Positions 1 through 64,000 are shown, numbered from the stretch's first letter. The stretch: 64,000 bases of DNA from Candidatus Stoquefichus sp. SB1 (GCF_001244545.1 NZ_LN852694.1:651747-715746); one strand, 5' to 3'. Numbers and translations are program-made. Notes: generated by a model from the sequence alone, not told the origin.

Positions 1-1
1 T

Positions 2-124
2 GCTCATATTAGATCAATTGATAATTCAGTTGTAACAATGTCCAATGATGAAGTTTTAAAAATTTCTAGAAAGAAATATAAAGAATTTAAACAAGCTTTT
101 TATAAATTCTTGGATAAACAATAA
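2..124 (+). CDS. LytTR-family response regulator, C-terminal end only
   Basis: Partial gene entering from the left edge; 40 residues and a TAA stop are visible. The tail reads as the end of a LytTR DNA-binding domain: a short beta stretch, then a basic SRKKYKEFKQAF helix. It closely parallels the C-terminus of the complete LytTR regulator at 1439-2149, whose tail reads TKRKRKEFKERFFDYID. LytTR regulators usually pair with AgrC-like kinases and control peptide or surface-protein genes. The receiver domain and any partner kinase lie outside the window. It converges on the kinase gene at 139 across a shared hairpin. The family call is fairly safe; the target is unknown. Confidence 0.75.
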   Translation, partial: AHIRSIDNSVVTMSNDEVLKISRKKYKEFKQAFYKFLDKQ

Positions 125-158
125 AGAAGACTAATCAATTATGATTGGTCTTCTTTTT
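124..158. terminator. Bidirectional intrinsic terminator
   Basis: Fourteen-base arms (124-137 and 142-155, one G-U pair on the + strand transcript) with a 4-base loop, a T-run after the right arm and an A-run at the left. It sits between converging genes, and the stop codon of the leftward kinase gene lies in the loop. Confidence 0.85.
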
Positions 159-1437
159 CTGAGATATTCAAAATCACTTTTAATATTACATTATCATCAT
201 TCGTTTTATATTTGACATCACCATTATATTGACTAGCGATATGCTTAATTTCTTTGACACCAAAACCATGATTCATTGAATCAGTTAATTTACTCGTTTT
301 ACAAAAATTAGGACGACTTCCTAGAATAATAGAATTTGTAATACGTAAAATTAAGTATTGTTGACTATTCTTCATTTCAACTTTGATAAATCTATTATCT
401 TCTACTTTTTCAGCAGCTTCAATAGCATTATCTAAAGCTAAACCAATTAAAATGGCTAAACTATTTCTTTCAATACAACCAATATTTACATGTGCAATAT
501 ACTCAGTATATTTTATATTCTTCTTATTCATCATCTTTAATTTGTCATCAAAAACACTATCTATACAAGGTATACCAACATGTACCAGCGCTGAAGAATT
601 ATTCATAATTCCAAGTAAATGGCATACATATTCAGTTGCTTCAGAAGTTTGTTCAGCTTCAAGATAACCATGAATTATATGAAGTGTATTATGCATATCA
701 CGTCTCATTGTCCTGATTTCATCAATGGAATCATTATACTTATTCAAATACTCTTTCTCTTTCAAAATATTTTGAGTTGTAATTGCTTGTTCACGTTCTA
801 TTATTTCATGTTTGACTTGATATCTATCAAATAATATTAATGAAGCAATACTAACAATTACTATAAATAGAAATGTTCTCCCAATATTTGGGAAGTAGAA
901 TAGAGACTTATTGTTGATAACTATAGTAATGCTAAAATAGATATAAAGAATTATACTTGCTATTTTTATTATGTTGAAATTTTCTAATATTGTTTTTCTA
1001 GAATAAATAGAAATTGTAATAAATAGAACATATCTTTCTATAATTAATACTAATGTACTATAAGGAATAGAAAAATGAAAGTAAAATATTGGGACCGATA
1101 TGTCAAATAACCATGAAAAGAAAAACATAATTATAATATGAATGGAAACTTTAAATAGTATTAGAATGCAAATGTACTTAAAATGATTTTTAAATTTATA
1201 ATTTGATATAAGTAATATAGAAAAAATATATAATACTATTTTAATGATGTAAGGTTTAAATGTATAGTTTGATAATAAAAGTAAGATAAATGTAAAAAAG
1301 TATGTTAAAAATATTGAAGAAATACTTTTAAAATTCTTTATATTTTCAGGAAATAGATTGTTTATATAGTAATGTATTAAATATAAATCAATGATTGATA
1401 ATATAATGCCAATTGTGAAATTTATTAGTAAATTCAT
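139..1437 (-). CDS. AgrC-like sensor histidine kinase (GHKL type)
   Basis: A 432-residue membrane sensor kinase. The first ~210 residues are very hydrophobic and form about six to seven membrane segments, as in AgrC/ComD-type peptide-pheromone receptors. A coiled linker follows, then the phosphoacceptor helix with DMHN (His about 249). The ATPase has an N-box (GLALDNAIEAAEKV, about 325-338) and a glycine-rich G box (HGFGVKEIKHIA). It would autophosphorylate in response to an external peptide and pass phosphate to the regulator ending 1 bp upstream of its start (1439-2149), so regulator then kinase are co-transcribed leftwards. No AgrD/AgrB gene is visible, so the signal is unknown. Confidence 0.88.
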   Translation of the reverse strand: MNLLINFTIGIILSIIDLYLIHYYINNLFPENIKNFKSISSIFLTYFFTFILLLLSNYTFKPYIIKIVLYIFSILLISNYKFKNHFKYICILILFKVSIHIIIMFFFSWLFDISVPIFYFHFSIPYSTLVLIIERYVLFITISIYSRKTILENFNIIKIASIILYIYFSITIVINNKSLFYFPNIGRTFLFIVIVSIASLILFDRYQVKHEIIEREQAITTQNILKEKEYLNKYNDSIDEIRTMRRDMHNTLHIIHGYLEAEQTSEATEYVCHLLGIMNNSSALVHVGIPCIDSVFDDKLKMMNKKNIKYTEYIAHVNIGCIERNSLAILIGLALDNAIEAAEKVEDNRFIKVEMKNSQQYLILRITNSIILGSRPNFCKTSKLTDSMNHGFGVKEIKHIASQYNGDVKYKTNDDNVILKVILNISEKEDQS

Positions 1438-1438
1438 A

Positions 1439-2149
1439 TTAAAACTCCTTATCTATGTAATCAAAAAATCTTTCTTTAAATTCTTTTCTTTTTCTTTTCG
1501 TAATACTCAATTCATCTTTATTAATCATTCTAATACTATCACTTTTAAAAGTATCTACATGTTTAAAGTTAATAATAATACTTCTATTTAATTGGAAAAA
1601 GTGAAAATCAAGTAATTCTTTTTTTGTATGCATAATTGCTTTACTATTTCCATAATAAGAACCAACAGTTGTATATAGTTTATATGTACTGTAACTTGTT
1701 TCTAAATAAATAATACTGTCAGTCTTTATAAGTTTTGTTCCAAGAGAAGTATTAAAATAGACACTTCTATTAAGACTTTTATATAAATTGACTAATCTTT
1801 TTAATTCTTGATTAAATAATGTACCATTGATTGGTTTATTTAAATATTGTGATGCACCAACCCAATATGATTCATGCATATATTTCTTATAAGAACTTAC
1901 AAATACAATAATACATTCAGAATTAATACTTTTGAGTTCTCTTGCAATATCCATTCCATTATGATTCTTTAATTCAATATCCAAAAATATAAGATCATAT
2001 TGAATCAATTCAAAATTGTCTAGTAAATCTTGTGCATCAGTATATCCATCAAATTTGTTAGGTACTATATCTTCAATTCCAAACTGATTTATCCTTTCTA
2101 AAATATCATTGACGAAAAATTCTTCATCGTCACAAACCGCGATTTTCAT
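1439..2149 (-). CDS. LytTR response regulator (AgrA-like)
   Basis: A 236-residue two-component regulator. The receiver domain (1-120) has the acidic pair CDDEE near residue 7, the phosphoacceptor Asp57 in FLDIEL, and a later lysine in LNKPI. The LytTR DNA-binding domain spans about 135-236. Family members bind two direct repeats about one or two helical turns apart. Just such a repeat lies at 2233-2267 in the gap between this gene and the divergent secreted-protein gene, so that gene is the likely target. It is the first gene of the operon with the kinase at 139-1437. Confidence 0.9.
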   Translation of the reverse strand: MKIAVCDDEEFFVNDILERINQFGIEDIVPNKFDGYTDAQDLLDNFELIQYDLIFLDIELKNHNGMDIARELKSINSECIIVFVSSYKKYMHESYWVGASQYLNKPINGTLFNQELKRLVNLYKSLNRSVYFNTSLGTKLIKTDSIIYLETSYSTYKLYTTVGSYYGNSKAIMHTKKELLDFHFFQLNRSIIINFKHVDTFKSDSIRMINKDELSITKRKRKEFKERFFDYIDKEF

Positions 2150-2232
2150 AATATCATCCTCCCATATATCGCCTACAGTACATATTAGTTATACTGCATT
2201 TCTATTGTATAACATATTATATTGTATGTGTG

Positions 2233-2267
2233 TGCATTTTTTATCCCAATTCATGCATTTTTTTACC
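2233..2267 (+). promoter_or_regulatory. Direct-repeat LytTR-type operator
   Basis: TGCATTTTTT occurs at 2233-2242 and 2254-2263, exactly 21 bp apart, and the matches extend to a CC at 2245-2246 and 2266-2267. A two-turn direct repeat just upstream of a promoter is the geometry of LytTR-family operators. Assignment to the neighbouring regulator is an inference. Confidence 0.55.
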
Positions 2268-2270
2268 TAT

Positions 2271-2301
2271 TCGACATATTTTTTTGAATTCTTGGTAAAT
2301 T
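2271..2301 (+). promoter_or_regulatory. Probable promoter of the secreted-protein gene
   Basis: TCGACA (2271-2276) and an extended -10 TGGTAAATT (core 2296-2301) lie 19 bp apart. The -35 is 8 bp past the LytTR-type repeat. The weak, long-spaced promoter would suit an activator-dependent gene. AAGGGGGTGA at 2311-2320 is the ribosome binding site. Confidence 0.4.
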
Positions 2302-2326
2302 ATTATAGGGAAGGGGGTGATTAATA

Positions 2327-2758
2327 ATGAGAATGAAAAAGAAAATGGCTGTTTTGGGAATGAGTTTATTAGTCTTATGTGGAACTATTTCTACTGCTGC
2401 AGCATATGTGTATACAAATGGTAGTGCATACCAAACAGTTACACATAAGGATATACCTAATTGGGGAGATGAAAGTTTTGATACATACTATGGAAGCAAA
2501 AAGGTGACAACTGGTTCATTTGCTACATTTAAGAAAACAAAAGGTGATGCTGCTTTAGGAAATTATGCAGAACTTATAAATTCATCTAAATCTGTAAAAT
2601 CAATGTTAATTGGTATTCCATTGAATTCTGCACAATTGTCAACTGAATACGGTTGTTCAAAGGGAACAGTCTATTTTACTGGAGTTACATCACATAGTTT
2701 AGAGCCAAGCAATTCTTGCGATGTCACATTAAAATTTAGTGCAGATAATCTTAAATAA
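2327..2758 (+). CDS. Secreted small protein of unknown family
   Basis: A 143-residue protein with a clear Sec signal peptide: MRMKKK, a hydrophobic core from about residue 7, then a likely cut after STAAA near residue 26. The mature part (about 117 residues) is polar, rich in Ser, Thr, Gly and Tyr, has two cysteines (about residues 110 and 131), and looks like a compact beta-rich domain. The end of the protein does not extend into a wall anchor. It is divergently placed against an AgrC/LytTR-type operon and has the matching operator, so it may be a quorum-controlled exported effector, bacteriocin-like protein or matrix protein. I recognise no family. The strong RBS is AAGGGGGTGA, 6 bases before the ATG. 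Confidence 0.75.
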   Translation: MRMKKKMAVLGMSLLVLCGTISTAAAYVYTNGSAYQTVTHKDIPNWGDESFDTYYGSKKVTTGSFATFKKTKGDAALGNYAELINSSKSVKSMLIGIPLNSAQLSTEYGCSKGTVYFTGVTSHSLEPSNSCDVTLKFSADNLK

Positions 2759-2764
2759 AAAAAT

Positions 2765-2800
2765 AAGCAAGTCTCTAATCTTGAGGCTTGCTTTCATTTT
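2765..2800. terminator. Bidirectional intrinsic terminator
   Basis: Arms 2765-2775 and 2783-2793 (11 bp, one G-U) with a T-rich tail to the right and an A-rich run to the left. It ends both the secreted-protein gene and the converging transporter gene, whose TAG stop is at 2775-2777. Confidence 0.85.
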
Positions 2801-4100
2801 TAGTAACAATGACTTCTTTAATACGTCTGTTTTGAATTTTTGTTATTTGAAATGTTAATTGGTCAGTATGAATAGTTTTCGTTGTTCCATCTTTTGGTAT
2901 TGAACGAAGGTGACTATAAATATATCCACCAACAGTATCATAGTCTTCATCTGTAGGAAGATCAACATTAACTGCTTCAGCTAAATCTTCAATTAAAACA
3001 TTTCCTGTGACTTTCCATTGATAGTGATTTAAAGACTGAATAGAAGGTTGCTCATAAGCATCGTGTTCATCGTAGATATTCCCAACAATTTCTTCTACAA
3101 GATCTTCTAAAGTAATAATTCCACTCATTGCTCCAAATTCATCAATAGCAATAGCAAAATGGATATTCTTTTTTTGCATATCATCAAATAAATCATCAGC
3201 AGTCATTGAATCAGGGATAAAGTATGCGGGTGTTAAAAGCGATTTGAAATCTTTTTCTTTTGTCTGTAAATTTAAGAGGTAATCTCTTACATGAAGAATA
3301 CCTATAATGTTTTCATCGTTTTCTTCATATACTGGGAATCTGGATAGACCTGTTTTCTTAATTGTATTGACGATCTCATCATCAGAAGCATCTAAAGCAA
3401 TAGAAATCACATCTACTGAGTGTGTCATAATTTCACGGATAGAAGTATCATCAAAATCAAAAATATTTTGAAGCCATTCACTTTCATCCTGATCTAAGAC
3501 ACCTCTTTTTTCACCTAACTCAATCATCATTAGAATTTCTTCCTCAGTTACTGAATCTTCTTGGGCATCTGTTTTTAAATGAAGAATTTTTAATATCCCA
3601 TTTGTTGAAAAAGATAAAAACTTGACAACAGGATTGACAACTTTAGCAACAACCAAAACAACACCGCATGAAAATTTTGAAACTTCATATGGTTTTTGCA
3701 TAGCAATTCTTTTAGGAACTAATTCACCTAAAACCAATGTGAAATATGACAAAATCAATGTTATTAAAATAACTGATAAAGTATCTAAAGTATTTAATGA
3801 CAATGTAGTCATACCTAAATCATGATAAATCCAATTCACTAAATATTCAGAAAAGTTATCAGCTGCAAAGGCACTTCCTAAAAAACCAGCTAAAGTAATA
3901 CCAATTTGAATCGTTGATAAGAAACCAGCAGGTTCTTGCGTTAATTGCAATAACCTTTTTGCAGTCTTTTCTCCTTCTTCAGCCTTTTTTTCTAACTGTG
4001 TTGCATTCAATGATAAAACAGCAATTTCTGTTGCAGCAAAAAATGCGTTCACTAAAATCAAGATAAACTGTAATAATAATTGCGAGGGTATAGAGTCCAT
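2775..4100 (-). CDS. CNNM/CorC (HlyC/CorC) family transporter
   Basis: A 441-residue membrane protein with the standard order of the family: DUF21/CNNM transmembrane domain (about 1-195, with NAFFAATEIAVLSLN near the N-terminus and GELVPKRIA near residue 125), a pair of CBS domains (about 205-325) and a C-terminal CorC_HlyC domain (about 345-430). Relatives move or regulate divalent cations, mainly Mg2+ or Co2+. Here the leader holds a yybP-ykoY riboswitch, which senses Mn2+ in other bacteria, so manganese export or resistance is a plausible role. It is a single-gene transcript with its own promoter and terminator. Confidence 0.9.
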   Translation of the reverse strand: MDSIPSQLLLQFILILVNAFFAATEIAVLSLNATQLEKKAEEGEKTAKRLLQLTQEPAGFLSTIQIGITLAGFLGSAFAADNFSEYLVNWIYHDLGMTTLSLNTLDTLSVILITLILSYFTLVLGELVPKRIAMQKPYEVSKFSCGVVLVVAKVVNPVVKFLSFSTNGILKILHLKTDAQEDSVTEEEILMMIELGEKRGVLDQDESEWLQNIFDFDDTSIREIMTHSVDVISIALDASDDEIVNTIKKTGLSRFPVYEENDENIIGILHVRDYLLNLQTKEKDFKSLLTPAYFIPDSMTADDLFDDMQKKNIHFAIAIDEFGAMSGIITLEDLVEEIVGNIYDEHDAYEQPSIQSLNHYQWKVTGNVLIEDLAEAVNVDLPTDEDYDTVGGYIYSHLRSIPKDGTTKTIHTDQLTFQITKIQNRRIKEVIVTKNESKPQD

Positions 4101-4143
4101 ATCATCACTCTCCTTATTTTTGGCTCTATTTCATTTTGTGATA

Positions 4144-4180
4144 CAAAAAAAGACCAGTATCACACTTGTAATAAAAGTCT
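4144..4180 (-). terminator. Riboswitch-controlled terminator hairpin
   Basis: On the minus strand AGAC and GTCT arms enclose a TATTAC/GTGATA inner stem and are followed by six or seven T. The 5' arm overlaps the 3' strand of aptamer helix P1 (4171-4180), so terminator and aptamer should exclude each other, which fits transcriptional ON control. Confidence 0.55.
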
Positions 4181-4262
4181 CGTTATTGAATATATAAACC
4201 GGCTTGACAGCGTGGTGACGACTATATAACATCAAAATGATGCTAACTACTCCCTTTTATGA
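4171..4262 (-). promoter_or_regulatory. yybP-ykoY (manganese) riboswitch aptamer
   Basis: The minus strand shows the conserved elements in order: AAAAGGGAGTAG (4248-4259), a hairpin, AGTCGTCA (about 4216-4223), a second arm with CAAGCCGG, and a closing AACGAGACTTTTAT pairing back to ATAAAAG. These match the conserved core of the yybP-ykoY class as I remember it. It sits between a good promoter and the CorC-like transporter. Confidence 0.8.
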
Positions 4263-4267
4263 TACCT

Positions 4268-4295
4268 ATTTTATCATATTTTGAAAAACTGTCAA
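4268..4295 (-). promoter_or_regulatory. Promoter for riboswitch and CorC-like gene
   Basis: On the minus strand TTGACA (4290-4295), a 16-bp spacer and TAAAAT (4268-4273) preceded by a TG. The -35 overlaps the region used by the divergent promoter of the acetyltransferase gene (extended -10 TGTTAAAAT at 4310-4318), so the two transcripts may compete. Confidence 0.7.
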
Positions 4296-4339
4296 TATTT
4301 TGATAAATATGTTAAAATAGTAAAAAAGGAATGAGATTA

Positions 4340-4732
4340 ATGGAATTAAAATTATTAGAGTATGTTCATGAAAATTTGCCTAAGGGTTTTACGCCATATT
4401 ATCTTTATAGCATGATTGTTGATAGCCAGGAAGTTGGGAGAATAGTATTACGGGTAGGTAGTGATGAAGAACATTATTATGATGGTCATATTGGTTATAC
4501 AGTATTTGAAGAATTTCGAGGACACAATTATGCTTATCAGGGATGTTTATTGTTAAAAGAAATGATACATTTTGATCATCTTATCATAACATGTGATCCT
4601 CATCATTTTATATCCCAAAAAATTATTAAGAAATTAGGATGTCAGTATATTGAAACAAAGGCAATTCCCCAACATTTAAGAAAATTTTATCAATCAGATG
4701 AAATAGAGAAAATGATTTACTTATGGCAGTGA
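4340..4732 (+). CDS. GNAT-family N-acetyltransferase
   Basis: About 130 residues with the GNAT pattern: a beta strand ending GHIGYTVFEEFRGHNYAYQG, where the RGHNYA segment corresponds to the acetyl-CoA-binding loop, then a helix and the final strand LIITCDP and a C-terminal KLGCQYIETK. Such enzymes transfer acetyl groups to small amines or protein N-termini; the substrate cannot be read from sequence. I chose the ATG at 4340 because AAGGA at 4326-4330 abuts the upstream in-frame ATG at 4331, leaving no spacing. It is monocistronic, with an extended -10 at 4310-4318 and a terminator directly after the stop. Confidence 0.8.
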   Translation: MELKLLEYVHENLPKGFTPYYLYSMIVDSQEVGRIVLRVGSDEEHYYDGHIGYTVFEEFRGHNYAYQGCLLLKEMIHFDHLIITCDPHHFISQKIIKKLGCQYIETKAIPQHLRKFYQSDEIEKMIYLWQ

Positions 4733-4760
4733 AAATGTTGTCCAACATTTTCTTTTTTCT
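4731..4760 (+). terminator. Intrinsic terminator
   Basis: Perfect 10-bp arms (4731-4740 and 4743-4752) with a T-rich tail; it overlaps the stop codon of the acetyltransferase gene. Confidence 0.85.
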
Positions 4761-4832
4761 TTCTTTAGAAAGATTGTTTCATGGATTGATTTTCGATATA
4801 ATTTGAATAGTAGAAAAATCAGGAGGTTATTT

Positions 4833-5960
4833 ATGAAGTTTGTACATATTGCCGATTTACATCTTGGAAAAGTTCTTCATCAGTATTCTTTATTGCATGT
4901 CCAAAGAGAGTTATTGTTTGAATTGCTAGAATTTATGGATTGTGAAGATATAAGGGTGTTGGTTATTGCAGGAGATATTTATGATCGTTTTATTCCTAGT
5001 CAAGAAGCTGTGAATTTGCTTGATGAGTTTTTAAGCCAAGCATTATTAAATTATCATATTGAGGTTTTGATGATTAGTGGAAATCATGATAGTAGTGATC
5101 GTATGCATTTTGCCAGTTCTATTTTATCTCAACGTGGATTACATATTGAAACATACCTTAAAGAACAAATGGAATTTGTGGAAAAAGGACAGACGAGATT
5201 TTATTTATTACCATTTGTTAAACCATCACAAGTGAAAAATCTTTACCAGGTAGATGAAATTTATAATTATCAGGAAGCTTTATCTTTATATTTATCACAT
5301 CAAAAGATTGATAAAGATTATACGAATATATTGGTTACTCATCAATTTGTTGGACATGCAAGTATAACAAGTGAATCAGAGATTCCTTTAAGTGTCGGTG
5401 GAAGTGAAATTATTGATGCATCTTTATTTGATGATTTTGATTATGTAGCATTAGGACATCTTCATGCACCTCAAAAAGTATCTAGAGAAACATTACGTTA
5501 TAGTGGCTCTTTAATGCGCTATTCTTTTGATGAAGTCAAACAGGATAAATCATTTGTAGTAGTTGATACAGAAGATATGTCTGTTCGTTTACATCATCTT
5601 CATCCATCACAGACATTGCAAAAATATACTGGGACATTTGCTCAATTCATGGATCCACAGTTTATTTCTCATAAAGAAGATTATCTGGCATTTGAATTAG
5701 AAGATCAAAAACTGATTCCTCATGCTATTGATCAGTTAAGAGTTCTATATCCACATCTTTTACAAATTACATATACATATCTTTTCAATCAACAAACAAA
5801 GCAATCATTTCAAACCATTCAAACTATTGAAAAAATGGATACCAAATCACTCTTTCAAAAATTCTATTACGATGTTAAAAATATAGAATTAGATGATGAA
5901 CAAATGAAAATTGTTAATGATTTATTGGAGAAAGTAGGCGAAGAAAATGAAAATTATTAG
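4833..5960 (+). CDS. sbcD: SbcD nuclease subunit (Mre11-like)
   Basis: A calcineurin-type phosphoesterase of 375 residues, the nuclease subunit of the SbcCD complex that trims hairpins and blocked double-strand ends. All metal-ligand motifs are visible: DLHLGK (residues 8-13), GDIYDR (about 49), GNHDSSDR (about 82) and GHLHAP (about 210). I start at 4833 because AGGAGG at 4821-4826 sits 6 bases upstream and the protein then begins with the conserved MKFVHIADLHLGK; ten extra codons upstream are open but lack a binding site. The 3' end overlaps sbcC by 14 bp, so the two subunits are translationally coupled. Confidence 0.96.
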   Translation: MKFVHIADLHLGKVLHQYSLLHVQRELLFELLEFMDCEDIRVLVIAGDIYDRFIPSQEAVNLLDEFLSQALLNYHIEVLMISGNHDSSDRMHFASSILSQRGLHIETYLKEQMEFVEKGQTRFYLLPFVKPSQVKNLYQVDEIYNYQEALSLYLSHQKIDKDYTNILVTHQFVGHASITSESEIPLSVGGSEIIDASLFDDFDYVALGHLHAPQKVSRETLRYSGSLMRYSFDEVKQDKSFVVVDTEDMSVRLHHLHPSQTLQKYTGTFAQFMDPQFISHKEDYLAFELEDQKLIPHAIDQLRVLYPHLLQITYTYLFNQQTKQSFQTIQTIEKMDTKSLFQKFYYDVKNIELDDEQMKIVNDLLEKVGEENENY

Positions 5961-8900
5961 TTTAACCATGAATGCTTTTATGACTTATAAAGAGAAAACA
6001 ACTATTCAATTTGATGAATTTATAGACCATGGTTTATATCTTATTAGTGGACCTACAGGTGCTGGAAAAACAACTATTTTTGATGCAATGACGTTTGCTT
6101 TATATGGTGTTGCAAGTGGTAGCACTAGAAATCAATCCTATTTTCGCAGTGATTTTGCCGATGTCAAAGACGAAACATATGTAGAAATGACCTTTGAACT
6201 CCATAGAAAACGATATACCATTAAACGTTCACCGACTTATACAAGACCAGGATACAAAACAGCCAAAATGGCAAATGCCTATTTAACTTATGATCAGACA
6301 ACAATTGAAGGTGTAAAAGAAGTCAATCAAAAAATCAATCAATTACTAGGAGTTAATGTTCAACAATTTAAACAGATTGTCATGATAGCTCAAGGTGAAT
6401 TTAGTAAACTTATATATGCAAGTAGCGAAGAAAGAGAACATGTGTTAAGACATATTTTTCATAGTGAGCCTTTAGTACAGTTTGAAAATCTATTAAAAGA
6501 AGAAGCTAAAAAAAATAAAGATCAATATCTTTTATCAAGTCAGCAACTTTTCTCACGATTTCAACTTTTATCTTTGCCTACTGAATTTATGAAGCAACAT
6601 AGTAAAACTTTTCATCCATCATATCTTGAAGAAGCTTCACAAGAAAATAATCATATTTATCAAGATTCACTGCAGTTAAAAGAACAGTATGAAAAATCCA
6701 AATATAACTATGATGTATTTTCAAAAGATTATTATCAAAAAGAAAAACATAATCAGGATTTATTAGAATATCAAAGACTTCAAAAAGAAGATGATCAATT
6801 AAACTTACAAGAAGAAACAATTAATGATTTAAAAAAAGACATTGATAAAATAAAAATTATTGAACAAAATCAATCATTCATTTATCAACATCATCAAACA
6901 ACTATAGATTTAAAACAAGTCCAAGAACAATATGATCAACTTATTCAAAAACGAAAGGAAACATCATTACTTTTTCAGCAAATTGAAAAAGAATATCAAT
7001 TATTACCACAACAAAAAGAAAATAAAGACAATTTATTAATAGAGATAGAAAAAAACAAACAAGCAATTCAAAAACAAAAAGAATATTTACAAATTCAAAA
7101 GCAACATCATTCCTGTGACCAGAACATTGAAAAATTGAAGCGTGAATATCAACAATATCAACAATCCCACGATAAACTTGTCAAACGCATGGAAAGAGAT
7201 CAAGAAAATGTGAATCATTTAGCTGAATTACAACTCGATTTACAACAAAAAGAACGCATTGTAAAAGAAGTTAATGAAAAGCGTGTGGCAATTCATGAAT
7301 TAAGTCAGCTTTATGATACTTTAACTGAATTACAAGATCATCACTATGATTTATCCAATCAATATAAGAAAATAGATGCACTCTATCAAAAAACATTGCA
7401 ACGTTATCAATTAGAAGATGAAAATTTTAAATGTCAGCAGGCAGGGATTTTGGCTATGACATTGAAAGATAATGAACCTTGTCCTGTCTGTGGTTCATTA
7501 CATCATCCTCATTTAGCGACATTATCAAGCCAAGTGTTGTCGGCCAATGAATTAGAAGCATTAAGTTTAGAAGTTGAACAAAAAAAGCAGCAAAAAGAAG
7601 AATCTTATCAGGAAGTTTTAGCTCAAAATCAACAAATTCATACTCTTAAAACACAAATAGATATTCTTAAAAAACAATTACATATTGAAGAGGAATTGTC
7701 TAAAGAGGTTTTTATTCGTTTATTATCTGATGTTATTCATATTATCAAAGATCAGGAGAAAACTTATCAGAAGCAATATGATGAAGTTGTTTATTTAAAA
7801 CGAATTAAAAAATCATTAGAACAAGATAATATCTTATCTAATCAACAAACTGAAGAGTTAAAAGTGATGTCTGATCAACTGAATATTTATGAAAGACAAA
7901 TAGCCATTTATAATTCAAAACTGCAAGAATTTGAATCTCAATATCATTTTGATGAATCAACAGATATTCAAAGGCAGTTAAATGATAATTTATTAGAACT
8001 TAAAAAGCAGGAACGTTATATTCAAAATATTGAGGAAACTTATCATCAATGCCAAAAGGAAATTTCATTATTGAATCATCAAAAAGAAGAAATAGAGAAA
8101 CAAAAAGCGACACTTATGCAAAATTTCCAAGTTTTACAACAGCAGTTTCAACAGTTTATAAACGAACATTTTGTATCTTTAGATGAATATCAAAAATATG
8201 CGCAAATGATTCATCAATTATCACAAAAAGAACAAGTTTATCAGGACTTTATGATTAAACAAAGAACATTAAAATCTCAGCTTGCAAGTCTAAAAAAACA
8301 GACGAGTGGATATCAAATGTCTGATTTGACAGTTGAACGAGAACAACTGCAAGTATTAGAAACCATTCGTGATCAAAATTTTAAGCAGTATAATGAATGT
8401 TATCATACTTATCAGCAGAATCAGAATATTTTAGAAACTTTGCAAAAAGATTATTTAAAAAATCAAAGTATATTTGAAAACTATATTATGTATCAGGATT
8501 TATCAGATATGACATCAGGAAAAAATGGACAACGTATGTCATTTGAAAGATATGTACTGGCTACTTATTTTGAACATATTTTGGAATATGCCAATATTGA
8601 GTTATTAAAAATGAGTCAGGGAAGATTTGCTCTTTATCGTAAAGAATCAATTAAAGGAGCTAAACAACAAGGTTTGGATTTAAGTGTTTTAGACTATGAG
8701 ACAGGAATGATGCGTGATATTCAAACATTATCTGGAGGGGAATCTTTTAAGGCGGCTTTATCATTGGCATTAGGTTTATCGTCTATGATTCAAACTTATG
8801 CAGGTGGTATTGAATTAAATACATTATTTATTGATGAAGGTTTTGGAACATTGGATAGCGAATCCATTGATCAGGCATTATCTGTTTTATTGGATTTACA

Positions 8901-9021
8901 AAATGATAATAAAGTGATTGGGATTATTTCGCATGTTGATGAACTCAAAGAAAGAATCCATACGCAAATTGTTGTGGATAAAGGGATGAATGGAAGCCAT
9001 TTACATATTGAAAAGGAATAA
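5947..9021 (+). CDS. sbcC: SbcC ATPase subunit (Rad50-like)
   Basis: A 1024-residue SMC-type ATPase, partner of SbcD. The N-terminal nucleotide-binding half has Walker A GPTGAGKTT (about 35-43). Two long glutamine-rich coiled coils flank the zinc hook CPVCG (about residue 511), through which dimers join. The C-terminal half has the ABC signature LSGGESF (about 928) and Walker B FIDEGFGTLD (about 960). Length is normal for the family. The coiled coils are unusually Gln- and Lys-rich, in line with the AT-rich genome. Confidence 0.96.
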   Translation: MKIISLTMNAFMTYKEKTTIQFDEFIDHGLYLISGPTGAGKTTIFDAMTFALYGVASGSTRNQSYFRSDFADVKDETYVEMTFELHRKRYTIKRSPTYTRPGYKTAKMANAYLTYDQTTIEGVKEVNQKINQLLGVNVQQFKQIVMIAQGEFSKLIYASSEEREHVLRHIFHSEPLVQFENLLKEEAKKNKDQYLLSSQQLFSRFQLLSLPTEFMKQHSKTFHPSYLEEASQENNHIYQDSLQLKEQYEKSKYNYDVFSKDYYQKEKHNQDLLEYQRLQKEDDQLNLQEETINDLKKDIDKIKIIEQNQSFIYQHHQTTIDLKQVQEQYDQLIQKRKETSLLFQQIEKEYQLLPQQKENKDNLLIEIEKNKQAIQKQKEYLQIQKQHHSCDQNIEKLKREYQQYQQSHDKLVKRMERDQENVNHLAELQLDLQQKERIVKEVNEKRVAIHELSQLYDTLTELQDHHYDLSNQYKKIDALYQKTLQRYQLEDENFKCQQAGILAMTLKDNEPCPVCGSLHHPHLATLSSQVLSANELEALSLEVEQKKQQKEESYQEVLAQNQQIHTLKTQIDILKKQLHIEEELSKEVFIRLLSDVIHIIKDQEKTYQKQYDEVVYLKRIKKSLEQDNILSNQQTEELKVMSDQLNIYERQIAIYNSKLQEFESQYHFDESTDIQRQLNDNLLELKKQERYIQNIEETYHQCQKEISLLNHQKEEIEKQKATLMQNFQVLQQQFQQFINEHFVSLDEYQKYAQMIHQLSQKEQVYQDFMIKQRTLKSQLASLKKQTSGYQMSDLTVEREQLQVLETIRDQNFKQYNECYHTYQQNQNILETLQKDYLKNQSIFENYIMYQDLSDMTSGKNGQRMSFERYVLATYFEHILEYANIELLKMSQGRFALYRKESIKGAKQQGLDLSVLDYETGMMRDIQTLSGGESFKAALSLALGLSSMIQTYAGGIELNTLFIDEGFGTLDSESIDQALSVLLDLQNDNKVIGIISHVDELKERIHTQIVVDKGMNGSHLHIEKE

Positions 9022-9054
9022 GTCATTTCAAGATAAGAATATCAATTTACATGA

Positions 9055-9082
9055 TTGCATTTTGTTATAAATCTTGTATAAT
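9055..9082 (+). promoter_or_regulatory. proS promoter
   Basis: TTGCAT (9055-9060), 16-bp spacer, TATAAT (9077-9082). The remaining leader is only ~30 bases, too short for a T-box. Confidence 0.75.
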
Positions 9083-9115
9083 AGTAAAGTAAATATGGAG
9101 AAAAGGGGTATATAG

Positions 9116-10555
9116 ATGGCAAATAATAAAGTAAAAAATGATGCAATTACATCAAGAGATGAAGATTTTGCACAATGGTATACAGATGTATGTCGTAAAG
9201 CCGAACTGATGGATTATTCTAGTGTCAAAGGATTCATTATCTATCGACCATATGGATATGCTTTATGGGAAATGATTCAAGCATATATGGATCAGAAATT
9301 TAAAGAAACAGGACATGAAAATGTTTATATGCCGATGTTGATCCCTGAATCATTATTGCAAAAAGAAGCAGACCATGTGGAAGGATTTGCACCTGAATGT
9401 GCAGTCGTTACTAAAGGTGGATTGGATGAACTTGAAGAACATTTAGTTATACGTCCAACATCTGAAACATTATTTTGTGAACATTATGCTAAAATTGTGA
9501 ATTCTTATAGAGATTTACCTAAGTTATATAACCAATGGTGCAGTGTTGTCCGTTGGGAAAAAACAACACGTCCATTTTTAAGAGGATCAGAATTCTTATG
9601 GCAAGAGGGACATACAATTCATGCAACAAAAGAAGAAGCAAAAGAAGAAACTATGAGAATGCTTGGTATTTATGAAAATACTGCTAAAGATTTATTAGCC
9701 ATTCCAATGGTGACTGGTCGTAAAACAGAAAGAGAAAAGTTTGCTGGAGCTGAAGAAACTTATACAATTGAAGCTTTAATGCATGATGGAAAAGCATTAC
9801 AGTCAGGGACATCACATTATTTTGGTGATGGTTTTGCAAAAGCCTTTGGCATTCAATTCTTGGATAAAGATAACAAGCAAAAATATGTATATCAGACATC
9901 TTGGGGTGTTTCTACGAGATTATTAGGGGCTATTATCATGGTTCATGGTGATGATAACGGTTTGGTTTTACCACCAAGAGTTGCGCCAACACAGGTGATG
10001 ATTATCCCTATTCAGCAACAAAAAGAAGGGATTTTAGATAAAGCTTATGAATTAGAAAAACAGCTGAAAGATTCTGGATTAAGAGTGAAAGTCGATGCTA
10101 CAGATAAATCACCAGGATGGAAATTTTCTGAAGCAGAAATGCGTGGAGTTCCACTTCGTTTAGAAATAGGTCCAAGAGATTTAGCAAATGGACAATGTGT
10201 TGTTGCGAAACGTATTAATGGTGAGAAAATAACATTGTCTATTGATGAAAATCTAGCAGAAACTTTAACAAAATTATTAGATGATATTCATGAAGAAATG
10301 TATCAAAAAGCATTAACATTTAGAAATGAACATATTACATCTGTTCAAACATTTGAAGAGTTTAAAGATGTTTTGAATACTAAAGGTGGCTATGTAAAAT
10401 TACCTTGGTGTGGTGATGAAGCGTGTGAAGTGAAGATTAAAGAAGAAACTGCGGCAACATCACGCTGTATTGATACAGAAGCTCATGTTGATGGTGTATG
10501 CCCAATTTGTGGTCAAAAAGCAAAACATATTGTTTATTTTGCAAAAGCTTATTAG
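9116..10555 (+). CDS. proS: Prolyl-tRNA synthetase, archaeal/eukaryotic type
   Basis: A 479-residue class II synthetase that charges tRNA-Pro. Visible are motif 2 ([15 protein letters not shown], about residues 142-156), motif 3 ([17 protein letters not shown], about 263-279), an anticodon-binding domain (about 290-385) and a C-terminal domain with a zinc-type CGDEACE...CPICG set. It lacks the ~180-residue editing insertion of the long bacterial form and belongs to the shorter type shared with archaea and many low-GC Gram-positives. The start is supported by AAAAGGGG about 10 bases upstream. Own promoter, strong terminator; monocistronic. Confidence 0.95.
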
Positions 10556-10583
10556 TATGTATCTAACGGATACATACTTTTTT
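10555..10583 (+). terminator. proS intrinsic terminator
   Basis: Perfect 9-bp arms (10555-10563 and 10569-10577), 5-base loop, six T. Confidence 0.9.
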
Positions 10584-10615
10584 CATGAAAAAAGAACTTT
10601 ATATAAAAGTTCTTG
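10584..10615 (-). terminator. Intrinsic terminator of the pentapeptide-repeat gene
   Basis: Arms of about 9-10 bp (10592-10600 and 10605-10614) with a run of six A on the left, which is the T-run of the leftward transcript. Confidence 0.8.
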
Positions 10616-10618
10616 GAA

Positions 10619-11239
10619 TTATTCCTTGATCTTAACTTTTAAAAGATGAATAAGAGAAGCTGCCTGATAAGAATCAATAATAGCTCCTTGAATATCTTGG
10701 GGTGTTGTTATGATGTTATTAAGGTCGCATGAAGATAAATCAATCTGATAAAGCGGGGCATGTTGAAGTTCACATTGGTGGAATGTACATTCTTGAAATG
10801 TTGATTTTTTAAGATTTGTTTCAATAATACTTGCTTGTGTAAAATCACATTGCTGATAATGGGTTTCTTTATTCTTCATAAATGCTAAATTAGCAAATCG
10901 ACATGAACATTCTTTAAAATAGACTTGATCAAACATTGATTCTGAAAAATCGGTTCCCATGAGTTTACAATTGATAAATTGCACACGTCGAAAAAGACAG
11001 GCATAAAATAACATATTTGATAAATCGCAATTTTGAAAGACAACATCTAAAAAATAGGAATCTTCCTCTTTACATTCTTCCATTGTTATACCTTCAAAGA
11101 GACAATTTTTGATTTCGTGATGCGATTGATGAGAATCAAAAATATATTCATTTTCAAAATGTTTAAATTGGATGGTTTCATTATTAATTTCATCTTTTAA
11201 AAATGTTTTTTCGATAAATGAAATATCGGGTTTTTTCAT
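10619..11239 (-). CDS. Pentapeptide-repeat protein
   Basis: About 206 residues with tandem five-residue repeats of the A(D/N)LXX type from about residue 45 to 180, for example CDLSNMLFYACLF, CKLMGTDFSESMF, CDFTQASIIETNLK and CELQHAPLYQIDLSSCDL. These build a right-handed square beta helix. Cysteine is frequent at the central position. Some relatives (Qnr, MfpA) mimic DNA and shield gyrase, but most have no known role and nothing here settles it. I start at the second ATG (11239), 7 bases after AGGTG; the upstream in-frame ATG at 11275 has no binding site. It diverges from the pyridoxal kinase gene. Confidence 0.85.
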   Translation of the reverse strand: MKKPDISFIEKTFLKDEINNETIQFKHFENEYIFDSHQSHHEIKNCLFEGITMEECKEEDSYFLDVVFQNCDLSNMLFYACLFRRVQFINCKLMGTDFSESMFDQVYFKECSCRFANLAFMKNKETHYQQCDFTQASIIETNLKKSTFQECTFHQCELQHAPLYQIDLSSCDLNNIITTPQDIQGAIIDSYQAASLIHLLKVKIKE

Positions 11240-11324
11240 TGCTTTCACCTCGCACTTATCATAACATAAATTCATTCTCTTTTAATCTTTTTTATGCTAA
11301 AATATATAAAAATGAGGTGACATA

Positions 11325-12164
11325 ATGAAAAGACAAAAACGTATTGCGTTAATTAATGATATAACTGGTTTTGGGAGATGTTCGATTGCTTCAATGGCAC
11401 CTATTGTTTCAGCTATGAAGATTCAGGCAGTTCCTATTCCTACTGCTATTCTTTCTACACATACTCAATTTCCGGTTTATTATTTTGATGATTATACGCC
11501 AAGAATGAGCGATTATATTCAAACTTATAAAGATTTAAATTTAGAATTTGATGCGATTGCGACAGGTTTTTTAGGTTCACAAGAACAAGTTGATATTGTG
11601 ATTGACTTTATTAGGTATTTTAAAAAAGAAAATGCTTTTGTTTTGGTTGACCCAGTCATGGGAGATCATGGTAAGCTCTATGCAACATATACACCACAGA
11701 TGTGTCATAAGATGAAAGAATTGGTTCAATATGCTGATCTCATGACCCCTAATTTAACAGAATTAGTGACTTTAGTTGATCAGCCATATCCTGATCATTT
11801 GCCATCATTTGATGAATTGAACCAAATGTGTGAAACACTTGCGAAACAAGGACCAAAACATATTGTTGTGACAGGGATTCCTTTCAACGACAAACAGATC
11901 TTGAATTTTATTTACAATCAGGATGAAGATTATCAAATTGTGATGGTAGATCGGATTGGACAAGATCGTTGTGGTACCGGTGATGTGATTTCAGCAGTTA
12001 TTGCTGGATGTTATTTGAATGGTTATCATTTTTATGAGAGTGTTAAAAAGGCAACTGAATTTGCTTCAAAGTGCATTGCTTATTGTGAGAAAATGCAAGT
12101 GCCTCATTATTATGGGTTATGTTTTGAGGAATATTTATGGGAATTAGGAGTGGATGAATCATGA
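11325..12164 (+). CDS. Pyridoxal/pyridoxamine kinase
   Basis: A 279-residue ribokinase-superfamily enzyme of the PdxY/PdxK group, which phosphorylates B6 vitamers in the salvage route to pyridoxal phosphate. Supporting motifs are the N-terminal LINDITGFGRCSIASMAPI, the nucleotide-loop DPVMGDHGKLY (about residue 109) and the catalytic GTGDVISAVIAG (about 223, with the Asp as base). RBS GAGGTG lies 7 bases before the ATG, and an extended -10 (TGCTAAAAT) lies just upstream. The stop overlaps the next gene by 4 bp (ATGA), so it is the head of an operon with the radical SAM gene. Confidence 0.88.
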   Translation: MKRQKRIALINDITGFGRCSIASMAPIVSAMKIQAVPIPTAILSTHTQFPVYYFDDYTPRMSDYIQTYKDLNLEFDAIATGFLGSQEQVDIVIDFIRYFKKENAFVLVDPVMGDHGKLYATYTPQMCHKMKELVQYADLMTPNLTELVTLVDQPYPDHLPSFDELNQMCETLAKQGPKHIVVTGIPFNDKQILNFIYNQDEDYQIVMVDRIGQDRCGTGDVISAVIAGCYLNGYHFYESVKKATEFASKCIAYCEKMQVPHYYGLCFEEYLWELGVDES

Positions 12165-12802
12165 TATTATATACATTATACGAAAACAGCTATATTGATA
12201 TAGCTCATTTAGAGACGTTGAAAGATGTTCATGTTTATGTGAATTTAACGAATCGTTGCCCATGTGCCTGCACGTTTTGTTTAAGACAAACAAAAGAAAT
12301 GCTGGAATCAAATTCATTATGGTTAGAGCGTGAACCATCAGTTGATGAAGTGATTCAAGAATTTCAAAAATATGATTTAGATGATTTCGCTGAAGTTATT
12401 TTCTGTGGCTTTGGCGAACCTTTAGAAAGAGTCGATGATGTTGTACAGATTGCTGGCATCTTAAAACTTTATCGCCGAGATTTACCTATTCGTATTAATA
12501 CAAACGGTTTAGCGAATTTGATTCATAAAAGAGATATAACACCAGAGTTGAAAGGACGTATTGATACGATTTCTATCAGTTTGAATGCCCCTGATGCTAA
12601 GGAATATTATGAACTTACACGTAGTCGTTTTGGAATTGAATCTTTTCAGGCAATGTTAGATTTTACAGTTTTATCTAAACAATATGTTCCACATGTGGTT
12701 TTGACAGTCGTTGATATTATTGGCTCAGAAAAAATCGCTCAATGTCAGTCGCTATGTGATGAATTGGGTGTGACTTTACGAGTTCGTCCATTTGAAGAAT
12801 AA
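12161..12802 (+). CDS. Radical SAM protein, TatD-linked type
   Basis: A 213-residue radical SAM enzyme. The cluster-binding CX3CX2C sits at about residues 34-41 within NRCPCACTFC, followed by FCGFGEPLERVD, NTNGLANL and SISLNAPDAKEYYE. This is the pattern I associate with the small radical SAM family usually encoded next to, or fused with, TatD-type nucleases; its reaction is unknown. No tatD gene is visible here. Instead it is translationally coupled to a pyridoxal kinase (4-bp overlap) and followed 12 bp later by a phosphatase gene. Confidence 0.8.
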   Translation: MILYTLYENSYIDIAHLETLKDVHVYVNLTNRCPCACTFCLRQTKEMLESNSLWLEREPSVDEVIQEFQKYDLDDFAEVIFCGFGEPLERVDDVVQIAGILKLYRRDLPIRINTNGLANLIHKRDITPELKGRIDTISISLNAPDAKEYYELTRSRFGIESFQAMLDFTVLSKQYVPHVVLTVVDIIGSEKIAQCQSLCDELGVTLRVRPFEE

Positions 12803-12814
12803 GGAGGATGTCAA

Positions 12815-13552
12815 ATGTTATATATGACAAGAGAAGAACGCTTGATTCCATTAGAGAAGATGGTAAATACGAGAGATTTAGGAGGTTATGAAACACAATT
12901 TGGAGCCTATAGTAAAGCTCATAAATATATTCGTGCTTCCTCTCCAGCCAATGCTTCTTTAAAGGATTTAAAAACTTTAAAAGATTATGGTGTGAAAGTT
13001 GTGATTGATTTAAGAAGTGATTTTGAAAAAGAACATCAGGAAAATCCTTTTCAAAATGATCCAGATATTGATTTTTATGAAGTTAATTTATTTGATTCTT
13101 CAACTGCATCTATCGTTCCAGATGAGGTGAAACAATATAAAGACTTAGGTGGTGTTTATATTTATATGTTAGAAGGAATGAAAGATAAGTTTAAAGACAT
13201 TTTTGATATTTTTTTGAAGTATCCTTATGACTGTATTTTATTTCACTGTTCAGCTGGAAAAGATAGAACAGGTATGACGGCAGCTTTATTGTTAGATTTA
13301 ATTGGCTGTCATGAATATGATATTGTAAAGGATTATAGTGAATCTTATGAAAATAATATTGAAATTAATGAAAGCTTAAATGCAATGATGGAAAATGAAG
13401 AAGCCAAGCAATATTTAAAATCTTCACCTCGTTATATGATGGAAGTTCTTGATTATTTAAGAGAACATTATGGGAGTGCAAAGGAGTATTTATTAAAAAT
13501 AGGGCTTCAAAATGATGAAATTGAACAATTAATTGAAAATTTTACAATTTAA
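12815..13552 (+). CDS. Tyrosine/serine protein phosphatase family protein
   Basis: A 245-residue dual-specificity-like phosphatase of the Y_phosphatase3 type. The catalytic P-loop HCSAGKDRTG (C-X5-R, around residues 143-152) is intact, and the N-terminal NTRDLGGY...RASSPANAS segment is typical of the family. It removes phosphate from phosphotyrosine or lipids in relatives. AAGGAGG at 12801-12807 overlaps the end of the preceding gene and sits 7 bases before the ATG, so it is the third gene of the operon. Confidence 0.85.
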   Translation: MLYMTREERLIPLEKMVNTRDLGGYETQFGAYSKAHKYIRASSPANASLKDLKTLKDYGVKVVIDLRSDFEKEHQENPFQNDPDIDFYEVNLFDSSTASIVPDEVKQYKDLGGVYIYMLEGMKDKFKDIFDIFLKYPYDCILFHCSAGKDRTGMTAALLLDLIGCHEYDIVKDYSESYENNIEINESLNAMMENEEAKQYLKSSPRYMMEVLDYLREHYGSAKEYLLKIGLQNDEIEQLIENFTI

Positions 13553-13603
13553 AAAAGAAAAATGCCTTTTATTTGTGTATATAGAAGTAGGAGGTATTTT
13601 TTT

Positions 13604-14035
13604 ATGGAGAAAACATTAACATTAAAACAAAAAGATCGTATTGCAAGAAAAATTTATAAAAGCTATCAAAGGGCACAGTTGGATATTCTTTATCTGAACC
13701 AGCATTATAACTATTATCCACAGGTAGATATGTTTAGGATTAAAGATTCATCAACAATTTATCAAAAAGCAGATTCTAAATTTATTCAGCAGTTAGAAAG
13801 AAAACAGGAGTTAGAAAATTTTGTGGGAATTGTGAACCAGATACATACCCATCTTTCAAGAGAGGCATATTCTTTTATTGAAAATGAATATTTGAATTTT
13901 TATGATGCTTCATGGTGGATGCCTTATTTTTCAAGAGCAAGTTATTATCGAATTAAGCATCGTGCATTAGATGAATTTCTTGAGTGCATTAGTGCATTTT
14001 GGAGCGAAAAAGAATTAGTAAAATTAGTCAAATGA
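13604..14035 (+). CDS. Conserved protein of unknown function, HTH-like C-terminus
   Basis: A 143-residue basic, helical protein. The C-terminal segment with WWMPYFSRASYYRIKHRALDEFLE (about residues 104-127) looks like a DNA-binding helix-turn-helix of the kind found in sigma-like or ArpU-like regulators. It may match the MG284/MPN403 family of small-genome Firmicutes and mollicutes, but that is from memory and uncertain. I start at 13604 because AGGAGG is 8-9 bases upstream; 14 open codons before it lack support. It lies about 50 bp after the phosphatase gene and may be in the same transcript. Confidence 0.6.
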   Translation: MEKTLTLKQKDRIARKIYKSYQRAQLDILYLNQHYNYYPQVDMFRIKDSSTIYQKADSKFIQQLERKQELENFVGIVNQIHTHLSREAYSFIENEYLNFYDASWWMPYFSRASYYRIKHRALDEFLECISAFWSEKELVKLVK

Positions 14036-14039
14036 GTAG

Positions 14040-14068
14040 TTGTCAAGCGAAATGAAATTATGTATAAT
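14040..14068 (+). promoter_or_regulatory. Promoter of the DUF368 gene
   Basis: TTGTCA (14040-14045), 17-bp spacer, TATAAT (14063-14068). Transcription would begin near 14075, which rules out the upstream in-frame ATG at 14060 as the start. Confidence 0.8.
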
Positions 14069-14098
14069 ACCAATATCTTGATAAAAAGGAGAAAATTC

Positions 14099-14938
14099 AT
14101 GATAAAGAATTTAATTGGTGGAATCGCTGTAGGGATAGCGAATGTTATTCCTGGTGTCAGTGGTGGAACTATGATGGTTATTCTAGGAATTTTTAATCAT
14201 ACAATGGAAGCTATTTCAGGAGTATTTCAAAAAGAAAATGATCATCGTAAGGAAGATATATTATTTTTATTTCAAGTATTATTAGGTGCAGCTATTGGAT
14301 TGGTTGGATTTGCAAAGGTTCTAGAATTTTTATTTGATCACTATCCAACACAAACAATGTATTGGTTTATTGGGCTTATTGCTTTTAGTATTCCTTTGTT
14401 TTTAAAGGGAGAAATGAAAGGTGAAAAAATAAAAATAATTCCATTAATTTGTGGTTTAGGGATTATTTTTGGCTTAGAATTCTTAAATCCGGGTGAAGGG
14501 ACAGTGAATGTCAATCCAGCTTTTCCATCTGTTGATATGATGTTATGTTTGACAATGATTGTTGTTGGTATTATTGGTGGTGCAACAATGTTGATGCCTG
14601 GTGTGAGTGGGTCAATGGTATTATTAATTATTGGTCAATATTATTTGTTTAAATCATACTTAGCCAATGTAACATCTTTTCAACTTAATGTTTTGATTCC
14701 ACTTTGTTTTATTGGTATTGGCGTTATTATTGGTATTATTTTGAGTGCAAAAGTATGTGACTATTTTATTAAACGTTATAAAGCTGGTTTTTTAAGTTTT
14801 ATTCTTGGATTAATTATTGCTTCATCTCTTGTTTTGATTCCTTTTGATGCAAGTTATGATTTGATGATGATTGTCACTTCTATAATAGCTCTTGGTTTAG
14901 GTGGGGTTATTGTTTTAGGACTTGGTAAATTACAGTAG
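14099..14938 (+). CDS. DUF368 membrane protein (PopT-like undecaprenyl-phosphate transporter)
   Basis: A 280-residue polytopic membrane protein with the DUF368 hallmarks: GIAVGIANVIPGVSGGTMMVILG at the N-terminus (residues ~7-29) and an internal repeat GGATMLMPGVSGSMVLLIIG (about 159-178). Eight or nine hydrophobic segments are visible. DUF368 proteins have been reported to return undecaprenyl phosphate across the membrane for wall synthesis, so that is the likely role. The start at 14099 follows AAGGAG by 7 bases and lies downstream of the promoter. Confidence 0.85.
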   Translation: MIKNLIGGIAVGIANVIPGVSGGTMMVILGIFNHTMEAISGVFQKENDHRKEDILFLFQVLLGAAIGLVGFAKVLEFLFDHYPTQTMYWFIGLIAFSIPLFLKGEMKGEKIKIIPLICGLGIIFGLEFLNPGEGTVNVNPAFPSVDMMLCLTMIVVGIIGGATMLMPGVSGSMVLLIIGQYYLFKSYLANVTSFQLNVLIPLCFIGIGVIIGIILSAKVCDYFIKRYKAGFLSFILGLIIASSLVLIPFDASYDLMMIVTSIIALGLGGVIVLGLGKLQ

Positions 14939-14955
14939 CAGAAATGCTACTTTTT
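14934..14955 (+). terminator. Intrinsic terminator with GAAA tetraloop
   Basis: Arms AGTAGCA (14934-14940) and TGCTACT (14945-14951), GAAA loop, T-run. Confidence 0.85.
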
Positions 14956-15106
14956 GTATATCTATTCAAATTTGAGGACATAATTTTTATTAGGAACATT
15001 AGCTAATCTTTATTGGCTTTGGATATAAAAAGTATGTTTTATTTCACAAATGATAAGAATAGGTATAGAATAAATACAAATGATTATTCATTTTGGAGGT
15101 TTTAAT

Positions 15107-16156
15107 ATGAATGTAGAAATTATCAATGTAGGAACAGAATTATTATTAGGAGAGATTGTCAATACAAATGCGACTTTATTACAGAAGGTATGCAAAGATT
15201 TAGGTTTTAATGTTTATTTTCAAACTGTTGTAGGTGATAATCCTGAGCGCTTATATGATTGTTTAAAATTAGCCTTTGAAAGAGGTGCTGATTGCGTAAT
15301 GACAACAGGTGGTTTGGGACCAACAACAGATGATTTAACAAAAGAATTATCAGCTCAATATTTAGGCTTAGAAATGGTTTATAATGAAGTTGAGGCACAA
15401 AAGGTTTTACGTAAATGTCAATATTGTACAGGCGTTGAACAGATTCCTGATAATAATTTTAAACAAGCGTTTTATCCTCAAGATGCTTATATATTAGAAA
15501 ATGATATGGGAACTGCAAATGGTTGTGTCATGCATAAAGGTCAAAAGATGATTATAAACTTACCTGGACCACCTAAGGAAATCAGTTATGTTGTAGAACA
15601 TTCACTTATTCCTTATCTTTTACAGTATAAACAAGAAACAATTTATACATATGAATATTTAACAATGTTTATTGGTGAAAGTAAGCTCGATGAGATATTA
15701 CATGATTTGATTAGTGGTCAGCAAGACGTTTCAATAGCTTTATATGCTGGCGAGGAAACGGTTAGAGTGAGATTAGCTGTCAAAGCATCTGATCAAAAAA
15801 GTGCTGATGCTTTGATGAAAGATATACGATTAGAGATTGAAAAAAGAATTAAACCTTTTATTATTTTTGAAAAAGATTTAAAAGAGGCATTATTAAAACA
15901 TATGGTTCCTATTTCAATTCAATATAAAGGTCATTTTCTATTGAAAGACGATTTTTTAAAACCTTATTTATCAGATCATCCAAAAGTAAATATAATTGTT
16001 GAGACAAAACAAAATCCATTGGGTGAAGTGGTTATTTTCCATTTCAATGATTTTGTGTTTGAAGTTCCTACGTTTGTGAAAGCCGACTATTCTTATGGAA
16101 AAGTGGAAGCAAGATTTATAGCTCAATTTTATAAATATTTAATGACAAATCAATAA
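15107..16156 (+). CDS. CinA-like protein lacking the C-terminal amidase domain
   Basis: About 349 residues. The N-terminal MoCF/MoaB-type domain (1-170) is well conserved: GTELLLGEIVNTNATLLQK, TTGGLGPTTDDLTKE and LPGPPKE. A KOW-like middle domain follows (about 180-250; ESKLDEIL, VRVRLAVKA). The last ~100 residues do not resemble the PncC nicotinamide-mononucleotide deamidase domain that ends a full-length CinA (about 415 residues), and no such catalytic serine region is visible. Activity may be limited to the ADP-ribose pyrophosphatase-type N-terminal function. Start chosen at 15107, 7 bases after GGAGG. Confidence 0.82.
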   Translation: MNVEIINVGTELLLGEIVNTNATLLQKVCKDLGFNVYFQTVVGDNPERLYDCLKLAFERGADCVMTTGGLGPTTDDLTKELSAQYLGLEMVYNEVEAQKVLRKCQYCTGVEQIPDNNFKQAFYPQDAYILENDMGTANGCVMHKGQKMIINLPGPPKEISYVVEHSLIPYLLQYKQETIYTYEYLTMFIGESKLDEILHDLISGQQDVSIALYAGEETVRVRLAVKASDQKSADALMKDIRLEIEKRIKPFIIFEKDLKEALLKHMVPISIQYKGHFLLKDDFLKPYLSDHPKVNIIVETKQNPLGEVVIFHFNDFVFEVPTFVKADYSYGKVEARFIAQFYKYLMTNQ

Positions 16157-16181
16157 ATGACATATTTGACAAATGAAGCGG

Positions 16182-16227
16182 TTTCACATAATATTTTTGT
16201 TGAAAATAATCAAAATATTATGTGAAA
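16182..16227. repeat. 16-bp perfect inverted repeat
   Basis: Arms at 16182-16197 and 16212-16227 match perfectly around a 14-base loop. There is no T-run, so an operator or mRNA-stabilising hairpin for the cinA-like gene is as likely as a terminator. It lies just upstream of the promoter at 16240. Confidence 0.75.
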
Positions 16228-16239
16228 TGAGAAAATAAA

Positions 16240-16267
16240 TTGTATTTTTACGATTTCTGTATATAAT
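16240..16267 (+). promoter_or_regulatory. Promoter of the 68-residue protein gene
   Basis: TTGTAT (16240-16245), 16-bp spacer, TATAAT (16262-16267). The leader then holds a TGTACT/AGTACA hairpin (16273-16290) right after the expected start site. Confidence 0.65.
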
Positions 16268-16307
16268 AACAATGTACTTTTTGTAGTACAGAATCGGGGG
16301 ATATGAA

Positions 16308-16514
16308 GTGAAATTTAAAATTGATAATTGTCACTATGATTTAGTGAAAGATCTCTTAGTTAGTCTTGATTCTTTAGTTAAGAATGTAGAAAAAGACTAT
16401 AATGGGACAATTGTGACATTACAAGATGGTAATTCACAAGAAGATTTAATGAAAATTTTAAATCAAGATCCTTTGCATAGATTTTGCGAAAATTCAAATG
16501 TTTATGCACTTTAG
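16308..16514 (+). CDS. Small protein of unknown function (68 residues)
   Basis: Starts with GTG, 6 bases after GGGGGA. The product is acidic, with two cysteines (residues about 8 and 60), a predicted helix around DLVKDLLVSLDSLVKNVEKDY and a C-terminal helix DLMKIL. It has its own promoter, a hairpin leader and a terminator, so it is a self-contained transcription unit and very likely real. I recognise no family and there is no signal peptide or membrane segment. Confidence 0.7.
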   Translation: MKFKIDNCHYDLVKDLLVSLDSLVKNVEKDYNGTIVTLQDGNSQEDLMKILNQDPLHRFCENSNVYAL

Positions 16515-16534
16515 AAGCTACGGCTTCTTTTTTT
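16513..16534 (+). terminator. Intrinsic terminator
   Basis: AGAAGC (16513-16518), TACG loop, GCTTCT (16523-16528), run of seven T. Confidence 0.85.
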
Positions 16535-16701
16535 ATCTATTAATATAAAATATATTTTGATAAATGAAAAGCAAGATATATTTAAGAATGAATAAATATG
16601 GTACTTTTAAAAAGTATTCCTATCTTTTTACTATGTAAGAGTTTACAAATGATAAAAAGATGAAAAACAGTGATAAAAACAACGGAATTTATATTTTTCT
16701 C
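16535..16701. other. Gap without recognisable gene
   Basis: AT-rich spacer between the small-protein terminator and the promoter of the putative small RNA. Only a short GTACTTTT/AAAAAGTA inverted repeat near 16600 stands out. Confidence 0.5.
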
Positions 16702-16729
16702 TTGCGAATTTTATGACTTTATTTATAAT
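16702..16729 (+). promoter_or_regulatory. Promoter of a putative small RNA
   Basis: TTGCGA (16702-16707), 16-bp spacer, TATAAT (16724-16729). No open reading frame of note follows before the terminator at 16936. Confidence 0.65.
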
Positions 16730-16735
16730 GGGAAT

Positions 16736-16936
16736 TGTCCTAAGGGATAAGATGTATGTCATATCATAATATTTCCGACATACATATCAGCAGACAAAAG
16801 TATTCATATAAGTTATACTCACAAAGGTAATCTTTTATTGGAGGCAGCAGTCCAGTAAAAATATAGAGAACAGCAGCTCTATTGATTATCGGTATAAGAA
16901 AAGAGCGAAATTAGGGGTTTCGCTCTTTTCTTATAC
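16736..16936 (+). ncRNA. Putative structured small RNA with CAGCAG loops
   Basis: About 200 bases bounded by a good promoter and a strong hairpin, with no convincing ORF. Four stems are visible: 16752-16760/16777-16785 (9 bp); 16833-16842/16851-16860 (10 bp, one G-U) with loop GGCAGCAG; 16863-16868/16877-16882 (6 bp) with loop AACAGCAG; and the terminal 19-bp hairpin. A third CAGCAG lies single-stranded at 16788-16793. Size and position could suit 6S RNA, but I do not see the 5'-3' closing stem that 6S needs. No Rfam class is recognised, so I leave the function open. Confidence 0.6.
16892..16936. terminator. 19-bp terminator hairpin shared by the small RNA and the LysR gene
   Basis: Perfect arms 16892-16910 and 16918-16936 with loop TTAGGGG. 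It lies between the converging small RNA and LysR gene and can act on both strands. Confidence 0.75.
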
Positions 16937-16947
16937 TCATAAATGAA

Positions 16948-17817
16948 TTAGTTTTCAATAAGTTCAATAAACTTTAAAGATGCAGGTGTTAATGTTTTTC
17001 TGGTTAGGTAGGCATAACCAATACTTCTTTTGGGGATTGGATGGCTAAGTTGAATTTCGTGGATAAGATGATTGTTTAAATCAGATAATGAAAATTCTTT
17101 GATAACACATGCTTTACCTAAATTGTTTTTAGCTGCATCTAATAAAAGATCGTGTGAACCTAATTCAATACTGGCTTTTAAAAGAATGCCATGGCTCGCA
17201 AAGTGGTAATCGACAAATTGTCTAGAGTTTGAAGATCTTTCAAGTAAAATTAATGATTCTTGTGAGAGTTCATGTAAGTTATATATTTTATTATCTTTTT
17301 CTTTGGATACAAAGATGTCATGAACCTGAAGACACTCTTGGATGGTAATAGCTTCGTCATGTAAAGGCATGTTAATAAATCCTATTTCTATTTGACCTGT
17401 TTTTAATAAATTGATAATTTCTAAACTTGTTCGATTGACCATTTTAATAGTGACATGAGGATAAAGCTGATTAAACTTAACAAGGTAGGGCATAATATAA
17501 TTTTGGCTTAATGTATCACCTGCTCCAATTGTTAATTCACCTTTTGTCAGTTCATGCTGGTTTACAATTTGATTTTCAGCACTGGTAATTAATGAAAGAG
17601 CATGCGATATCTGCTGATAAAGAAGAGCACCTTCTTTAGTGAGAATGACTCCTTTGGATTGTCTGATAAAGAGCTGGGTATTGAGTTCTTTCTCTAAAGC
17701 ATGGATAGCTTGAGAAACGGCAGATTGTGATATAAATAGATTTCTAGCGGCTAAAGAAAAGGATAAGGTTGAGGCAGCTTCATTAAAAATTTTGTATTGT
17801 TCAAGTTTAATATTCAT
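16948..17817 (-). CDS. LysR-family transcriptional regulator
   Basis: A 289-residue LysR protein. The N-terminal winged helix-turn-helix (about 3-62) shows the family pattern AARNLFISQSAVSQAIHALEKEL, then a linker helix and a two-lobed effector domain (about 90-289). Such regulators answer a small metabolite. AAGGAG is 8 bases upstream of the ATG. It is divergent from purA with a 149-bp gap holding the purA promoter, so control of purA or of itself is possible; the inducer cannot be inferred. Confidence 0.92.
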   Translation of the reverse strand: MNIKLEQYKIFNEAASTLSFSLAARNLFISQSAVSQAIHALEKELNTQLFIRQSKGVILTKEGALLYQQISHALSLITSAENQIVNQHELTKGELTIGAGDTLSQNYIMPYLVKFNQLYPHVTIKMVNRTSLEIINLLKTGQIEIGFINMPLHDEAITIQECLQVHDIFVSKEKDNKIYNLHELSQESLILLERSSNSRQFVDYHFASHGILLKASIELGSHDLLLDAAKNNLGKACVIKEFSLSDLNNHLIHEIQLSHPIPKRSIGYAYLTRKTLTPASLKFIELIEN

Positions 17818-17854
17818 ATTAGTTCTCCTTATATCATATTTGTTAAATATTAAT

Positions 17855-17883
17855 TTTACTAATAGATAAAAGTATCATATAAT
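17855..17883 (+). promoter_or_regulatory. Probable purA-guaA promoter
   Basis: TTTACT (17855-17860), 17-bp spacer, TATAAT (17878-17883), leaving a leader of about 75 bases without a recognisable purine riboswitch. Confidence 0.5.
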
Positions 17884-17927
17884 AATGCTGTTGATTCGTC
17901 AATGAATTGACTCAAAAGATTGAATAA

Positions 17928-19235
<1,308 letters not shown>

Positions 19236-19248
19236 GAGGAGGGAAAGC

Positions 19249-20793
19249 GTGAAAAGAGAATTAGTCATTGTTTTAGATTTCGGTGGACAATACAATCAGT
19301 TAGTTGCTCGTAGAGTACGTGAATGTAATGTTTATTGTGAAATTTATTCATATAAAGTTGATATTGAAAAGATTAAAGAAATGAATCCAAAAGGGATTAT
19401 CTTAACAGGTGGACCAAATAGCTGTTATGAAGAAAATTCACCTACATATTCAAAAGAATTGTTTGAATTAGGGATTCCAGTTTTAGGATTATGTTATGGG
19501 GCACAATTGATGCAGCATGTTTTAGGTGGAAAAGTTGAACGTGCTGAGGTGAGAGAATATGGAAAATCAAATTTAACAGTTAACAACAATTCTCCACTTT
19601 TTAGCAATGTTGAAAAAGAAAGCATTTGCTGGATGAGTCATTTTGATTATATTTCTCAAACAGCACCAGGTTTTGAAATTACGGCAACAACTCCTGATTG
19701 TCCAGTTGCTGCTTGTGAGAATATAAAACAAAATTTATATGCAATTCAATTCCATCCTGAAGTTTTACATACAAAAGAAGGAACAAAGATGTTATCAAAC
19801 TTTGTTTTAAATGTTTGCGGATGTGCTGGTGATTGGCGTATGGATTCTTTTGTTGAGGAACAAATCAAAGCCATTAAAGAAAAAGTTGGAAATGGTAAAG
19901 TTTTATGTGCTTTATCAGGTGGGGTTGATTCATCAGTTGCTGCAGTTTTATTATCAAAGGCTATTGGGAATCAATTGACTTGTGTTTTTGTTGATCATGG
20001 GTTACTTCGTAAAAATGAAGGTGATGAAGTAGAGAAAGTTTTTGGACCTGATGGCAATTATGATTTGAATTTTATTAGAGTCAATGCACAACAAAGATAT
20101 TATGATAAGTTAAAAGGTATTGAAGAACCAGAAGCGAAAAGAAAAATTATTGGTGAAGAGTTTATTCGTGTCTTTGAAGAAGAAGCTCAAAAGATCGGTG
20201 CAGTTGATTTCTTGGTTCAAGGGACAATTTATCCTGATATTGTAGAAAGTGGCTTAGGTGGTGAATCTGCCGTCATTAAGTCACATCATAATGTAGGGGG
20301 ATTACCTGATTGTGTGGACTTTAAAGAAATCATTGAACCTCTAAGAGATTTATTTAAAGATGAAGTACGTAAGGTTGGTTTAGAATTGGGGATTCCTGAA
20401 TATCTAGTCTTTAGACAACCTTTCCCAGGACCAGGGCTTGGTATTCGTATTATTGGTGAAGTGACTGAAGAAAAAGTGAAAATTGTTCAAGATGCTGATT
20501 TCATATATCGTGAAGAAATTGCAAAAGCTGGACTTGATCGTTCAATTGGACAATATTTTGCAGCTCTTACAAATATGCGCTCAGTTGGTGTTATGGGTGA
20601 TGAGAGAACTTATGATTATGCAGTTGTCTTACGTGCAGTGAATACAATTGATTTTATGACTGCTGAATCTGCCGAAATTCCTTATCAAGTTTTAAATAAA
20701 GTGATGTCTCGTATTATTAATGAGGTTCGTGGTGTGAATAGAGTATTCTATGATATTACATCTAAACCGCCAGGGACAATAGAGTTTGAATAG
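19249..20793 (+). CDS. guaA: GMP synthase (glutamine-hydrolysing)
   Basis: A 514-residue enzyme aminating XMP to GMP. The class I glutamine amidotransferase domain (1-190) has the nucleophile in GLCYGAQLM (Cys about 83) and the His-Glu pair in QFHPEV; the ATP-pyrophosphatase domain has [10 protein letters not shown] (about 222), and the dimerisation domain ends KPPGTIEFE. It starts with GTG, 7 bases after GGAGG. The last four codons are the attachment-site core reused at 31155 and 35548; the gene is left intact because the element restores the same codons. Confidence 0.97.
20781..20793. mobile_element. attL core within the 3' end of guaA
   Basis: AGAGTTTGAATAG, the end of guaA through its stop codon. 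The same 13 bases occur at 31154-31166 and 12 of them at 35548-35559. The 3' end of guaA is an established target for integrative elements. Confidence 0.85.
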
Positions 20794-20806
20794 TATATTA
20801 AATGTG

Positions 20807-20836
20807 AAAAAGTTCGATTGAATCGGGCTTTTTTTG
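20807..20836 (+). terminator. guaA terminator
   Basis: AAAGTTCGAT pairs with ATCGGGCTTT (two G-U pairs) around a 3-base loop, followed by T-run. It now lies inside the left end of the element. Confidence 0.75.
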
Positions 20837-20852
20837 CTTTTGAAAGTCGGAA

Positions 20853-20871
20853 TGATACACTTTTGATACAC
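20853..20871. repeat. Left-end integrase arm-type boxes
   Basis: TGATACAC at 20853-20860 and 20864-20871, 11 bp apart. The same pair geometry recurs at 31033/31044 and 35426/35437, each 100-125 bp left of a guaA core copy. Confidence 0.65.
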
Positions 20872-20954
20872 CTGTAATATTAGGTTTACTATTATTTTTC
20901 GTTTGGGAGTTTACTTATGAGAAATCTACAATGGATAGGAGGTGTAATAAAAAA

Positions 20955-20977
20955 ACACAGGAATTTTAAATTCCTGC
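20955..20977 (-). terminator. Terminator of the repressor gene
   Basis: CAGGAATTT hairpin (20958-20976) with the A-run to its left giving a T-run on the leftward transcript. Confidence 0.8.
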
Positions 20978-21552
20978 TATTTGTAAGATTCATATTTCTT
21001 TTTTAAACATTCGTAATAAGCTTTTTCGAGTTCATCATTATTAAATTCAGTATTTAATTGATCAAAATATTCATCTAATTCTTTAGAAATAAATGAAGGC
21101 TTTTGAATTGGATAGTTTAACATCCATTCAGTGTAGTTTGCAGTTGAAATAACTCCAGCACGTTCTTTTTTAGCCATTTCTAACCAGTCAGAAAGCTGAT
21201 CAATCAAAACATCATTTTTAATAATGCCATGCTTGTTTTGATTAAAGCGTAAAATTATTTGACCATCTAACTCATCAATGTCTAAACCATAAAATTGTGC
21301 TAACCAAAATAGAGTATATATAACTTTTTCACTGCTATACAAATCGGTATCTTCTAGCATGAATGATGTAGTATGTAATTTATCAGCAAGTTTATTTATT
21401 GTTTCTTTATTTCTTGGTTTCTTCATTTCTCTTTCATATTGAGAAATAGTAGAATAGGCAGATTTCTTTGAAAGACCGATTTGTTCGCCTAACTCGCTTT
21501 GGTCAATCTTTCTATATTTACGAATTGTTCTTAAATTAGATCCAAATGACAT
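20977..21552 (-). CDS. XRE-family repressor of the mobile element
   Basis: A 191-residue protein with an N-terminal Cro/CI helix-turn-helix (about 5-70; RTIRKYRKIDQSELGEQIG, then STISQYEREMKKPRNKET) and a C-terminal helical region of no known fold. It faces the excisionase and integrase genes across a 170-bp intergenic region with the palindrome ATTGACCT-N6-AGGTCAAT at 21706-21727, as expected for an ImmR- or CI-like repressor that keeps the element integrated. GGAGGC lies just upstream of the start on the minus strand. Confidence 0.82.
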   Translation of the reverse strand: MSFGSNLRTIRKYRKIDQSELGEQIGLSKKSAYSTISQYEREMKKPRNKETINKLADKLHTTSFMLEDTDLYSSEKVIYTLFWLAQFYGLDIDELDGQIILRFNQNKHGIIKNDVLIDQLSDWLEMAKKERAGVISTANYTEWMLNYPIQKPSFISKELDEYFDQLNTEFNNDELEKAYYECLKKKYESYK

Positions 21553-21705
21553 ATAATTATGCCTCCTTTATGTAAAAATTATAGGGCTGATCAACAATAG
21601 CCACAAATCTAGTATAACAGAAATAATAAAAAAATAAAATAAAATGAACTAAAATTAGGTCAAAATATTGATTTCGTATAAAATTGATGTTACAATCAAT
21701 GTGCA

Positions 21706-21727
21706 ATTGACCTGAATAAAGGTCAAT
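21706..21727. promoter_or_regulatory. Palindromic operator before the excisionase-like gene
   Basis: ATTGACCT GAATAA AGGTCAAT, a perfect 8-bp-arm palindrome with a 6-base spacer, 13 bases upstream of the next start. Variants with the same spacer lie at both right ends (31117-31136 and 35510-35529). Likely repressor or excisionase binding site. Confidence 0.6.
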
Positions 21728-21740
21728 GGAAAGGAGGAAT

Positions 21741-21944
21741 ATGAAAGAGACGAAATTATTTATTACACCAGAAGAAATTGTTGAAACGACAGGAATGTCT
21801 ATGGCTTACGCATATAAGCTTATTAAACGATTAAATTCTGAACTTGAAGCAAAGGGCTTTGTTACAATTCGAGGAAAAGTAAGTAGAGAATATTTCCAAG
21901 AAAGAGTGTATGGAGTTAAGGTAAAACAAGATGCCAGCGTATAA
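21741..21944 (+). CDS. Excisionase-like small DNA-binding protein
   Basis: About 67 residues with a MerR/excisionase-type helix-turn-helix: ITPEEIVETTGMSMAYAYKLIKRLN, then VTIRGKVSREYFQERVYG. The position, directly upstream of and overlapping the integrase gene by 14 bp, is that of Xis in Firmicute integrative elements; alternatively it is an activator of integrase. I start at 21741, since AAAGGAGG is 5-6 bases upstream of that ATG and overlaps the earlier in-frame ATG at 21726. Confidence 0.7.
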   Translation: MKETKLFITPEEIVETTGMSMAYAYKLIKRLNSELEAKGFVTIRGKVSREYFQERVYGVKVKQDASV

Positions 21945-23025
21945 GGATAAAAATGGAACATGGTATGCGAGCTACTTTAAGAAATGTTGGACTGGCGAAA
22001 GGAAAAGGACAGTTAAAAGAGGCTTTAGGACAAAGAAGGATGCCGAAAGATTTCTAGCAACAGAGAGATTAAAAGATGCAAAGGATTTAGATATGACTTT
22101 TGAATCATTTTTAGAAATTTATTTAAATGATTTAAGAAACCGTATTAAAGAAAATACAATGATAACGAAAGTTTGTTTGATTAATGATAAAATTCTCCCT
22201 TATTTTAAAAATCTTAAAATGAATGAGATCAGTGTTTCAGATATAACACAATGGCAAAATGAACTGCTTGCTTATCGTGATGTAAATCAAAAGCCATATT
22301 CACCAGTCTATTTAAAAACTATTCATAACCAATTAAGTGCCATTTTTAATCATGCTTGTAAAAGATATGGTTTACCAAGTAATCCTGCTAGGAATGCTGG
22401 TAACATGGGCAAGGAACAATATAAAGAAATGCACTTTTGGGTTAAGGAAGAATATTTAAAGTTTTCTGAAGTTATGATGGATAAAGATGGTATTTATCAA
22501 GCATTTGAAATTTTATATTGGTGCGGTTTACGTTTGGGGGAAATGCTAGCATTAACACCAGCAGATTTTGATTTTGAAAAAGAAACTTTAAGAGTAAATA
22601 AATCCTATCAAAGACTTAATGGAAAAGATGTTATCACGAATCCAAAAACAATTAAAAGTAATCGAGTCATTCAAATGCCACACTTTCTATCTGAGGAGTT
22701 AGAGGATTATATTAATCGGTTATATAAAATCAGAAAAAATGACCGTATTTTTCCAATTACTAAATCATGGTTACATCATGAAATGGATCGTGGTTGTAAA
22801 GAGGCAAAAATCAAAAGAATTCGTATTCATGATTTAAGACATTCTCATGTATCCTTGCTTATTGAAATGGGTTTTACGCCATTAGCTATTGCTGACCGTG
22901 TTGGACATGAAAGCATTGATATTACTTATCGTTATGCCCATCTGTTTCCAACTAAAAGTAAAGAAATTGCTAATAGATTAGATTTAGAAAGAGAGGAGAG
23001 TACGAATGTCGAAAAAGAATCTTGA
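21931..23025 (+). CDS. Tyrosine-family integrase
   Basis: A 364-residue site-specific recombinase of the Tn916/ICE type. It has an N-terminal AP2-like arm-binding domain (1-50; KRTVKRGFRTKKDAERF), a SAM-like core-binding domain (55-155) and a catalytic domain with the expected residues: Arg in WCGLRLGE (about 197), HDLRH (about 307), GHESIDITYRYAHL with the His and nucleophile Tyr (about 331-341). It should join the element's att site to the guaA 3' end. The arm-binding domain would bind the TGATACA boxes at both ends. Confidence 0.95.
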   Translation: MPAYKDKNGTWYASYFKKCWTGERKRTVKRGFRTKKDAERFLATERLKDAKDLDMTFESFLEIYLNDLRNRIKENTMITKVCLINDKILPYFKNLKMNEISVSDITQWQNELLAYRDVNQKPYSPVYLKTIHNQLSAIFNHACKRYGLPSNPARNAGNMGKEQYKEMHFWVKEEYLKFSEVMMDKDGIYQAFEILYWCGLRLGEMLALTPADFDFEKETLRVNKSYQRLNGKDVITNPKTIKSNRVIQMPHFLSEELEDYINRLYKIRKNDRIFPITKSWLHHEMDRGCKEAKIKRIRIHDLRHSHVSLLIEMGFTPLAIADRVGHESIDITYRYAHLFPTKSKEIANRLDLEREESTNVEKES

Positions 23026-23371
23026 TCAACAAAATCGTTTTCGTAATAAAGTTATCGCATTTAGAGTATCTGATGAAGAAAATGAAGTTTTAAATGCAAA
23101 GGTTAAAATGTCTGGACTGAACAAACAAGATTATTTAATTGCTTGTTGTAATGATAAAGATATTCTTGTACTTGGAAATCCGTATGTTTATAAGAATTTA
23201 AAAAATCAATTAAATGTGTTTATAAGAAGATTTAAAGAAATATCAGCTTTAAACGAATTAACTTTGGATGAAATTATTATACTGGAGAATATGTTATCTA
23301 TTATTATTGCACTGAAGGAAAATAAAAAGACACAGATTAAATCGAATAATAAAGGAGCACCTGAGAAATGA
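23006..23371 (+). CDS. Mobilization accessory protein (MobC-like)
   Basis: A 121-residue protein overlapping the integrase gene by 20 bp. An N-terminal ribbon-helix-helix-like stretch (KVIAFRVSDEENEVLNAKV...SGLNKQDYLI, about 15-50) is followed by a helical tail. Proteins of this shape are commonly annotated as relaxosome components in Firmicute mobilizable elements. A second, distinct MobC-like gene lies directly before the relaxase at 24663, so this one may instead regulate the integrase operon. Confidence 0.6.
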   Translation: MSKKNLDQQNRFRNKVIAFRVSDEENEVLNAKVKMSGLNKQDYLIACCNDKDILVLGNPYVYKNLKNQLNVFIRRFKEISALNELTLDEIIILENMLSIIIALKENKKTQIKSNNKGAPEK

Positions 23372-23483
23372 ACCTATTAAAATCATTCAATCTATTCTAT
23401 GTCAAACTTTATTTTATCTCTTTTTGTAGAAGAATAAAAGTCATAAAAATATTTTCTAAAGTAAAAAGAGGATGGAAAGTGAT

Positions 23484-24485
23484 ATGATGGCAGAAATTAC
23501 ATCATCTAATAACACTATTAATAAAGAAGTCAATGCTATTGCTTTGATGGAGAAATCATTTACAAAAAATAATCCTATTGTAGAGAATCTTTTTCCGGTG
23601 GGTGTTAGTTTGTTTGGGGCACCACAAAAAACTGGAAAAACATTCTTTGCTTTACAACTAGCCTTGTCTGTTTCAAGTGGGAATGATTTCATTGGTAAAA
23701 AGGTAAGTATAGGTCATGTTCTTTACATTGCTTTAGAAGATGGTCAACCTGCTTTTCAAAAGCGGATAAAAAGATTTAATATACAAATAACAGATAATTT
23801 AGATTTTTTATTTGAGCGTGCATATAACAGAATGTTCGATTTAGAAAAAGTGATTAAAGAATATAAAGAAAAAAATGAAGATTTAAGATTAGTTGTTATT
23901 GATACTTTTGCAAAGATAAGAAATAGGCCTAAAGTAGAATATGATATCGAATATGAAGAAGTGACAGCCATTCATGAGTTAGCACTTAAATATAATATCT
24001 GTATTTTATTGGTCACTCATGTTAAAAAGAAAATAGATTTCAATAATCCATTTGATAGTATTTATGGCTCAAGAGGGGTAACTGCTGCTGCAGATAGCAT
24101 TTTGGTTATGTTTAAAAGGGATGTGATAAACAAAATCAAGGAACTTCATATAACAGGTAAAGATATCCCAGATGAATGTTTATTTCTTATTCAAGATGAA
24201 ACGTTGTCCTTTTCAATTGCTGAAGATGTAACAGTGGATGAGAGAATTAATGAAAACTTAATTAGGGTTATTCATTATATTGTTGCTAAAAAGAAGTACA
24301 TTGGCTCTCATCAAGAATTAGCATCACTACTAGGAATTCAATTAACAGGAACTCAATTATATCATTTATTAAATAGTAATAAAGATGTGTTGAAGGAAAG
24401 TTTTATAGTTTATGAAAAAAAGTTACAAAGAGCAGGAAAAGCAAGAAAAATGTCTTTGAAGTATATGGGAGATAGTGATGATTGA
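23484..24485 (+). CDS. RepA-like AAA ATPase (RecA fold)
   Basis: About 333 residues. The RecA-like ATPase core has Walker A GAPQKTGKT (about 49-57), Walker B LVVIDTF (about 137) and the sensor ILLVTHVKK; the C-terminal ~100 residues look like a winged helix. It resembles the hexameric RepA helicase group common in mobilizable elements, and may let the excised circle replicate. The first in-frame ATG (23472) touches the purine-rich AGAGG, so I prefer 23484 or 23487. A 112-bp AT-rich spacer without other features separates it from the upstream gene. Confidence 0.7.
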   Translation: MMAEITSSNNTINKEVNAIALMEKSFTKNNPIVENLFPVGVSLFGAPQKTGKTFFALQLALSVSSGNDFIGKKVSIGHVLYIALEDGQPAFQKRIKRFNIQITDNLDFLFERAYNRMFDLEKVIKEYKEKNEDLRLVVIDTFAKIRNRPKVEYDIEYEEVTAIHELALKYNICILLVTHVKKKIDFNNPFDSIYGSRGVTAAADSILVMFKRDVINKIKELHITGKDIPDECLFLIQDETLSFSIAEDVTVDERINENLIRVIHYIVAKKKYIGSHQELASLLGIQLTGTQLYHLLNSNKDVLKESFIVYEKKLQRAGKARKMSLKYMGDSDD

Positions 24486-24486
24486 T

Positions 24487-24660
24487 AGTGACGGTGTGAC
24501 ACTGTTTGCTTTTAAGAGTAATAACCGTCACACTGTCACTTTTCTTAAAACGATAAAAGAACAAAATATAATGATTACTGTATTAGCAAGCAACGTATTT
24601 TGGGGGCAAAATATAAATTTTAGGGTTCCCCTAAGACCCAACGAGAGGAGAGTGACACAA
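24487..24660. other. Candidate oriT region
   Basis: A non-coding 170-bp stretch between the ATPase and mobC genes. It holds an inverted repeat AGTGACGGTGTGAC (24487-24500) / GTCACACTGTCACT (24527-24540), 13 of 14 matching. A second inverted repeat TTAGGG-TTC-CCCTAA lies at about 24622-24636, followed by a GC-richer segment unlike its surroundings. This is the usual place for the relaxase nick site. Confidence 0.5.
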
Positions 24661-24662
24661 TT

Positions 24663-24980
24663 ATGAAACGTAACAAAGAAATCAAGATTCGTTTTACCAA
24701 TGATGAATTATCGTCATTAAATAGTTATGTTTCTAAGGCAGGATATACCAGCCGAGAAAAATATATAAGAACTGTTTTATTAGATAGTGTTCCTAAAGAA
24801 CAGCCAAGTATTGATTATCAAAAACTTATTAATGAATTTAATTCAATTGGTAATAATTTAAATCAGTTAGTCAAATTATCTTATTATCAGCCTCTAATAG
24901 AGCAAGAAACTCTATTAGTGTTAGCACAATTAAAATCGCTTATATCTTCAACTGAATTAGCAGTAAGAGGTGTAAGTTGA
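24663..24980 (+). CDS. MobC-family relaxosome protein
   Basis: A 105-residue protein with an N-terminal ribbon-helix-helix (IKIRFTNDELSSLNSYVSKAG) and the typical MobC C-terminal motif IGNNLNQLVKL (about residues 62-72). MobC proteins bind beside oriT and help the relaxase open the strands. AGGAG is 9-10 bases upstream. The stop overlaps the relaxase start (ATGA), a standard mobCA arrangement. Confidence 0.82.
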   Translation: MKRNKEIKIRFTNDELSSLNSYVSKAGYTSREKYIRTVLLDSVPKEQPSIDYQKLINEFNSIGNNLNQLVKLSYYQPLIEQETLLVLAQLKSLISSTELAVRGVS

Positions 24981-26266
24981 TGGCAACAACTGGAATGTGG
25001 TCAGTCAAAAGCCGATTAGATCATTTAGTCAATTATGTATCCAATCCATTAAAAACAGTTATGCAATATGTGATAAATGAAGATAAAACGATGGAGAAAA
25101 GATATGTGACTTATATGAATTGTTCTTTTGACAATCCAAAAGAAAGCATGGAAAATACAAAGAAACATTATCATGATGAAAGTGAAATCCTTGCATTTCA
25201 TGGTTACCAATCTTTTGAGGAAGATGAAATTGATGCAGATTTAGCACATCAGTTAGGTGTGTTACTTGCTCAAAAAATATGGGGTGATCGATTTGAAGTT
25301 ATTGTATCCACTCATTTAGATACTGATAATATTCATAATCACTTTTTGGTTAATTCGACTTCTTTTAAAGATGGCAAACGTTATTGTAATACGTATAAAG
25401 ATATTTATAACATGAGAAAAATATCTGATGAGTTATGTTTACAACATGGATTATCAATTGTTGAAGAAAAGAAAAATATAGGAAGGTCAAGACAACAGTA
25501 TTTTCAAGCTAAAACATTAAGAGAAATGATACGTGAAGATGTTGATAGTGCAATCAATGTAAGTTACACTGATAGACAATTTTATAGAGAACTAGAATTA
25601 CAAGGATATGAAATTAAAATTAGTGAAAAAAATATTTCGTTGAAACATCCAATGCATCAAAGATTTGTTCGATTAAAATCATTAGGTCATGAGTATGAAA
25701 AGGAAAAAGTGTTTGAACGTATATTAGATCTCAACAAATCTAAGGAGATAAATAGGTCATGTTATTCAAGATATAATTTTAATATCGAGCCTTATTTTAT
25801 AAAGTATAAGCAACGAAAATTAACTGGATTACAAAGATTGTTTCTTCATTATCAATACGTCTTAAAAATTATTCCTAGAGATAATCGAACCCATTTAAGT
25901 CCTGAATATACAAAAGAATTAAGAGAGGCAGTGAAGAAACTAGATGAACTATCCCAGCAAACTATTATTTTATGTACTCATAATATAAGCACAATTGATG
26001 AACTTAATATTTATATGAATGATTTGCAAGCACGAATAAATTTATTAGAAAAACAACGAACCAAGTATCGAAATGATATACGAAGATATAATGATATATC
26101 TATGGAAAATGAACTTAAAGAAAAGGCTAAAGAGTTGACACCACAAATATCTAAACTTAGAAAAAATTTAGCATTGTGTCAAAAAATTGAAGATAGATTA
26201 TTAAATATATCAAGATTTATAGAATCAGTTGAAAGAAAGAGGGTAAGAAATCATGAAAGAAATTGA
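24980..26266 (+). CDS. Relaxase / mobilization nuclease
   Basis: About 428 residues. The N-terminal relaxase domain carries the three-histidine metal motif HLDTDNIHNHFLVN (about 114-127), as in MobP-type enzymes that nick oriT and bind the strand through an N-terminal tyrosine. The C-terminal half is basic and coiled. I start at ATG 24980, 7 bases after AGAGGTG, and not the TTG before it. No secretion genes are present, so transfer would depend on a co-resident conjugative element. Confidence 0.88.
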   Translation: MATTGMWSVKSRLDHLVNYVSNPLKTVMQYVINEDKTMEKRYVTYMNCSFDNPKESMENTKKHYHDESEILAFHGYQSFEEDEIDADLAHQLGVLLAQKIWGDRFEVIVSTHLDTDNIHNHFLVNSTSFKDGKRYCNTYKDIYNMRKISDELCLQHGLSIVEEKKNIGRSRQQYFQAKTLREMIREDVDSAINVSYTDRQFYRELELQGYEIKISEKNISLKHPMHQRFVRLKSLGHEYEKEKVFERILDLNKSKEINRSCYSRYNFNIEPYFIKYKQRKLTGLQRLFLHYQYVLKIIPRDNRTHLSPEYTKELREAVKKLDELSQQTIILCTHNISTIDELNIYMNDLQARINLLEKQRTKYRNDIRRYNDISMENELKEKAKELTPQISKLRKNLALCQKIEDRLLNISRFIESVERKRVRNHERN

Positions 26267-26615
26267 ATATATTGAAGTTGATGGATTATTATATCCCATT
26301 TTAAAGGTAGAACCTGTAAAGCAATTAAATTTAACAAGATTCGGTAGAATAAGATTGAATTTTCTTAAAGAACATCATAAAATCATTTATACTAATATGT
26401 TAACTAGTAATACGTTAAATAAACATTTACAAAGTATAGATGATGAGGCAAATCAATTATATGACAAACTGATTGATGATTATAAGAAGAAAAGAAATAT
26501 TACTGAAGAACTGAAAGAAAAAAATCAATTAGAATGGATTCGTGAAATGAATAATATTGAAAATTGTGTATTGGAAATCATATTAAAAAGTATTATTTAT
26601 CCTTGTGATTTCTAA
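26253..26615 (+). CDS. TnpV-family protein
   Basis: A 120-residue protein overlapping the relaxase by 14 bp. It matches the TnpV family found at the ends of Firmicute mobilizable elements: a short beta-rich N-terminus (YIEVDGLLYPILKVE), FGRIRLNFLKEHHKIIYTNML, and a helical tail DEANQLYDKLIDDY ... ENQLEWIREMNNI. Its function is unknown. A decayed copy with high nucleotide similarity lies at 41265-41510. Confidence 0.75.
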   Translation: MKEIEYIEVDGLLYPILKVEPVKQLNLTRFGRIRLNFLKEHHKIIYTNMLTSNTLNKHLQSIDDEANQLYDKLIDDYKKKRNITEELKEKNQLEWIREMNNIENCVLEIILKSIIYPCDF

Positions 26616-26738
26616 TGCATGATAAAAAATTTTTACTAAATTAAAATAAATTGTTAATATGAATAATGTGTTATATTCTTTGATAAAAAATCTAATTTAG
26701 AACTTGATAATGTTTGTAATGGAAATATTAGAAAATAG

Positions 26739-26747
26739 TGGTATAAT
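26739..26747 (+). promoter_or_regulatory. Extended -10 promoter of the nuclease-caspase-TIR cluster
   Basis: TGGTATAAT, with no good -35 at the usual distance. It lies 25 bp before the first gene of the cluster and after the TnpV gene, so the defence genes have their own start. Confidence 0.45.
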
Positions 26748-26771
26748 AAAAAAAGATAAGGAGATGAAAGA

Positions 26772-27344
26772 ATGTTTGTGCCTTGTAAAGAATCTATTCT
26801 TAAAATGACTCCTATTGAATTTGAAAAGCAATCATTGCGTATATTAACTGAACAGTTACAAAATATTGAAAACTGTATCTTTCAGCATAATAAAATTATT
26901 AAGGTTGATGATGGAAAATATCAAATTGATGGATATATAGAATTTGAACTCATGGGTATTAATTATAAAACATTAGTAGAATGCAAGCATTATAAAAGTA
27001 GTATATCTAGAGAAAAAGTTGCAGTACTTTATGATAAAATACGTGCTTGCGGAGCAAATAAGGGCATATTGGTGTCATCATCTAATTTCCAAAGTGGGGC
27101 AGTACAATATGCAACAAAACACGGGATTGCTCTAATACAGTTAACTAATACTGATAGTATATATGTAACACGATCACGTATCACACAAATGAGTAGTAAA
27201 TTTACTGAGCGAGGGGAAAAAGCAAATTCTTATATAGGGGTAATGCAAATAGGAGATGAATATAATGTAAAATGTTTGTATTTAAATGATACAGAATTAG
27301 GGATAAGAAATTTTTTAATTGAAGATATAAGGAGGATTAAATGA
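26772..27344 (+). CDS. Mrr-like restriction endonuclease domain protein
   Basis: A 190-residue protein. Residues ~10-140 have the PD-(D/E)XK fold of the Mrr/YraN group: FEKQSLRILTEQL helix, DGYIEF (acidic residue), then VECKHYKS (E-X-K, about 74-81) and the supporting VAVLYDKIRACGANKGILVSS and GAVQYATKHGIALIQL. Such domains cleave DNA. The C-terminal ~50 residues are unassigned. It overlaps the caspase-like gene by 4 bp, so the nuclease and protease are made together with the downstream TIR-like protein. Confidence 0.75.
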   Translation: MFVPCKESILKMTPIEFEKQSLRILTEQLQNIENCIFQHNKIIKVDDGKYQIDGYIEFELMGINYKTLVECKHYKSSISREKVAVLYDKIRACGANKGILVSSSNFQSGAVQYATKHGIALIQLTNTDSIYVTRSRITQMSSKFTERGEKANSYIGVMQIGDEYNVKCLYLNDTELGIRNFLIEDIRRIK

Positions 27345-28309
27345 GAAAGGCATTATGTGTTGGAATTGATAACTATAAGAAAATCAACGATTTACATGGA
27401 TGTGTTAATGATGCGAATGGGGTGAAAGCAGCATTAGAAAGGAATGGTGATGGAACACTAAATTTTTCTACAAAGCTTCTATGTGCAACAAGTGAAGCAT
27501 CTTATATTACTAGAGAGGATTTGAAAGATGCAGTTCAAAATCTTTTTAGAGATGAATCTGAAGTAGCTGTTTTTTATTATGCTGGGCATGGTTCTTATGA
27601 TGCACTTGGTGGATATCTATGCACTAGTGAAGTGGAAAGAGAGGATCAAGGATTATCATTAAACGATCTTATGGGGATAGTATCCGACTCACCTGCACAT
27701 AACAAAATTGTAATACTTGATAGTTGTTTTAGTGGGCGAGTTGCAAATTTGAAAGAAATGCAAAATTATTCGGTGCTACATAATGGAACAACTATTTTAG
27801 CAGCATGTGATGAAAATCAGTATTCGTCAGAAGAAAATGGGCATGGTGTTTTTACATCATTGTTGATTGAGGCATTATATGGTGGAGCAATGAATCTGCT
27901 TGGCGAGGTTTCTCCTGGTAGTATTTATTCTTATATAGATAGTTCTTTGGGAGGATGGGAACAACGACCTGTGTTTAAGGCAAATATAAAGCAGTTTGTT
28001 TCACTTAGAAAAAATAATCCACCAATTGCAATTGATGAGTTGCGTCGCATTACGGAATTTTTTAAAACACCATATAATGAATATGAATTGGATCCCACGT
28101 ATGAACATGATAAACATGAAGCTGATATTAAGGATGTAAATTTGGAACATGAAAAAATATTTTCTATTTTGCAAAAATATGTGAAGTTAAATTTAGTAAT
28201 ACCAGTAAATGCTGATCACATGTATTATGCAGCAATAAATCATAAATCATGTAAATTAACAGCTCAAGGACAGCATTATTGGAATCTAGTACATAAAGGT
28301 AATATTTAA
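27341..28309 (+). CDS. Caspase-like (metacaspase family) protease, putative immune effector
   Basis: A 322-residue protein with an N-terminal caspase-fold peptidase C14 domain (1-225): it begins RKALCVGIDNY and has the catalytic His in YYAGHGSYDALGGYL (about 84) and the Cys in ILDSCFSGR (about 128). The C-terminal ~90 residues form a separate helical, winged-helix-like part. Caspase-like effectors switched on by a TIR-made nucleotide are known from a recently described Thoeris class; the TIR-like gene 93 bp downstream fits that plan. RBS AGGAGG overlaps the end of the nuclease gene. Confidence 0.85.
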   Translation: MRKALCVGIDNYKKINDLHGCVNDANGVKAALERNGDGTLNFSTKLLCATSEASYITREDLKDAVQNLFRDESEVAVFYYAGHGSYDALGGYLCTSEVEREDQGLSLNDLMGIVSDSPAHNKIVILDSCFSGRVANLKEMQNYSVLHNGTTILAACDENQYSSEENGHGVFTSLLIEALYGGAMNLLGEVSPGSIYSYIDSSLGGWEQRPVFKANIKQFVSLRKNNPPIAIDELRRITEFFKTPYNEYELDPTYEHDKHEADIKDVNLEHEKIFSILQKYVKLNLVIPVNADHMYYAAINHKSCKLTAQGQHYWNLVHKGNI

Positions 28310-28401
28310 AAGATATTTATGATGTTATATTGCTATATATGATATGCATACAAATTATAGCTATTTAAACATAAAAAATTTAAAAAGGAAGAGGTATAAA
28401 T

Positions 28402-28788
28402 ATGGAAAAAAAGAATGTATTCATAAGTCATCGTTGGGACTACAAGGAGGATTATGAAAAGATTAGTGCTGTATTAGACAGATCGAAATATGATGTATCT
28501 GATCGTTCGGTTGAAAGTTCTGATCCTTTAGTTGGAACGAAAAAAGAAGTGACTGATGCGATAAAAGGAAAGATTGATAGTGCTAGTGTGATTCTTGCCC
28601 CAGCACGTCCAGCAGCAGTTACAGTAGGTAGCATGGGACTTAAAGAAATTAAATATGCAACAAGTAAAGGAAAAAAGATTATAGCAGTGGACACTGGAAC
28701 AACAACTAGTGTAGCATCTTTTTGGGCTGATAATGATATTAAAGTTGTTGCATGTAGAAAAGATAGTATAGAAAACGCAATAGGATAA
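28402..28788 (+). CDS. TIR-like (ThsB / MTH538-type) protein
   Basis: A 128-residue single-domain protein of the MTH538 TIR-like family (DUF1863), the family of Thoeris ThsB: VFISHRWDYKEDYEKI at the N-terminus, a conserved SSD segment, ILAPARPAAVTVGSMGLKEIKYA, and KIIAVDTGT. In Thoeris, phage infection makes ThsB produce a cyclic ADP-ribose-type signal that activates a partner effector. Here the partner would be the caspase-like protein upstream. A strong terminator follows, ending the three-gene unit. Confidence 0.8.
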   Translation: MEKKNVFISHRWDYKEDYEKISAVLDRSKYDVSDRSVESSDPLVGTKKEVTDAIKGKIDSASVILAPARPAAVTVGSMGLKEIKYATSKGKKIIAVDTGTTTSVASFWADNDIKVVACRKDSIENAIG

Positions 28789-28832
28789 AAGAATTTGTAC
28801 TCTATAATGGACAATAATTAAGTAAAAAAAGA

Positions 28833-28883
28833 AAGAAGAAATCAATCACTTATGAATTTAAGTAATTGATTTCTTCTTTTTTT
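28833..28883. terminator. Bidirectional terminator
   Basis: 19-bp arms (28833-28851 and 28860-28878, one mismatch) with T-run on the right and A-rich run on the left; it separates the TIR-like gene from the converging regulator gene. Confidence 0.88.
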
Positions 28884-28929
28884 GATATTTTAGAACGACA
28901 AAAAGAAAAATGAATATAGTTAAAATAGT

Positions 28930-29139
28930 TTATTTTCTATTGTCTGGAATATATTCTACAATATCAAATAAATCACATTCTAAAATATTGCACAATCTAT
29001 CTAATGTAGATGTATATACAACTTGATTTTTTCTTAGACGATGTAACTGTGATGTGCTAATTCCATATTCTCTTATTAAAGAATTTTGGGAAATGTTCTT
29101 GCTTTTTAAATACTTCCATAAACGATCGTAAATAATCAT
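28930..29139 (-). CDS. Small XRE-type regulator
   Basis: A 69-residue Cro/CI-type helix-turn-helix protein: LWKYLKSKNISQNSLIREYGISTSQLHRLRKNQ, then TLDRLCNILECDLFDIVEY. The whole protein is the DNA-binding domain. Its promoter region faces rightwards-transcribed degenerate DNA at 29260. AGGAGAG is 8-9 bases upstream of the start. The target could be itself or the damaged gene next door. Confidence 0.85.
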   Translation of the reverse strand: MIIYDRLWKYLKSKNISQNSLIREYGISTSQLHRLRKNQVVYTSTLDRLCNILECDLFDIVEYIPDNRK

Positions 29140-29259
29140 ATTGATACTCTCCTGTAATATAATTCTTGTCTTTTCTTTATTATTACAGTAAAATTAGATT
29201 GTAGATATGTCTTTAATCAGACATAGTAAATGACTGTATTATGAGAAGGGAGGATAGTT

Positions 29260-30222
29260 ATGTGTATTGCATAGCTAAAATAAATGAAAAAGAAAGAATT
29301 ATATGCTGATGAAAAGTATTATAAAAGTATTCTTAATAAGCTAAATCAGTATGTTGAGAAACTAAAAACAAAACCAGATGCTCAAGATTATATTTCATGA
29401 AGTAGTACATTTAGTATAGTTGAATTAGAGTATAGAGTATCAACATTTTTGAAAGTCTTAGAATTGGAGGAATATATTAAAAACAGAGATATTGCATATT
29501 CAGTTACTAGGTTAATTTGCGCTGAAGCATTAGAGCAACTTGCTGAACCTTTATTGGAAAAAAGATTAAAAGAGAGAATAGACTTCATTAATAAAAATAT
29601 AGAAGATATTCAAATTACAAAAGATGATATATTAGGTAATGATTTACCTGAAAAATATACTGAGTCAGAATATGCAATATTAGGGTTAACATATGAACAA
29701 GTATCACCACTAGAATTATTTGAAGATTTTATATCTTTTTATAATATTGCTTTTTCTATTGGTGATGATACACACTTATTTAAATATCATTTTTCAAGAG
29801 ATACACCAATTGAAAATTTTGATGATGAAAATAAAAAGTGGTATTATACAAATAATTTAGAAGAAATGATATATCATTTTTCTAAGAAACTTATGGATGG
29901 AGTGGTCAAAAATATAATTGATAATATGAGTTTGAATAATAATCCAATTACTTTGTCATTTGATGAATATGTAGATATGAATTACCTACATAGATGTAAA
30001 TCTCCTAAAGAAATATATGGGTACTTAAAATCTATTGATCTAGCTAAATTAAGTTTACCATTACATTATCTATATCTTTTGTTAGAGTTTGATAAAATGA
30101 CTATATTCAAAGATCAAAAATTAATGTTAAAGATTTCAGATGCATTGAAACTAGAAAAGCAAGATGAGGAAAAGGGGTATAGCTATCCAGTAATTAGAAA
30201 AGTTTTCAGCAATTGTTTCTGA
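29260..30222 (+). pseudogene. Unknown gene interrupted by three in-frame stops
   Basis: GGGAGG (29248-29253) precedes an ATG at 29260, but the same frame has TAG (29272), TAA (29281) and TGA (29398) before running open to 30222. Read through, it gives about 316 residues: a lysine-rich N-terminus, then an acidic helical protein with DYISx-SSTFSIVELEYRV and KVLELEEYIKNRDIAYSV. A shorter product could still start at a TTG at 29449. I recognise no family. The intact distal frame suggests recent loss. Confidence 0.6.
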
Positions 30223-30439
30223 GGACTAAATTAACCATATGTTTATGAATTGTTTTCAAGATATTATAGATTATATTGGCACAATCATTGAAATAATTAG
30301 TGTTTTCTATTTATATAATTGATTATGTATATTTTATAATGTTTATTCTATTTATATAAAGGAAAACATTTTGTAATTCGTTCTCAATTGCTTTGTTTTC
30401 ATATAAAATATATTCAACAAAGTAGAGGAGAATATATAT

Positions 30440-30805
30440 ATGATCGTTGATTATAAGGCAATAGGTAAAAGAATTAAAATAGCAAGAATTCGTAAGGGGA
30501 TTAGTCAGGAAGAAACTGCTGAATTAAGTAGTATTTCATCAAGACATATGAGTAATATAGAGACAGGTAGAACTAAGCCAAGTTTACCAACATTAATTGC
30601 TATTGCAAATGCATTAGATACATCAGTAGATTATTTCTTGTGTGATAATGTTGTCAAGTCAGGATATGTGTTTAAAGAGGAAGCAAACAAATTATTTTCG
30701 GATTGTGATGATTATGAAATGAGAATAATCATGAATATTATCTTAGCGACTAAAGAATCATTAAGACAAGAAATTGATATTAGAAAGAGATTATTAGAAA
30801 ATTAA
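30440..30805 (+). CDS. XRE-family regulator
   Basis: A 121-residue protein with an N-terminal Cro/CI helix-turn-helix (IGKRIKIARIRKGISQEETAE, ISSRHMSNIETGRTKPSLPTL, about 6-62) and a C-terminal helical tail that may dimerise. AGAGGAG is 9 bases upstream. It stands alone, with 217 bp before it and the element's right end after it, so it probably regulates element genes or itself. Confidence 0.88.
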   Translation: MIVDYKAIGKRIKIARIRKGISQEETAELSSISSRHMSNIETGRTKPSLPTLIAIANALDTSVDYFLCDNVVKSGYVFKEEANKLFSDCDDYEMRIIMNIILATKESLRQEIDIRKRLLEN

Positions 30806-31032
30806 AATTTAAGTAAATAATATTTTTATATTCAATTTATTGATAATTTTGTTAAGAGTAATTCGATAAATGATATCCAATTATATCATTGTAAATTTTT
30901 TATAAAATAGTAATCTTTGTAGATTATATAAGCGACTAATTGAAGTGGAAATGATTTTATAAGTTAGGTTGCTTATTTATAAATTTAAACTGATATTGAT
31001 TAAATAAGGATGATACATGAAACTTGAGGTAT

Positions 31033-31051
31033 TGATACATTTATGATACAC
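31033..31051. repeat. Right-end integrase arm-type boxes (first copy)
   Basis: TGATACAT (31033-31040) and TGATACAC (31044-31051), 11 bp apart, identical geometry to the left end. Confidence 0.6.
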
Positions 31052-31153
31052 TATTTTTATCAAAAGAGTATAAATGATAGAAAATTGAATTTTTATTACA
31101 TTAAAAAAATAATTATTTGAACTAAATAAAGGTCAATGTAATAATTGACATAA

Positions 31154-31166
31154 AGAGTTTGAATAG
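31154..31166. mobile_element. attR core (first copy)
   Basis: AGAGTTTGAATAG, identical over 13 bases to the end of guaA. The 3' flank TTAAATGTTAAAA also resembles the bases after guaA (TTAAATGTGAAAA), as expected for a duplicated target. Confidence 0.8.
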
Positions 31167-31353
31167 AAGTTAAATGTTAAAAGTGCACTTAAATAGGTAC
31201 TTTTTTAGTATTTGATGATATCTTTGAGTACAACTTTTAGAATCATTCTAAAAAAATTAAATTTAATAGGAATTTTAAGTATTCAGCAGAATTCATTGAA
31301 TTATTTATGCTATATTATAATTAGAATTTTAGTTCAAAAGGAGATAATATAAG

Positions 31354-34300
31354 ATGATTATTAATGGTGTGAGTGTATCTAAGGATTTACAAAAAGCAAT
31401 TGAAGATAATAGTTTAGTTGTGTTTGTTGGTGCGGGCGTTTCTATGGGAGCCCCCACCAATTTGCCAAGTTTTTATGAGCTAGTTAAATTTATCGAGTCT
31501 GGAACTGGTGAACATTACGATGGAAATGAACCATGTGAAAAATTTTTAGGTATGCTGAAGCATAAAAAAATAGATGTTCATCAACGAACAGCCGAACTAT
31601 TATCAAAAAATGAGCTAGAATATAACGATTTACATAAACATATTATTAACTTATTTAGAGATCCAGAGAGCATTAAAATTGTTACAACAAATTATGATAC
31701 AATGTTTGAACAAGTGTTAGAATCGAAAAAAATAACTACTGTTAATACATATAATGCTCCAGCATTACCACTAGGCAATGAGTTTAAGGGAATTGTGCAT
31801 ATTCATGGCAATGTTAATGAACCACAATCAATGATACTTACAGATGAGGATTTCGGTAAAGCTTATATTACTGATGGATATGTATCAAGATTTCTTATTA
31901 AATTATTTGAGTCATATAATATTCTTTTTATTGGATATAGTTATGAAGATACTATTGTTAAATATTTGACAAGGGCACTCACTTCTTATGGTAATTATAA
32001 ACGTTTTATCATGATTGGTTCTGAATCAAAAGAATTTGAATTACTTGGAATTCAATCAATTTGTTATGGAAAAGATAAATATGATATCTTGTATCAAATT
32101 GTTAATCATTTGGGAGAAATTAATCAAAGAGGGTTACTGGATTGGCAAAATACTATTAAGCAATTTGAATTAATTCCACCTCAAGATATTTCATTAGAGA
32201 GCGAAATTGAATATTGTTTACATGATGAGAATAAAACATTTATTCTTACAAAAAGTATTCATGGTGAAAAATGGTATGAATGGCTTGATCAAAGAGGCGT
32301 TTTTGATTCATTTTTTAATGAGAATTCCTCTTTGAATGAAGTTGATGAGCTATGGCTAGATTGGTTTGTTAGTGAATTTATTGGAAATAATGATAATGTA
32401 ATTAAAAGAGCAATATTGAAAAATAACAATAACATAAACAGCAAGTTAGTTAATAAAATAATCAATTATTTAGACAATGATAAAATTGAAATTTCAGATC
32501 AAAATTATTGTGAATATACTGTATTACTTATTAATAAAATTCATGACGGATTTACATTATTTAGATTATTAGAAACTTCTTATATAAAAGAAATTTATCA
32601 GATTTCGTTTTTATTGTTCAAAAAAATGTTTGATTTTAATATGGAGTTAATGTATAAGTCATTTAGTCCAAATGATGAAGTTGTTTATGAATGTAGATTT
32701 TTAGGGTCGTCTAGTTACATTGATATTGCTTTTGACACAGTTGGGATGCAATTGATTGAAAAATTTCCTATAGATTTTTTACTTTTTGTTAAAGATAAAA
32801 TAAATTCAATATATAATCAATATCAATTGCTAAGAATGGCAAGTGATGACATTGATCCATTAAATGGAATATTTTTTTCATTGGAACGCAAACATTATTA
32901 TACGGATTTGGAGAAAGTTTTATTTTGCTTTTGCGATAAAGTTTGTAAAGTTATTAATAATATAGATAACAAAACTTTTGTGAAAGCTTATATTGCTGAA
33001 TGTCTTAAGTCTAATTCATTTTTATTAAACAATTTGGGAATAAAATTATTAAGAGTAAATCCATTATACTCAAATGATGAAAAATGCAAATTGATTTTTG
33101 AGCATATAGGTATGTATACATTGTACAGTAAAGAGCAAGTTTTTCTATTAGTAGCAGCAATTTTTTATGATTTATCTAGTGATATGAAAGAACAACTATT
33201 AGATGAAATCAAAAAAGGAGATACTAAATTTGAGGCAACTGAAGAAAATTTAAAAAATATTGCTTATAAAAAGTTTAATTGGTGTGCATGGTTTAGAAAG
33301 AATAATATTAATGATTCTGAAATTGATAAAATAAATGAAAGTATATTGCATGAGTATCCTTATTTTAAAGACCGTAAACATCCTGAGTTGATTACGACAG
33401 GTCCAACAATTAGTTGGGACGCTGATAAAAGTCCTAAATCAGAATTAGAAATAAAAGAGATGGGAAAAGAAGAATTAGTCACTTTATTGAAATGTTTTGT
33501 AGAAGATAAGTTTGCTGGTATTACTAAAGCGGGTTTGTATAATGCTTTTGGAAATTGTTTAAAAGAAGATTATGAATGGGCACTTGAAATACTTAAATAT
33601 ATCAAAGAAAGTTTTGAAAGTGACCATCCAATTTGGAATAAAATAATATCAAAAATTTCAGAATCAGATTATACAGTTGAACAACATATGACGTTGATTA
33701 AATTATTTTTCGAGAATGATGAATTAATAAAATTTAATGATTTGAGTCTTGGTTGGTATCTTGATGATTTGCTAAAGAAAAAGGAAATACAACTAGTGTT
33801 TAATCAAATATCAAATCAATTATTTTGTTTTTCTTTGAAAGTTTATGAATTAGGAGAAAAGAAAATAAATTGCGAATCTGATGTAATGACTAAATGTTTA
33901 AATTGTTCGGTTGGCGTAATTATAACATTTCTAATAAAGATGTTATCTTTTGAAGAAGATTCATCAAATGAAAAAAAGTATTTTAACTTTTTTGAAAAAT
34001 TATTAACTGAAGAATTACCATATCATGATCAAATATTATGTATATTGATAGGAAATGTACGTTTCTTTTATTATCGTAACAAAGATTGGTGCAAAAAACT
34101 TATTATTCCATATTTAACTACTTCTGATAAAAATGATTTTTTAATATCTTGGGAGGGGATTGCTTATTTTTCTAGTCAACTTTATAATGAATTAGGAATT
34201 GATCTTCAGCAAAATTATCTTGAAGCGATTTCAGGAATAAATGAATTAGAAGGACATGGAAGAAAAGTTTTGGTGTCACACTTTACATTACTGCTTGTTT

Positions 34301-34824
34301 ATGTTGTAGAAAATCCACTTGAAATATTTATTCCAAAATTTTTTGATGTTGCTGAAACATCAGATAAATTACTTTTTATTAATACTATTAGAGATTGTTT
34401 AGTTAGATTGAATGAAGAAGAGAGAAATGCTCTCTGGAATTCATGGCTAAAAGAGTATTGGAAAAATAGAGTGCAAAACATTCCAAAACCATTGGAATAT
34501 GTGGAAAATACAGAAATGTTAAATTGGTGTTTTAAGTTAAAAAATATTTTTTCTGATGCTGTTGCAATTATCGAGTCGGGAGTAAAATTTAATAAGATCA
34601 GCACTTCATTTTTTTATCGTTTAAAGAATTCTGAATTGGTATATAAGTATCCAGACGAAGTTGCTAAATTATTAATTTATATTCTTAATTCTGGAGCACA
34701 CATTGAAAGGATTGAATTTACAATTCAAGAAGTAGTAGAAAAAATTAATTGTACTGATGAAAGACTAAAAACTAAATTGAATGAGGCTTTATTATTGCGA
34801 CATATTACTTTAACATGTAATTAA
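31354..34824 (+). CDS. SIR2-domain defence protein with DUF4020-like C-terminus
   Basis: An 1156-residue protein. Residues ~15-260 are a SIR2-like NAD-binding domain: VVFVGAGVSMGAPTNLPSF (about 22-40), TTNYDTMFE (about 112), VHIHGNVNEP (about 148), FIGYSYED (about 191). The remaining ~900 residues are helical, in the style of DUF4020 proteins. Large SIR2 proteins of this kind (defence-associated sirtuins) deplete NAD+ on phage sensing, with the long C-terminal part as sensor. RBS AAGGAG is 10 bases upstream. It is the sole large gene of its cassette. Confidence 0.82.
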   Translation: MIINGVSVSKDLQKAIEDNSLVVFVGAGVSMGAPTNLPSFYELVKFIESGTGEHYDGNEPCEKFLGMLKHKKIDVHQRTAELLSKNELEYNDLHKHIINLFRDPESIKIVTTNYDTMFEQVLESKKITTVNTYNAPALPLGNEFKGIVHIHGNVNEPQSMILTDEDFGKAYITDGYVSRFLIKLFESYNILFIGYSYEDTIVKYLTRALTSYGNYKRFIMIGSESKEFELLGIQSICYGKDKYDILYQIVNHLGEINQRGLLDWQNTIKQFELIPPQDISLESEIEYCLHDENKTFILTKSIHGEKWYEWLDQRGVFDSFFNENSSLNEVDELWLDWFVSEFIGNNDNVIKRAILKNNNNINSKLVNKIINYLDNDKIEISDQNYCEYTVLLINKIHDGFTLFRLLETSYIKEIYQISFLLFKKMFDFNMELMYKSFSPNDEVVYECRFLGSSSYIDIAFDTVGMQLIEKFPIDFLLFVKDKINSIYNQYQLLRMASDDIDPLNGIFFSLERKHYYTDLEKVLFCFCDKVCKVINNIDNKTFVKAYIAECLKSNSFLLNNLGIKLLRVNPLYSNDEKCKLIFEHIGMYTLYSKEQVFLLVAAIFYDLSSDMKEQLLDEIKKGDTKFEATEENLKNIAYKKFNWCAWFRKNNINDSEIDKINESILHEYPYFKDRKHPELITTGPTISWDADKSPKSELEIKEMGKEELVTLLKCFVEDKFAGITKAGLYNAFGNCLKEDYEWALEILKYIKESFESDHPIWNKIISKISESDYTVEQHMTLIKLFFENDELIKFNDLSLGWYLDDLLKKKEIQLVFNQISNQLFCFSLKVYELGEKKINCESDVMTKCLNCSVGVIITFLIKMLSFEEDSSNEKKYFNFFEKLLTEELPYHDQILCILIGNVRFFYYRNKDWCKKLIIPYLTTSDKNDFLISWEGIAYFSSQLYNELGIDLQQNYLEAISGINELEGHGRKVLVSHFTLLLVYVVENPLEIFIPKFFDVAETSDKLLFINTIRDCLVRLNEEERNALWNSWLKEYWKNRVQNIPKPLEYVENTEMLNWCFKLKNIFSDAVAIIESGVKFNKISTSFFYRLKNSELVYKYPDEVAKLLIYILNSGAHIERIEFTIQEVVEKINCTDERLKTKLNEALLLRHITLTCN

Positions 34825-35017
34825 TTAAGTTCAAATAAAGGATATTCTTATAAAGAAATAACTACTATTGAATTATTTTTAAGAGGTTTATTCTTTGTTA
34901 AATTCTTTTACTAGCTTATAAAAATTCTGCTGCGTAAAACACATTGTGGAGAATTATACAAAGTGTGATAATAATATTATAAAGTAAAAGATAAATTGAA
35001 ATTTGTGAGGGAGATAA

Positions 35018-35335
35018 ATGCTATTATTAACACTTAATATGAATATGTTTAATTTTGTAATAGATAACAGTTTTAATGATTACATTAATCTATGGCAAGA
35101 AGGTATAAATCAAGGAAAAGCATATTATATAGATTTTTCTGGAAGAAAAATAAAAGCTGATAGTAAAGAACATTTTAAGATTAGAACGTTTGTTGGAAAT
35201 AGACATATTGATTATGTGTTGGCAAAGAAAGAATCTTTAAATTTGAAAGAAATCAGAACCGATTTTAGAACTTTAGCCTTTACTAATCACTGTGGTATTA
35301 TTTTGGATTTTGATATTAATAAGAAATATAAGTAA
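35018..35335 (+). CDS. Small protein of unknown function in the SIR2 cassette
   Basis: A 105-residue protein preceded by GAGGGAG 6 bases before the ATG. It reads as a compact alpha/beta domain (FNDYINLWQEGINQGKAYYIDFSGRKI ... DYVLAKKESLNLKEIRTDFRTLAF) with no motif I recognise. It lies 193 bp after the SIR2 gene and just before the cassette's right end. It might be an immunity or regulatory partner of the SIR2 protein or mere cargo. Confidence 0.55.
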   Translation: MLLLTLNMNMFNFVIDNSFNDYINLWQEGINQGKAYYIDFSGRKIKADSKEHFKIRTFVGNRHIDYVLAKKESLNLKEIRTDFRTLAFTNHCGIILDFDINKKYK

Positions 35336-35425
35336 ATAAATAGATAAATTCCTAATTATGCAGAATAATAATGGTAGGGGAGTAGTTGCTTTTGATATAA
35401 AAATGATACACAACTCTTGAAAAAG

Positions 35426-35444
35426 TGATACAATTTTGATACAC
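35426..35444. repeat. Right-end integrase arm-type boxes (second copy)
   Basis: TGATACAA (35426-35433) and TGATACAC (35437-35444), 11 bp apart; a further TGATACAC lies at 35404-35411. Confidence 0.6.
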
Positions 35445-35509
35445 TTTATTTGTCAAAAGAGTAGAAAATAAGTAATATTGAACTTTATCTTTAGTATATT
35501 TATTGTAAA

Positions 35510-35529
35510 TTGAACTAAAACAAGTTCAA
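35510..35529. promoter_or_regulatory. Palindrome near the second right end
   Basis: TTGAACT-AAAACA-AGTTCAA, perfect 7-bp arms with a 6-base spacer; ends 18 bp before the att core. The counterpart at 31117-31136 (TTGAACT-N6-AGGTCAA) ends 18 bp before its core. Confidence 0.55.
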
Positions 35530-35547
35530 AACAGAACTCATCATGTT

Positions 35548-35559
35548 GAGTTTGAATAG
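35548..35559. mobile_element. attR core (second copy)
   Basis: GAGTTTGAATAG, identical over 12 bases to the guaA end and to 31155-31166. Confidence 0.75.
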
Positions 35560-35573
35560 TAATATGTAATTTG

Positions 35574-35602
35574 TGAGTGCTCTGAAAAGAGCACTCTTTT
35601 TA
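35574..35602 (+). terminator. Intrinsic terminator beside attR2
   Basis: GAGTGCTCT and AGAGCACTC arms with a GAAA loop and five T. It may be the original terminator on the far side of the guaA insertion point of an earlier element. Confidence 0.8.
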
Positions 35603-35725
35603 ATTGTATTTTTACGCAGTAGATTATTTGTTTTATTACACAAATTATCTTTTGTGGTAGCGTTTTCATAGTTTGTTTGTTATTATAATATAGAGTGAAA
35701 ATTATAACATAAGGGGGATATGATC

Positions 35726-38700
35726 ATGGAACAAGTTTTTCAATCTATCATAAAGAAAAGAATAGATGATGAAAATATATCAATGTTTATCTTTGATGCA
35801 CCCACAGGATCAGGAAAGACATATCAGATAGTGAAATATATTCAGGATAATTATCAGAAAAAGAAAATTTTTTTCATAGCTAATTTACATAATCAGATTC
35901 CAGATCAAGAAGAGTTGACTAGAGATTTAGATGACAATGAAAAAGAAAAAATAAAACTTCAAATACTTAGGCTGAATTCAATACTTGAAAACTTTAAATC
36001 ACATTACAAAGATATTATCAGTAACAAAGATGATATTCAACTATCTGGATTTTTAGTTAAAAATAAAGAAATCATTGAAGACTTGTCTATTACACTATCA
36101 ATATTGAATGATAAACCAATATCAGTCAATCAAGAGAAGTATTATTGTAAAATATTTCATGAACAAGAAAGAAAATTCAGGGAAGCAATAAAGGGATATA
36201 TCTATGAAAATTGTGCAAAAACAAAGAAAAAACGAAAAGAATTTGTTCAAACTCAAGAATGGATTCGTTCTCTATACCCAGTAATTGATATTGATGATAA
36301 AAATATCATATTGATGACAGTGCAAAAATTTTATTACCCAATTGATCCTCTATATGAAAAGGCATATGAATTGTCTAGTAAGCGATATGAAAATGCAATA
36401 ATTTTTTTTGATGAATTTGATGCTTCAAAACGCATATTAATGGATTTGATTATAGATGAAAATGCAAATAATTATAAAACGGAATGTTTTCGTCTGTTTA
36501 GAAGACTTTATGATGAATTATCGAAATGGAACATACCTAAATATTTTCATGTAGCTAAACCTAAAGAGGGATATAATCAATTGAATTTATTAGATGAAAT
36601 AAAAAATGAAGTTGAGAAAATTCAGCATGACTTTGAAAAACTGGATAAGGAAACAAAGCATATTCTAGATAATACATTTAAAACAAGGAATATCGAAAGT
36701 AAACATAATTTTATTTTTAGTGACAGTGATGCTCATACTATTACAAATGCTAATGATGCTAGACAACTGATTTATTATGTTGAGGATATTGATGATAAAA
36801 AAGTTAACATTATCAATTCGATTTCTTATACACGGAGCAGCGAAAAAGATTTGTTTCTCAAATCTCATGAAAGTCTGAACTATTTATATCAAAAAGTAAA
36901 TAAGACAATAGCAAATTTTATATTTTCATATACCAAAGTAATTGAGAAATATATGAATTTCTTTAATGCCAATAAAACTATCAATGATGAAAAAATGGAT
37001 TTTTCTTCAGCTTGTAATGGAATGATTGAAATTTTAAATTTAAGTGAAGAAAATGAGAGATTCCTTACAGCGAAAATTATGCAAGGTATTAGAAGCCGAA
37101 AAGCAAGGGATAAATTCGAGGTTCATCAAGTAGAAATAGAAAATGATGTACAGAGAAGTATCGAAAAGTTTGATAATGATAAACGAAGGAAAAAATATGA
37201 TTTTTATAAAAATGGTTTCTCTTATATGGAAGTTATAGATTCATTTGATCAACATAATCTGGAATCTAAAGTTTATTCTTACAGTTATGATATGGTTCCA
37301 GAGAAAATGATTGTTAATCTTTGCGTGAATTATAAACTGATTGGAGTTTCAGCAACTGCGACCATACCTTCTATATTAACAAATTATGATCTAACTTATT
37401 TCCAAAAAGTTTTGGGTAGTCGAGTTTCTTTTTGTTCAAAGGAAGAGCACAATAGGATTATGGAAAACTATCAATATTTCTTGTCAAATGCATATGAAAA
37501 ATCTGAAATTGTAATTGATTTTGATATTGATAGAAAATTTAAATGTAGCAAAGATGAGAAAATTTATTTAAAAGAAACATTAATCGACATTTTCGGAAAT
37601 AATGATCTTTATAGTTCACATGATAATATGGTAGATCAAAATGAGTCATATAGGCTGAAAGATGCTGCTGATTTGTATCGTTCTTTTGATCGATTTTGCA
37701 ATGAAGCCAAAGTTCAATCTTTTATTCATTTTGTTAACTTTTCAGTAAATAAACATGAGATATTTAAAACAGCATGCATAAAAGTGCTAGATTTAATGAT
37801 AAAGAAGTATAGTCCTTCTATAAAATATTATTTTTTGGATAGCGAAGAATTTAATAAAAGGTATGACCCCGAAGTAATCCCATCATTAGAGAAAGGAGAG
37901 AAGGTATTTATTGTAACAACGTACCACACTTTAGGTACTGGAGTTAATTTAAAGTATAAAGTTACAAAAGATAATTTGAAATATTATGATAATCTAAAAT
38001 TAGATCAACAAAAAATCATTGAAAAAGATTTTGATGGACTATATTTATCAAAACCTAGCAATATCTTTCCTTTTTTGACGAGTGAGAATAATACATACCA
38101 TAATTTCATGCAAGTAATATATGCTTTAGAATATTTGAATACAGTAGGCGGTTTAAAAAAAGACAAAGTGTTAGACTATATCAAGAAGGCGTTTAGGATT
38201 ACTTATATGGGAATATCAGATAAAGTAATCTTTCAGCAAGAAGATATTTTAGATATTACCTATGGCCATTTGAAATATCTCATTCAAGCAATAGGACGGA
38301 TTTGTAGAACAAAAACAAAAGGATCAAAAATCTTAATTTTATCATGTTTTGATAATGCGAAATTGGTATGGAAAACGGTAAGACACCAAAAAGAAATGAA
38401 TTTAAATATTGAATTTTTGGAATTCTCAAAGCAAGCATGTATGCGTTTTGATATAGATTTTGCTAGTTTTGTGAAATCATCTAATGAAGCAAATAGAATA
38501 GAAAAGAGTACGGGTTATAAAATCAACTCGTATATTTACCGTAAGTGGACTTTAGAAAGTGTAAAGGAATGGAAAGAACTAAGAGAGTTTGTATTAAGAT
38601 ATCCTACAAGCAATACTGATAATTCACAGATTATCAAGGACCATTATATTGAATTTAATGAAGAGATCAACGAGTATAGTTATGATGGATATTATTGGAC

Positions 38701-39286
38701 TAAATATGGAAATGATATGTGTGAATATCGCTACTCTGTTTCTGCAAAATCTGCAAGGTTACAGAGAATGATGCAAATTCCTGGATTACAAAGCTATTTT
38801 GCTCATGCTGAACGTCAATATGCAATCGATTTTGAACTTGGCAAATACGTGATGTGTACACATTTGTTTCAGCGTATATATAAGGGGGCTTTAGGTGAAG
38901 TAGCAGGAAGATTTATATTAGAGCAGTATCAAATTGATATACAAGAGATAGAAGATATTGAATTCTTTGAATGTTTTGATTTCTGCTATGGAGATAACAT
39001 AAGTTTTGATTTTAAAAATTGGTATAAAGGCTTTAGGAAAGATTCCTATAAACAATTGCCATGGATCAAACGTAAAGCAGAGAAATCAGGTTATCTTACA
39101 GTATTTGTCATCAACATATTATACGAAGGATATCAGCGTATGGAAATTCATGAAGAAAATGCGATAAATGTAAAAATTATAATAATTCCTTGGCTTTATG
39201 ATGTAAATAAAAAAGTTTATAACGAGGAAGCACTATGTATAATAAAAGAGGAGATTATAAAATGTTCATTAATACCAATAAGATAA
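35726..39286 (+). CDS. SF2 helicase fused to a C-terminal nuclease-like domain
   Basis: About 1186 residues. Helicase motifs are in order: Walker A DAPTGSGKTYQIV (about 23-35), Walker B FFDEFDA (about 235), motif III GVSATATI (about 545), motif V TTYHTLGTGVN (about 733) and motif VI QAIGRICRTK (about 855). The last ~150 residues hold GALGEVAGRFILEQY ... SFDFKNWYKGF ... YLTVFVINIL, which resembles a PD-(D/E)XK nuclease (E, then D-X-K). A restriction-type role against foreign DNA is likely. GGGGG is 8 bases upstream of the second ATG (35726), which I prefer to the one at 35720. It overlaps its partner gene by 25 bp. Confidence 0.78.
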   Translation: MEQVFQSIIKKRIDDENISMFIFDAPTGSGKTYQIVKYIQDNYQKKKIFFIANLHNQIPDQEELTRDLDDNEKEKIKLQILRLNSILENFKSHYKDIISNKDDIQLSGFLVKNKEIIEDLSITLSILNDKPISVNQEKYYCKIFHEQERKFREAIKGYIYENCAKTKKKRKEFVQTQEWIRSLYPVIDIDDKNIILMTVQKFYYPIDPLYEKAYELSSKRYENAIIFFDEFDASKRILMDLIIDENANNYKTECFRLFRRLYDELSKWNIPKYFHVAKPKEGYNQLNLLDEIKNEVEKIQHDFEKLDKETKHILDNTFKTRNIESKHNFIFSDSDAHTITNANDARQLIYYVEDIDDKKVNIINSISYTRSSEKDLFLKSHESLNYLYQKVNKTIANFIFSYTKVIEKYMNFFNANKTINDEKMDFSSACNGMIEILNLSEENERFLTAKIMQGIRSRKARDKFEVHQVEIENDVQRSIEKFDNDKRRKKYDFYKNGFSYMEVIDSFDQHNLESKVYSYSYDMVPEKMIVNLCVNYKLIGVSATATIPSILTNYDLTYFQKVLGSRVSFCSKEEHNRIMENYQYFLSNAYEKSEIVIDFDIDRKFKCSKDEKIYLKETLIDIFGNNDLYSSHDNMVDQNESYRLKDAADLYRSFDRFCNEAKVQSFIHFVNFSVNKHEIFKTACIKVLDLMIKKYSPSIKYYFLDSEEFNKRYDPEVIPSLEKGEKVFIVTTYHTLGTGVNLKYKVTKDNLKYYDNLKLDQQKIIEKDFDGLYLSKPSNIFPFLTSENNTYHNFMQVIYALEYLNTVGGLKKDKVLDYIKKAFRITYMGISDKVIFQQEDILDITYGHLKYLIQAIGRICRTKTKGSKILILSCFDNAKLVWKTVRHQKEMNLNIEFLEFSKQACMRFDIDFASFVKSSNEANRIEKSTGYKINSYIYRKWTLESVKEWKELREFVLRYPTSNTDNSQIIKDHYIEFNEEINEYSYDGYYWTKYGNDMCEYRYSVSAKSARLQRMMQIPGLQSYFAHAERQYAIDFELGKYVMCTHLFQRIYKGALGEVAGRFILEQYQIDIQEIEDIEFFECFDFCYGDNISFDFKNWYKGFRKDSYKQLPWIKRKAEKSGYLTVFVINILYEGYQRMEIHEENAINVKIIIIPWLYDVNKKVYNEEALCIIKEEIIKCSLIPIR

Positions 39287-41208
39287 AGTTCAATATCAAA
39301 GATTTTGAATTAAAATATGATGTATTCAAAATCACTGTAAGAAATGATTCAGAAATAAAATATTTGCCAAAAAGATCAAAGATAATTCCTCGTGAACTTA
39401 GTGCTGAACTGTTATCTGTATATAATTATAGTGGAAAATGTATGTATTTATTGTTTCATAAAGATGAAATTGATTTGCAACAATTTCATGATCTTCCTAA
39501 GGAACTCGAAATATGCAAAGATAATAAGATCTATCAAGATGTGAAGTTGAATCTTTTATTAAATTCTCTTACTAAATATAAAAATGATGCAATTTTTAAT
39601 ATATCAGGACACTTTTTACAATGGGTAAAAAATACGAAAAATAAAAGAGTATATTTGGAATACAGGTTCTATCAAGGCATCTTGCAACAATCAGTTGTAA
39701 CGTATACGCAAGTAGATGAAGTTCAGTATCAGGTGTATTATGCAAAGGGTAATGATTTATGTGAGGATCCTTTAGATGCCTATGATGCTTTGTATATAAA
39801 GAAAGGCGATAGAAATCACAAAAATAGGATTAGATTCATTAATGTTGAGAATATTGGAAAATACCAGAATACAAAAGTATATCTCTTTTCGCAAGTCATA
39901 AAATTGATTGAAACATATTTAAATGACATTCTTGTAATTGATAGTTTAAAGGAAGAATACAATGTCATAAGGTGGGAGAAGCCTAAAGGGATTCACAAAA
40001 ACATGCTAGCCTTATTGAGTCATATAGGTTTTCATATTGTTAATCTGTGTGAAGATAAACAATGTACCGATCAACTGATATATTTGATGATGCATGCGTT
40101 TGATAAGAAGAATATAAATGAAAATGACATCTCTGTAGGGCAAGGATTAGATAAAAATAAAATAAATATCAGAATCATTCACAATAGCGATTATTATAAA
40201 AATAATAAATTACAAGATGATCATATTGCTTCAATTAATTTTGCGATACAACATATTACTTTGGAAGAATTGACACTAGAATATAATGATTTCACTATAA
40301 AGAATAAAAAACGCAGTAATATAGGTCAAAAAATTCTTTTTGAGGGTTTGATAAAATATGAAATTATACACAAAACATTTCATTTAGCAACAATTGAAAA
40401 TGCATTTATACAAGAAGAGTGGAAATATTATATGAAAGAAAATGATCAATTTTACTTGCTTCAATTCAAAGATCATAGTCCTGAGTATCAACGTATCAAT
40501 GCACATGAAATACCTGATGAATTAAGTAAAAATAATAGAAAAGATTTTTATGCAATAGAAACATCTGATCATACATTTTTGAAAATAGAGGAAAATTTAA
40601 AATATCATCCATTACCAGATTTTAAGATTATCGAAAATCGCTTATATGAATGTAGCCAATTTGATTTTATAGATAAATCAGAGTTAATTAGAATGATAGA
40701 GTCTTTTGAAAAAAATAACAGGGATTGCTATGAAGGAGAATTATTGAACATATTTACTAATAAGATTAAGGATTTATTAAATAATTTAAAGCAGTTGCCT
40801 GAAAAAGAAATAGATCGAGATCAAATAAAAAAAATTTTTCCATCTGATAGAAAAAAACCTTATATAAAAAGAAAGGTGTATCAGTTCATATATGAGCAAA
40901 CAGGAAAAAGAGTGGATGCGGAATTAGAGAAACCAGATGTTGTAGTTACTTATATGGGTGGACACATATATATAAATTACAAACAAGAGTATAAAAATAT
41001 GTATTATACAGTGGGAAAAATCAGCGAAAAAGATTTTAGAAATAATATGAGTACAACGAATCAAATTAAAAAACTGGTGAATTGTAGCCCGTCAGATTTT
41101 GAAGTTTATAGCCGTATGTTATGTGTGGATTTTGTAAGAGTGAATCAGCTAACTGCTATTCCTTTTGTGTTTAAATATTTAAGAGAGTATTCTAGTATGC
41201 AACGATAA
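39262..41208 (+). CDS. Unknown 648-residue partner of the helicase-nuclease
   Basis: Start at 39262 (AGAGGAG, 8 bases upstream), 25 bp inside the helicase gene, so the two are tightly coupled. The protein has an alpha/beta N-terminus and a central stretch NKINIRIIHNSDYYKNN...DDH...FAIQHITLEE (about 300-345). The C-terminal ~120 residues (KPYIKRKVYQFIYE ... VVVTYMGGHIYINYK ... VFKYLREY) are again alpha/beta. I cannot name a family. PIWI-like proteins that pair with DinG-type helicases are one possibility, resting only on the gene pairing and general look. Confidence 0.6.
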   Translation: MFINTNKIKFNIKDFELKYDVFKITVRNDSEIKYLPKRSKIIPRELSAELLSVYNYSGKCMYLLFHKDEIDLQQFHDLPKELEICKDNKIYQDVKLNLLLNSLTKYKNDAIFNISGHFLQWVKNTKNKRVYLEYRFYQGILQQSVVTYTQVDEVQYQVYYAKGNDLCEDPLDAYDALYIKKGDRNHKNRIRFINVENIGKYQNTKVYLFSQVIKLIETYLNDILVIDSLKEEYNVIRWEKPKGIHKNMLALLSHIGFHIVNLCEDKQCTDQLIYLMMHAFDKKNINENDISVGQGLDKNKINIRIIHNSDYYKNNKLQDDHIASINFAIQHITLEELTLEYNDFTIKNKKRSNIGQKILFEGLIKYEIIHKTFHLATIENAFIQEEWKYYMKENDQFYLLQFKDHSPEYQRINAHEIPDELSKNNRKDFYAIETSDHTFLKIEENLKYHPLPDFKIIENRLYECSQFDFIDKSELIRMIESFEKNNRDCYEGELLNIFTNKIKDLLNNLKQLPEKEIDRDQIKKIFPSDRKKPYIKRKVYQFIYEQTGKRVDAELEKPDVVVTYMGGHIYINYKQEYKNMYYTVGKISEKDFRNNMSTTNQIKKLVNCSPSDFEVYSRMLCVDFVRVNQLTAIPFVFKYLREYSSMQR

Positions 41209-41264
41209 ATGTTTAATTATATAAGGAATATAGAATAAAAATTGCTATTTGACGTTTACCATAA

Positions 41265-41510
41265 AATCATTGAATTTAACAAAATTTAGAAGAATGAGAT
41301 TGAATTTTCTCAAAGAGCATCATAAAATTATCTATACTAATATGTTAATTATTAATACGATAAATGAACTTTACAAAATATAAATGTTGACGCTAATTAA
41401 TTATATGACAAACTCATTGATGATCATAAGAAGAGAAGAAATATAACTGAGAATTGAAAGAAGAAAATCAACTAAAACGAGTTCAACAAATGAATAATAT
41501 ACTATATAAT
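41265..41510 (+). pseudogene. Decayed TnpV copy
   Basis: Nucleotide similarity to the intact tnpV (26253-26615) is plain, for example AGATTGAATTTTCTCAAAGA and TATACTAATATGTTAA, but stops and frameshifts break it. It marks the former end of another mobilizable element to the right of the guaA island. Confidence 0.75.
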
Positions 41511-41649
41511 TTGATATGTAGTATAAATTAGTATTTGAAAACTTGGAAGGGTTCTACAATACAGTAAGAATAGATTTACACTGTAACTATCAGAGTCCAA
41601 ACAAATATGAAGACAATTACATGTTAGAAAACACTAACTTAAATTCTTA

Positions 41650-42401
41650 CATTTAAGTTGTCCGAAATCTTGATATAGTACCAATAATTGATGATAAAAA
41701 AATTGATAGAGCTTGTAGAAGAATGCAGCAAGTGTTAGATGGTAGTGTTATGGCAAATCAATTCATGGTTAAGGAGAATGAGAAGCGATATAATTATGCT
41801 ATTAAAGGTACAAAAGTAATTGACTTATCAAAGATGGATTTTGATCAACTGTGTCAAGAAATTAGAAGGTCTCCGTATAAAGCAATTGAAATTGATGATA
41901 TGAAAGACTTTATCGAAATACTCTTCAGCAAATGATTAATGAAAATTGTACAAGAATCAAATGTCAGAACGCGATAAGGACATTATTGATAGATATAATG
42001 CAGGAGGCATTGAAAATAAAGATTATTATAAGCAATTGATTCAATTGATGGAAGAATTAAAACAAGAATCTGAAAGATTTGTATTTAAAGTTTTAACAGA
42101 AGAACTTGAATTGTATGATTTGCTGATTCGTGGTAAAAAAATTAACATAAAAAAAGAACAACAAGTTAAATTAGCAGCAAAACATCTATATACAACAATT
42201 ATAAATAAGAGATTAAAATTGCTTGTAGTTGATTGCTATAAAGATGAGCAACCAAAAGTAAGGCACACTATTGAAGTTGCTTTAAATGATGATTTAGCTA
42301 GGTGTTATGGTAAAGAATCTTTTAATGCTAAGATTGACTTGTTATTGAATTACTTTATTGATATGGGGATTCAAAGATATGGATGGATTAAATATGCATA
42401 G
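41650..42401 (+). pseudogene. C-terminal remnant of a type I restriction HsdR subunit
   Basis: Two adjacent open stretches in different frames (to 41935, and 41946-42401) read in sequence as the C-terminal helical region of HsdR: VPIIDDKKIDRACRRMQQVL, VIDLSKMDFDQLCQEI, then IIDRYNAGGIENKDYY, LMEELKQESERF, EELELYDLL and a final MGIQRYGWI. The motor and nuclease domains are gone, and no hsdM or hsdS is visible. The frames break near 41920-41950. Confidence 0.7.
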
Positions 42402-42534
42402 AAAGAATCTTACGATGAATAAAGATGAAATTATAAATTACTTATTATTGAATACTAATATTAATTTTCTTATGTAAGCAGGTACTTTTATAAATTTTAT
42501 TGATAGAAAGATATAGTATAAAGGAGTTAGTATA

Positions 42535-44682
42535 ATGAAATTAGAAAGTATTACAATTGAAAACTATAGACAGTTTGAAAAAGCAAAATTAATTTTTGAT
42601 AAAGGGGTCACTATTTTGGCAGGAGCCAACAATAGTGGGAAAACATCATTGGTTAATTTGATGAAAAATATATTTGTGAGTGAGAAACTTGAATATAATG
42701 TTTCGGATATTCCTGCAAAAAATATACAAGAATGGGTGGATTGGGCATATCCCATATTTCATGATTTCTTTATAGATGGAAAAACTATAGCAGAGGTAGA
42801 TGGAAAACTTGTAGATACTATTATTTCAAAAGATGAATCTATTCAACCACACTTGATGAAAACAACCCATATTAAAATTCATGTATCATATAATCCAGAG
42901 ATAGATGATATTAAATTATTTGCAGACTATATCATGGATTTGGATGAAACAAAGCATGATTTCTATTTTCAGTACAATTATGAAATAAATCGTTCAAAGT
43001 TTGTTCGAGCAATAATAAATGATTTTGTCAAAATAAAGCGTAGATTTGATGAAATCGAAGAAGATAAGAATGCTCTTACAGATCCATTTGATGAAAAAGC
43101 TACGAGCAATATTGTGGTAAAGGAACGTTATTTGAAACAATTGATTGCCGGTCTTTATGTCCAGTCAACAATAGCAGTTGGATATTATTGTAATAGAGAT
43201 TATAGCAGTAATTGTAAATTTGATGAACTGAAAGAATTTAGGCAGTTATTTTATTTTTGTTTTATTAAAGCAAGTAGGCCATTAGATGATGATGAATCAG
43301 ATCATTCTCATATGCTTAGTAAGCAGATGATAAAAATGGCAAAGCTTGATGACAGTTGGAATGAATTGGTTGAAAGACTTCCTGATGAATTACTTAAACC
43401 GATTCAAGAAAAAGAAATCGATAAAACAGTACGAGATACATCACTAAAATCTCTAAAAGATACAATTGTTGCTTTAGAGAAGACAAATGGTGGAAAATCT
43501 GGTGAACTTATGTTAGATATGCAAGTTACTGAGGAGGATATTAGTGATTTGCTTCAGAGGATTACTACTGCCACTTATAATGTGGATGGATATTATTTAG
43601 GTGAATCATCTCAGGGACTAGGATATAGCAATATGATTTATATTCATCTCCAATTGAAGGAATATGAAAAAAATGTTGATCCTCTTAAAGTTAATATGTT
43701 TTTCTTGGAGGAACCGGAATCCCATATGCATCCTCAGATGCAACAAGTCTTTATTAAATACTTGTTGGATTATTATCAATCAAAAATGCAGGGATTGATT
43801 ACAACTCATTCCAATGAGATGGTTCGTGTTACGGGCATTTCTCATTTACGTGTTATACGCCATGCAGAAGATTTTAAAAGTAATTTATATGATTTGTCCT
43901 TGCTTCTGAGTGAACTAAAAGAATCAGAAGAGTTATCAGACAATGAATTAGCTGATTTCTTTGACTGGTTCTTTGAAATCGGTTATTCAGAAATAGTATT
44001 TGCTGATAAAGCAATTTTTTATGAAGGAGATACCGAAAGATTGTTTATTCGAAAATTAATGACATTAGATAAATTTAAAAAATTAGGTCAGCAATATGTT
44101 GCGTTTATACAAGTTGGTGGTGCATATGCAAAAAATTATGAGAAATTGATTAGAATATTAGGAATAAAATCTTTAATCATTACTGATATAGATTATGGAA
44201 AAGAAGAAATTATTATAACGAATATTTGTAATTCTGAATCAACAAATGATACATTAAAACATTTCTATTCTATTTATCATCCGACAGAATCTCCTACTGC
44301 AAAAAATCTGTATGATTGGAAAGAAAAGAAAGGTAATATAATTGATAATCTTATTTATATATGTTTTCAGACAGATAAAGATGGGTATGCTAGAACACTG
44401 GAAGAAGCGTTGCTTAATAAATATTTTTCTATAGATGTAAGTAATACATTTAAGAAAAAAGAGTGGAAGAAGAAAAGAAAGAATTCAAAACTCAAATTTT
44501 CTATTCCAAGTAAGAAAAATACGAAGTCCGTTTCAGATAACGATATTGTATCAATACGTGATGTTTTAAATTCAACATCGCAAAATAAGATAGATTTTAT
44601 GTATTCTGTAATAATGAATGGTTATGTAGAAACGATGATACCGGAATATATTGATGGGGGTTTAACATGGTTGATGAAGTAG
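42535..44682 (+). CDS. OLD-family ATPase/nuclease, Gabija GajA-like
   Basis: A 715-residue protein. The N-terminal ABC-type ATPase has Walker A GANNSGKTS (about 30-38), a signature-like GESSQGLGYSNMI (about 356) and Walker B FLEEPESHMHP (about 391) followed by ITTHSNEM. A C-terminal Toprim nuclease domain has IFYEGDTERLFI (about 495) and IITDIDYGKEE (about 547). GajA of the Gabija defence system has this order but is shorter (about 580). RBS AAGGAG is 9 bases upstream. It overlaps the helicase gene by 16 bp, as gajA and gajB usually adjoin. Confidence 0.82.
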   Translation: MKLESITIENYRQFEKAKLIFDKGVTILAGANNSGKTSLVNLMKNIFVSEKLEYNVSDIPAKNIQEWVDWAYPIFHDFFIDGKTIAEVDGKLVDTIISKDESIQPHLMKTTHIKIHVSYNPEIDDIKLFADYIMDLDETKHDFYFQYNYEINRSKFVRAIINDFVKIKRRFDEIEEDKNALTDPFDEKATSNIVVKERYLKQLIAGLYVQSTIAVGYYCNRDYSSNCKFDELKEFRQLFYFCFIKASRPLDDDESDHSHMLSKQMIKMAKLDDSWNELVERLPDELLKPIQEKEIDKTVRDTSLKSLKDTIVALEKTNGGKSGELMLDMQVTEEDISDLLQRITTATYNVDGYYLGESSQGLGYSNMIYIHLQLKEYEKNVDPLKVNMFFLEEPESHMHPQMQQVFIKYLLDYYQSKMQGLITTHSNEMVRVTGISHLRVIRHAEDFKSNLYDLSLLLSELKESEELSDNELADFFDWFFEIGYSEIVFADKAIFYEGDTERLFIRKLMTLDKFKKLGQQYVAFIQVGGAYAKNYEKLIRILGIKSLIITDIDYGKEEIIITNICNSESTNDTLKHFYSIYHPTESPTAKNLYDWKEKKGNIIDNLIYICFQTDKDGYARTLEEALLNKYFSIDVSNTFKKKEWKKKRKNSKLKFSIPSKKNTKSVSDNDIVSIRDVLNSTSQNKIDFMYSVIMNGYVETMIPEYIDGGLTWLMK

Positions 44683-46613
44683 TAGATAATATTTTTCTTG
44701 TAAATGCTCCTGCTGGAAGTGGTAAAACAACATGGATTAGACAACAAGTTGAGCAGTATCTTTTACAAAATCCTTATGATAATGTTTTGTGTATTACATA
44801 TACCAATCGTGCAGCAGAAGAATTAGGGAGAGATTTGGATAGAAAAAGAGTATACTTTGGCACAATTCATAGTTTTATTAATGATTTTATCAGTAGTTTT
44901 TTTGCTCATTCAGCAATTATTGATCTCTACTGGGAAATTTATAGTGATAAGATTGCAGAGCAAATAGAAAATATTATACAAAATAGCAATTGGGAAGAAA
45001 GTAATGAAAGATATAAAGAAAAATATGGTAGCATTGACTTAGAAACAATTCGTTCAAATATTGAATATATTTCTTATAGTGAGGCACCATTTACATCTTT
45101 GTATAGAGGAACTTTAGGTCATGATGACTTGATATCTTTCACAAGATTGGCTGTTGATAGATTTCCAGTAATAAAAAAGAAAATAGTTGATAAGTATCAA
45201 ATGATATTTATTGACGAATATCAAGATACGGCATCAGATGTTCTCCATATTTTTTATACATCTGTTGCAGGTAAAAAGTCTAAGTTATATTTACTTGGTG
45301 ACAAGATGCAACAAATATATAGGAATTATAACGGTGAATTTGAAGAAGAATTTAAAAGACTTAATAAATCTATAAATCTTTCTACAAACTATAGAACCAC
45401 TCCTAAGATAGTCTCTATTTTGAATGCAATCTATAATGATGAGTTTTTGAAACAAAATCCGTATGAAAAAAATAGTGATGATGTTATGGCATTTTTACCT
45501 AAGGTGCTGTTTTCCTCAGATCCAGAGAAAAGTGTTCTAGAGTTTAGAAAACAATTTGGAGATGCGTTGATATTGTATTTATCTAACAAATCTAAATTTC
45601 AAAATATTGGAGTTGAAAAATTGTATGACGCTTATGATAATATGGAAAAGTATCGATATGGAAGAAAATATTCTGCTGTTGATGTATTAACAAAAGATGA
45701 TGCAAGAATTAATGATGTATTGCTTACATTTTTATTTATTACAGATCAATTAGTTAGATACTATAATCAGGGATATTATGGTGAAGTTCTTAGAATTGTT
45801 CGCAAACAGCACATTTATTTAAATTCTGAAAAATTTGTAATTAAAGTGCATTCGGATAAGAAAAAACTAAAAACTCAAATAGAGATAATTACTAGTGCAT
45901 ATAATAATGCAGAAATGACAATTAATCAGTTTTTGGAAATATGTTGTCAGGATGAGTTTATTAGAGAAGAGATATATTTTGCTATTGTTGAAGATTCAGA
46001 TTATCAGTTTGTAAAGGATGTAAGAGTTCAGGAAATAGAATTACTTACAAATTATTTAAACAATCCAAAAATATCTACTCAGCATGGTGTAAAGGGTGAA
46101 AGCCATGATACCGTTGTATTTGTTGCAGAAAATAGTAAAAATGGAAATCTACCTGTACATATGTCAAAGTTTTTTGAACTTTGGAGCAATATAGATGTTA
46201 CATTATCTAAGTTTGATGCTTTTTATTATTCTTATAGCAAATTGATACATATGATTGAGGTGGGGATTGGAATGAAATGCTCAGAATTAAAGGCAGTCAA
46301 TTATACTTCTGTAGCAAATATTATAGATGATTTCTTGCAGTCGTTTATATTAGCAAACAGCACTAATCCTTATTATAATTATCTACTTAAAGAAAAAATG
46401 GATAAGTATAATGGTAGAAAGAATGTTACTAATGTGAAAAATTGTTTAAAAGAGGGGACAGTATTAGGACCACTTTGTGCATATAGATTATTCTATGTAG
46501 GTTGTTCTCGTGCAAGAAGAAACCTTATCATAGTGATAAATAAAACAGATGTTTCAGAATTTGAAGATAAACTTCGTGTTAAATTAGAAAACTGTGGATT
46601 TAGTGTAGAATAA
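44667..46613 (+). CDS. UvrD/Rep-type helicase, Gabija GajB-like
   Basis: A 648-residue superfamily 1 helicase: Walker A NAPAGSGKTTW (about 11-21), motif Ia TYTNRAAEEL, GTIHSFIND, motif II FIDEYQDT (about 181), motif III LLGDKMQQIYRNY, motif IV NYRTT, motif V STQHGVKGESHDTVVF (about 470) and motif VI FYVGCSRARRN (about 610). GajB proteins are about 490 residues; the extra length lies mostly between motifs IV and V. With the OLD nuclease upstream it forms a two-gene anti-phage unit. Confidence 0.82.
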   Translation: MVDEVVDNIFLVNAPAGSGKTTWIRQQVEQYLLQNPYDNVLCITYTNRAAEELGRDLDRKRVYFGTIHSFINDFISSFFAHSAIIDLYWEIYSDKIAEQIENIIQNSNWEESNERYKEKYGSIDLETIRSNIEYISYSEAPFTSLYRGTLGHDDLISFTRLAVDRFPVIKKKIVDKYQMIFIDEYQDTASDVLHIFYTSVAGKKSKLYLLGDKMQQIYRNYNGEFEEEFKRLNKSINLSTNYRTTPKIVSILNAIYNDEFLKQNPYEKNSDDVMAFLPKVLFSSDPEKSVLEFRKQFGDALILYLSNKSKFQNIGVEKLYDAYDNMEKYRYGRKYSAVDVLTKDDARINDVLLTFLFITDQLVRYYNQGYYGEVLRIVRKQHIYLNSEKFVIKVHSDKKKLKTQIEIITSAYNNAEMTINQFLEICCQDEFIREEIYFAIVEDSDYQFVKDVRVQEIELLTNYLNNPKISTQHGVKGESHDTVVFVAENSKNGNLPVHMSKFFELWSNIDVTLSKFDAFYYSYSKLIHMIEVGIGMKCSELKAVNYTSVANIIDDFLQSFILANSTNPYYNYLLKEKMDKYNGRKNVTNVKNCLKEGTVLGPLCAYRLFYVGCSRARRNLIIVINKTDVSEFEDKLRVKLENCGFSVE

Positions 46614-46654
46614 GAAATTTTTAAAAGTGACAAGAAAGAGGATAATATTTACAA

Positions 46655-47733
46655 ATGAAACCTTTTAAGGATAATAGGCTAGGAATGATATTAGATGGTT
46701 ATAATAAAAGAATACAAGATATATTACAGATAATTAGATCCTTGCCAATGATATAGAGATTTTGGCAGAAAATCTTTTTCAGGAACATTATATAGTTCCT
46801 ATCATAATTGTTGATGAAAATGTGTTAAAAAGAACAATTAAGTAAAGTAAAATAACACGATACGTAGATTATTCTTTTAGAGATTCATATGGGGATAACA
46901 CAATTAAAGTAGATGGAATGCTATTTAAATTTTATTTTCCATATTCTGGAGATGAATCTCTATTTAAATATCAAGTTTCTATCTTTTCGTCGAGTAATTA
47001 TCAAGAAATGGAACTTAGTAATACGGAAATTATTATTACAATAGATAAAACATTAAGAGAAATGAAGTGGAAAATTCAAAAGAAATAGTACTCAATAGTT
47101 TAAATCGAGATATCGACAATATTAAGAGCAAAATTTCATATTGTGATAGGGATGTTAATAATTTTAATGTTTTTTTAAGAATCCGATTATTATTGTCCTT
47201 AAAGAAAAAAAGTTAAATCATTTTGTACGATTACATCTATGTTTGAAATACCTATAACAAGTAATGAATTCTCAGCAACGCATGTGTCCATTAAGAAAAT
47301 GAATGATTACATCAGTATCTTATAGTTATAATTAGTAAGATTATTACTGCCTTTCCGACACAGATTGTGAAGGTATTTTGAATGTAATAAAACAAGTTGG
47401 AGCACTTACGAAAAAACGTTATCTTCATATAAGGAAATACACGAAGAAGATCTTCGAAATATTTTTTTGGCTAAGCATAGTACAATATACCAAAGTGACG
47501 CAATAGGAGAAGGTTTTCGAAATAATAATAAAACAGATATCTTGATAGAGTGTGAAAACCTTACTGCATTTGTTGCGAAATGTAAAATGTGAGATGGACA
47601 AAAAGAAATAACAGAAGCTATACATTGGTTGGATGGTTATTTGACATGGAGAGATTGCAAAACAGCATTGATATTTTTTTGTCAAAAGAAAAGATTGCAT
47701 AAAATACAACAATATGAAGTAATGATTATTTAA
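46655..47733 (+). pseudogene. Decayed restriction-endonuclease-like gene
   Basis: Consecutive frames read as one protein with stops and shifts: KPFKDNRLGMILDGYNKRIQ, then DIEILAENLFQEHYIVP, VDGMLFKFYFPYSGDESLF, and at the end LRNIFLAKHSTIYQSDAIGE, FRNNNKTDILIECENL, FVAKCKM-stop-DGQKEITEAI and DGYLTWRDCKTALIFF. The last part is a PD-(D/E)XK-type core (D...ECEN...K). The TGA at about 47590 replaces an expected Trp codon. It follows the Gabija-like pair by 40 bp and may once have been its third gene. Confidence 0.65.
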
Positions 47734-48021
47734 AAAACTAACCTGTATAGGTAGCAAAAATAAAGTGTTAAGCGAATTTGAATAATTAAAAACTGGGTTT
47801 AAATCCTTATAAATAGTCGTTTTATGGGCGTTTTGCTTACAGATTTTAGGAATAATAATGACATATTCATGCTCTGGGATGATGGAGTACAAAAAAGGGC
47901 TTTTTTAATATACTATATCATTTTGTACTTGCCATTTATAAAAAAGTTATTTCATATTTATAAAAATGTATTATAATGTAAAAGCAATAAAAATGTAAAT
48001 ATATAGGGAAGAAGGTTTGAT
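47734..48021. other. Gap at the right border of the first defence zone
   Basis: No gene. A TATAAT at 47972-47977 with a weak TTTCAT 16 bp upstream is a possible promoter for the PnuC-like gene. Coding quality returns to the chromosomal style from here. Confidence 0.4.
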
Positions 48022-49248
48022 ATGATTAAATTTTTTAAAGGAAACATGGAACCTAAAAAAAGGTTAAGAATGATAGAAGTCATATTTTCAATTGGATTAT
48101 GTATTGCTTCAATTATATCAATTGGCTATGGTTTGTTTGATATAAATACTAACGTTGAAAATGCGCAGTTTATACAAAGTATTCAAATGACAAGAGATAA
48201 TGATTTAGAAGACTATAGTGAAGATAACACAATCTGTGATGTTACCTATATAAATGGTGATAAAAAACTAGTTGTATCTTATTCATATGAAGACTATGTT
48301 AAATTAGAAGATAAGACAATCACAGCATATGAATACGAAACAAAAAACGGGACAAAATTATATTTTGATCACCAAAATATAAACAATCAGGAAGTACAGT
48401 ATTCCTACAAGCAAGTAAGAGCTAATGAATTAGCACCATTATTTAACTTTGGGATAGCTTCTTCAATCTTGATGTTATCCATTTTAATCATGATGTTATT
48501 TGCGAAACAATTTACGACATATGAAAAATCATGGTTTATTTCAATCATGGTTCTAGCAACAATTTTTTCCGTAGTTTTCCCAGAAGAAAGTGCTAATGGG
48601 GTAAATGGAATTATCATTATGTTACTTTATTTATTGGATACATTCTTAAATATTCTTTGTGAATTATTGATTTCTAAACAATCACGATATAATTTCCTTG
48701 TTTCAATACTAGTTGAAATTGTTGAAATTGTTACATGTATAGTACTAATGTATCGATTTGCTACAATGGCAACGACATTGTTTTTCTGGCTGCCAATTGA
48801 TATTATGAGTTATATCAATTGGTCAAAACATAAAGATGATGAAGAAGATGAATTAACAGTAGTCAGAAAACTAAAAGGTTACCAGGAAGTTTTAGTGATT
48901 ATTGGAATCATTGTTTGGACATTTGTCATTGGATATCTTATTAGTGGTTTAAATATTGCTACAGATTTCTACAATAATGAATTATTGGAAACATTCATTA
49001 TCTATATTGATGCTTGTGCCTCGGCAGTAGGCATTGCCAATGGTTTATTTATTTTCTTTAGGTTGCAAGAACAGTGGATTGCATGGTATATTTGTGCCTT
49101 TCTTGAAGCCATTATCAATATTATTTCAGGACAATATGTTTTATTAGTTCTAAAATTAGGCTATTTTACGAATACAACATATGGTTATATCAAGTGGAGT
49201 AGGTATATTAAGGAACATACAACAAAAAAACAAGCACAAATATCGTAA
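48022..49248 (+). CDS. PnuC-like nicotinamide riboside transporter with extra N-terminal domain
   Basis: A 408-residue membrane protein. Residues ~140-400 contain the PnuC pattern: WFISIMVLATIFSVVFPE, LLYLLDTFLNILCELLISKQ, LPIDIMSYINWSKHKDDE, then RLQEQWIAWYIC and a closing YGYIKWSRYIKE. PnuC carriers import nicotinamide riboside for NAD synthesis. Unlike standard ~230-residue PnuC it starts with a single membrane segment (about 20-42) and a ~90-residue extracytoplasmic domain (45-135) that I cannot assign. RBS GAAGAAGG is about 7 bases upstream. Confidence 0.75.
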   Translation: MIKFFKGNMEPKKRLRMIEVIFSIGLCIASIISIGYGLFDINTNVENAQFIQSIQMTRDNDLEDYSEDNTICDVTYINGDKKLVVSYSYEDYVKLEDKTITAYEYETKNGTKLYFDHQNINNQEVQYSYKQVRANELAPLFNFGIASSILMLSILIMMLFAKQFTTYEKSWFISIMVLATIFSVVFPEESANGVNGIIIMLLYLLDTFLNILCELLISKQSRYNFLVSILVEIVEIVTCIVLMYRFATMATTLFFWLPIDIMSYINWSKHKDDEEDELTVVRKLKGYQEVLVIIGIIVWTFVIGYLISGLNIATDFYNNELLETFIIYIDACASAVGIANGLFIFFRLQEQWIAWYICAFLEAIINIISGQYVLLVLKLGYFTNTTYGYIKWSRYIKEHTTKKQAQIS

Positions 49249-49254
49249 TGTGTC

Positions 49255-49283
49255 TTGTGGAATGATGTTAAAATTGATAGAAT
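49255..49283 (+). promoter_or_regulatory. efp promoter
   Basis: TTGTGG (49255-49260), 17-bp spacer, TAGAAT (49278-49283). Confidence 0.6.
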
Positions 49284-49322
49284 AAAGTATGTATTAATAT
49301 GTGCAAGATGAGGAGTGAAAAT

Positions 49323-49880
49323 ATGGCTATATTAGCAGGTGATTTTAAAACAGGATTAACTTTGATTGTTGATGGTGATCCTTGTCAAGTTATGGATTTT
49401 CAACATGTAAAACCAGGTAAAGGAGCAGCCATCTTAAAAACAAAGATGAGAAACTTAAAAACTGGATCAATTCAAGAAAGAAACTTTAATGCTTCAACTA
49501 AGTTTGAAGCAGCAAATATTTCAAGAAAAGATGCGCAATATTCATATAAAGCAGATTCTACTTTTTATTTTATGGATCTAGAAACATATGAAACATATGA
49601 ATTAGCAGAGGATCAAGTAGGGGACAATAAATATTATATTATTGAAGGTTCAATTGTTTCATTAATGTTCTTTGATGAGTTATTGTTATCAGTATCTGTT
49701 CCTGAAAAAGTAGAATTAACAGTGGTTGAAACGGATCCTGCCATCAAAGGTGCACCATCTAACCAAACAAAAGATGCAGTTACTGATACAGGGTTAACAT
49801 TACGAGTTCCTCAGTTTATTGATACTGGAGAAAAAATCGTTGTGTTTACAACTGATGGAAAGTATGCGGGAAGAGCTTAA
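49323..49880 (+). CDS. efp: Elongation factor P
   Basis: A 185-residue three-domain OB/KOW protein that enters the ribosomal E site and relieves stalling at polyproline stretches. The domain I loop with the modification-site lysine reads HVKPGKGAAI (about residues 29-38), and the C-terminal signature GLTLRVPQFIDTGEKIVVFTT is present. The true start is the ATG at 49323 (AGGAG 8 bases upstream), giving the conserved MAILAGDFKTG; the upstream in-frame ATG at 49299 lacks a binding site. Confidence 0.96.
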   Translation: MAILAGDFKTGLTLIVDGDPCQVMDFQHVKPGKGAAILKTKMRNLKTGSIQERNFNASTKFEAANISRKDAQYSYKADSTFYFMDLETYETYELAEDQVGDNKYYIIEGSIVSLMFFDELLLSVSVPEKVELTVVETDPAIKGAPSNQTKDAVTDTGLTLRVPQFIDTGEKIVVFTTDGKYAGRA

Positions 49881-49892
49881 TAAGCTCTTTTT
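49871..49892 (+). terminator. efp terminator
   Basis: AAGAGCTT (49871-49878) and AAGCTCTT (49882-49889), 3-base loop, T-run; the stop codon of efp lies in it. It ends only 3 bases before the next start codon. Confidence 0.75.
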
Positions 49893-49895
49893 AAA

Positions 49896-50645
49896 ATGAT
49901 GAATAAAATTGTATTGATTACAGGGGGAGCGAAAGGAATTGGTAAAGCAATTGCTTTAGAACTAGCAAAACAAGGATATGATATTGTCATTAATTATTTA
50001 ACATCTCAAAAAGAAGCTGAGGAATTAAAAAATATAATTATTGATCATTATGGAGTACGTTGCTTGGCTATTGCAGGAGATGTTTCTAAGGAAGAACAAG
50101 TAGATGAAATGGTATCTTTGATTGAATCAGAACTTGGTGGTGTTGATATTTTGATCAATAACGCGGCCATAGATTTATCAAATTTATTTCATTTAAAAAA
50201 TGCTGAAGAATTCAGAAAAACATTAGATATCAATGTAGTAGGAGCATTTAATTGCAGTAAACGTGTTTATCGTCATATGATTGATCAAGAATATGGAAGA
50301 ATCATTAATATCGCTTCGACCAATGGCATCAATACCTATTATCCGATGTGTATTGATTATGATGCATCTAAAGCAGCATTGATTTCTATGACACATAATC
50401 TAGCCTTTGAATTTGCACCTTTTGTTAATGTCAATTGCATTGCTCCAGGTTTCATTGGGACGGAAAATGAATTGGATGGTTATGATGAGCAATTTTTAAA
50501 AGACGAAGTTGAAAAAATCATGGTCAATCGCTATGGTGATCCTCAAGAAGTCGCTTATTTAGTGAAGTTTTTAGTAAGCAAAGAAGCTGATTTTATTAAT
50601 AATACCGTCATTCGAATTGATGGTGGACAAAAAGGAAGTTGCTAA
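49896..50645 (+). CDS. Short-chain dehydrogenase/reductase (FabG-like)
   Basis: A 249-residue SDR. Cofactor motif TGGAKGIGKAIA (about 8-19), NNAA (about 89), catalytic Ser in NIASTNG (about 138), YDASKAA (about 153-159) and the C-terminal RIDGGQKGS are all present. The fatty-acid type 3-oxoacyl-ACP reductases are the closest in look, but the substrate is not certain, and no other fatty-acid genes are near. There is no Shine-Dalgarno sequence before either ATG (49896 or 49899), because the efp terminator abuts the start; translation may depend on read-through from efp. It converges on the next gene with a 4-bp tail overlap. Confidence 0.85.
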   Translation: MMNKIVLITGGAKGIGKAIALELAKQGYDIVINYLTSQKEAEELKNIIIDHYGVRCLAIAGDVSKEEQVDEMVSLIESELGGVDILINNAAIDLSNLFHLKNAEEFRKTLDINVVGAFNCSKRVYRHMIDQEYGRIINIASTNGINTYYPMCIDYDASKAALISMTHNLAFEFAPFVNVNCIAPGFIGTENELDGYDEQFLKDEVEKIMVNRYGDPQEVAYLVKFLVSKEADFINNTVIRIDGGQKGSC

Positions 50646-50659
50646 TCCAACTTCCCTTT
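50631..50659. terminator. Shared hairpin between converging genes
   Basis: AAAGGAAGTTG (50631-50641) pairs with CAACTTCC-CTTT around a 6-base loop holding both stop codons. Confidence 0.6.
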
Positions 50660-51901
50660 CATGTTTGATAATGCTAATAAAATAGATAATTTTCCATACT
50701 CAAAGGTTAAACCACCTTGCATGTATAAGGTATATGGTTCAATAACTGGCGCATCAGCACTTAATTCGATTGTGCTGCCTTGAGTAAAGCTGCCAGCAGC
50801 CATAACTTCATCAAAAGGATATCCTGGCATTGGAGCCGGTAAAACATGGACAAATGAATCAATTGGACTGGTTTGTTGAATGCCTTGAGTAAAGCTTACT
50901 AAATTCTCCTTAGATTTAAGTTCTAATGTTTGAATAATGTCAGTTCGTGGTTCATCATAGTGGGGAGATACGTTTGAATATTCTAGTTTTTCCAACATAT
51001 AAGCTGTAAATATTGCTGTCTTTAATGCGTTTTTTACAGCATTAGGAGCTATAAAGATTCCTTTAAAAAAAGCATTGTTTAAATTGAAATTAGCCCCTAA
51101 ATCTTTTCCGATTCCTGGAGCTGTTAATCTTTCAGCAACCATATAAACTAAGTCCTGATTACCGGCTACATATCCGCCAGTTGGTGCAATCCCACCACCG
51201 AGATTCTTCATTAAAGATCCAACAACAATATCAGCACCAACATGCCCTGGTTCTTTGGCTTCTACCAATTCGCCATAACAATTATCTACCATAATAATGA
51301 CTTCATCATTGACTTCACGAATCTTTTTAATGATTCGTTCAATCTTTGCTATCGATAACGATTTACGATGCGAATAACCTCTAGATCTTTGAATTTCAAC
51401 TAATTTAACATTTTTTTCTTTTAAGCGTTGAACAATCACTTGATCATCAAAATCATCATTAATTAATTCAATTTGTTCATACTTAACTCCAGCAGCTTTT
51501 AGCGACTGAGTTGAATCTCCGCTTATCCCAATCATTTCTTGAAGTGAATCGTAAGGAGCACCAGATAATGAAATCATTGTATCACCATTTTTTAATAATG
51601 CTGAAAGAGTTAGGTATAAAGCATTTGTTCCACTCATGATTTGAGGTCGTACTAATGCATCCTTACAGCCAAGGACAGTTGCAAAGATCTTTTCAATTTT
51701 ATTTCTTCCTTCATCATAGTTTCCATAACCATTAATATCACTAAAATCTGAGTAAGAAACTTTATTTTCAATGAAAGCGGATAAGATTCGATTAGAATTT
51801 GTTAGACAAATAGAGTCAATCTTTTCGTATATATCATGTAAAACTGTATCAGATTCTTTAGCTAAAGTAAGTAGATCTGGATTTATTTGTTCAAGTATCA
51901 T
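50642..51901 (-). CDS. Methionine gamma-lyase-family PLP enzyme (aluminium resistance protein type)
   Basis: A 419-residue PLP-dependent enzyme of the Cys/Met metabolism fold, in the YnbB/aluminium-resistance subgroup: INGYGNYDEGRNKIEKIFA near the N-terminus, MSGTNALYLTLSALL (about 88), DNCYGELVE (about 205), and the PLP lysine in VGSLMKNLGGGIAPTGGY (about residue 232). Relatives are annotated as methionine gamma-lyases, but the real substrate is often untested. AGGAGG lies 7-8 bases before the start on the minus strand. Confidence 0.85.
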   Translation of the reverse strand: MILEQINPDLLTLAKESDTVLHDIYEKIDSICLTNSNRILSAFIENKVSYSDFSDINGYGNYDEGRNKIEKIFATVLGCKDALVRPQIMSGTNALYLTLSALLKNGDTMISLSGAPYDSLQEMIGISGDSTQSLKAAGVKYEQIELINDDFDDQVIVQRLKEKNVKLVEIQRSRGYSHRKSLSIAKIERIIKKIREVNDEVIIMVDNCYGELVEAKEPGHVGADIVVGSLMKNLGGGIAPTGGYVAGNQDLVYMVAERLTAPGIGKDLGANFNLNNAFFKGIFIAPNAVKNALKTAIFTAYMLEKLEYSNVSPHYDEPRTDIIQTLELKSKENLVSFTQGIQQTSPIDSFVHVLPAPMPGYPFDEVMAAGSFTQGSTIELSADAPVIEPYTLYMQGGLTFEYGKLSILLALSNMKGKLD

Positions 51902-52328
51902 AAAAAAACCTCCTATTCATAATACATTGTTTATTATACACATTTTTTGATTGTTTGTATTGATATCTATTGAAGAAATATAAATATATTAAGGAAATAA
52001 AAAACATCAGTATAAATCAATGACTAAGAATTAAAATGTGTGATATTAAATCATTTTCTTGTTAAATTATTCTTGGTACCATGATTGTAAGATGATTTAT
52101 CAAAAGTTTGACACAACTAGATTGAAAATTTAACTTCATTATCGTTATTATAAAATGAATATACTTTTAAGAAAATAGCAGTTGTCATTAATGTTTTGTA
52201 CATAATTAATATTGCTAAGATGATTTGCACCATATATACGGCTTAGTGAATTTTGGAACACCACAAGAAATTTTTAAGGTAAAGTGTTAAAAATTTAATC
52301 TATTTTACTGGAAAAAATATACTAATTA
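51902..52328. other. Gap at the start of the second accessory zone
   Basis: AT-rich, no coding sequence or RNA gene recognised; contains the minus-strand promoter region of the methionine gamma-lyase-family gene near 51905-51990. Confidence 0.4.
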
Positions 52329-52865
52329 TGGGAATAAAGGTACAAAAGAAAGATGAATATAAATTGGATAAAAAGTTGCAAATTTTTATATCCTCAACTT
52401 ATGATGATTAAAAAGAGGAAAGACAAGTTCCTTTAAAAAGTATTTTGGAGTCAATCAATATTCCAGTTGGCATGGAATTATTTGCAGCAAACAGCGAAGA
52501 ACAATAGAATTTGTAAAAGAATAGATTAATAATTCTGATATTTATTAATTTTAGGCGGTAGATATGGAACGATAAATAATCAAACAGAAATTAGTTATAT
52601 TGAAATGGAATATGATTATGCTGTAACTATAAATAAACCGATTATATCAATTGTATTGTAAGATTTTTATTTGAATAATATAGATGATTCCAAAATTAGT
52701 AAATACTTCGAAAGAGATAATCCTAAATATATATCTTAAGGACTATTAGAAACATATAGAGTGGTTGACAGAAAATATTATAGGACTAGATTTATTAAAA
52801 ACGATATAATCACTTATTTGAAAAAATTGAAAATAAATGAGAATACGTTATTAGTTAGAAAATAA
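52329..52865 (+). pseudogene. DUF4062 gene remnant
   Basis: Starts like a DUF4062 protein: KLQIFISSTYDD-stop-KEERQV, then ILESINIPVGMELFAANSEE; after frameshifts LGGRYGTINNQTEISYIEME, YDYAVTINKPIISIVL. The first stop is TAA in place of a leucine TTA. DUF4062 is an N-terminal, TIR/SLOG-like sensor domain of larger defence proteins; the effector part is missing. About 200 bp of featureless DNA separate it from the IS element. Confidence 0.75.
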
Positions 52866-53128
52866 AACTACAATGAATTATTTAATATAATTATTTTATT
52901 GAAGTTTTAAATGTTATGATCTTAGAATGACCTTATTACATTAAAAATAACAAGAATATTATAAAAAATAGTTTAATAGATATGATAAATACTAATTTAA
53001 ATAGATTAGCAAAATTATATGAGTTCATGGAGTTTGAATAACAGAAAGAAAAAACGTTGATAAATGATATGATGCCCTCCAAGTAGACAGCGTAAATAAT
53101 TAAGCGCTGATACAGGAGGTTTTTATAT

Positions 53129-53767
53129 TGGGAAGAAAAAAGTAAATATTCAAAAGAACTGAAATTAAGCATTGTAAAAAGATATTTAAATGGTGAAGAA
53201 TCAACTATTTCTTTAGCCAAAAAGATAAGTATAAAAAAGAATGTTGTGAGCAATTGGATAAAAAATATCAGGCATTTGGTGAAAATGCATTGAATACATC
53301 GACATAAAAAATTGTATAATAGTCATATAGAACTAAAATATTATATTCATGGAGGAGAAAATATCTATATGGCTAAAAGCGGAAAAGTCAATAAGGGAGA
53401 ACGTATTGAAATTGTAAAGTACTGTCTTGAACATGATATGGATTATAAGACAACAGCTAAGGTATTCGAAACAACTTACGCTAATGTCTTTAACTAGGTT
53501 AAGAATTACAAGGAAAAAGGAGAAGAAGGTCTAGGCGACAAACGTGGACGACATAAAACGGATGAAGAAGTTGATGAAGTGACATTATTAAAGCGTCAGC
53601 TTAAACAGAAGGAACATGAACTTGGAATGGCACAACTGAAGCTTAGACTTCTAAAAAGGTTGGACGAGATCGAAAGGAGGAGGTCTATCGAACAAGCAAA
53701 CAAGAAGCAGAATATGAAACAATCAAAACAATTAGCGAAGAAGCGACAGATAAAGAGAACACACTAA
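53129..53767 (+). pseudogene. IS3-family OrfA, broken
   Basis: AGGAGG at 53117-53122 precedes a first helix-turn-helix (KYSKELKLSIVKRYLNG, ISLAKKISIKKNVVSNWIK, AFGENAL), which is broken. A second part from 53370 (KGERIEIVKYCLEHDMDYKT, then VFN-stop-VKNYKEKGEEGLGDKRGRH) has a TAG at 53495-53497 where a Trp is expected, and continues into a coiled region (LLKRQLKQKEHELGMAQLKL). Together they look like a two-helix-turn-helix OrfA that can no longer be made whole. Confidence 0.7.
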
Positions 53768-53778
53768 ATATATCACTT

Positions 53779-54680
53779 ATGTGCAGAATACTAGGTGTAA
53801 AACGCGCAAACTACTATAAATGGCTACAACATGAAAAAAGTGCAGTAGATAAAGAAAATGAAGAAATAGCTGAATGTATCAGAGAATATCATAAAAAATA
53901 TAACGGATTACTAGGCTGCCGTATGATGGCTGACAGAATCAATAGAGATTATAATAAGAATTACAGTGATAAACGTATCTATAAGATTATGAGAATATTA
54001 GGTATTCATAGTATTATTCGTCCTGAACGAAGAAGCTGCATAGTCAGAAAATACAACAACACAGCCAGGAATAATCTCAAAAGAGATTTCAATGCATCTA
54101 GGCCAAATGAAAAATGGGTGACGGATGTCACGGAATTCAAATATGGACCACATAATGAATATAAGTTATATCTAAGTGCCTTTATTGAGTTTTATGACAG
54201 AACAGTTGTCAACTATGAAGTTGGTGATCGCAATAATAACACACATGTCTTCAACACATTTGATAAGACAGTTAAAGACAATCCACAGCCTTTATTCCAC
54301 AGTGATGGCGGTTTTCAATATACAAGTTCAGTTTTTATAAATATGATTAAGGCACATGGAATGATACAAAGCATGTCAAGAATTCACTGCTGCATAGATA
54401 ATGAACCAATGGAAAGATTCTGGAGAATCATGAAATGTGAGATGTATCATTACGGAAAACATTACAATACAAAAGAAGAACTTATTAAGGCTATAGATGA
54501 CTAGATTGACTATTACATGTATGAAAGATATTAGAGAAGATTTGGAGTTAAGACACCCTATGAAGTCAGAAGAGAAGCATTATCTTTACAAACACTAAAT
54601 CAATATCCAATACCTGAAAATAACAGAATAAAAAAATATAAATTAGAACATTACATAAGCAGCACAACATCAGCTGCATA
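53779..54680 (+). pseudogene. IS3-family OrfB transposase, broken at the C-terminus
   Basis: An open 241-residue stretch has the OrfB DDE catalytic core: WVTDVTEFKYG (first Asp), HSDGGFQYTSS (second Asp) and DNEPMERFWRIMKCE (Glu), preceded by an N-terminal HTH_21 region (HKKYNGLLGCRMMADRINR). It stops at TAG 54502-54504, after which the same frame continues with IDYYMYERY-stop-RRFGVKTPYEVR, the normal end of the protein. The catalytic residues survive, but the two late stops and the broken orfA argue against activity. Confidence 0.75.
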
Positions 54681-54839
54681 AAGAAAAATGAAGTTGTCTG
54701 TTCGACAACTCCATCAACAACAATTTTAATTATTTAGACTGTCTACTAGACAGGGCGGTTCAAAAAGCATTGGTTTTTATACTTTAGAATTACTTATAAT
54801 AAAATTAATAAATAATATAAAAATGATTTTAAAACGAAT

Positions 54840-56374
54840 CCAAAAGTGTAAATAATTCATTTTCTAATGTTTTAGAAAGTTGTGATAGGTTAAGAGAATT
54901 ATACAGATTATTATGGTAATTCACAGGATTTGTTAACATTTCAAATATTTTATAATCATCAATATAATCAAAAAATTTTTAGAAAAAATATTTGTGCTTT
55001 ATGCTTATATGAAGCTCTTGAATCGATATTCTCTGACAAGACTCATAAAATTCTGGATATGCAACTTATATGATTATGAGTGAGAATGACATAATGTATT
55101 ATTTTAAGGATTACGGCTTTAATCATTCTTTGTTTAATGGGGTAAATTTTACTAATAGTAGTATCGATAAAATGTTGAAAGCCTAACAGTATCATAAATG
55201 GATTTATTTATTAAATCATAGGTAACGATAGATAATAGTGAGAGTATTTATATAGATTATGATTTCCCTAATATAAACACTGGTTCAGAAACGCTGACTT
55301 TAACTAAATATGGTCATACAAAGGATAATTCGGATTTATCACAAATGAATTTATCTGTAGGTTATTACCAAACTGATAAGGTTCTATTATTTTATGAGTT
55401 TTATCTGGGAGTATCATTGGTAATGCTGAATGTTAAAAAATGGTTGAGCGAACTATGAGGAATGGATATAAAGTTATTAATTTTATATTGGATAGGGGGA
55501 TATTTTTCAATTAATATTATTAAATGTTTTGAAGGAAATGATTATGACTATCTTCTGATGCCAAAGGGCAATACAGTATTTATTAGAGAAGCGATTAAAG
55601 AGTGTATACCCATATTGAAAGATGGATATTATTATTTGAGCGAATATGAATTATATAAAAAGACAATTATAAATAACTGTTTAATACAGATCGTGAGTAG
55701 TATATTCATGTTTATTATAATGATATCAGTACAAAAAAACTAGTCATTAATTAAAGATTTGAAAAGATGAATCAGCAGTTAGAAGAAAAAAGAATTAGAT
55801 AATAAAAAGGCAGGAAGATGTAGCTCCATATAAAAAATTTATAAACTGAAATTTGATAATAATGACTATTTTATGAATTATGAAAGAAAAATAAATAAAG
55901 AAATTGATAGATAGGGTGGGATTCTTTACAATTATTACTACAACAGAAATGGCAGCAAATAAAGCATTAGAAATATATCGAGATAGAGATACGGTAGAAA
56001 AAGTATTTAGGATGGAAAAGTTATATTTAGGAAATGATGTGTTTAGAATACATTCAGATGAATATTAGGAAAGTAAAGGATTTGTATCGTTTATAGCTTT
56101 GACAATAAGAAATGAAATACATAAATCATTAAAACCAGTATATTTAATGAATCGAAAAGAATATATTGCATTAAAGACACTAAAAGAATATGAAAGATTA
56201 GAAATCATAAAATTATCTGATCATAAATATCATATAAGATATAAGTTGACAAATAAGCAGAAGAAAATATTAAAACAATTAGATATAAATGAGAAAGATT
56301 ATTTAGAATTTACAAACAATGTAACACCACTGTTATTAGATGATTGGCAGTGGGGTTTTCGTATAGATGTATAA
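54840..56374 (+). pseudogene. IS1634/IS4-type transposase remnant
   Basis: Scattered frames read in order as one transposase: NDIMYYFKDYGFNHSLFNG, IYIDYDFPNINTGSETLTLT with KYGHTKDN, LLFYEFYLG, then GGYFSINIIK and DYDYLLMPKGNTVFIREAI (55480-55610), FTIITTTEMAANKALEIYRD, KVFRMEKLYLGNDVFR and, from 56099, LTIRNEIHKSLKPVYLMNRK. These are the DDE-type IS1634 landmarks (KDN, LFYEFYxG, DRGYFS, SDE). Many stops and shifts; the limits are approximate. The short ORFs at 55462 and 56099 are pieces of it. Confidence 0.7.
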
Positions 56375-56424
56375 TTTTGAGTGGAAGTTGACAATAGAAT
56401 CAAAATACAGTTTAAAACCTAAAA

Positions 56425-56469
56425 ATATTATATAGTACAATATTTGACAAATATTGTACTATATAATAT
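56425..56469. repeat. 45-bp perfect palindrome before the GHKL-ATPase operon
   Basis: Two 22-base arms (56425-56446 and 56448-56469) match perfectly around a single central A; the pattern includes TAGTACAATATTTG. It lies 27 bp upstream of the operon's first start codon and contains TTGACA and TATAAT-like hexamers. It could be an operator, a transcript hairpin, or a relic end of the transposon upstream. Confidence 0.85.
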
Positions 56470-56496
56470 AATTGTTGTGAAAGGTGTGGAAGGTTT

Positions 56497-56721
56497 ATGA
56501 AAGAAAAAAAATCAGAGAATTTCAAAAGACTTGCTGAAAATCGTACTAATAAAATAATTGATATGATGAACTTGTTGGGGAATTTATCCAATAAATCTAA
56601 TTATAGTTATTCAGAAGAACAAGTAAATATGATTTTTAATACCTTAGAAGAAGAATTGAAAAAACAAAAAGCAAAGTTTATTAAAGAAGTAAAGCCAAAA
56701 AAGAAAAAATTTAGATTGTGA
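56497..56721 (+). CDS. Small coiled-coil protein, first gene of the defence operon
   Basis: A 74-residue, highly charged helical protein: NFKRLAENRTNKIIDMMNLLGNLSN at the N-terminus, a short polar loop, then a helix EEQVNMIFNTLEEELKKQKAKF and a very basic tail KPKKKKFRL. GGAAGG is about 3-4 bases before the ATG, with AAAGGTG further upstream. It lies 18 bp before the ATPase gene. Similar small proteins occur near mobile defence genes, but the role is unknown; regulation or DNA binding is possible. Confidence 0.65.
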   Translation: MKEKKSENFKRLAENRTNKIIDMMNLLGNLSNKSNYSYSEEQVNMIFNTLEEELKKQKAKFIKEVKPKKKKFRL

Positions 56722-56739
56722 TAATTAGGAGGAATAAAA

Positions 56740-58671
56740 ATGAATGTAGCTTGGAGATTTCATCATAATGGTTATGGGCAAGGTGTAGGTTTAAATGAAG
56801 GTGGAGTTGAAACTTTTAAAGATAATCCAGACGCTTCTTTGGCAAGGGAAATTTGCCAAAATTCAATTGATGCACGATTAGAAGGTAAGCCGGCTCTTGT
56901 CGAATTTAAAACTTTTATAATAAATAGACAAAATATTTTTGGGGTTGATGAACTTACTGAACAAATTACTAATTGTTATGAATTTAGAAAGGGTAAACAA
57001 CCTGAAGAAAAACAATTGAAAAGTATGCTTGATTGTATAATGCAGGAAGAAATTACTTGCTTGAGAATCAGTGATTTTAATACTACTGGTCTTTTGGGAG
57101 TTGCTAATGATGAGATAGATAAACCATTTTATAATTTGACTAAGGGATCAGGAACAAGTGATAAAAATGGTTCTGCTGGTGGCTCAAAAGGTATTGGGAA
57201 GTTTGCATCTTTTGAGGCTAGTTTGACAAATACTGTGTTCTATTCTACGAAAACTATTGATGGTGAAACAGGAGGTATTGGAATTAGCAAGTTGAGGTCT
57301 GCTCCTTATAAGAAGGATAATCCAAGATTATTGACTCAGGGTATTGGATATTATGGAATGGGTGATGTGAACGCACCAATTCATGAAGAATTTATGCTTG
57401 ATCCTACTTTCAAGAGAAGTGAACATCAATATGGTACAGATTTATTTATTATAGGATACAACAATAGTGATGATTGGAAAGAAATAATAACTTGTGAAAT
57501 TTTGGATAGTTTTATGATTGCAATTTTAGAAGAAAAATTGAATGTCGTGGTAGATGATATAGTAATAAATAAAAATACAATTTCTAATATTATTTATTCG
57601 ACAGATATTTTAGATGTGATTAATTTGAAACTTAAAAAAAGTATAAAATCTCAATATGAATTATATGTCGGTGATGAACAAACAGGTGTTAGTGTGAAAG
57701 AGTTTGAGATAGAACAAGGAACGTTTAAAGTTTTTGTTAAGCAATATAATTCAAATAATGAGAAAGATGCAAGTAAGCAATGTATAAAAGTTAGATATCC
57801 ATATATGAAAATAATGTATGATACTGGTTATTCATATTTGCCTTATTCAGCAATGATTGTTATTGGAGATAATGAAATTAATCAACGATTAAGAGAAATA
57901 GAAAATCCTCAACACACAGGATGGTTTATAAAAAGATTGAATAACTATCCTGAAGAAAAAAGAATAACCAAAGCCATGATGAAAACAATGGATGGATTTA
58001 TTCGTGAGTTCATACAGAAAGTTTTGAGTTCTAATGTTGGAGAACAAACAGATGTAGAGGGAGCAGGTGATTTTCTTCCATCGTTTGAAGACAAAGGAGT
58101 GAATAACAAAATGATAATAACATCTGAAACAATGGATGTTTCACCAGTGAGAAAAGTCAATATTACACAACCTAAATCTGACAAAATAGGAGAAGAAGCA
58201 GAAAGCAATATATTTGATAAAGCTGAAATTGATTTAGAAAATGATGGAGATTATACTGAACCTCATGATACAGAGACTCCTCCAAATCCAAATCCTAATT
58301 CAGATCATGAACCAAATGAAAGTGGTTATAGAGCAGAAGATGGAGATGAATCACTATTGAAAAAAGTTTTATTAAGTGGAATGAGATATAGAAATATTGC
58401 CTTAGACAGTAAATCTGGGAAATATGATATAATTTTTGAATCAACTCATAATGAAATAGATTGTGAATTAGAAATTAAACAAGTTGGTGAATCAGGAGAT
58501 AAATATCATCTTAATATTATAAGTGCAAAAATAAATGGTCAAGATTGTACGGTAGAAAATGGTATTATTAAACATTTTGAAATAAAGAAAGGTAAAAAAT
58601 ACAAGATTTCTTATGTAGTTGAAATAGATGAAATGTTTGCGGGTGAGGTGAATTTAAATGCGTATAGGTAG
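56740..58671 (+). CDS. GHKL-type ATPase (MutL/MORC-like), defence-associated
   Basis: A 643-residue protein. The N-terminal GHKL ATPase has an N-box SLAREICQNSIDAR (about 31-44), a G1-like region ISDFNTTGLLG (about 107) and a G2 loop GGSKGIGKFASF (about 147-158), as in MutL, MORC and Hsp90. The middle (about 190-440) is alpha/beta, followed by a Pro/Asn-rich linker (PPNPNPNSDHEP, about 515) and a small beta-rich C-terminal domain. ATPases of this group occur in modification-linked defence islands. AGGAGG precedes the start; it overlaps the next gene by 14 bp. Confidence 0.75.
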   Translation: MNVAWRFHHNGYGQGVGLNEGGVETFKDNPDASLAREICQNSIDARLEGKPALVEFKTFIINRQNIFGVDELTEQITNCYEFRKGKQPEEKQLKSMLDCIMQEEITCLRISDFNTTGLLGVANDEIDKPFYNLTKGSGTSDKNGSAGGSKGIGKFASFEASLTNTVFYSTKTIDGETGGIGISKLRSAPYKKDNPRLLTQGIGYYGMGDVNAPIHEEFMLDPTFKRSEHQYGTDLFIIGYNNSDDWKEIITCEILDSFMIAILEEKLNVVVDDIVINKNTISNIIYSTDILDVINLKLKKSIKSQYELYVGDEQTGVSVKEFEIEQGTFKVFVKQYNSNNEKDASKQCIKVRYPYMKIMYDTGYSYLPYSAMIVIGDNEINQRLREIENPQHTGWFIKRLNNYPEEKRITKAMMKTMDGFIREFIQKVLSSNVGEQTDVEGAGDFLPSFEDKGVNNKMIITSETMDVSPVRKVNITQPKSDKIGEEAESNIFDKAEIDLENDGDYTEPHDTETPPNPNPNSDHEPNESGYRAEDGDESLLKKVLLSGMRYRNIALDSKSGKYDIIFESTHNEIDCELEIKQVGESGDKYHLNIISAKINGQDCTVENGIIKHFEIKKGKKYKISYVVEIDEMFAGEVNLNAYR

Positions 58672-59593
58672 TAGAGTTTTTCCATATCCAATATTAAATA
58701 ATTTTGAATATGCATCAGATTTTAAAAACAGTTCTAAATATGAATTGAAAAATACTTTTGTGGATAATTTTGATGTGTATAGAACAAAAAACAGTATTGT
58801 TTTTAAAGATATTCATTTTTATCTTGAAGATAAAGAATTAATTAAATTGTATGAAGAAGGTAAAATAAAAGCCTGTTTAATTGTAGAAGCTTCGGCATCT
58901 GTATATAGAGAAATGTTTGAGCTTACAGATAAACCAACTGATATCACTGTTCCGATTCATTTATTAAAAGGAGATGTTTATGTTTCTTCATATATATATG
59001 CTAACGAAAATATTGAAGGATATTATAGTCAGGGATTTGAAGATGATTATAAGGACTATAAAATTGACATTGAAAAATATTCGATTATGGCTGCAGATGA
59101 TGGATTTAAATTTAAGGTTTCTGTGAATGAAAAAGACGATAATAAGGTATCATCAATTTTTATGATTATAAGAAAAGATGAAAAAAGTGATATAATGGAT
59201 TATGAAAATTCGTCAGAGAGGATTAAAATATATTTGCCATATAAGCATTTTAGAAATTATGAAAGTTTAAAAATGCAATCTATGTATAATAATGAGTTTT
59301 TTTCTATGTTGCTTATACCTGTATTGATAAGTTGCTTGTTTGAAATTCAAGTTGAAACAAAATTAAATGAAAGTTACACTGATATTTCGGATATTATAGA
59401 TAATAAAAAATGGTTTAGTTCAATCTGTTTGGCGTATGAAAGAGAAACAAAAACAAAGCTCTCTTTAGATGATTTTAAAGATTATTCACCTTTGAAATTA
59501 GCTCAATTAGTTTTAAATAATGCTTCTTTAAAAGGGATGGAAGATTTTAGTATGCTTATGTTAAAAGGAGATAGAGGTGACAATAATGAGTGA
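58658..59593 (+). CDS. Conserved protein of unknown function in the ATPase operon
   Basis: A 311-residue protein beginning MRIGSRVFPYPILNN, with beta-rich first two thirds (KDIHFYLEDKEL, ACLIVEASASVYREMFEL, DVYVSSYIYANENIEGYY, a YSIMAADDGFKFKVSV strand) and a helical C-terminal third. I have seen RVFPYP-type openings in proteins of mobile defence islands but cannot give a domain name. GAGGTG is 8-9 bases upstream, inside the ATPase gene. It overlaps the next gene by 8 bp. Probably a structural or recognition subunit working with the ATPase. Confidence 0.65.
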   Translation: MRIGSRVFPYPILNNFEYASDFKNSSKYELKNTFVDNFDVYRTKNSIVFKDIHFYLEDKELIKLYEEGKIKACLIVEASASVYREMFELTDKPTDITVPIHLLKGDVYVSSYIYANENIEGYYSQGFEDDYKDYKIDIEKYSIMAADDGFKFKVSVNEKDDNKVSSIFMIIRKDEKSDIMDYENSSERIKIYLPYKHFRNYESLKMQSMYNNEFFSMLLIPVLISCLFEIQVETKLNESYTDISDIIDNKKWFSSICLAYERETKTKLSLDDFKDYSPLKLAQLVLNNASLKGMEDFSMLMLKGDRGDNNE

Positions 59594-60545
59594 AATAAAT
59601 ATAAAATTTATGGCAGATGACACTCTAGAAACATTGAGAGCAAATATCAGAAGTACTACCCAAAAGATTATTGATAATCCAGATGATTCTGATTGGATAA
59701 ATAATGAAACTGTTAATGATACTTACGTAACAAAAAAATATAAGATTGAAGATTTCGATTTGGAAATTCCAAATGATGAAAATGATAAAGAAACAGATAT
59801 AAAAAACTCAATCAAATTATATGAATCTTTAAAACATTTACCTAACTATGTTTTGGCAGATGAGAGATTTTGGTTATGGCTAATGTTTGATAAAACATAT
59901 AAAACTTGTCAAATACTAATGCCTATTAAAGATGCTGAATCTTCTGTGTTTAAAGATCACTGGTTATTTAGTGGAGGAAATAGGCGAGGTATATTTTTTG
60001 GGGTTTTATCTAGATGTTATTTTAGAGTTGCAATGACTGTGGATGAAACTTTAGCAGATCCTTATGAATTAAGTAAATTTGTTATTAAATTTCCTGAAAG
60101 ATTTAGAGTCTATTCATGGAGGGCAATTTCTAGTCAAAAACATATTATGTTAGGCATTTTGAAAGCAGAGAAGGCGGTTGTAGATAAATATGGAGAAGAA
60201 AGAGAAGTAAGATCAATTTATAAGGAATTGGTCAAAGATATTTCTAAACTTGGAAGTGTAAAATTAATAGATGCAATGAGTGAACAAGAAATACAGGAAT
60301 TTGTATATAAGAAATATTGTGAAAGACTTGATATTCTTATAGAAGATGAAAATAAAAGAAAATACATTAAAGCATTAAACTTTATGGAAAAAAGGACGTT
60401 AAGTAATCTACAAAAAGCAACAGATATATTTCAATCGTTAGAAAATTATGAGGATAGTCAAGAACAATTGAATATTTGTAATAAAATAATAAAGGAATTA
60501 TCTAAACCAAAAAAAAGAAAGTTGTTTTCAAGATTAAGGAATTAA
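59586..60545 (+). CDS. DUF6339-like protein
   Basis: About 319 residues. The central part, with DERFWLWLMFDK (about 93-104), DHWLFSGGNRRGIFFGVLSR (about 124-143) and FRVYSWRAISSQKHIM, resembles the DUF6339 family, found in operons with ATPases, Z1 helicases and DNA methylases. The biochemical role is unknown. I prefer the ATG at 59586, 6 bases after AGGTG, over the GTG at 59577. A terminator follows, so the unit of four genes ends here. Confidence 0.6.
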   Translation: MSEINIKFMADDTLETLRANIRSTTQKIIDNPDDSDWINNETVNDTYVTKKYKIEDFDLEIPNDENDKETDIKNSIKLYESLKHLPNYVLADERFWLWLMFDKTYKTCQILMPIKDAESSVFKDHWLFSGGNRRGIFFGVLSRCYFRVAMTVDETLADPYELSKFVIKFPERFRVYSWRAISSQKHIMLGILKAEKAVVDKYGEEREVRSIYKELVKDISKLGSVKLIDAMSEQEIQEFVYKKYCERLDILIEDENKRKYIKALNFMEKRTLSNLQKATDIFQSLENYEDSQEQLNICNKIIKELSKPKKRKLFSRLRN

Positions 60546-60592
60546 ATGTTGATATAAATCAATTATAATAAGTTCTAAATATCTAAATTATA

Positions 60593-60620
60593 AAAAAACT
60601 GATATTTTTATCAGTTTTTT
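60593..60620 (+). terminator. Terminator between operon and methyltransferase
   Basis: AAAAAACTGATA (60593-60604) and TATCAGTTTTTT (60609-60620) around TTTT. Confidence 0.88.
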
Positions 60621-60634
60621 GTTTCAATTTACTC

Positions 60635-60657
60635 AAGTTACCTTTATAATGTAACCT
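60635..60657 (+). promoter_or_regulatory. Promoter -10 with overlapping palindrome for the methyltransferase
   Basis: TATAAT (60645-60650) lies between GTTAC (60637-60641) and GTAAC (60651-60655). The inverted repeat would let a bound regulator, possibly the methyltransferase or a controller protein, block the promoter. The matching -35 (TTTCAA, 60622-60627) is weak. Confidence 0.45.
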
Positions 60658-60683
60658 TAGTTAAGATTGGAGTTGATTGTGTT

Positions 60684-61493
60684 TTGAATACATTATTAAA
60701 ATGGGCAGGAGGGAAAAAACAATTGTTTAAAGAAATTGAAAATAGACTTCCTGATGAATATAATAATTATATTGAACCATTTTTTGGTGGGGGCGCAGTT
60801 TTTTTTAAATTATGTCCATCACATGCTATAATTAATGATATGAATGTAGAATTAATAAACTGCTATAATCAAGTTAAAAACAATCTTGATCTAGTAATTA
60901 AGGAACTTGATAAAATACAAAGTGAGCATAATTTGGTCTCTGATCATGATGAGTATTATTATTCAATTAGAGATTTATTTAATAAACGTCGTTTTTCCGT
61001 AGAACTTAATTACGAAGATGCGGCAATGATGATATATTTAAATAAAGCGGGATTTAATGGGATGTATAGAGAAAATAAGAAAGGTTTATTTAATATACCT
61101 TCAGGCAAAAAGGAGTTCGTCACTTTATATGTAAAAGATAATTTGATTGAATGTTCAAAACAATTAAAGAAAGCTCGAATTTTTCAAGGCGATTTTGAAC
61201 AAGTTTGTTTAATGGCTAAAGAAGGGGACTTTGTTTTTATTGATAGTCCATACTATGATACATTTGATACTTATCAAGCTGGAGGCTTTAGTGAAGATGA
61301 TCATAGGCGATTGGCTAATGTATATAGAATTTTAACGCAAAGAGGAGTAAAATGTATGTTAACTAATAGTGATAAAGACTTTATTAAAAATTTATATAAG
61401 GAATATAATATTGATGTTGTAACCGTTACTAGAATGATAGGTTTTAGAAAAGAGAGAAAAAAAGAAAATGAAATTATTGTAACTAATTATTGA
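60684..61493 (+). CDS. Dam-type DNA adenine methyltransferase
   Basis: A 269-residue N6-adenine methyltransferase of the Dam/DpnIIA class (alpha group). AdoMet-binding motif I WAGGKKQLF (about 7-15), YIEPFFGGGAVFFKL (about 30-44) and catalytic DSPYYDTFDTY (motif IV, about 188; DPPY is usual, so the first Pro is replaced by Ser) are visible, plus CMLTNSD. Target is probably GATC or similar. It starts with TTG, about 11 bases after GGAG. It has its own promoter but the same direction as the ATPase operon, so it is the likely modification arm of that system; no restriction nuclease is obvious nearby. Confidence 0.88.
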   Translation: MNTLLKWAGGKKQLFKEIENRLPDEYNNYIEPFFGGGAVFFKLCPSHAIINDMNVELINCYNQVKNNLDLVIKELDKIQSEHNLVSDHDEYYYSIRDLFNKRRFSVELNYEDAAMMIYLNKAGFNGMYRENKKGLFNIPSGKKEFVTLYVKDNLIECSKQLKKARIFQGDFEQVCLMAKEGDFVFIDSPYYDTFDTYQAGGFSEDDHRRLANVYRILTQRGVKCMLTNSDKDFIKNLYKEYNIDVVTVTRMIGFRKERKKENEIIVTNY

Positions 61494-63100
61494 TTTTAAT
61501 AATCAACTAATTTCATAATAACGAAACTAATGAATGGATTTATTGTTACAATTTGTTGTATCTATAGATAAATGCATTAGAAAGAATTTAAAGTATTGAT
61601 AAGTATTTTAAAAATAGAAGGTTATTTAAATAATTGTATAGCGGACTCAAAAACATTTTGATTTATTTAGTTGTTTGGAATAGTGGGAATTTAACCTTTA
61701 TGAGTTGACATATTTTTTTATCATACTTATTTTCACATTTTATTGAGCACTGAAAACATTTGTTTTTTGATAATATTTAATGGCGTAGACATCAGTCCTT
61801 TCTTGAAAATAATCCATAAATCTTTAAGAATGTTTTTAAGTGATTAATTTTTAATTTTGTTAATTTATTCATAATAAATTCTCCTTAGTTTAGTTTGTCA
61901 TTTGTATTTAATACATATGATATCATTATTGAAAATTAATGTCAATAGAATATATTGTAATAATAATTAAGTAGATCGGAATAAATCGAAGAAACGAAAG
62001 TGAGAGTAATTAACTTAATTCATCAATATTTATATTATATTTAATAATAAGATAATATTAATTTATTTGTTATGTCTTTCTTTGACAATGTTATACACGC
62101 CCATAGATTCATAAAGTTTGAATGAAGATATTTCATTGATTAATACTTTGAATTTTAAGTTAATATCTTAATCTTAATATTATTGTTGGATAGAAAATTA
62201 AAAAAATTTTTTCACAATTTCTGTTTCCAAAAAAATAACTCATATTTCTAATTTTGGTTTTATAATTTTAAATGAGTATTCAATAGGTCATAGATTATAA
62301 TAAACATTACTGATTATTTTTTATGTATAGTTGTTTCTGAAGTTATTAAAAGATTATATCTAAGAGTTATATTTTTTTTCATATTTGTTGTTTTAATAAT
62401 GATTTTTTGTCCACATTCAAATTAAGAATTTTTAGTATAATAGTCATGAATAACTTATAAATTTTGATAATATCTACCAATAGAATGTATTTGAAATTAT
62501 ATTGACTTATATAAATAGTTAGGTGTAAGATGTAGAAAGTAAGTAAAAAATTTTGAAACTTGGTTTTTATGTAGTCCTTATTAAATGTTTTTGTATAATT
62601 TAATATCAACATATGATGTTTTGAAATATAGATTATATTGTAATAAAGTGAAATGAAAATTAATAGTAACATGATGATGTATTGATGATTATTTATTGGA
62701 AATGCAGGAGAAAAGGGTGAAAATTAGTTCTAATAATCAAAAATATTTGAAAGCATAAAATTTAATATTGTTAAAACTTATATAGAGTAAAATCTATCTT
62801 TATGAAAGATAAAGAGAAAATTATTTTACAGAAATTACATCAGTGTGTAAGGAAGATGTTTGATAGCATTATTATGGAATGCAAAGATAAATTGATAGTC
62901 CTTCGGATGAAGATAAGGCAAGTACTAATTGCTTTTTTAATAAGGAAACAAGTTTTCCTAACTAAATGTACGAGATAAATTTAAGTTTGGGATTAGCTTG
63001 AAAATTGTAGAATCTTTTTTTGTATACTGGTATAAAAAAATATATTTAATCAGTAATTAAATATAACTAAGAAAACAATTGAAGTTTAAAGGAGTAATAT
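61494..63100. other. About 1.6 kb of AT-rich DNA with little recognisable content
   Basis: No intact gene. A broken short ORF on the minus strand lies at 61733-61872. A weak GCAA/TTGC hairpin with six T is near 62909-62942. The rest looks like decayed or non-coding DNA. Confidence 0.5.
61733..61872 (-). pseudogene. Short ORF with good RBS and a frameshift
   Basis: On the minus strand TAAGGAG lies 8 bases before an ATG (61872). It reads MNKLTKLKINHLKTFLKIY, GLFSRKD and stops at 61792. Shifting frame at the AAAGG continues with KGLMSTPLNIIKKQMF and SVLNKM. This looks like a 46-residue basic, amphipathic peptide gene with a single indel, or the start of a larger lost gene. Confidence 0.35.
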
Positions 63101-63377
63101 ACGACAAATAATAATGAAATGATTTTATATCATAGAAGTAAGCAAATAGTTGAATACCCTGAGATAAGAATTACAAAATATAATAAAGGTTTTTATTTTG
63201 GATTCTACTGCACTTCTTACGTAAAACAAGCAAAAAGATGGGCTGCGAATAGGTAAGGGTTATATAAACGAATATGTATATAATATAAATCCTACTCATC
63301 AAATAAGTTTTCATACGATTAGTGCTTTAAAAACATTAAAGTTTAAAGAAGGGTACGTGGTTACAGATGAAAAATAA
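63101..63377 (+). pseudogene. DUF3990 gene with lost start, internal deletion and frameshift
   Basis: AAAGGAG (63088-63094) precedes ACG ACA AAT..., where ATG is expected at 63101; the frame then gives MILYHRSKQIVEYPEIRI and GFYFGFYCTSYVKQAKRW, the start of DUF3990. After a stop the other frame gives GKGYINEYVYNINPTHQISF and LKTLKFKEGYVV, the end of the domain. The central ~60 residues are missing. DUF3990 is an ADP-ribosyltransferase-like toxin candidate in gut Firmicutes. Confidence 0.7.
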
Positions 63378-63810
63378 CATTCAACTTTTTTATGTTTGCA
63401 GCCTTATCAAATATATTGGAAGAGTACAGAAAAGAAAAAGATCAGAAATTTTTACTTGTATGAAAAAGGAAACTCTTAAAAGAATATATAATCATGCTGA
63501 TGTTTTACATTGTGAACCAATAGAGAAGGTTGCGGAAGAGTTTATCTTATTGTGTCAAATTGATATGGGAGATTATGATAATATTTCTCAATCAAAATAC
63601 AAAGTTCTTGATTATTGGACAATCGGAGAGGTATACGAAAGATTGATTGAAGATATTGATGGAAATGATATTATTGGTATTTTGATAGAAGTTTATAATT
63701 CATGGATTAGTGATGTTATTTCAAATTATAATTCTGATTTTTATTATCAATCAAGAGAATATATATCAATGTTATCTTGCAGGAGAAATTCTTTAGTGTC
63801 AATTAGTTAA
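63367..63810 (+). CDS. Conserved partner protein of DUF3990
   Basis: A 147-residue helical protein overlapping the DUF3990 ghost by 11 bp. Its sequence (LFYVCSLIKYIGRVQKRKRS, TLKRIYNHADVLHCEPIEKVAEEF, YWTIGEVYERLI, VYNSWISDVI) is of a type I associate with small proteins encoded beside DUF3990 genes in gut Firmicutes, possibly as antitoxin or regulator. It remains open although its partner is broken. The start has no separate RBS beyond the GAAGGG stretch about 12 bases upstream, fitting translational coupling. Confidence 0.55.
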   Translation: MKNNIQLFYVCSLIKYIGRVQKRKRSEIFTCMKKETLKRIYNHADVLHCEPIEKVAEEFILLCQIDMGDYDNISQSKYKVLDYWTIGEVYERLIEDIDGNDIIGILIEVYNSWISDVISNYNSDFYYQSREYISMLSCRRNSLVSIS

Positions 63811-64000
63811 CATGAAAAATTAACTTTATAGAAATATCCTGAAGAATGCTGATTTTTGTTATTTAAAATATTAAAACGCTTATTTGATATTTTATTTTAC
63901 CAGGTGATGATTTTATATAAATAAAAAAAGCGTTGATTATATCAATATAATTTTAAATTTTATTGCCTATTTAGCAATTAGCAAAGACACTTGGTAAAAA

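What the first reader, a model, noticed from the sequence alone, without database searches (positions are those of the whole stretch)
56425..61493. GHKL-ATPase operon plus Dam methylase: candidate modification-linked defence system without a visible nuclease
Four tightly packed genes (74-residue coiled coil, MutL/MORC-like ATPase, RVFPYP-type unknown, DUF6339-like) are followed by a separately promoted Dam-type methylase. ATPase/DUF6339 operons elsewhere tend to carry a Z1 helicase and a nuclease, which are not visible here. Either a compact variant exists in which one unknown protein cleaves DNA, or the system works by another mechanism using methylation for self-recognition.
Basis: partly seen in the sequence, partly recalled or inferred. 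Interest (0 to 1): 0.75.

Follow-up and report, generated by a model that had tools for sequence, protein, structure and literature searches.

The report
Methylase-linked ATPase operon with palindrome-controlled promoter
This is a four-gene bacterial operon of a catalogued but untested anti-phage type that normally sits beside DNA restriction-modification genes; neither unknown protein looks like a DNA-cutting enzyme, and its smallest gene is probably the operon's own off-switch, acting on a conserved DNA palindrome that also precedes related ATPase operons.

Summary
Observation confirmed, interpretation partly wrong. The ATPase, the 311-aa and the DUF6339 proteins are PADLOC candidate system PDC-M33 (E 3e-142, 9e-53, 9e-39). 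The ATPase has intact GHKL motifs and the ExxxH motif that marks the paraMORC2 family. DNA methyltransferases of several classes lie within 8 kb in 50 of 65 loci with enough flank: the module is a swappable partner of restriction-modification systems. AlphaFold models of the 311- and 319-aa proteins give no evidence of a nuclease fold. The methylase is DpnII-type (probably GATC), separately transcribed and the genome's only D12 methyltransferase; no DpnII, MutH/Sau3AI or PDLC03513 nuclease was found in the genome.

New here: the 74-aa gene (S) is preceded by a perfect 22-bp inverted repeat lying on a consensus promoter. A 17-bp palindrome AATATTTnnnAAATATT precedes S in about 85-90% of M33 loci, is missing from 29 loci without S, and precedes S at some other GHKL-type operons. 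S is therefore most likely an autorepressor. How ABC acts on phage DNA is inferred, not shown.

The parts
56425..56469 (.). perfect inverted repeat, 22-bp arms around one base; contains the 17-bp operator core AATATTTGACAAATATT
   Evidence: unique in the genome
56444..56472 (+). sigma-70-like promoter TTGACA-17-TATAAT (12/12) lying on the palindrome
   Evidence: 40 such consensus matches in the region against 41.8 expected, so the weight rests on its overlap with the conserved palindrome
56497..56721 (+). S, 74-aa basic small protein, candidate autorepressor (family in none of Pfam, PADLOC, NCBIfam, PHROGs)
   Evidence: (35-row alignment)
56740..58671 (+). A, GHKL ATPase, PDC-M33A / paraMORC2-like (motifs REICQNSID 36, ISDFNTTGL 110, GGSKGIGK 147, ENPQH 388)
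   Evidence: motif definition from PMC2292703
58658..59593 (+). B, PDC-M33B; N-terminal beta-sandwich (about 9-156) plus C-terminal helical domain; no nuclease match
59586..60545 (+). C, PDC-M33C / DUF6339; mostly helical; no close structural match
60593..60620 (.). 12-bp perfect inverted repeat (4-nt loop) with T run, terminator-like, between C and Dam
   Evidence: not flagged by the G+C-based terminator scan
60684..61493 (+). Dam-type (D12) adenine methyltransferase, DpnII-M-like clade with motif IV DSPY; only D12 MTase of the genome

Best explanation
The operon is a member of the R-M-linked GHKL module PDC-M33 (paraMORC2-type). SHOWN by computation: S, A, B and C form one unit whose order recurs across Bacillota, Actinomycetota, Treponema and plasmids; the neighbourhood is strongly enriched in DNA methyltransferases; a palindromic operator accompanies S and not A. 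[quoted passage not shown] A, an ATP-gated dimerising clamp of the MutL/MORC type, with adaptors B and C, loads on or loops DNA that lacks the host mark. The linked methyltransferase supplies that mark (here Dam, probably GATC). Cleavage, where it happens, is done by the R-M nuclease encoded beside the module in many relatives. In this genome no GATC-type nuclease was found. So either the module now works by holding or remodelling unmodified DNA, or its restriction partner has been lost and Dam remains as an orphan.
For: PADLOC M33A/B/C matches. GHKL motifs present in nearly all of 90 relatives; ExxxH as in paraMORC2 (PMC2292703). 50 of 65 loci have an MTase within 8 kb (C5 27, D12 15, N4/N6/IIG others), against about 0.016 expected per 18 kb from the density of C5 and D12 genes in 60 related genomes. 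R-M partners differ: AlwI, type I-like, Sau3AI+Dcm, Dcm-Vsr-type II, Dam+REase PDLC03513 family in 5 loci. B and C show no nuclease fold. Operator: long palindromes upstream of S in 11/70 against 6/435 controls, p 1e-6; motif in 84-92% of 51 S-bearing M33 loci against 7-11% of AT-matched controls; absent in 29 S-less M33 loci (mean z about 0.5); present at held-out S loci with other GHKL-type genes (L130, L131, L134) and in viral contig L162. No DpnII, MutH or PDLC03513 nuclease in the genome.
Against: No experiment exists for PDC-M33 in the papers found; it is an unpublished PADLOC candidate class (PMC11811056). The loading/looping role of A is analogy to MutL and MORC. The structure of A was not modelled. 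S has no detected similarity to RptR or to any HTH family, so DNA binding by S rests on co-variation alone. 15 of 65 loci showed no MTase by my detection, and 29 of 90 loci lack S. The operator motif was trained on the same 51 loci; truly held-out sites are few, and the solo-S loci mostly lack it. L163 and L166 have S but a weak site.
Confidence: 0.6

Rival explanations
1. A self-sufficient compact system: B or C is a nuclease of a new fold, and Dam protects the host.
For: No nuclease gene sits in the operon and no GATC-type nuclease was found in the genome. DUF6339 has conserved polar residues (R94, R134, R143, D153, D229) and no close fold match, so a new active site cannot be excluded.
Against: Models of B (pLDDT 90) and C (pLDDT 95) show an Fn3/Ig-like sandwich plus helices, and an almost all-helical protein. 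Only 5 columns of B and 1 of C are invariant, with no D/E..ExK, HNH or HKD pattern among them. Relatives carry separate restriction enzymes next door.
Confidence: 0.07
2. Non-nucleolytic silencing: ABC is a MORC/SMC-like machine that traps or compacts unmethylated phage DNA, with methylation as the self mark and no cleavage at all.
For: S-A-B-C is the constant core while nucleases and MTase types vary; GHKL+S5 ATPases of the MORC family were proposed to loop DNA (PMC2292703); no nuclease found here.
Against: Many relatives sit beside full R-M systems with nucleases; no direct evidence that A binds DNA.
Confidence: 0.2
3. A decaying locus: the R-M nuclease has been lost, Dam is an orphan, and the operon is kept by chance.
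For: IS-like remnants just upstream (55904-56374, IS3-type 53312-54504); no partner nuclease in the genome; Dam's closest plasmid relative is on a small plasmid without a recognised nuclease.
Against: All five frames are intact, ATPase motifs complete, operator and promoter perfect; DSPY is shared by Dams in DpnII-type R-M systems (L101, L103), so it is not a lesion.
Confidence: 0.15
4. S is a structural subunit of the GHKL ATPase, and the palindrome is bound by another factor.
For: S precedes at least four unrelated GHKL-type ATPases; invariant C-terminal F-x-L tail suggests docking.
Against: The operator is found where S is and missing where S is missing, although A, B and C are the same; S is the first gene and basic (pI 9.9).
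Confidence: 0.2

Closest known systems
PADLOC candidate PDC-M33 (unpublished phage-defence candidate)
   Same: All three proteins A, B, C, full length, in order
   Different: S matched no PADLOC model and the operator is not part of the candidate; no mechanism was found described for it
paraMORC2 GHKL family in R-M neighbourhoods (Iyer, Abhiman and Aravind 2008, PMC2292703)
   Same: GHKL motifs, ExxxH motif, Gram-positive bias, R-M context
   Different: No Z1-type SFII helicase here and in 82 of 84 relatives; no direct comparison with the 2008 sequences was possible
RptR, small repressor of R-M defence islands (PMC12255303)
   Same: First gene, 74 versus 79 aa, basic small protein, palindromic site on its own promoter
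   Different: No sequence similarity found; 17-bp AT-rich operator or long perfect inverted repeat instead of TAGCTA repeats; linked to GHKL ATPases, not type I R-M
DpnII-type R-M (Dam-type M plus DpnA plus DpnII)
   Same: Window Dam is near, in known records, to Dams of such systems, with shared DSPY
   Different: DpnII endonuclease is absent from the genome and no second methylase lies beside Dam
Mza / MutL-Z1 operons
   Same: GHKL ATPase; the large HTH protein in relatives has a weak local MzaA match
   Different: No Z1 helicase; A does not match any Mza model

Membership tests
PDC-M33 | M33A ATPase, full length | tested here: met
   E 2.6e-142, residues 1-641 of 643
PDC-M33 | M33B adjacent | tested here: met
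   E 8.9e-53
PDC-M33 | M33C (DUF6339) adjacent | tested here: met
   E 9.2e-39; DUF6339 E 3e-35
paraMORC2 | GHKL ATP-binding motifs intact | tested here: met
   Pfam HATPase_c_3 only E 0.21, so motif-based
paraMORC2 | ExxxH in the C-terminal part of the S5 domain | tested here: met
   E388-H392, E and H invariant in the 11-row alignment; that it lies in an S5 domain is by position only
paraMORC2 | S5 fold after the GHKL domain | not tested
paraMORC2 | R-M gene neighbourhood | tested here: met
   50 of 65 loci with an MTase within 8 kb; Dam next door in the window
MORC/paraMORC-Z1 or Mza system | Z1 helicase | tested here: not met
   absent from the genome; motif in 2 of 84 relatives
DpnII R-M system | Dam-type methylase | tested here: met
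   TIGR00571; GATC specificity itself is inferred
DpnII R-M system | DpnII endonuclease | tested here: not met
   no PF04556 in the genome
RptR regulators | sequence homology to RptR (PDB 9R2Z) | tested here: inconclusive
   no RptR match among PDB sequences at E<=10; whether 9R2Z is in that copy was not checked
RptR regulators | TAGCTA repeats in the promoter | tested here: not met
   none in window 56380-56497 by reading the sequence
RptR regulators | binds its own promoter and represses | not testable with these tools
   needs EMSA or a reporter
Shedu-type paraMORC3 fusion | C-terminal DUF4263 nuclease domain on the ATPase | tested here: not met
   no such match in A

The most novel reading that the evidence does not exclude
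S founds a new family of small autorepressors that act on a conserved palindrome (AATATTTnnnAAATATT, often grown into perfect 15-27-bp inverted repeats lying on the promoter). It serves as a shared switch in front of several unrelated GHKL-type ATPase defence operons, M33 being one. The long, perfect but sequence-diverse palindromes might make the switch sensitive to DNA supercoiling or phage takeover.
Probability: 0.5. Interest if true: 0.62.

Novelty: new variant of a known kind. Interest (0 to 1): 0.5.

Why it matters
It turns an unnamed candidate (PDC-M33) into a testable picture: a constant S-A-B-C core that attaches to many different R-M systems and does not appear to cut DNA itself. It also names a piece the family libraries lack, a small regulator with a predictable operator, which gives a handle for finding further GHKL-type defence operons and for asking how prokaryotic relatives of MORC/MutL ATPases use DNA methylation marks.

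Tried and rejected
Z1 helicase in the operon or genome: absent. A nuclease fold in B or C: Foldseek gave no match with E<=0.001 for either; best for B E 0.017 (Fn3), VIA-align Z 6.5; best for C VIA-align Z 7.5 to a DNA-binding protein C-terminal domain (4pqk) over 91 residues, with weak KorB/ParB hints (Pfam KorB E 0.1); below the level at which I would claim a fold. Sequence profiles of A, B, C, S against PDB: nothing credible. Motif IV DSPY as an inactivating change: rejected, shared by DpnII-linked Dams. The three Mrr-type nucleases of the genome as Dam's partner: no methylase beside the two whose neighbourhoods I fetched, and the third sits next to a caspase gene in the window. The large 850-1185-aa gene of many relatives as a helicase: it carries a sigma-70 r4-like HTH in most tested representatives and no helicase or nuclease domain. 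Rfam: no hit. GATC depletion (0.60 of Markov expectation in about 122 kb): not informative, since other palindromes are also low. The palindrome as a regulon site: only one copy in the genome.

Full report
OBSERVATION. The five genes are present with intact frames at the stated place. S is 56497-56721, A 56740-58671, B 58658-59593, C 59586-60545 and Dam 60684-61493. S to A is 18 bp, A/B and B/C overlap, and Dam lies 138 bp downstream behind a 12-bp inverted repeat with a T run. That repeat carries a TTGACA-17-TATAAT promoter. Arms of that length are not expected by chance: the best palindrome score in shuffles of the same upstream averaged 6.9 and never exceeded 9. The sequence occurs once in the genome.

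WHAT THE OPERON IS. PADLOC models identify A, B and C as PDC-M33A, B and C. Pfam sees only DUF6339 in C and nothing above cut-off in A or B. PDC names are unpublished candidate systems (PMC11811056); no paper in the held library names PDC-M33 or DUF6339. A has an N-box REICQNSID, ISDFNTTGL, GGSKGIGK and an invariant E388-x3-H392. Iyer and colleagues give ExxxH in the S5 domain as the mark of paraMORC2, a Gram-positive and cyanobacterial family of R-M neighbourhoods (PMC2292703). I therefore call A paraMORC2-type; a direct comparison with their sequences was not possible.

RELATIVES. One scan of bacterial genomes found 339 relatives of A; 80 were fetched, plus plasmid loci and six viral contigs. 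S-A-B-C order is the constant part. The neighbours change. Among 65 loci with at least 8 kb of flank in total, 50 have a DNA methyltransferase within 8 kb: C5 in 27, D12 in 15, N4/N6/IIG in others. The background is at most 0.91 C5 or D12 gene per Mb in 60 related genomes, about 0.016 per 18 kb. Partner nucleases seen include AlwI, a type I-like set with GIY-YIG, MutH/Sau3AI, a Vsr-linked type II enzyme, FokI-like, Mrr_cat, and a 431-aa type II enzyme family (PDLC03513) directly behind a Dam gene in five loci. Z1 helicases are rare (motif in 2 of 84 loci). The 850-1185-aa gene found in 33 loci, either between S and A or elsewhere in the locus, mostly has a sigma-70 region-4-like HTH and no enzyme domain. 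So M33 is a module that attaches to different R-M systems.

THE METHYLASE. The window's Dam is the only D12 methyltransferase in the 3.59-Mb genome, where no C5 methyltransferase was found either. It lies 138 bp from the operon. Among its nearest annotated relatives are the first methylases of DpnII-type systems in a Staphylococcus plasmid and Mycoplasmopsis, and a 52%-identical Dam on a small plasmid. All three share the unusual DSPY motif IV, so it is not a lesion. The genome has no DpnII, MutH/Sau3AI or PDLC03513 nuclease. Two of its three Mrr-type proteins were examined and are not next to a methylase; the third lies in the window beside a caspase-domain gene. GATC specificity is inferred by relationship.

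ARE B OR C NUCLEASES? AlphaFold models are confident within domains (B pLDDT 89.9, pTM 0.57; C pLDDT 94.8, pTM 0.88). B is a beta-sandwich, with loose Fn3/GH2-sandwich resemblance (best Foldseek E 0.017; VIA-align Z 6.5), plus a helical domain. C is almost all helical, without a close match. There is no PD-(D/E)XK, HNH, GIY-YIG or PLD match, and there are few invariant residues. A nuclease of a wholly new fold is not excluded but is not suggested by anything here.

THE SMALL GENE AND ITS OPERATOR. S has no match in Pfam, PADLOC, NCBIfam or PHROGs. Homologues are found in 61 of 90 M33 loci. Long palindromes (score 14 or more) lie within 150 bp upstream of S in 11 of 70 loci, against 6 of 435 control upstreams in the same contigs (p 1e-6); two of the control hits are the same sites, shared with divergent genes. 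A palindromic motif fitted to 51 M33 S upstreams gives AATATTTnnnAAATATT. 84-92% of these pass an empirical 1/30 cut against their own shuffles, but only 7-11% of 228 AT-rich controls. These 51 were the training set. Independent checks are: (a) 29 M33 loci without S lack the motif, mean z about 0.5 with one above 3; (b) S loci in front of other GHKL-type genes, not used in training, have it in L130, L131 and L134, though L143_3 is weak and in L097 the site only stands out by z; (c) viral contig L162 has it, L165 a GC-shifted version, L163 and L166 only weak ones. The operator follows S and not A, B or C. The economical reading is that S binds it and represses its own operon, as RptR does for type I R-M islands (PMC12255303). 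S shows no sequence relation to RptR and has no TAGCTA repeats, so it is at most an analogue.

S BEYOND M33. In an S-driven search of 392 genomes, S stood in front of M33A at ten loci and of other GHKL-type genes at four (the L130, L131, L134 and L143 types). At nine it stood without one; eight of those nine belong to one family of genomes. Plasmid cases add an 802-aa gene in Ensifer and a 621-aa GHKL gene in Agrobacterium and Dinoroseobacter, in the former followed by GajA and a UvrD helicase. The GHKL assignment of the L130 and L097 types is by motif only; L134 and L100 have sub-threshold HATPase_c_3 matches.

MECHANISM. Shown: the unit, its R-M linkage, the operator's co-variation with S, and the lack of recognisable nuclease folds. 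Inferred: S autorepression; A as an ATP-gated clamp or looping engine with B and C as adaptors; methylation as self mark; cleavage by the linked R-M nuclease where one exists. In this genome a linked nuclease was not found. I cannot decide between a silencing mode and a lost partner.

VERDICT. The system is a member of a catalogued candidate class. Its regulator and operator, shared with other GHKL-type operons, are the new part. Interest is moderate.

Noticed in passing
window 26772-46613: Defence island on the same contig: Mrr_cat protein beside a caspase-domain protein, a SIR2_2 protein of 1156 aa, and an OLD-type AAA/TOPRIM protein followed by a UvrD helicase (Gabija-like).
   Followed up: partly
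L150 4018-12862 (about 3 to 12 kb past the window's end): ORFs that read like a CRISPR-Cas operon (Cas3-, Cas4-, Cas1-, Cas2-like by eye); not searched against families.
   Followed up: no
L044, L046, L135, L141 downstream of M33C: Dam-type methylase of about 440 aa whose C-terminus matches DUF7226 in L046, the same domain that ends the 431-aa REase PDLC03513: possible methylase-restriction fusion.
   Followed up: partly
L020-L042, L047-L095 (33 loci): 850-1185-aa protein with sigma-70 region-4-like HTH, sometimes an RNA polymerase alpha-CTD-like domain, and apparent winged-helix-like repeats; recurrent companion of M33, weak local match to MzaA.
   Followed up: partly
L137-L146: Solo S genes without a GHKL partner, several beside a 2'-5' RNA-ligase-like gene, in one genome family; mostly without the operator.
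   Followed up: partly
L100 6016-11288, L098: S, then a 621-aa GHKL protein, then GajA (E 8e-221) and UvrD helicase in L100: a Gabija locus with an S-GHKL pair in front; L098 similar with one more gene between.
   Followed up: partly
window 53312-56374: Remnants of transposase genes (IS3-like by eye; IS1634-like fragments, weak match) directly upstream of the operon.
   Followed up: no
upstream of S in L068, L085, L039, L079, L131 and window: The promoter palindromes can reach 19-27 bp of perfect arms whose outer sequence differs between relatives: unusual for a protein operator, compatible with selection for the symmetry itself.
   Followed up: partly
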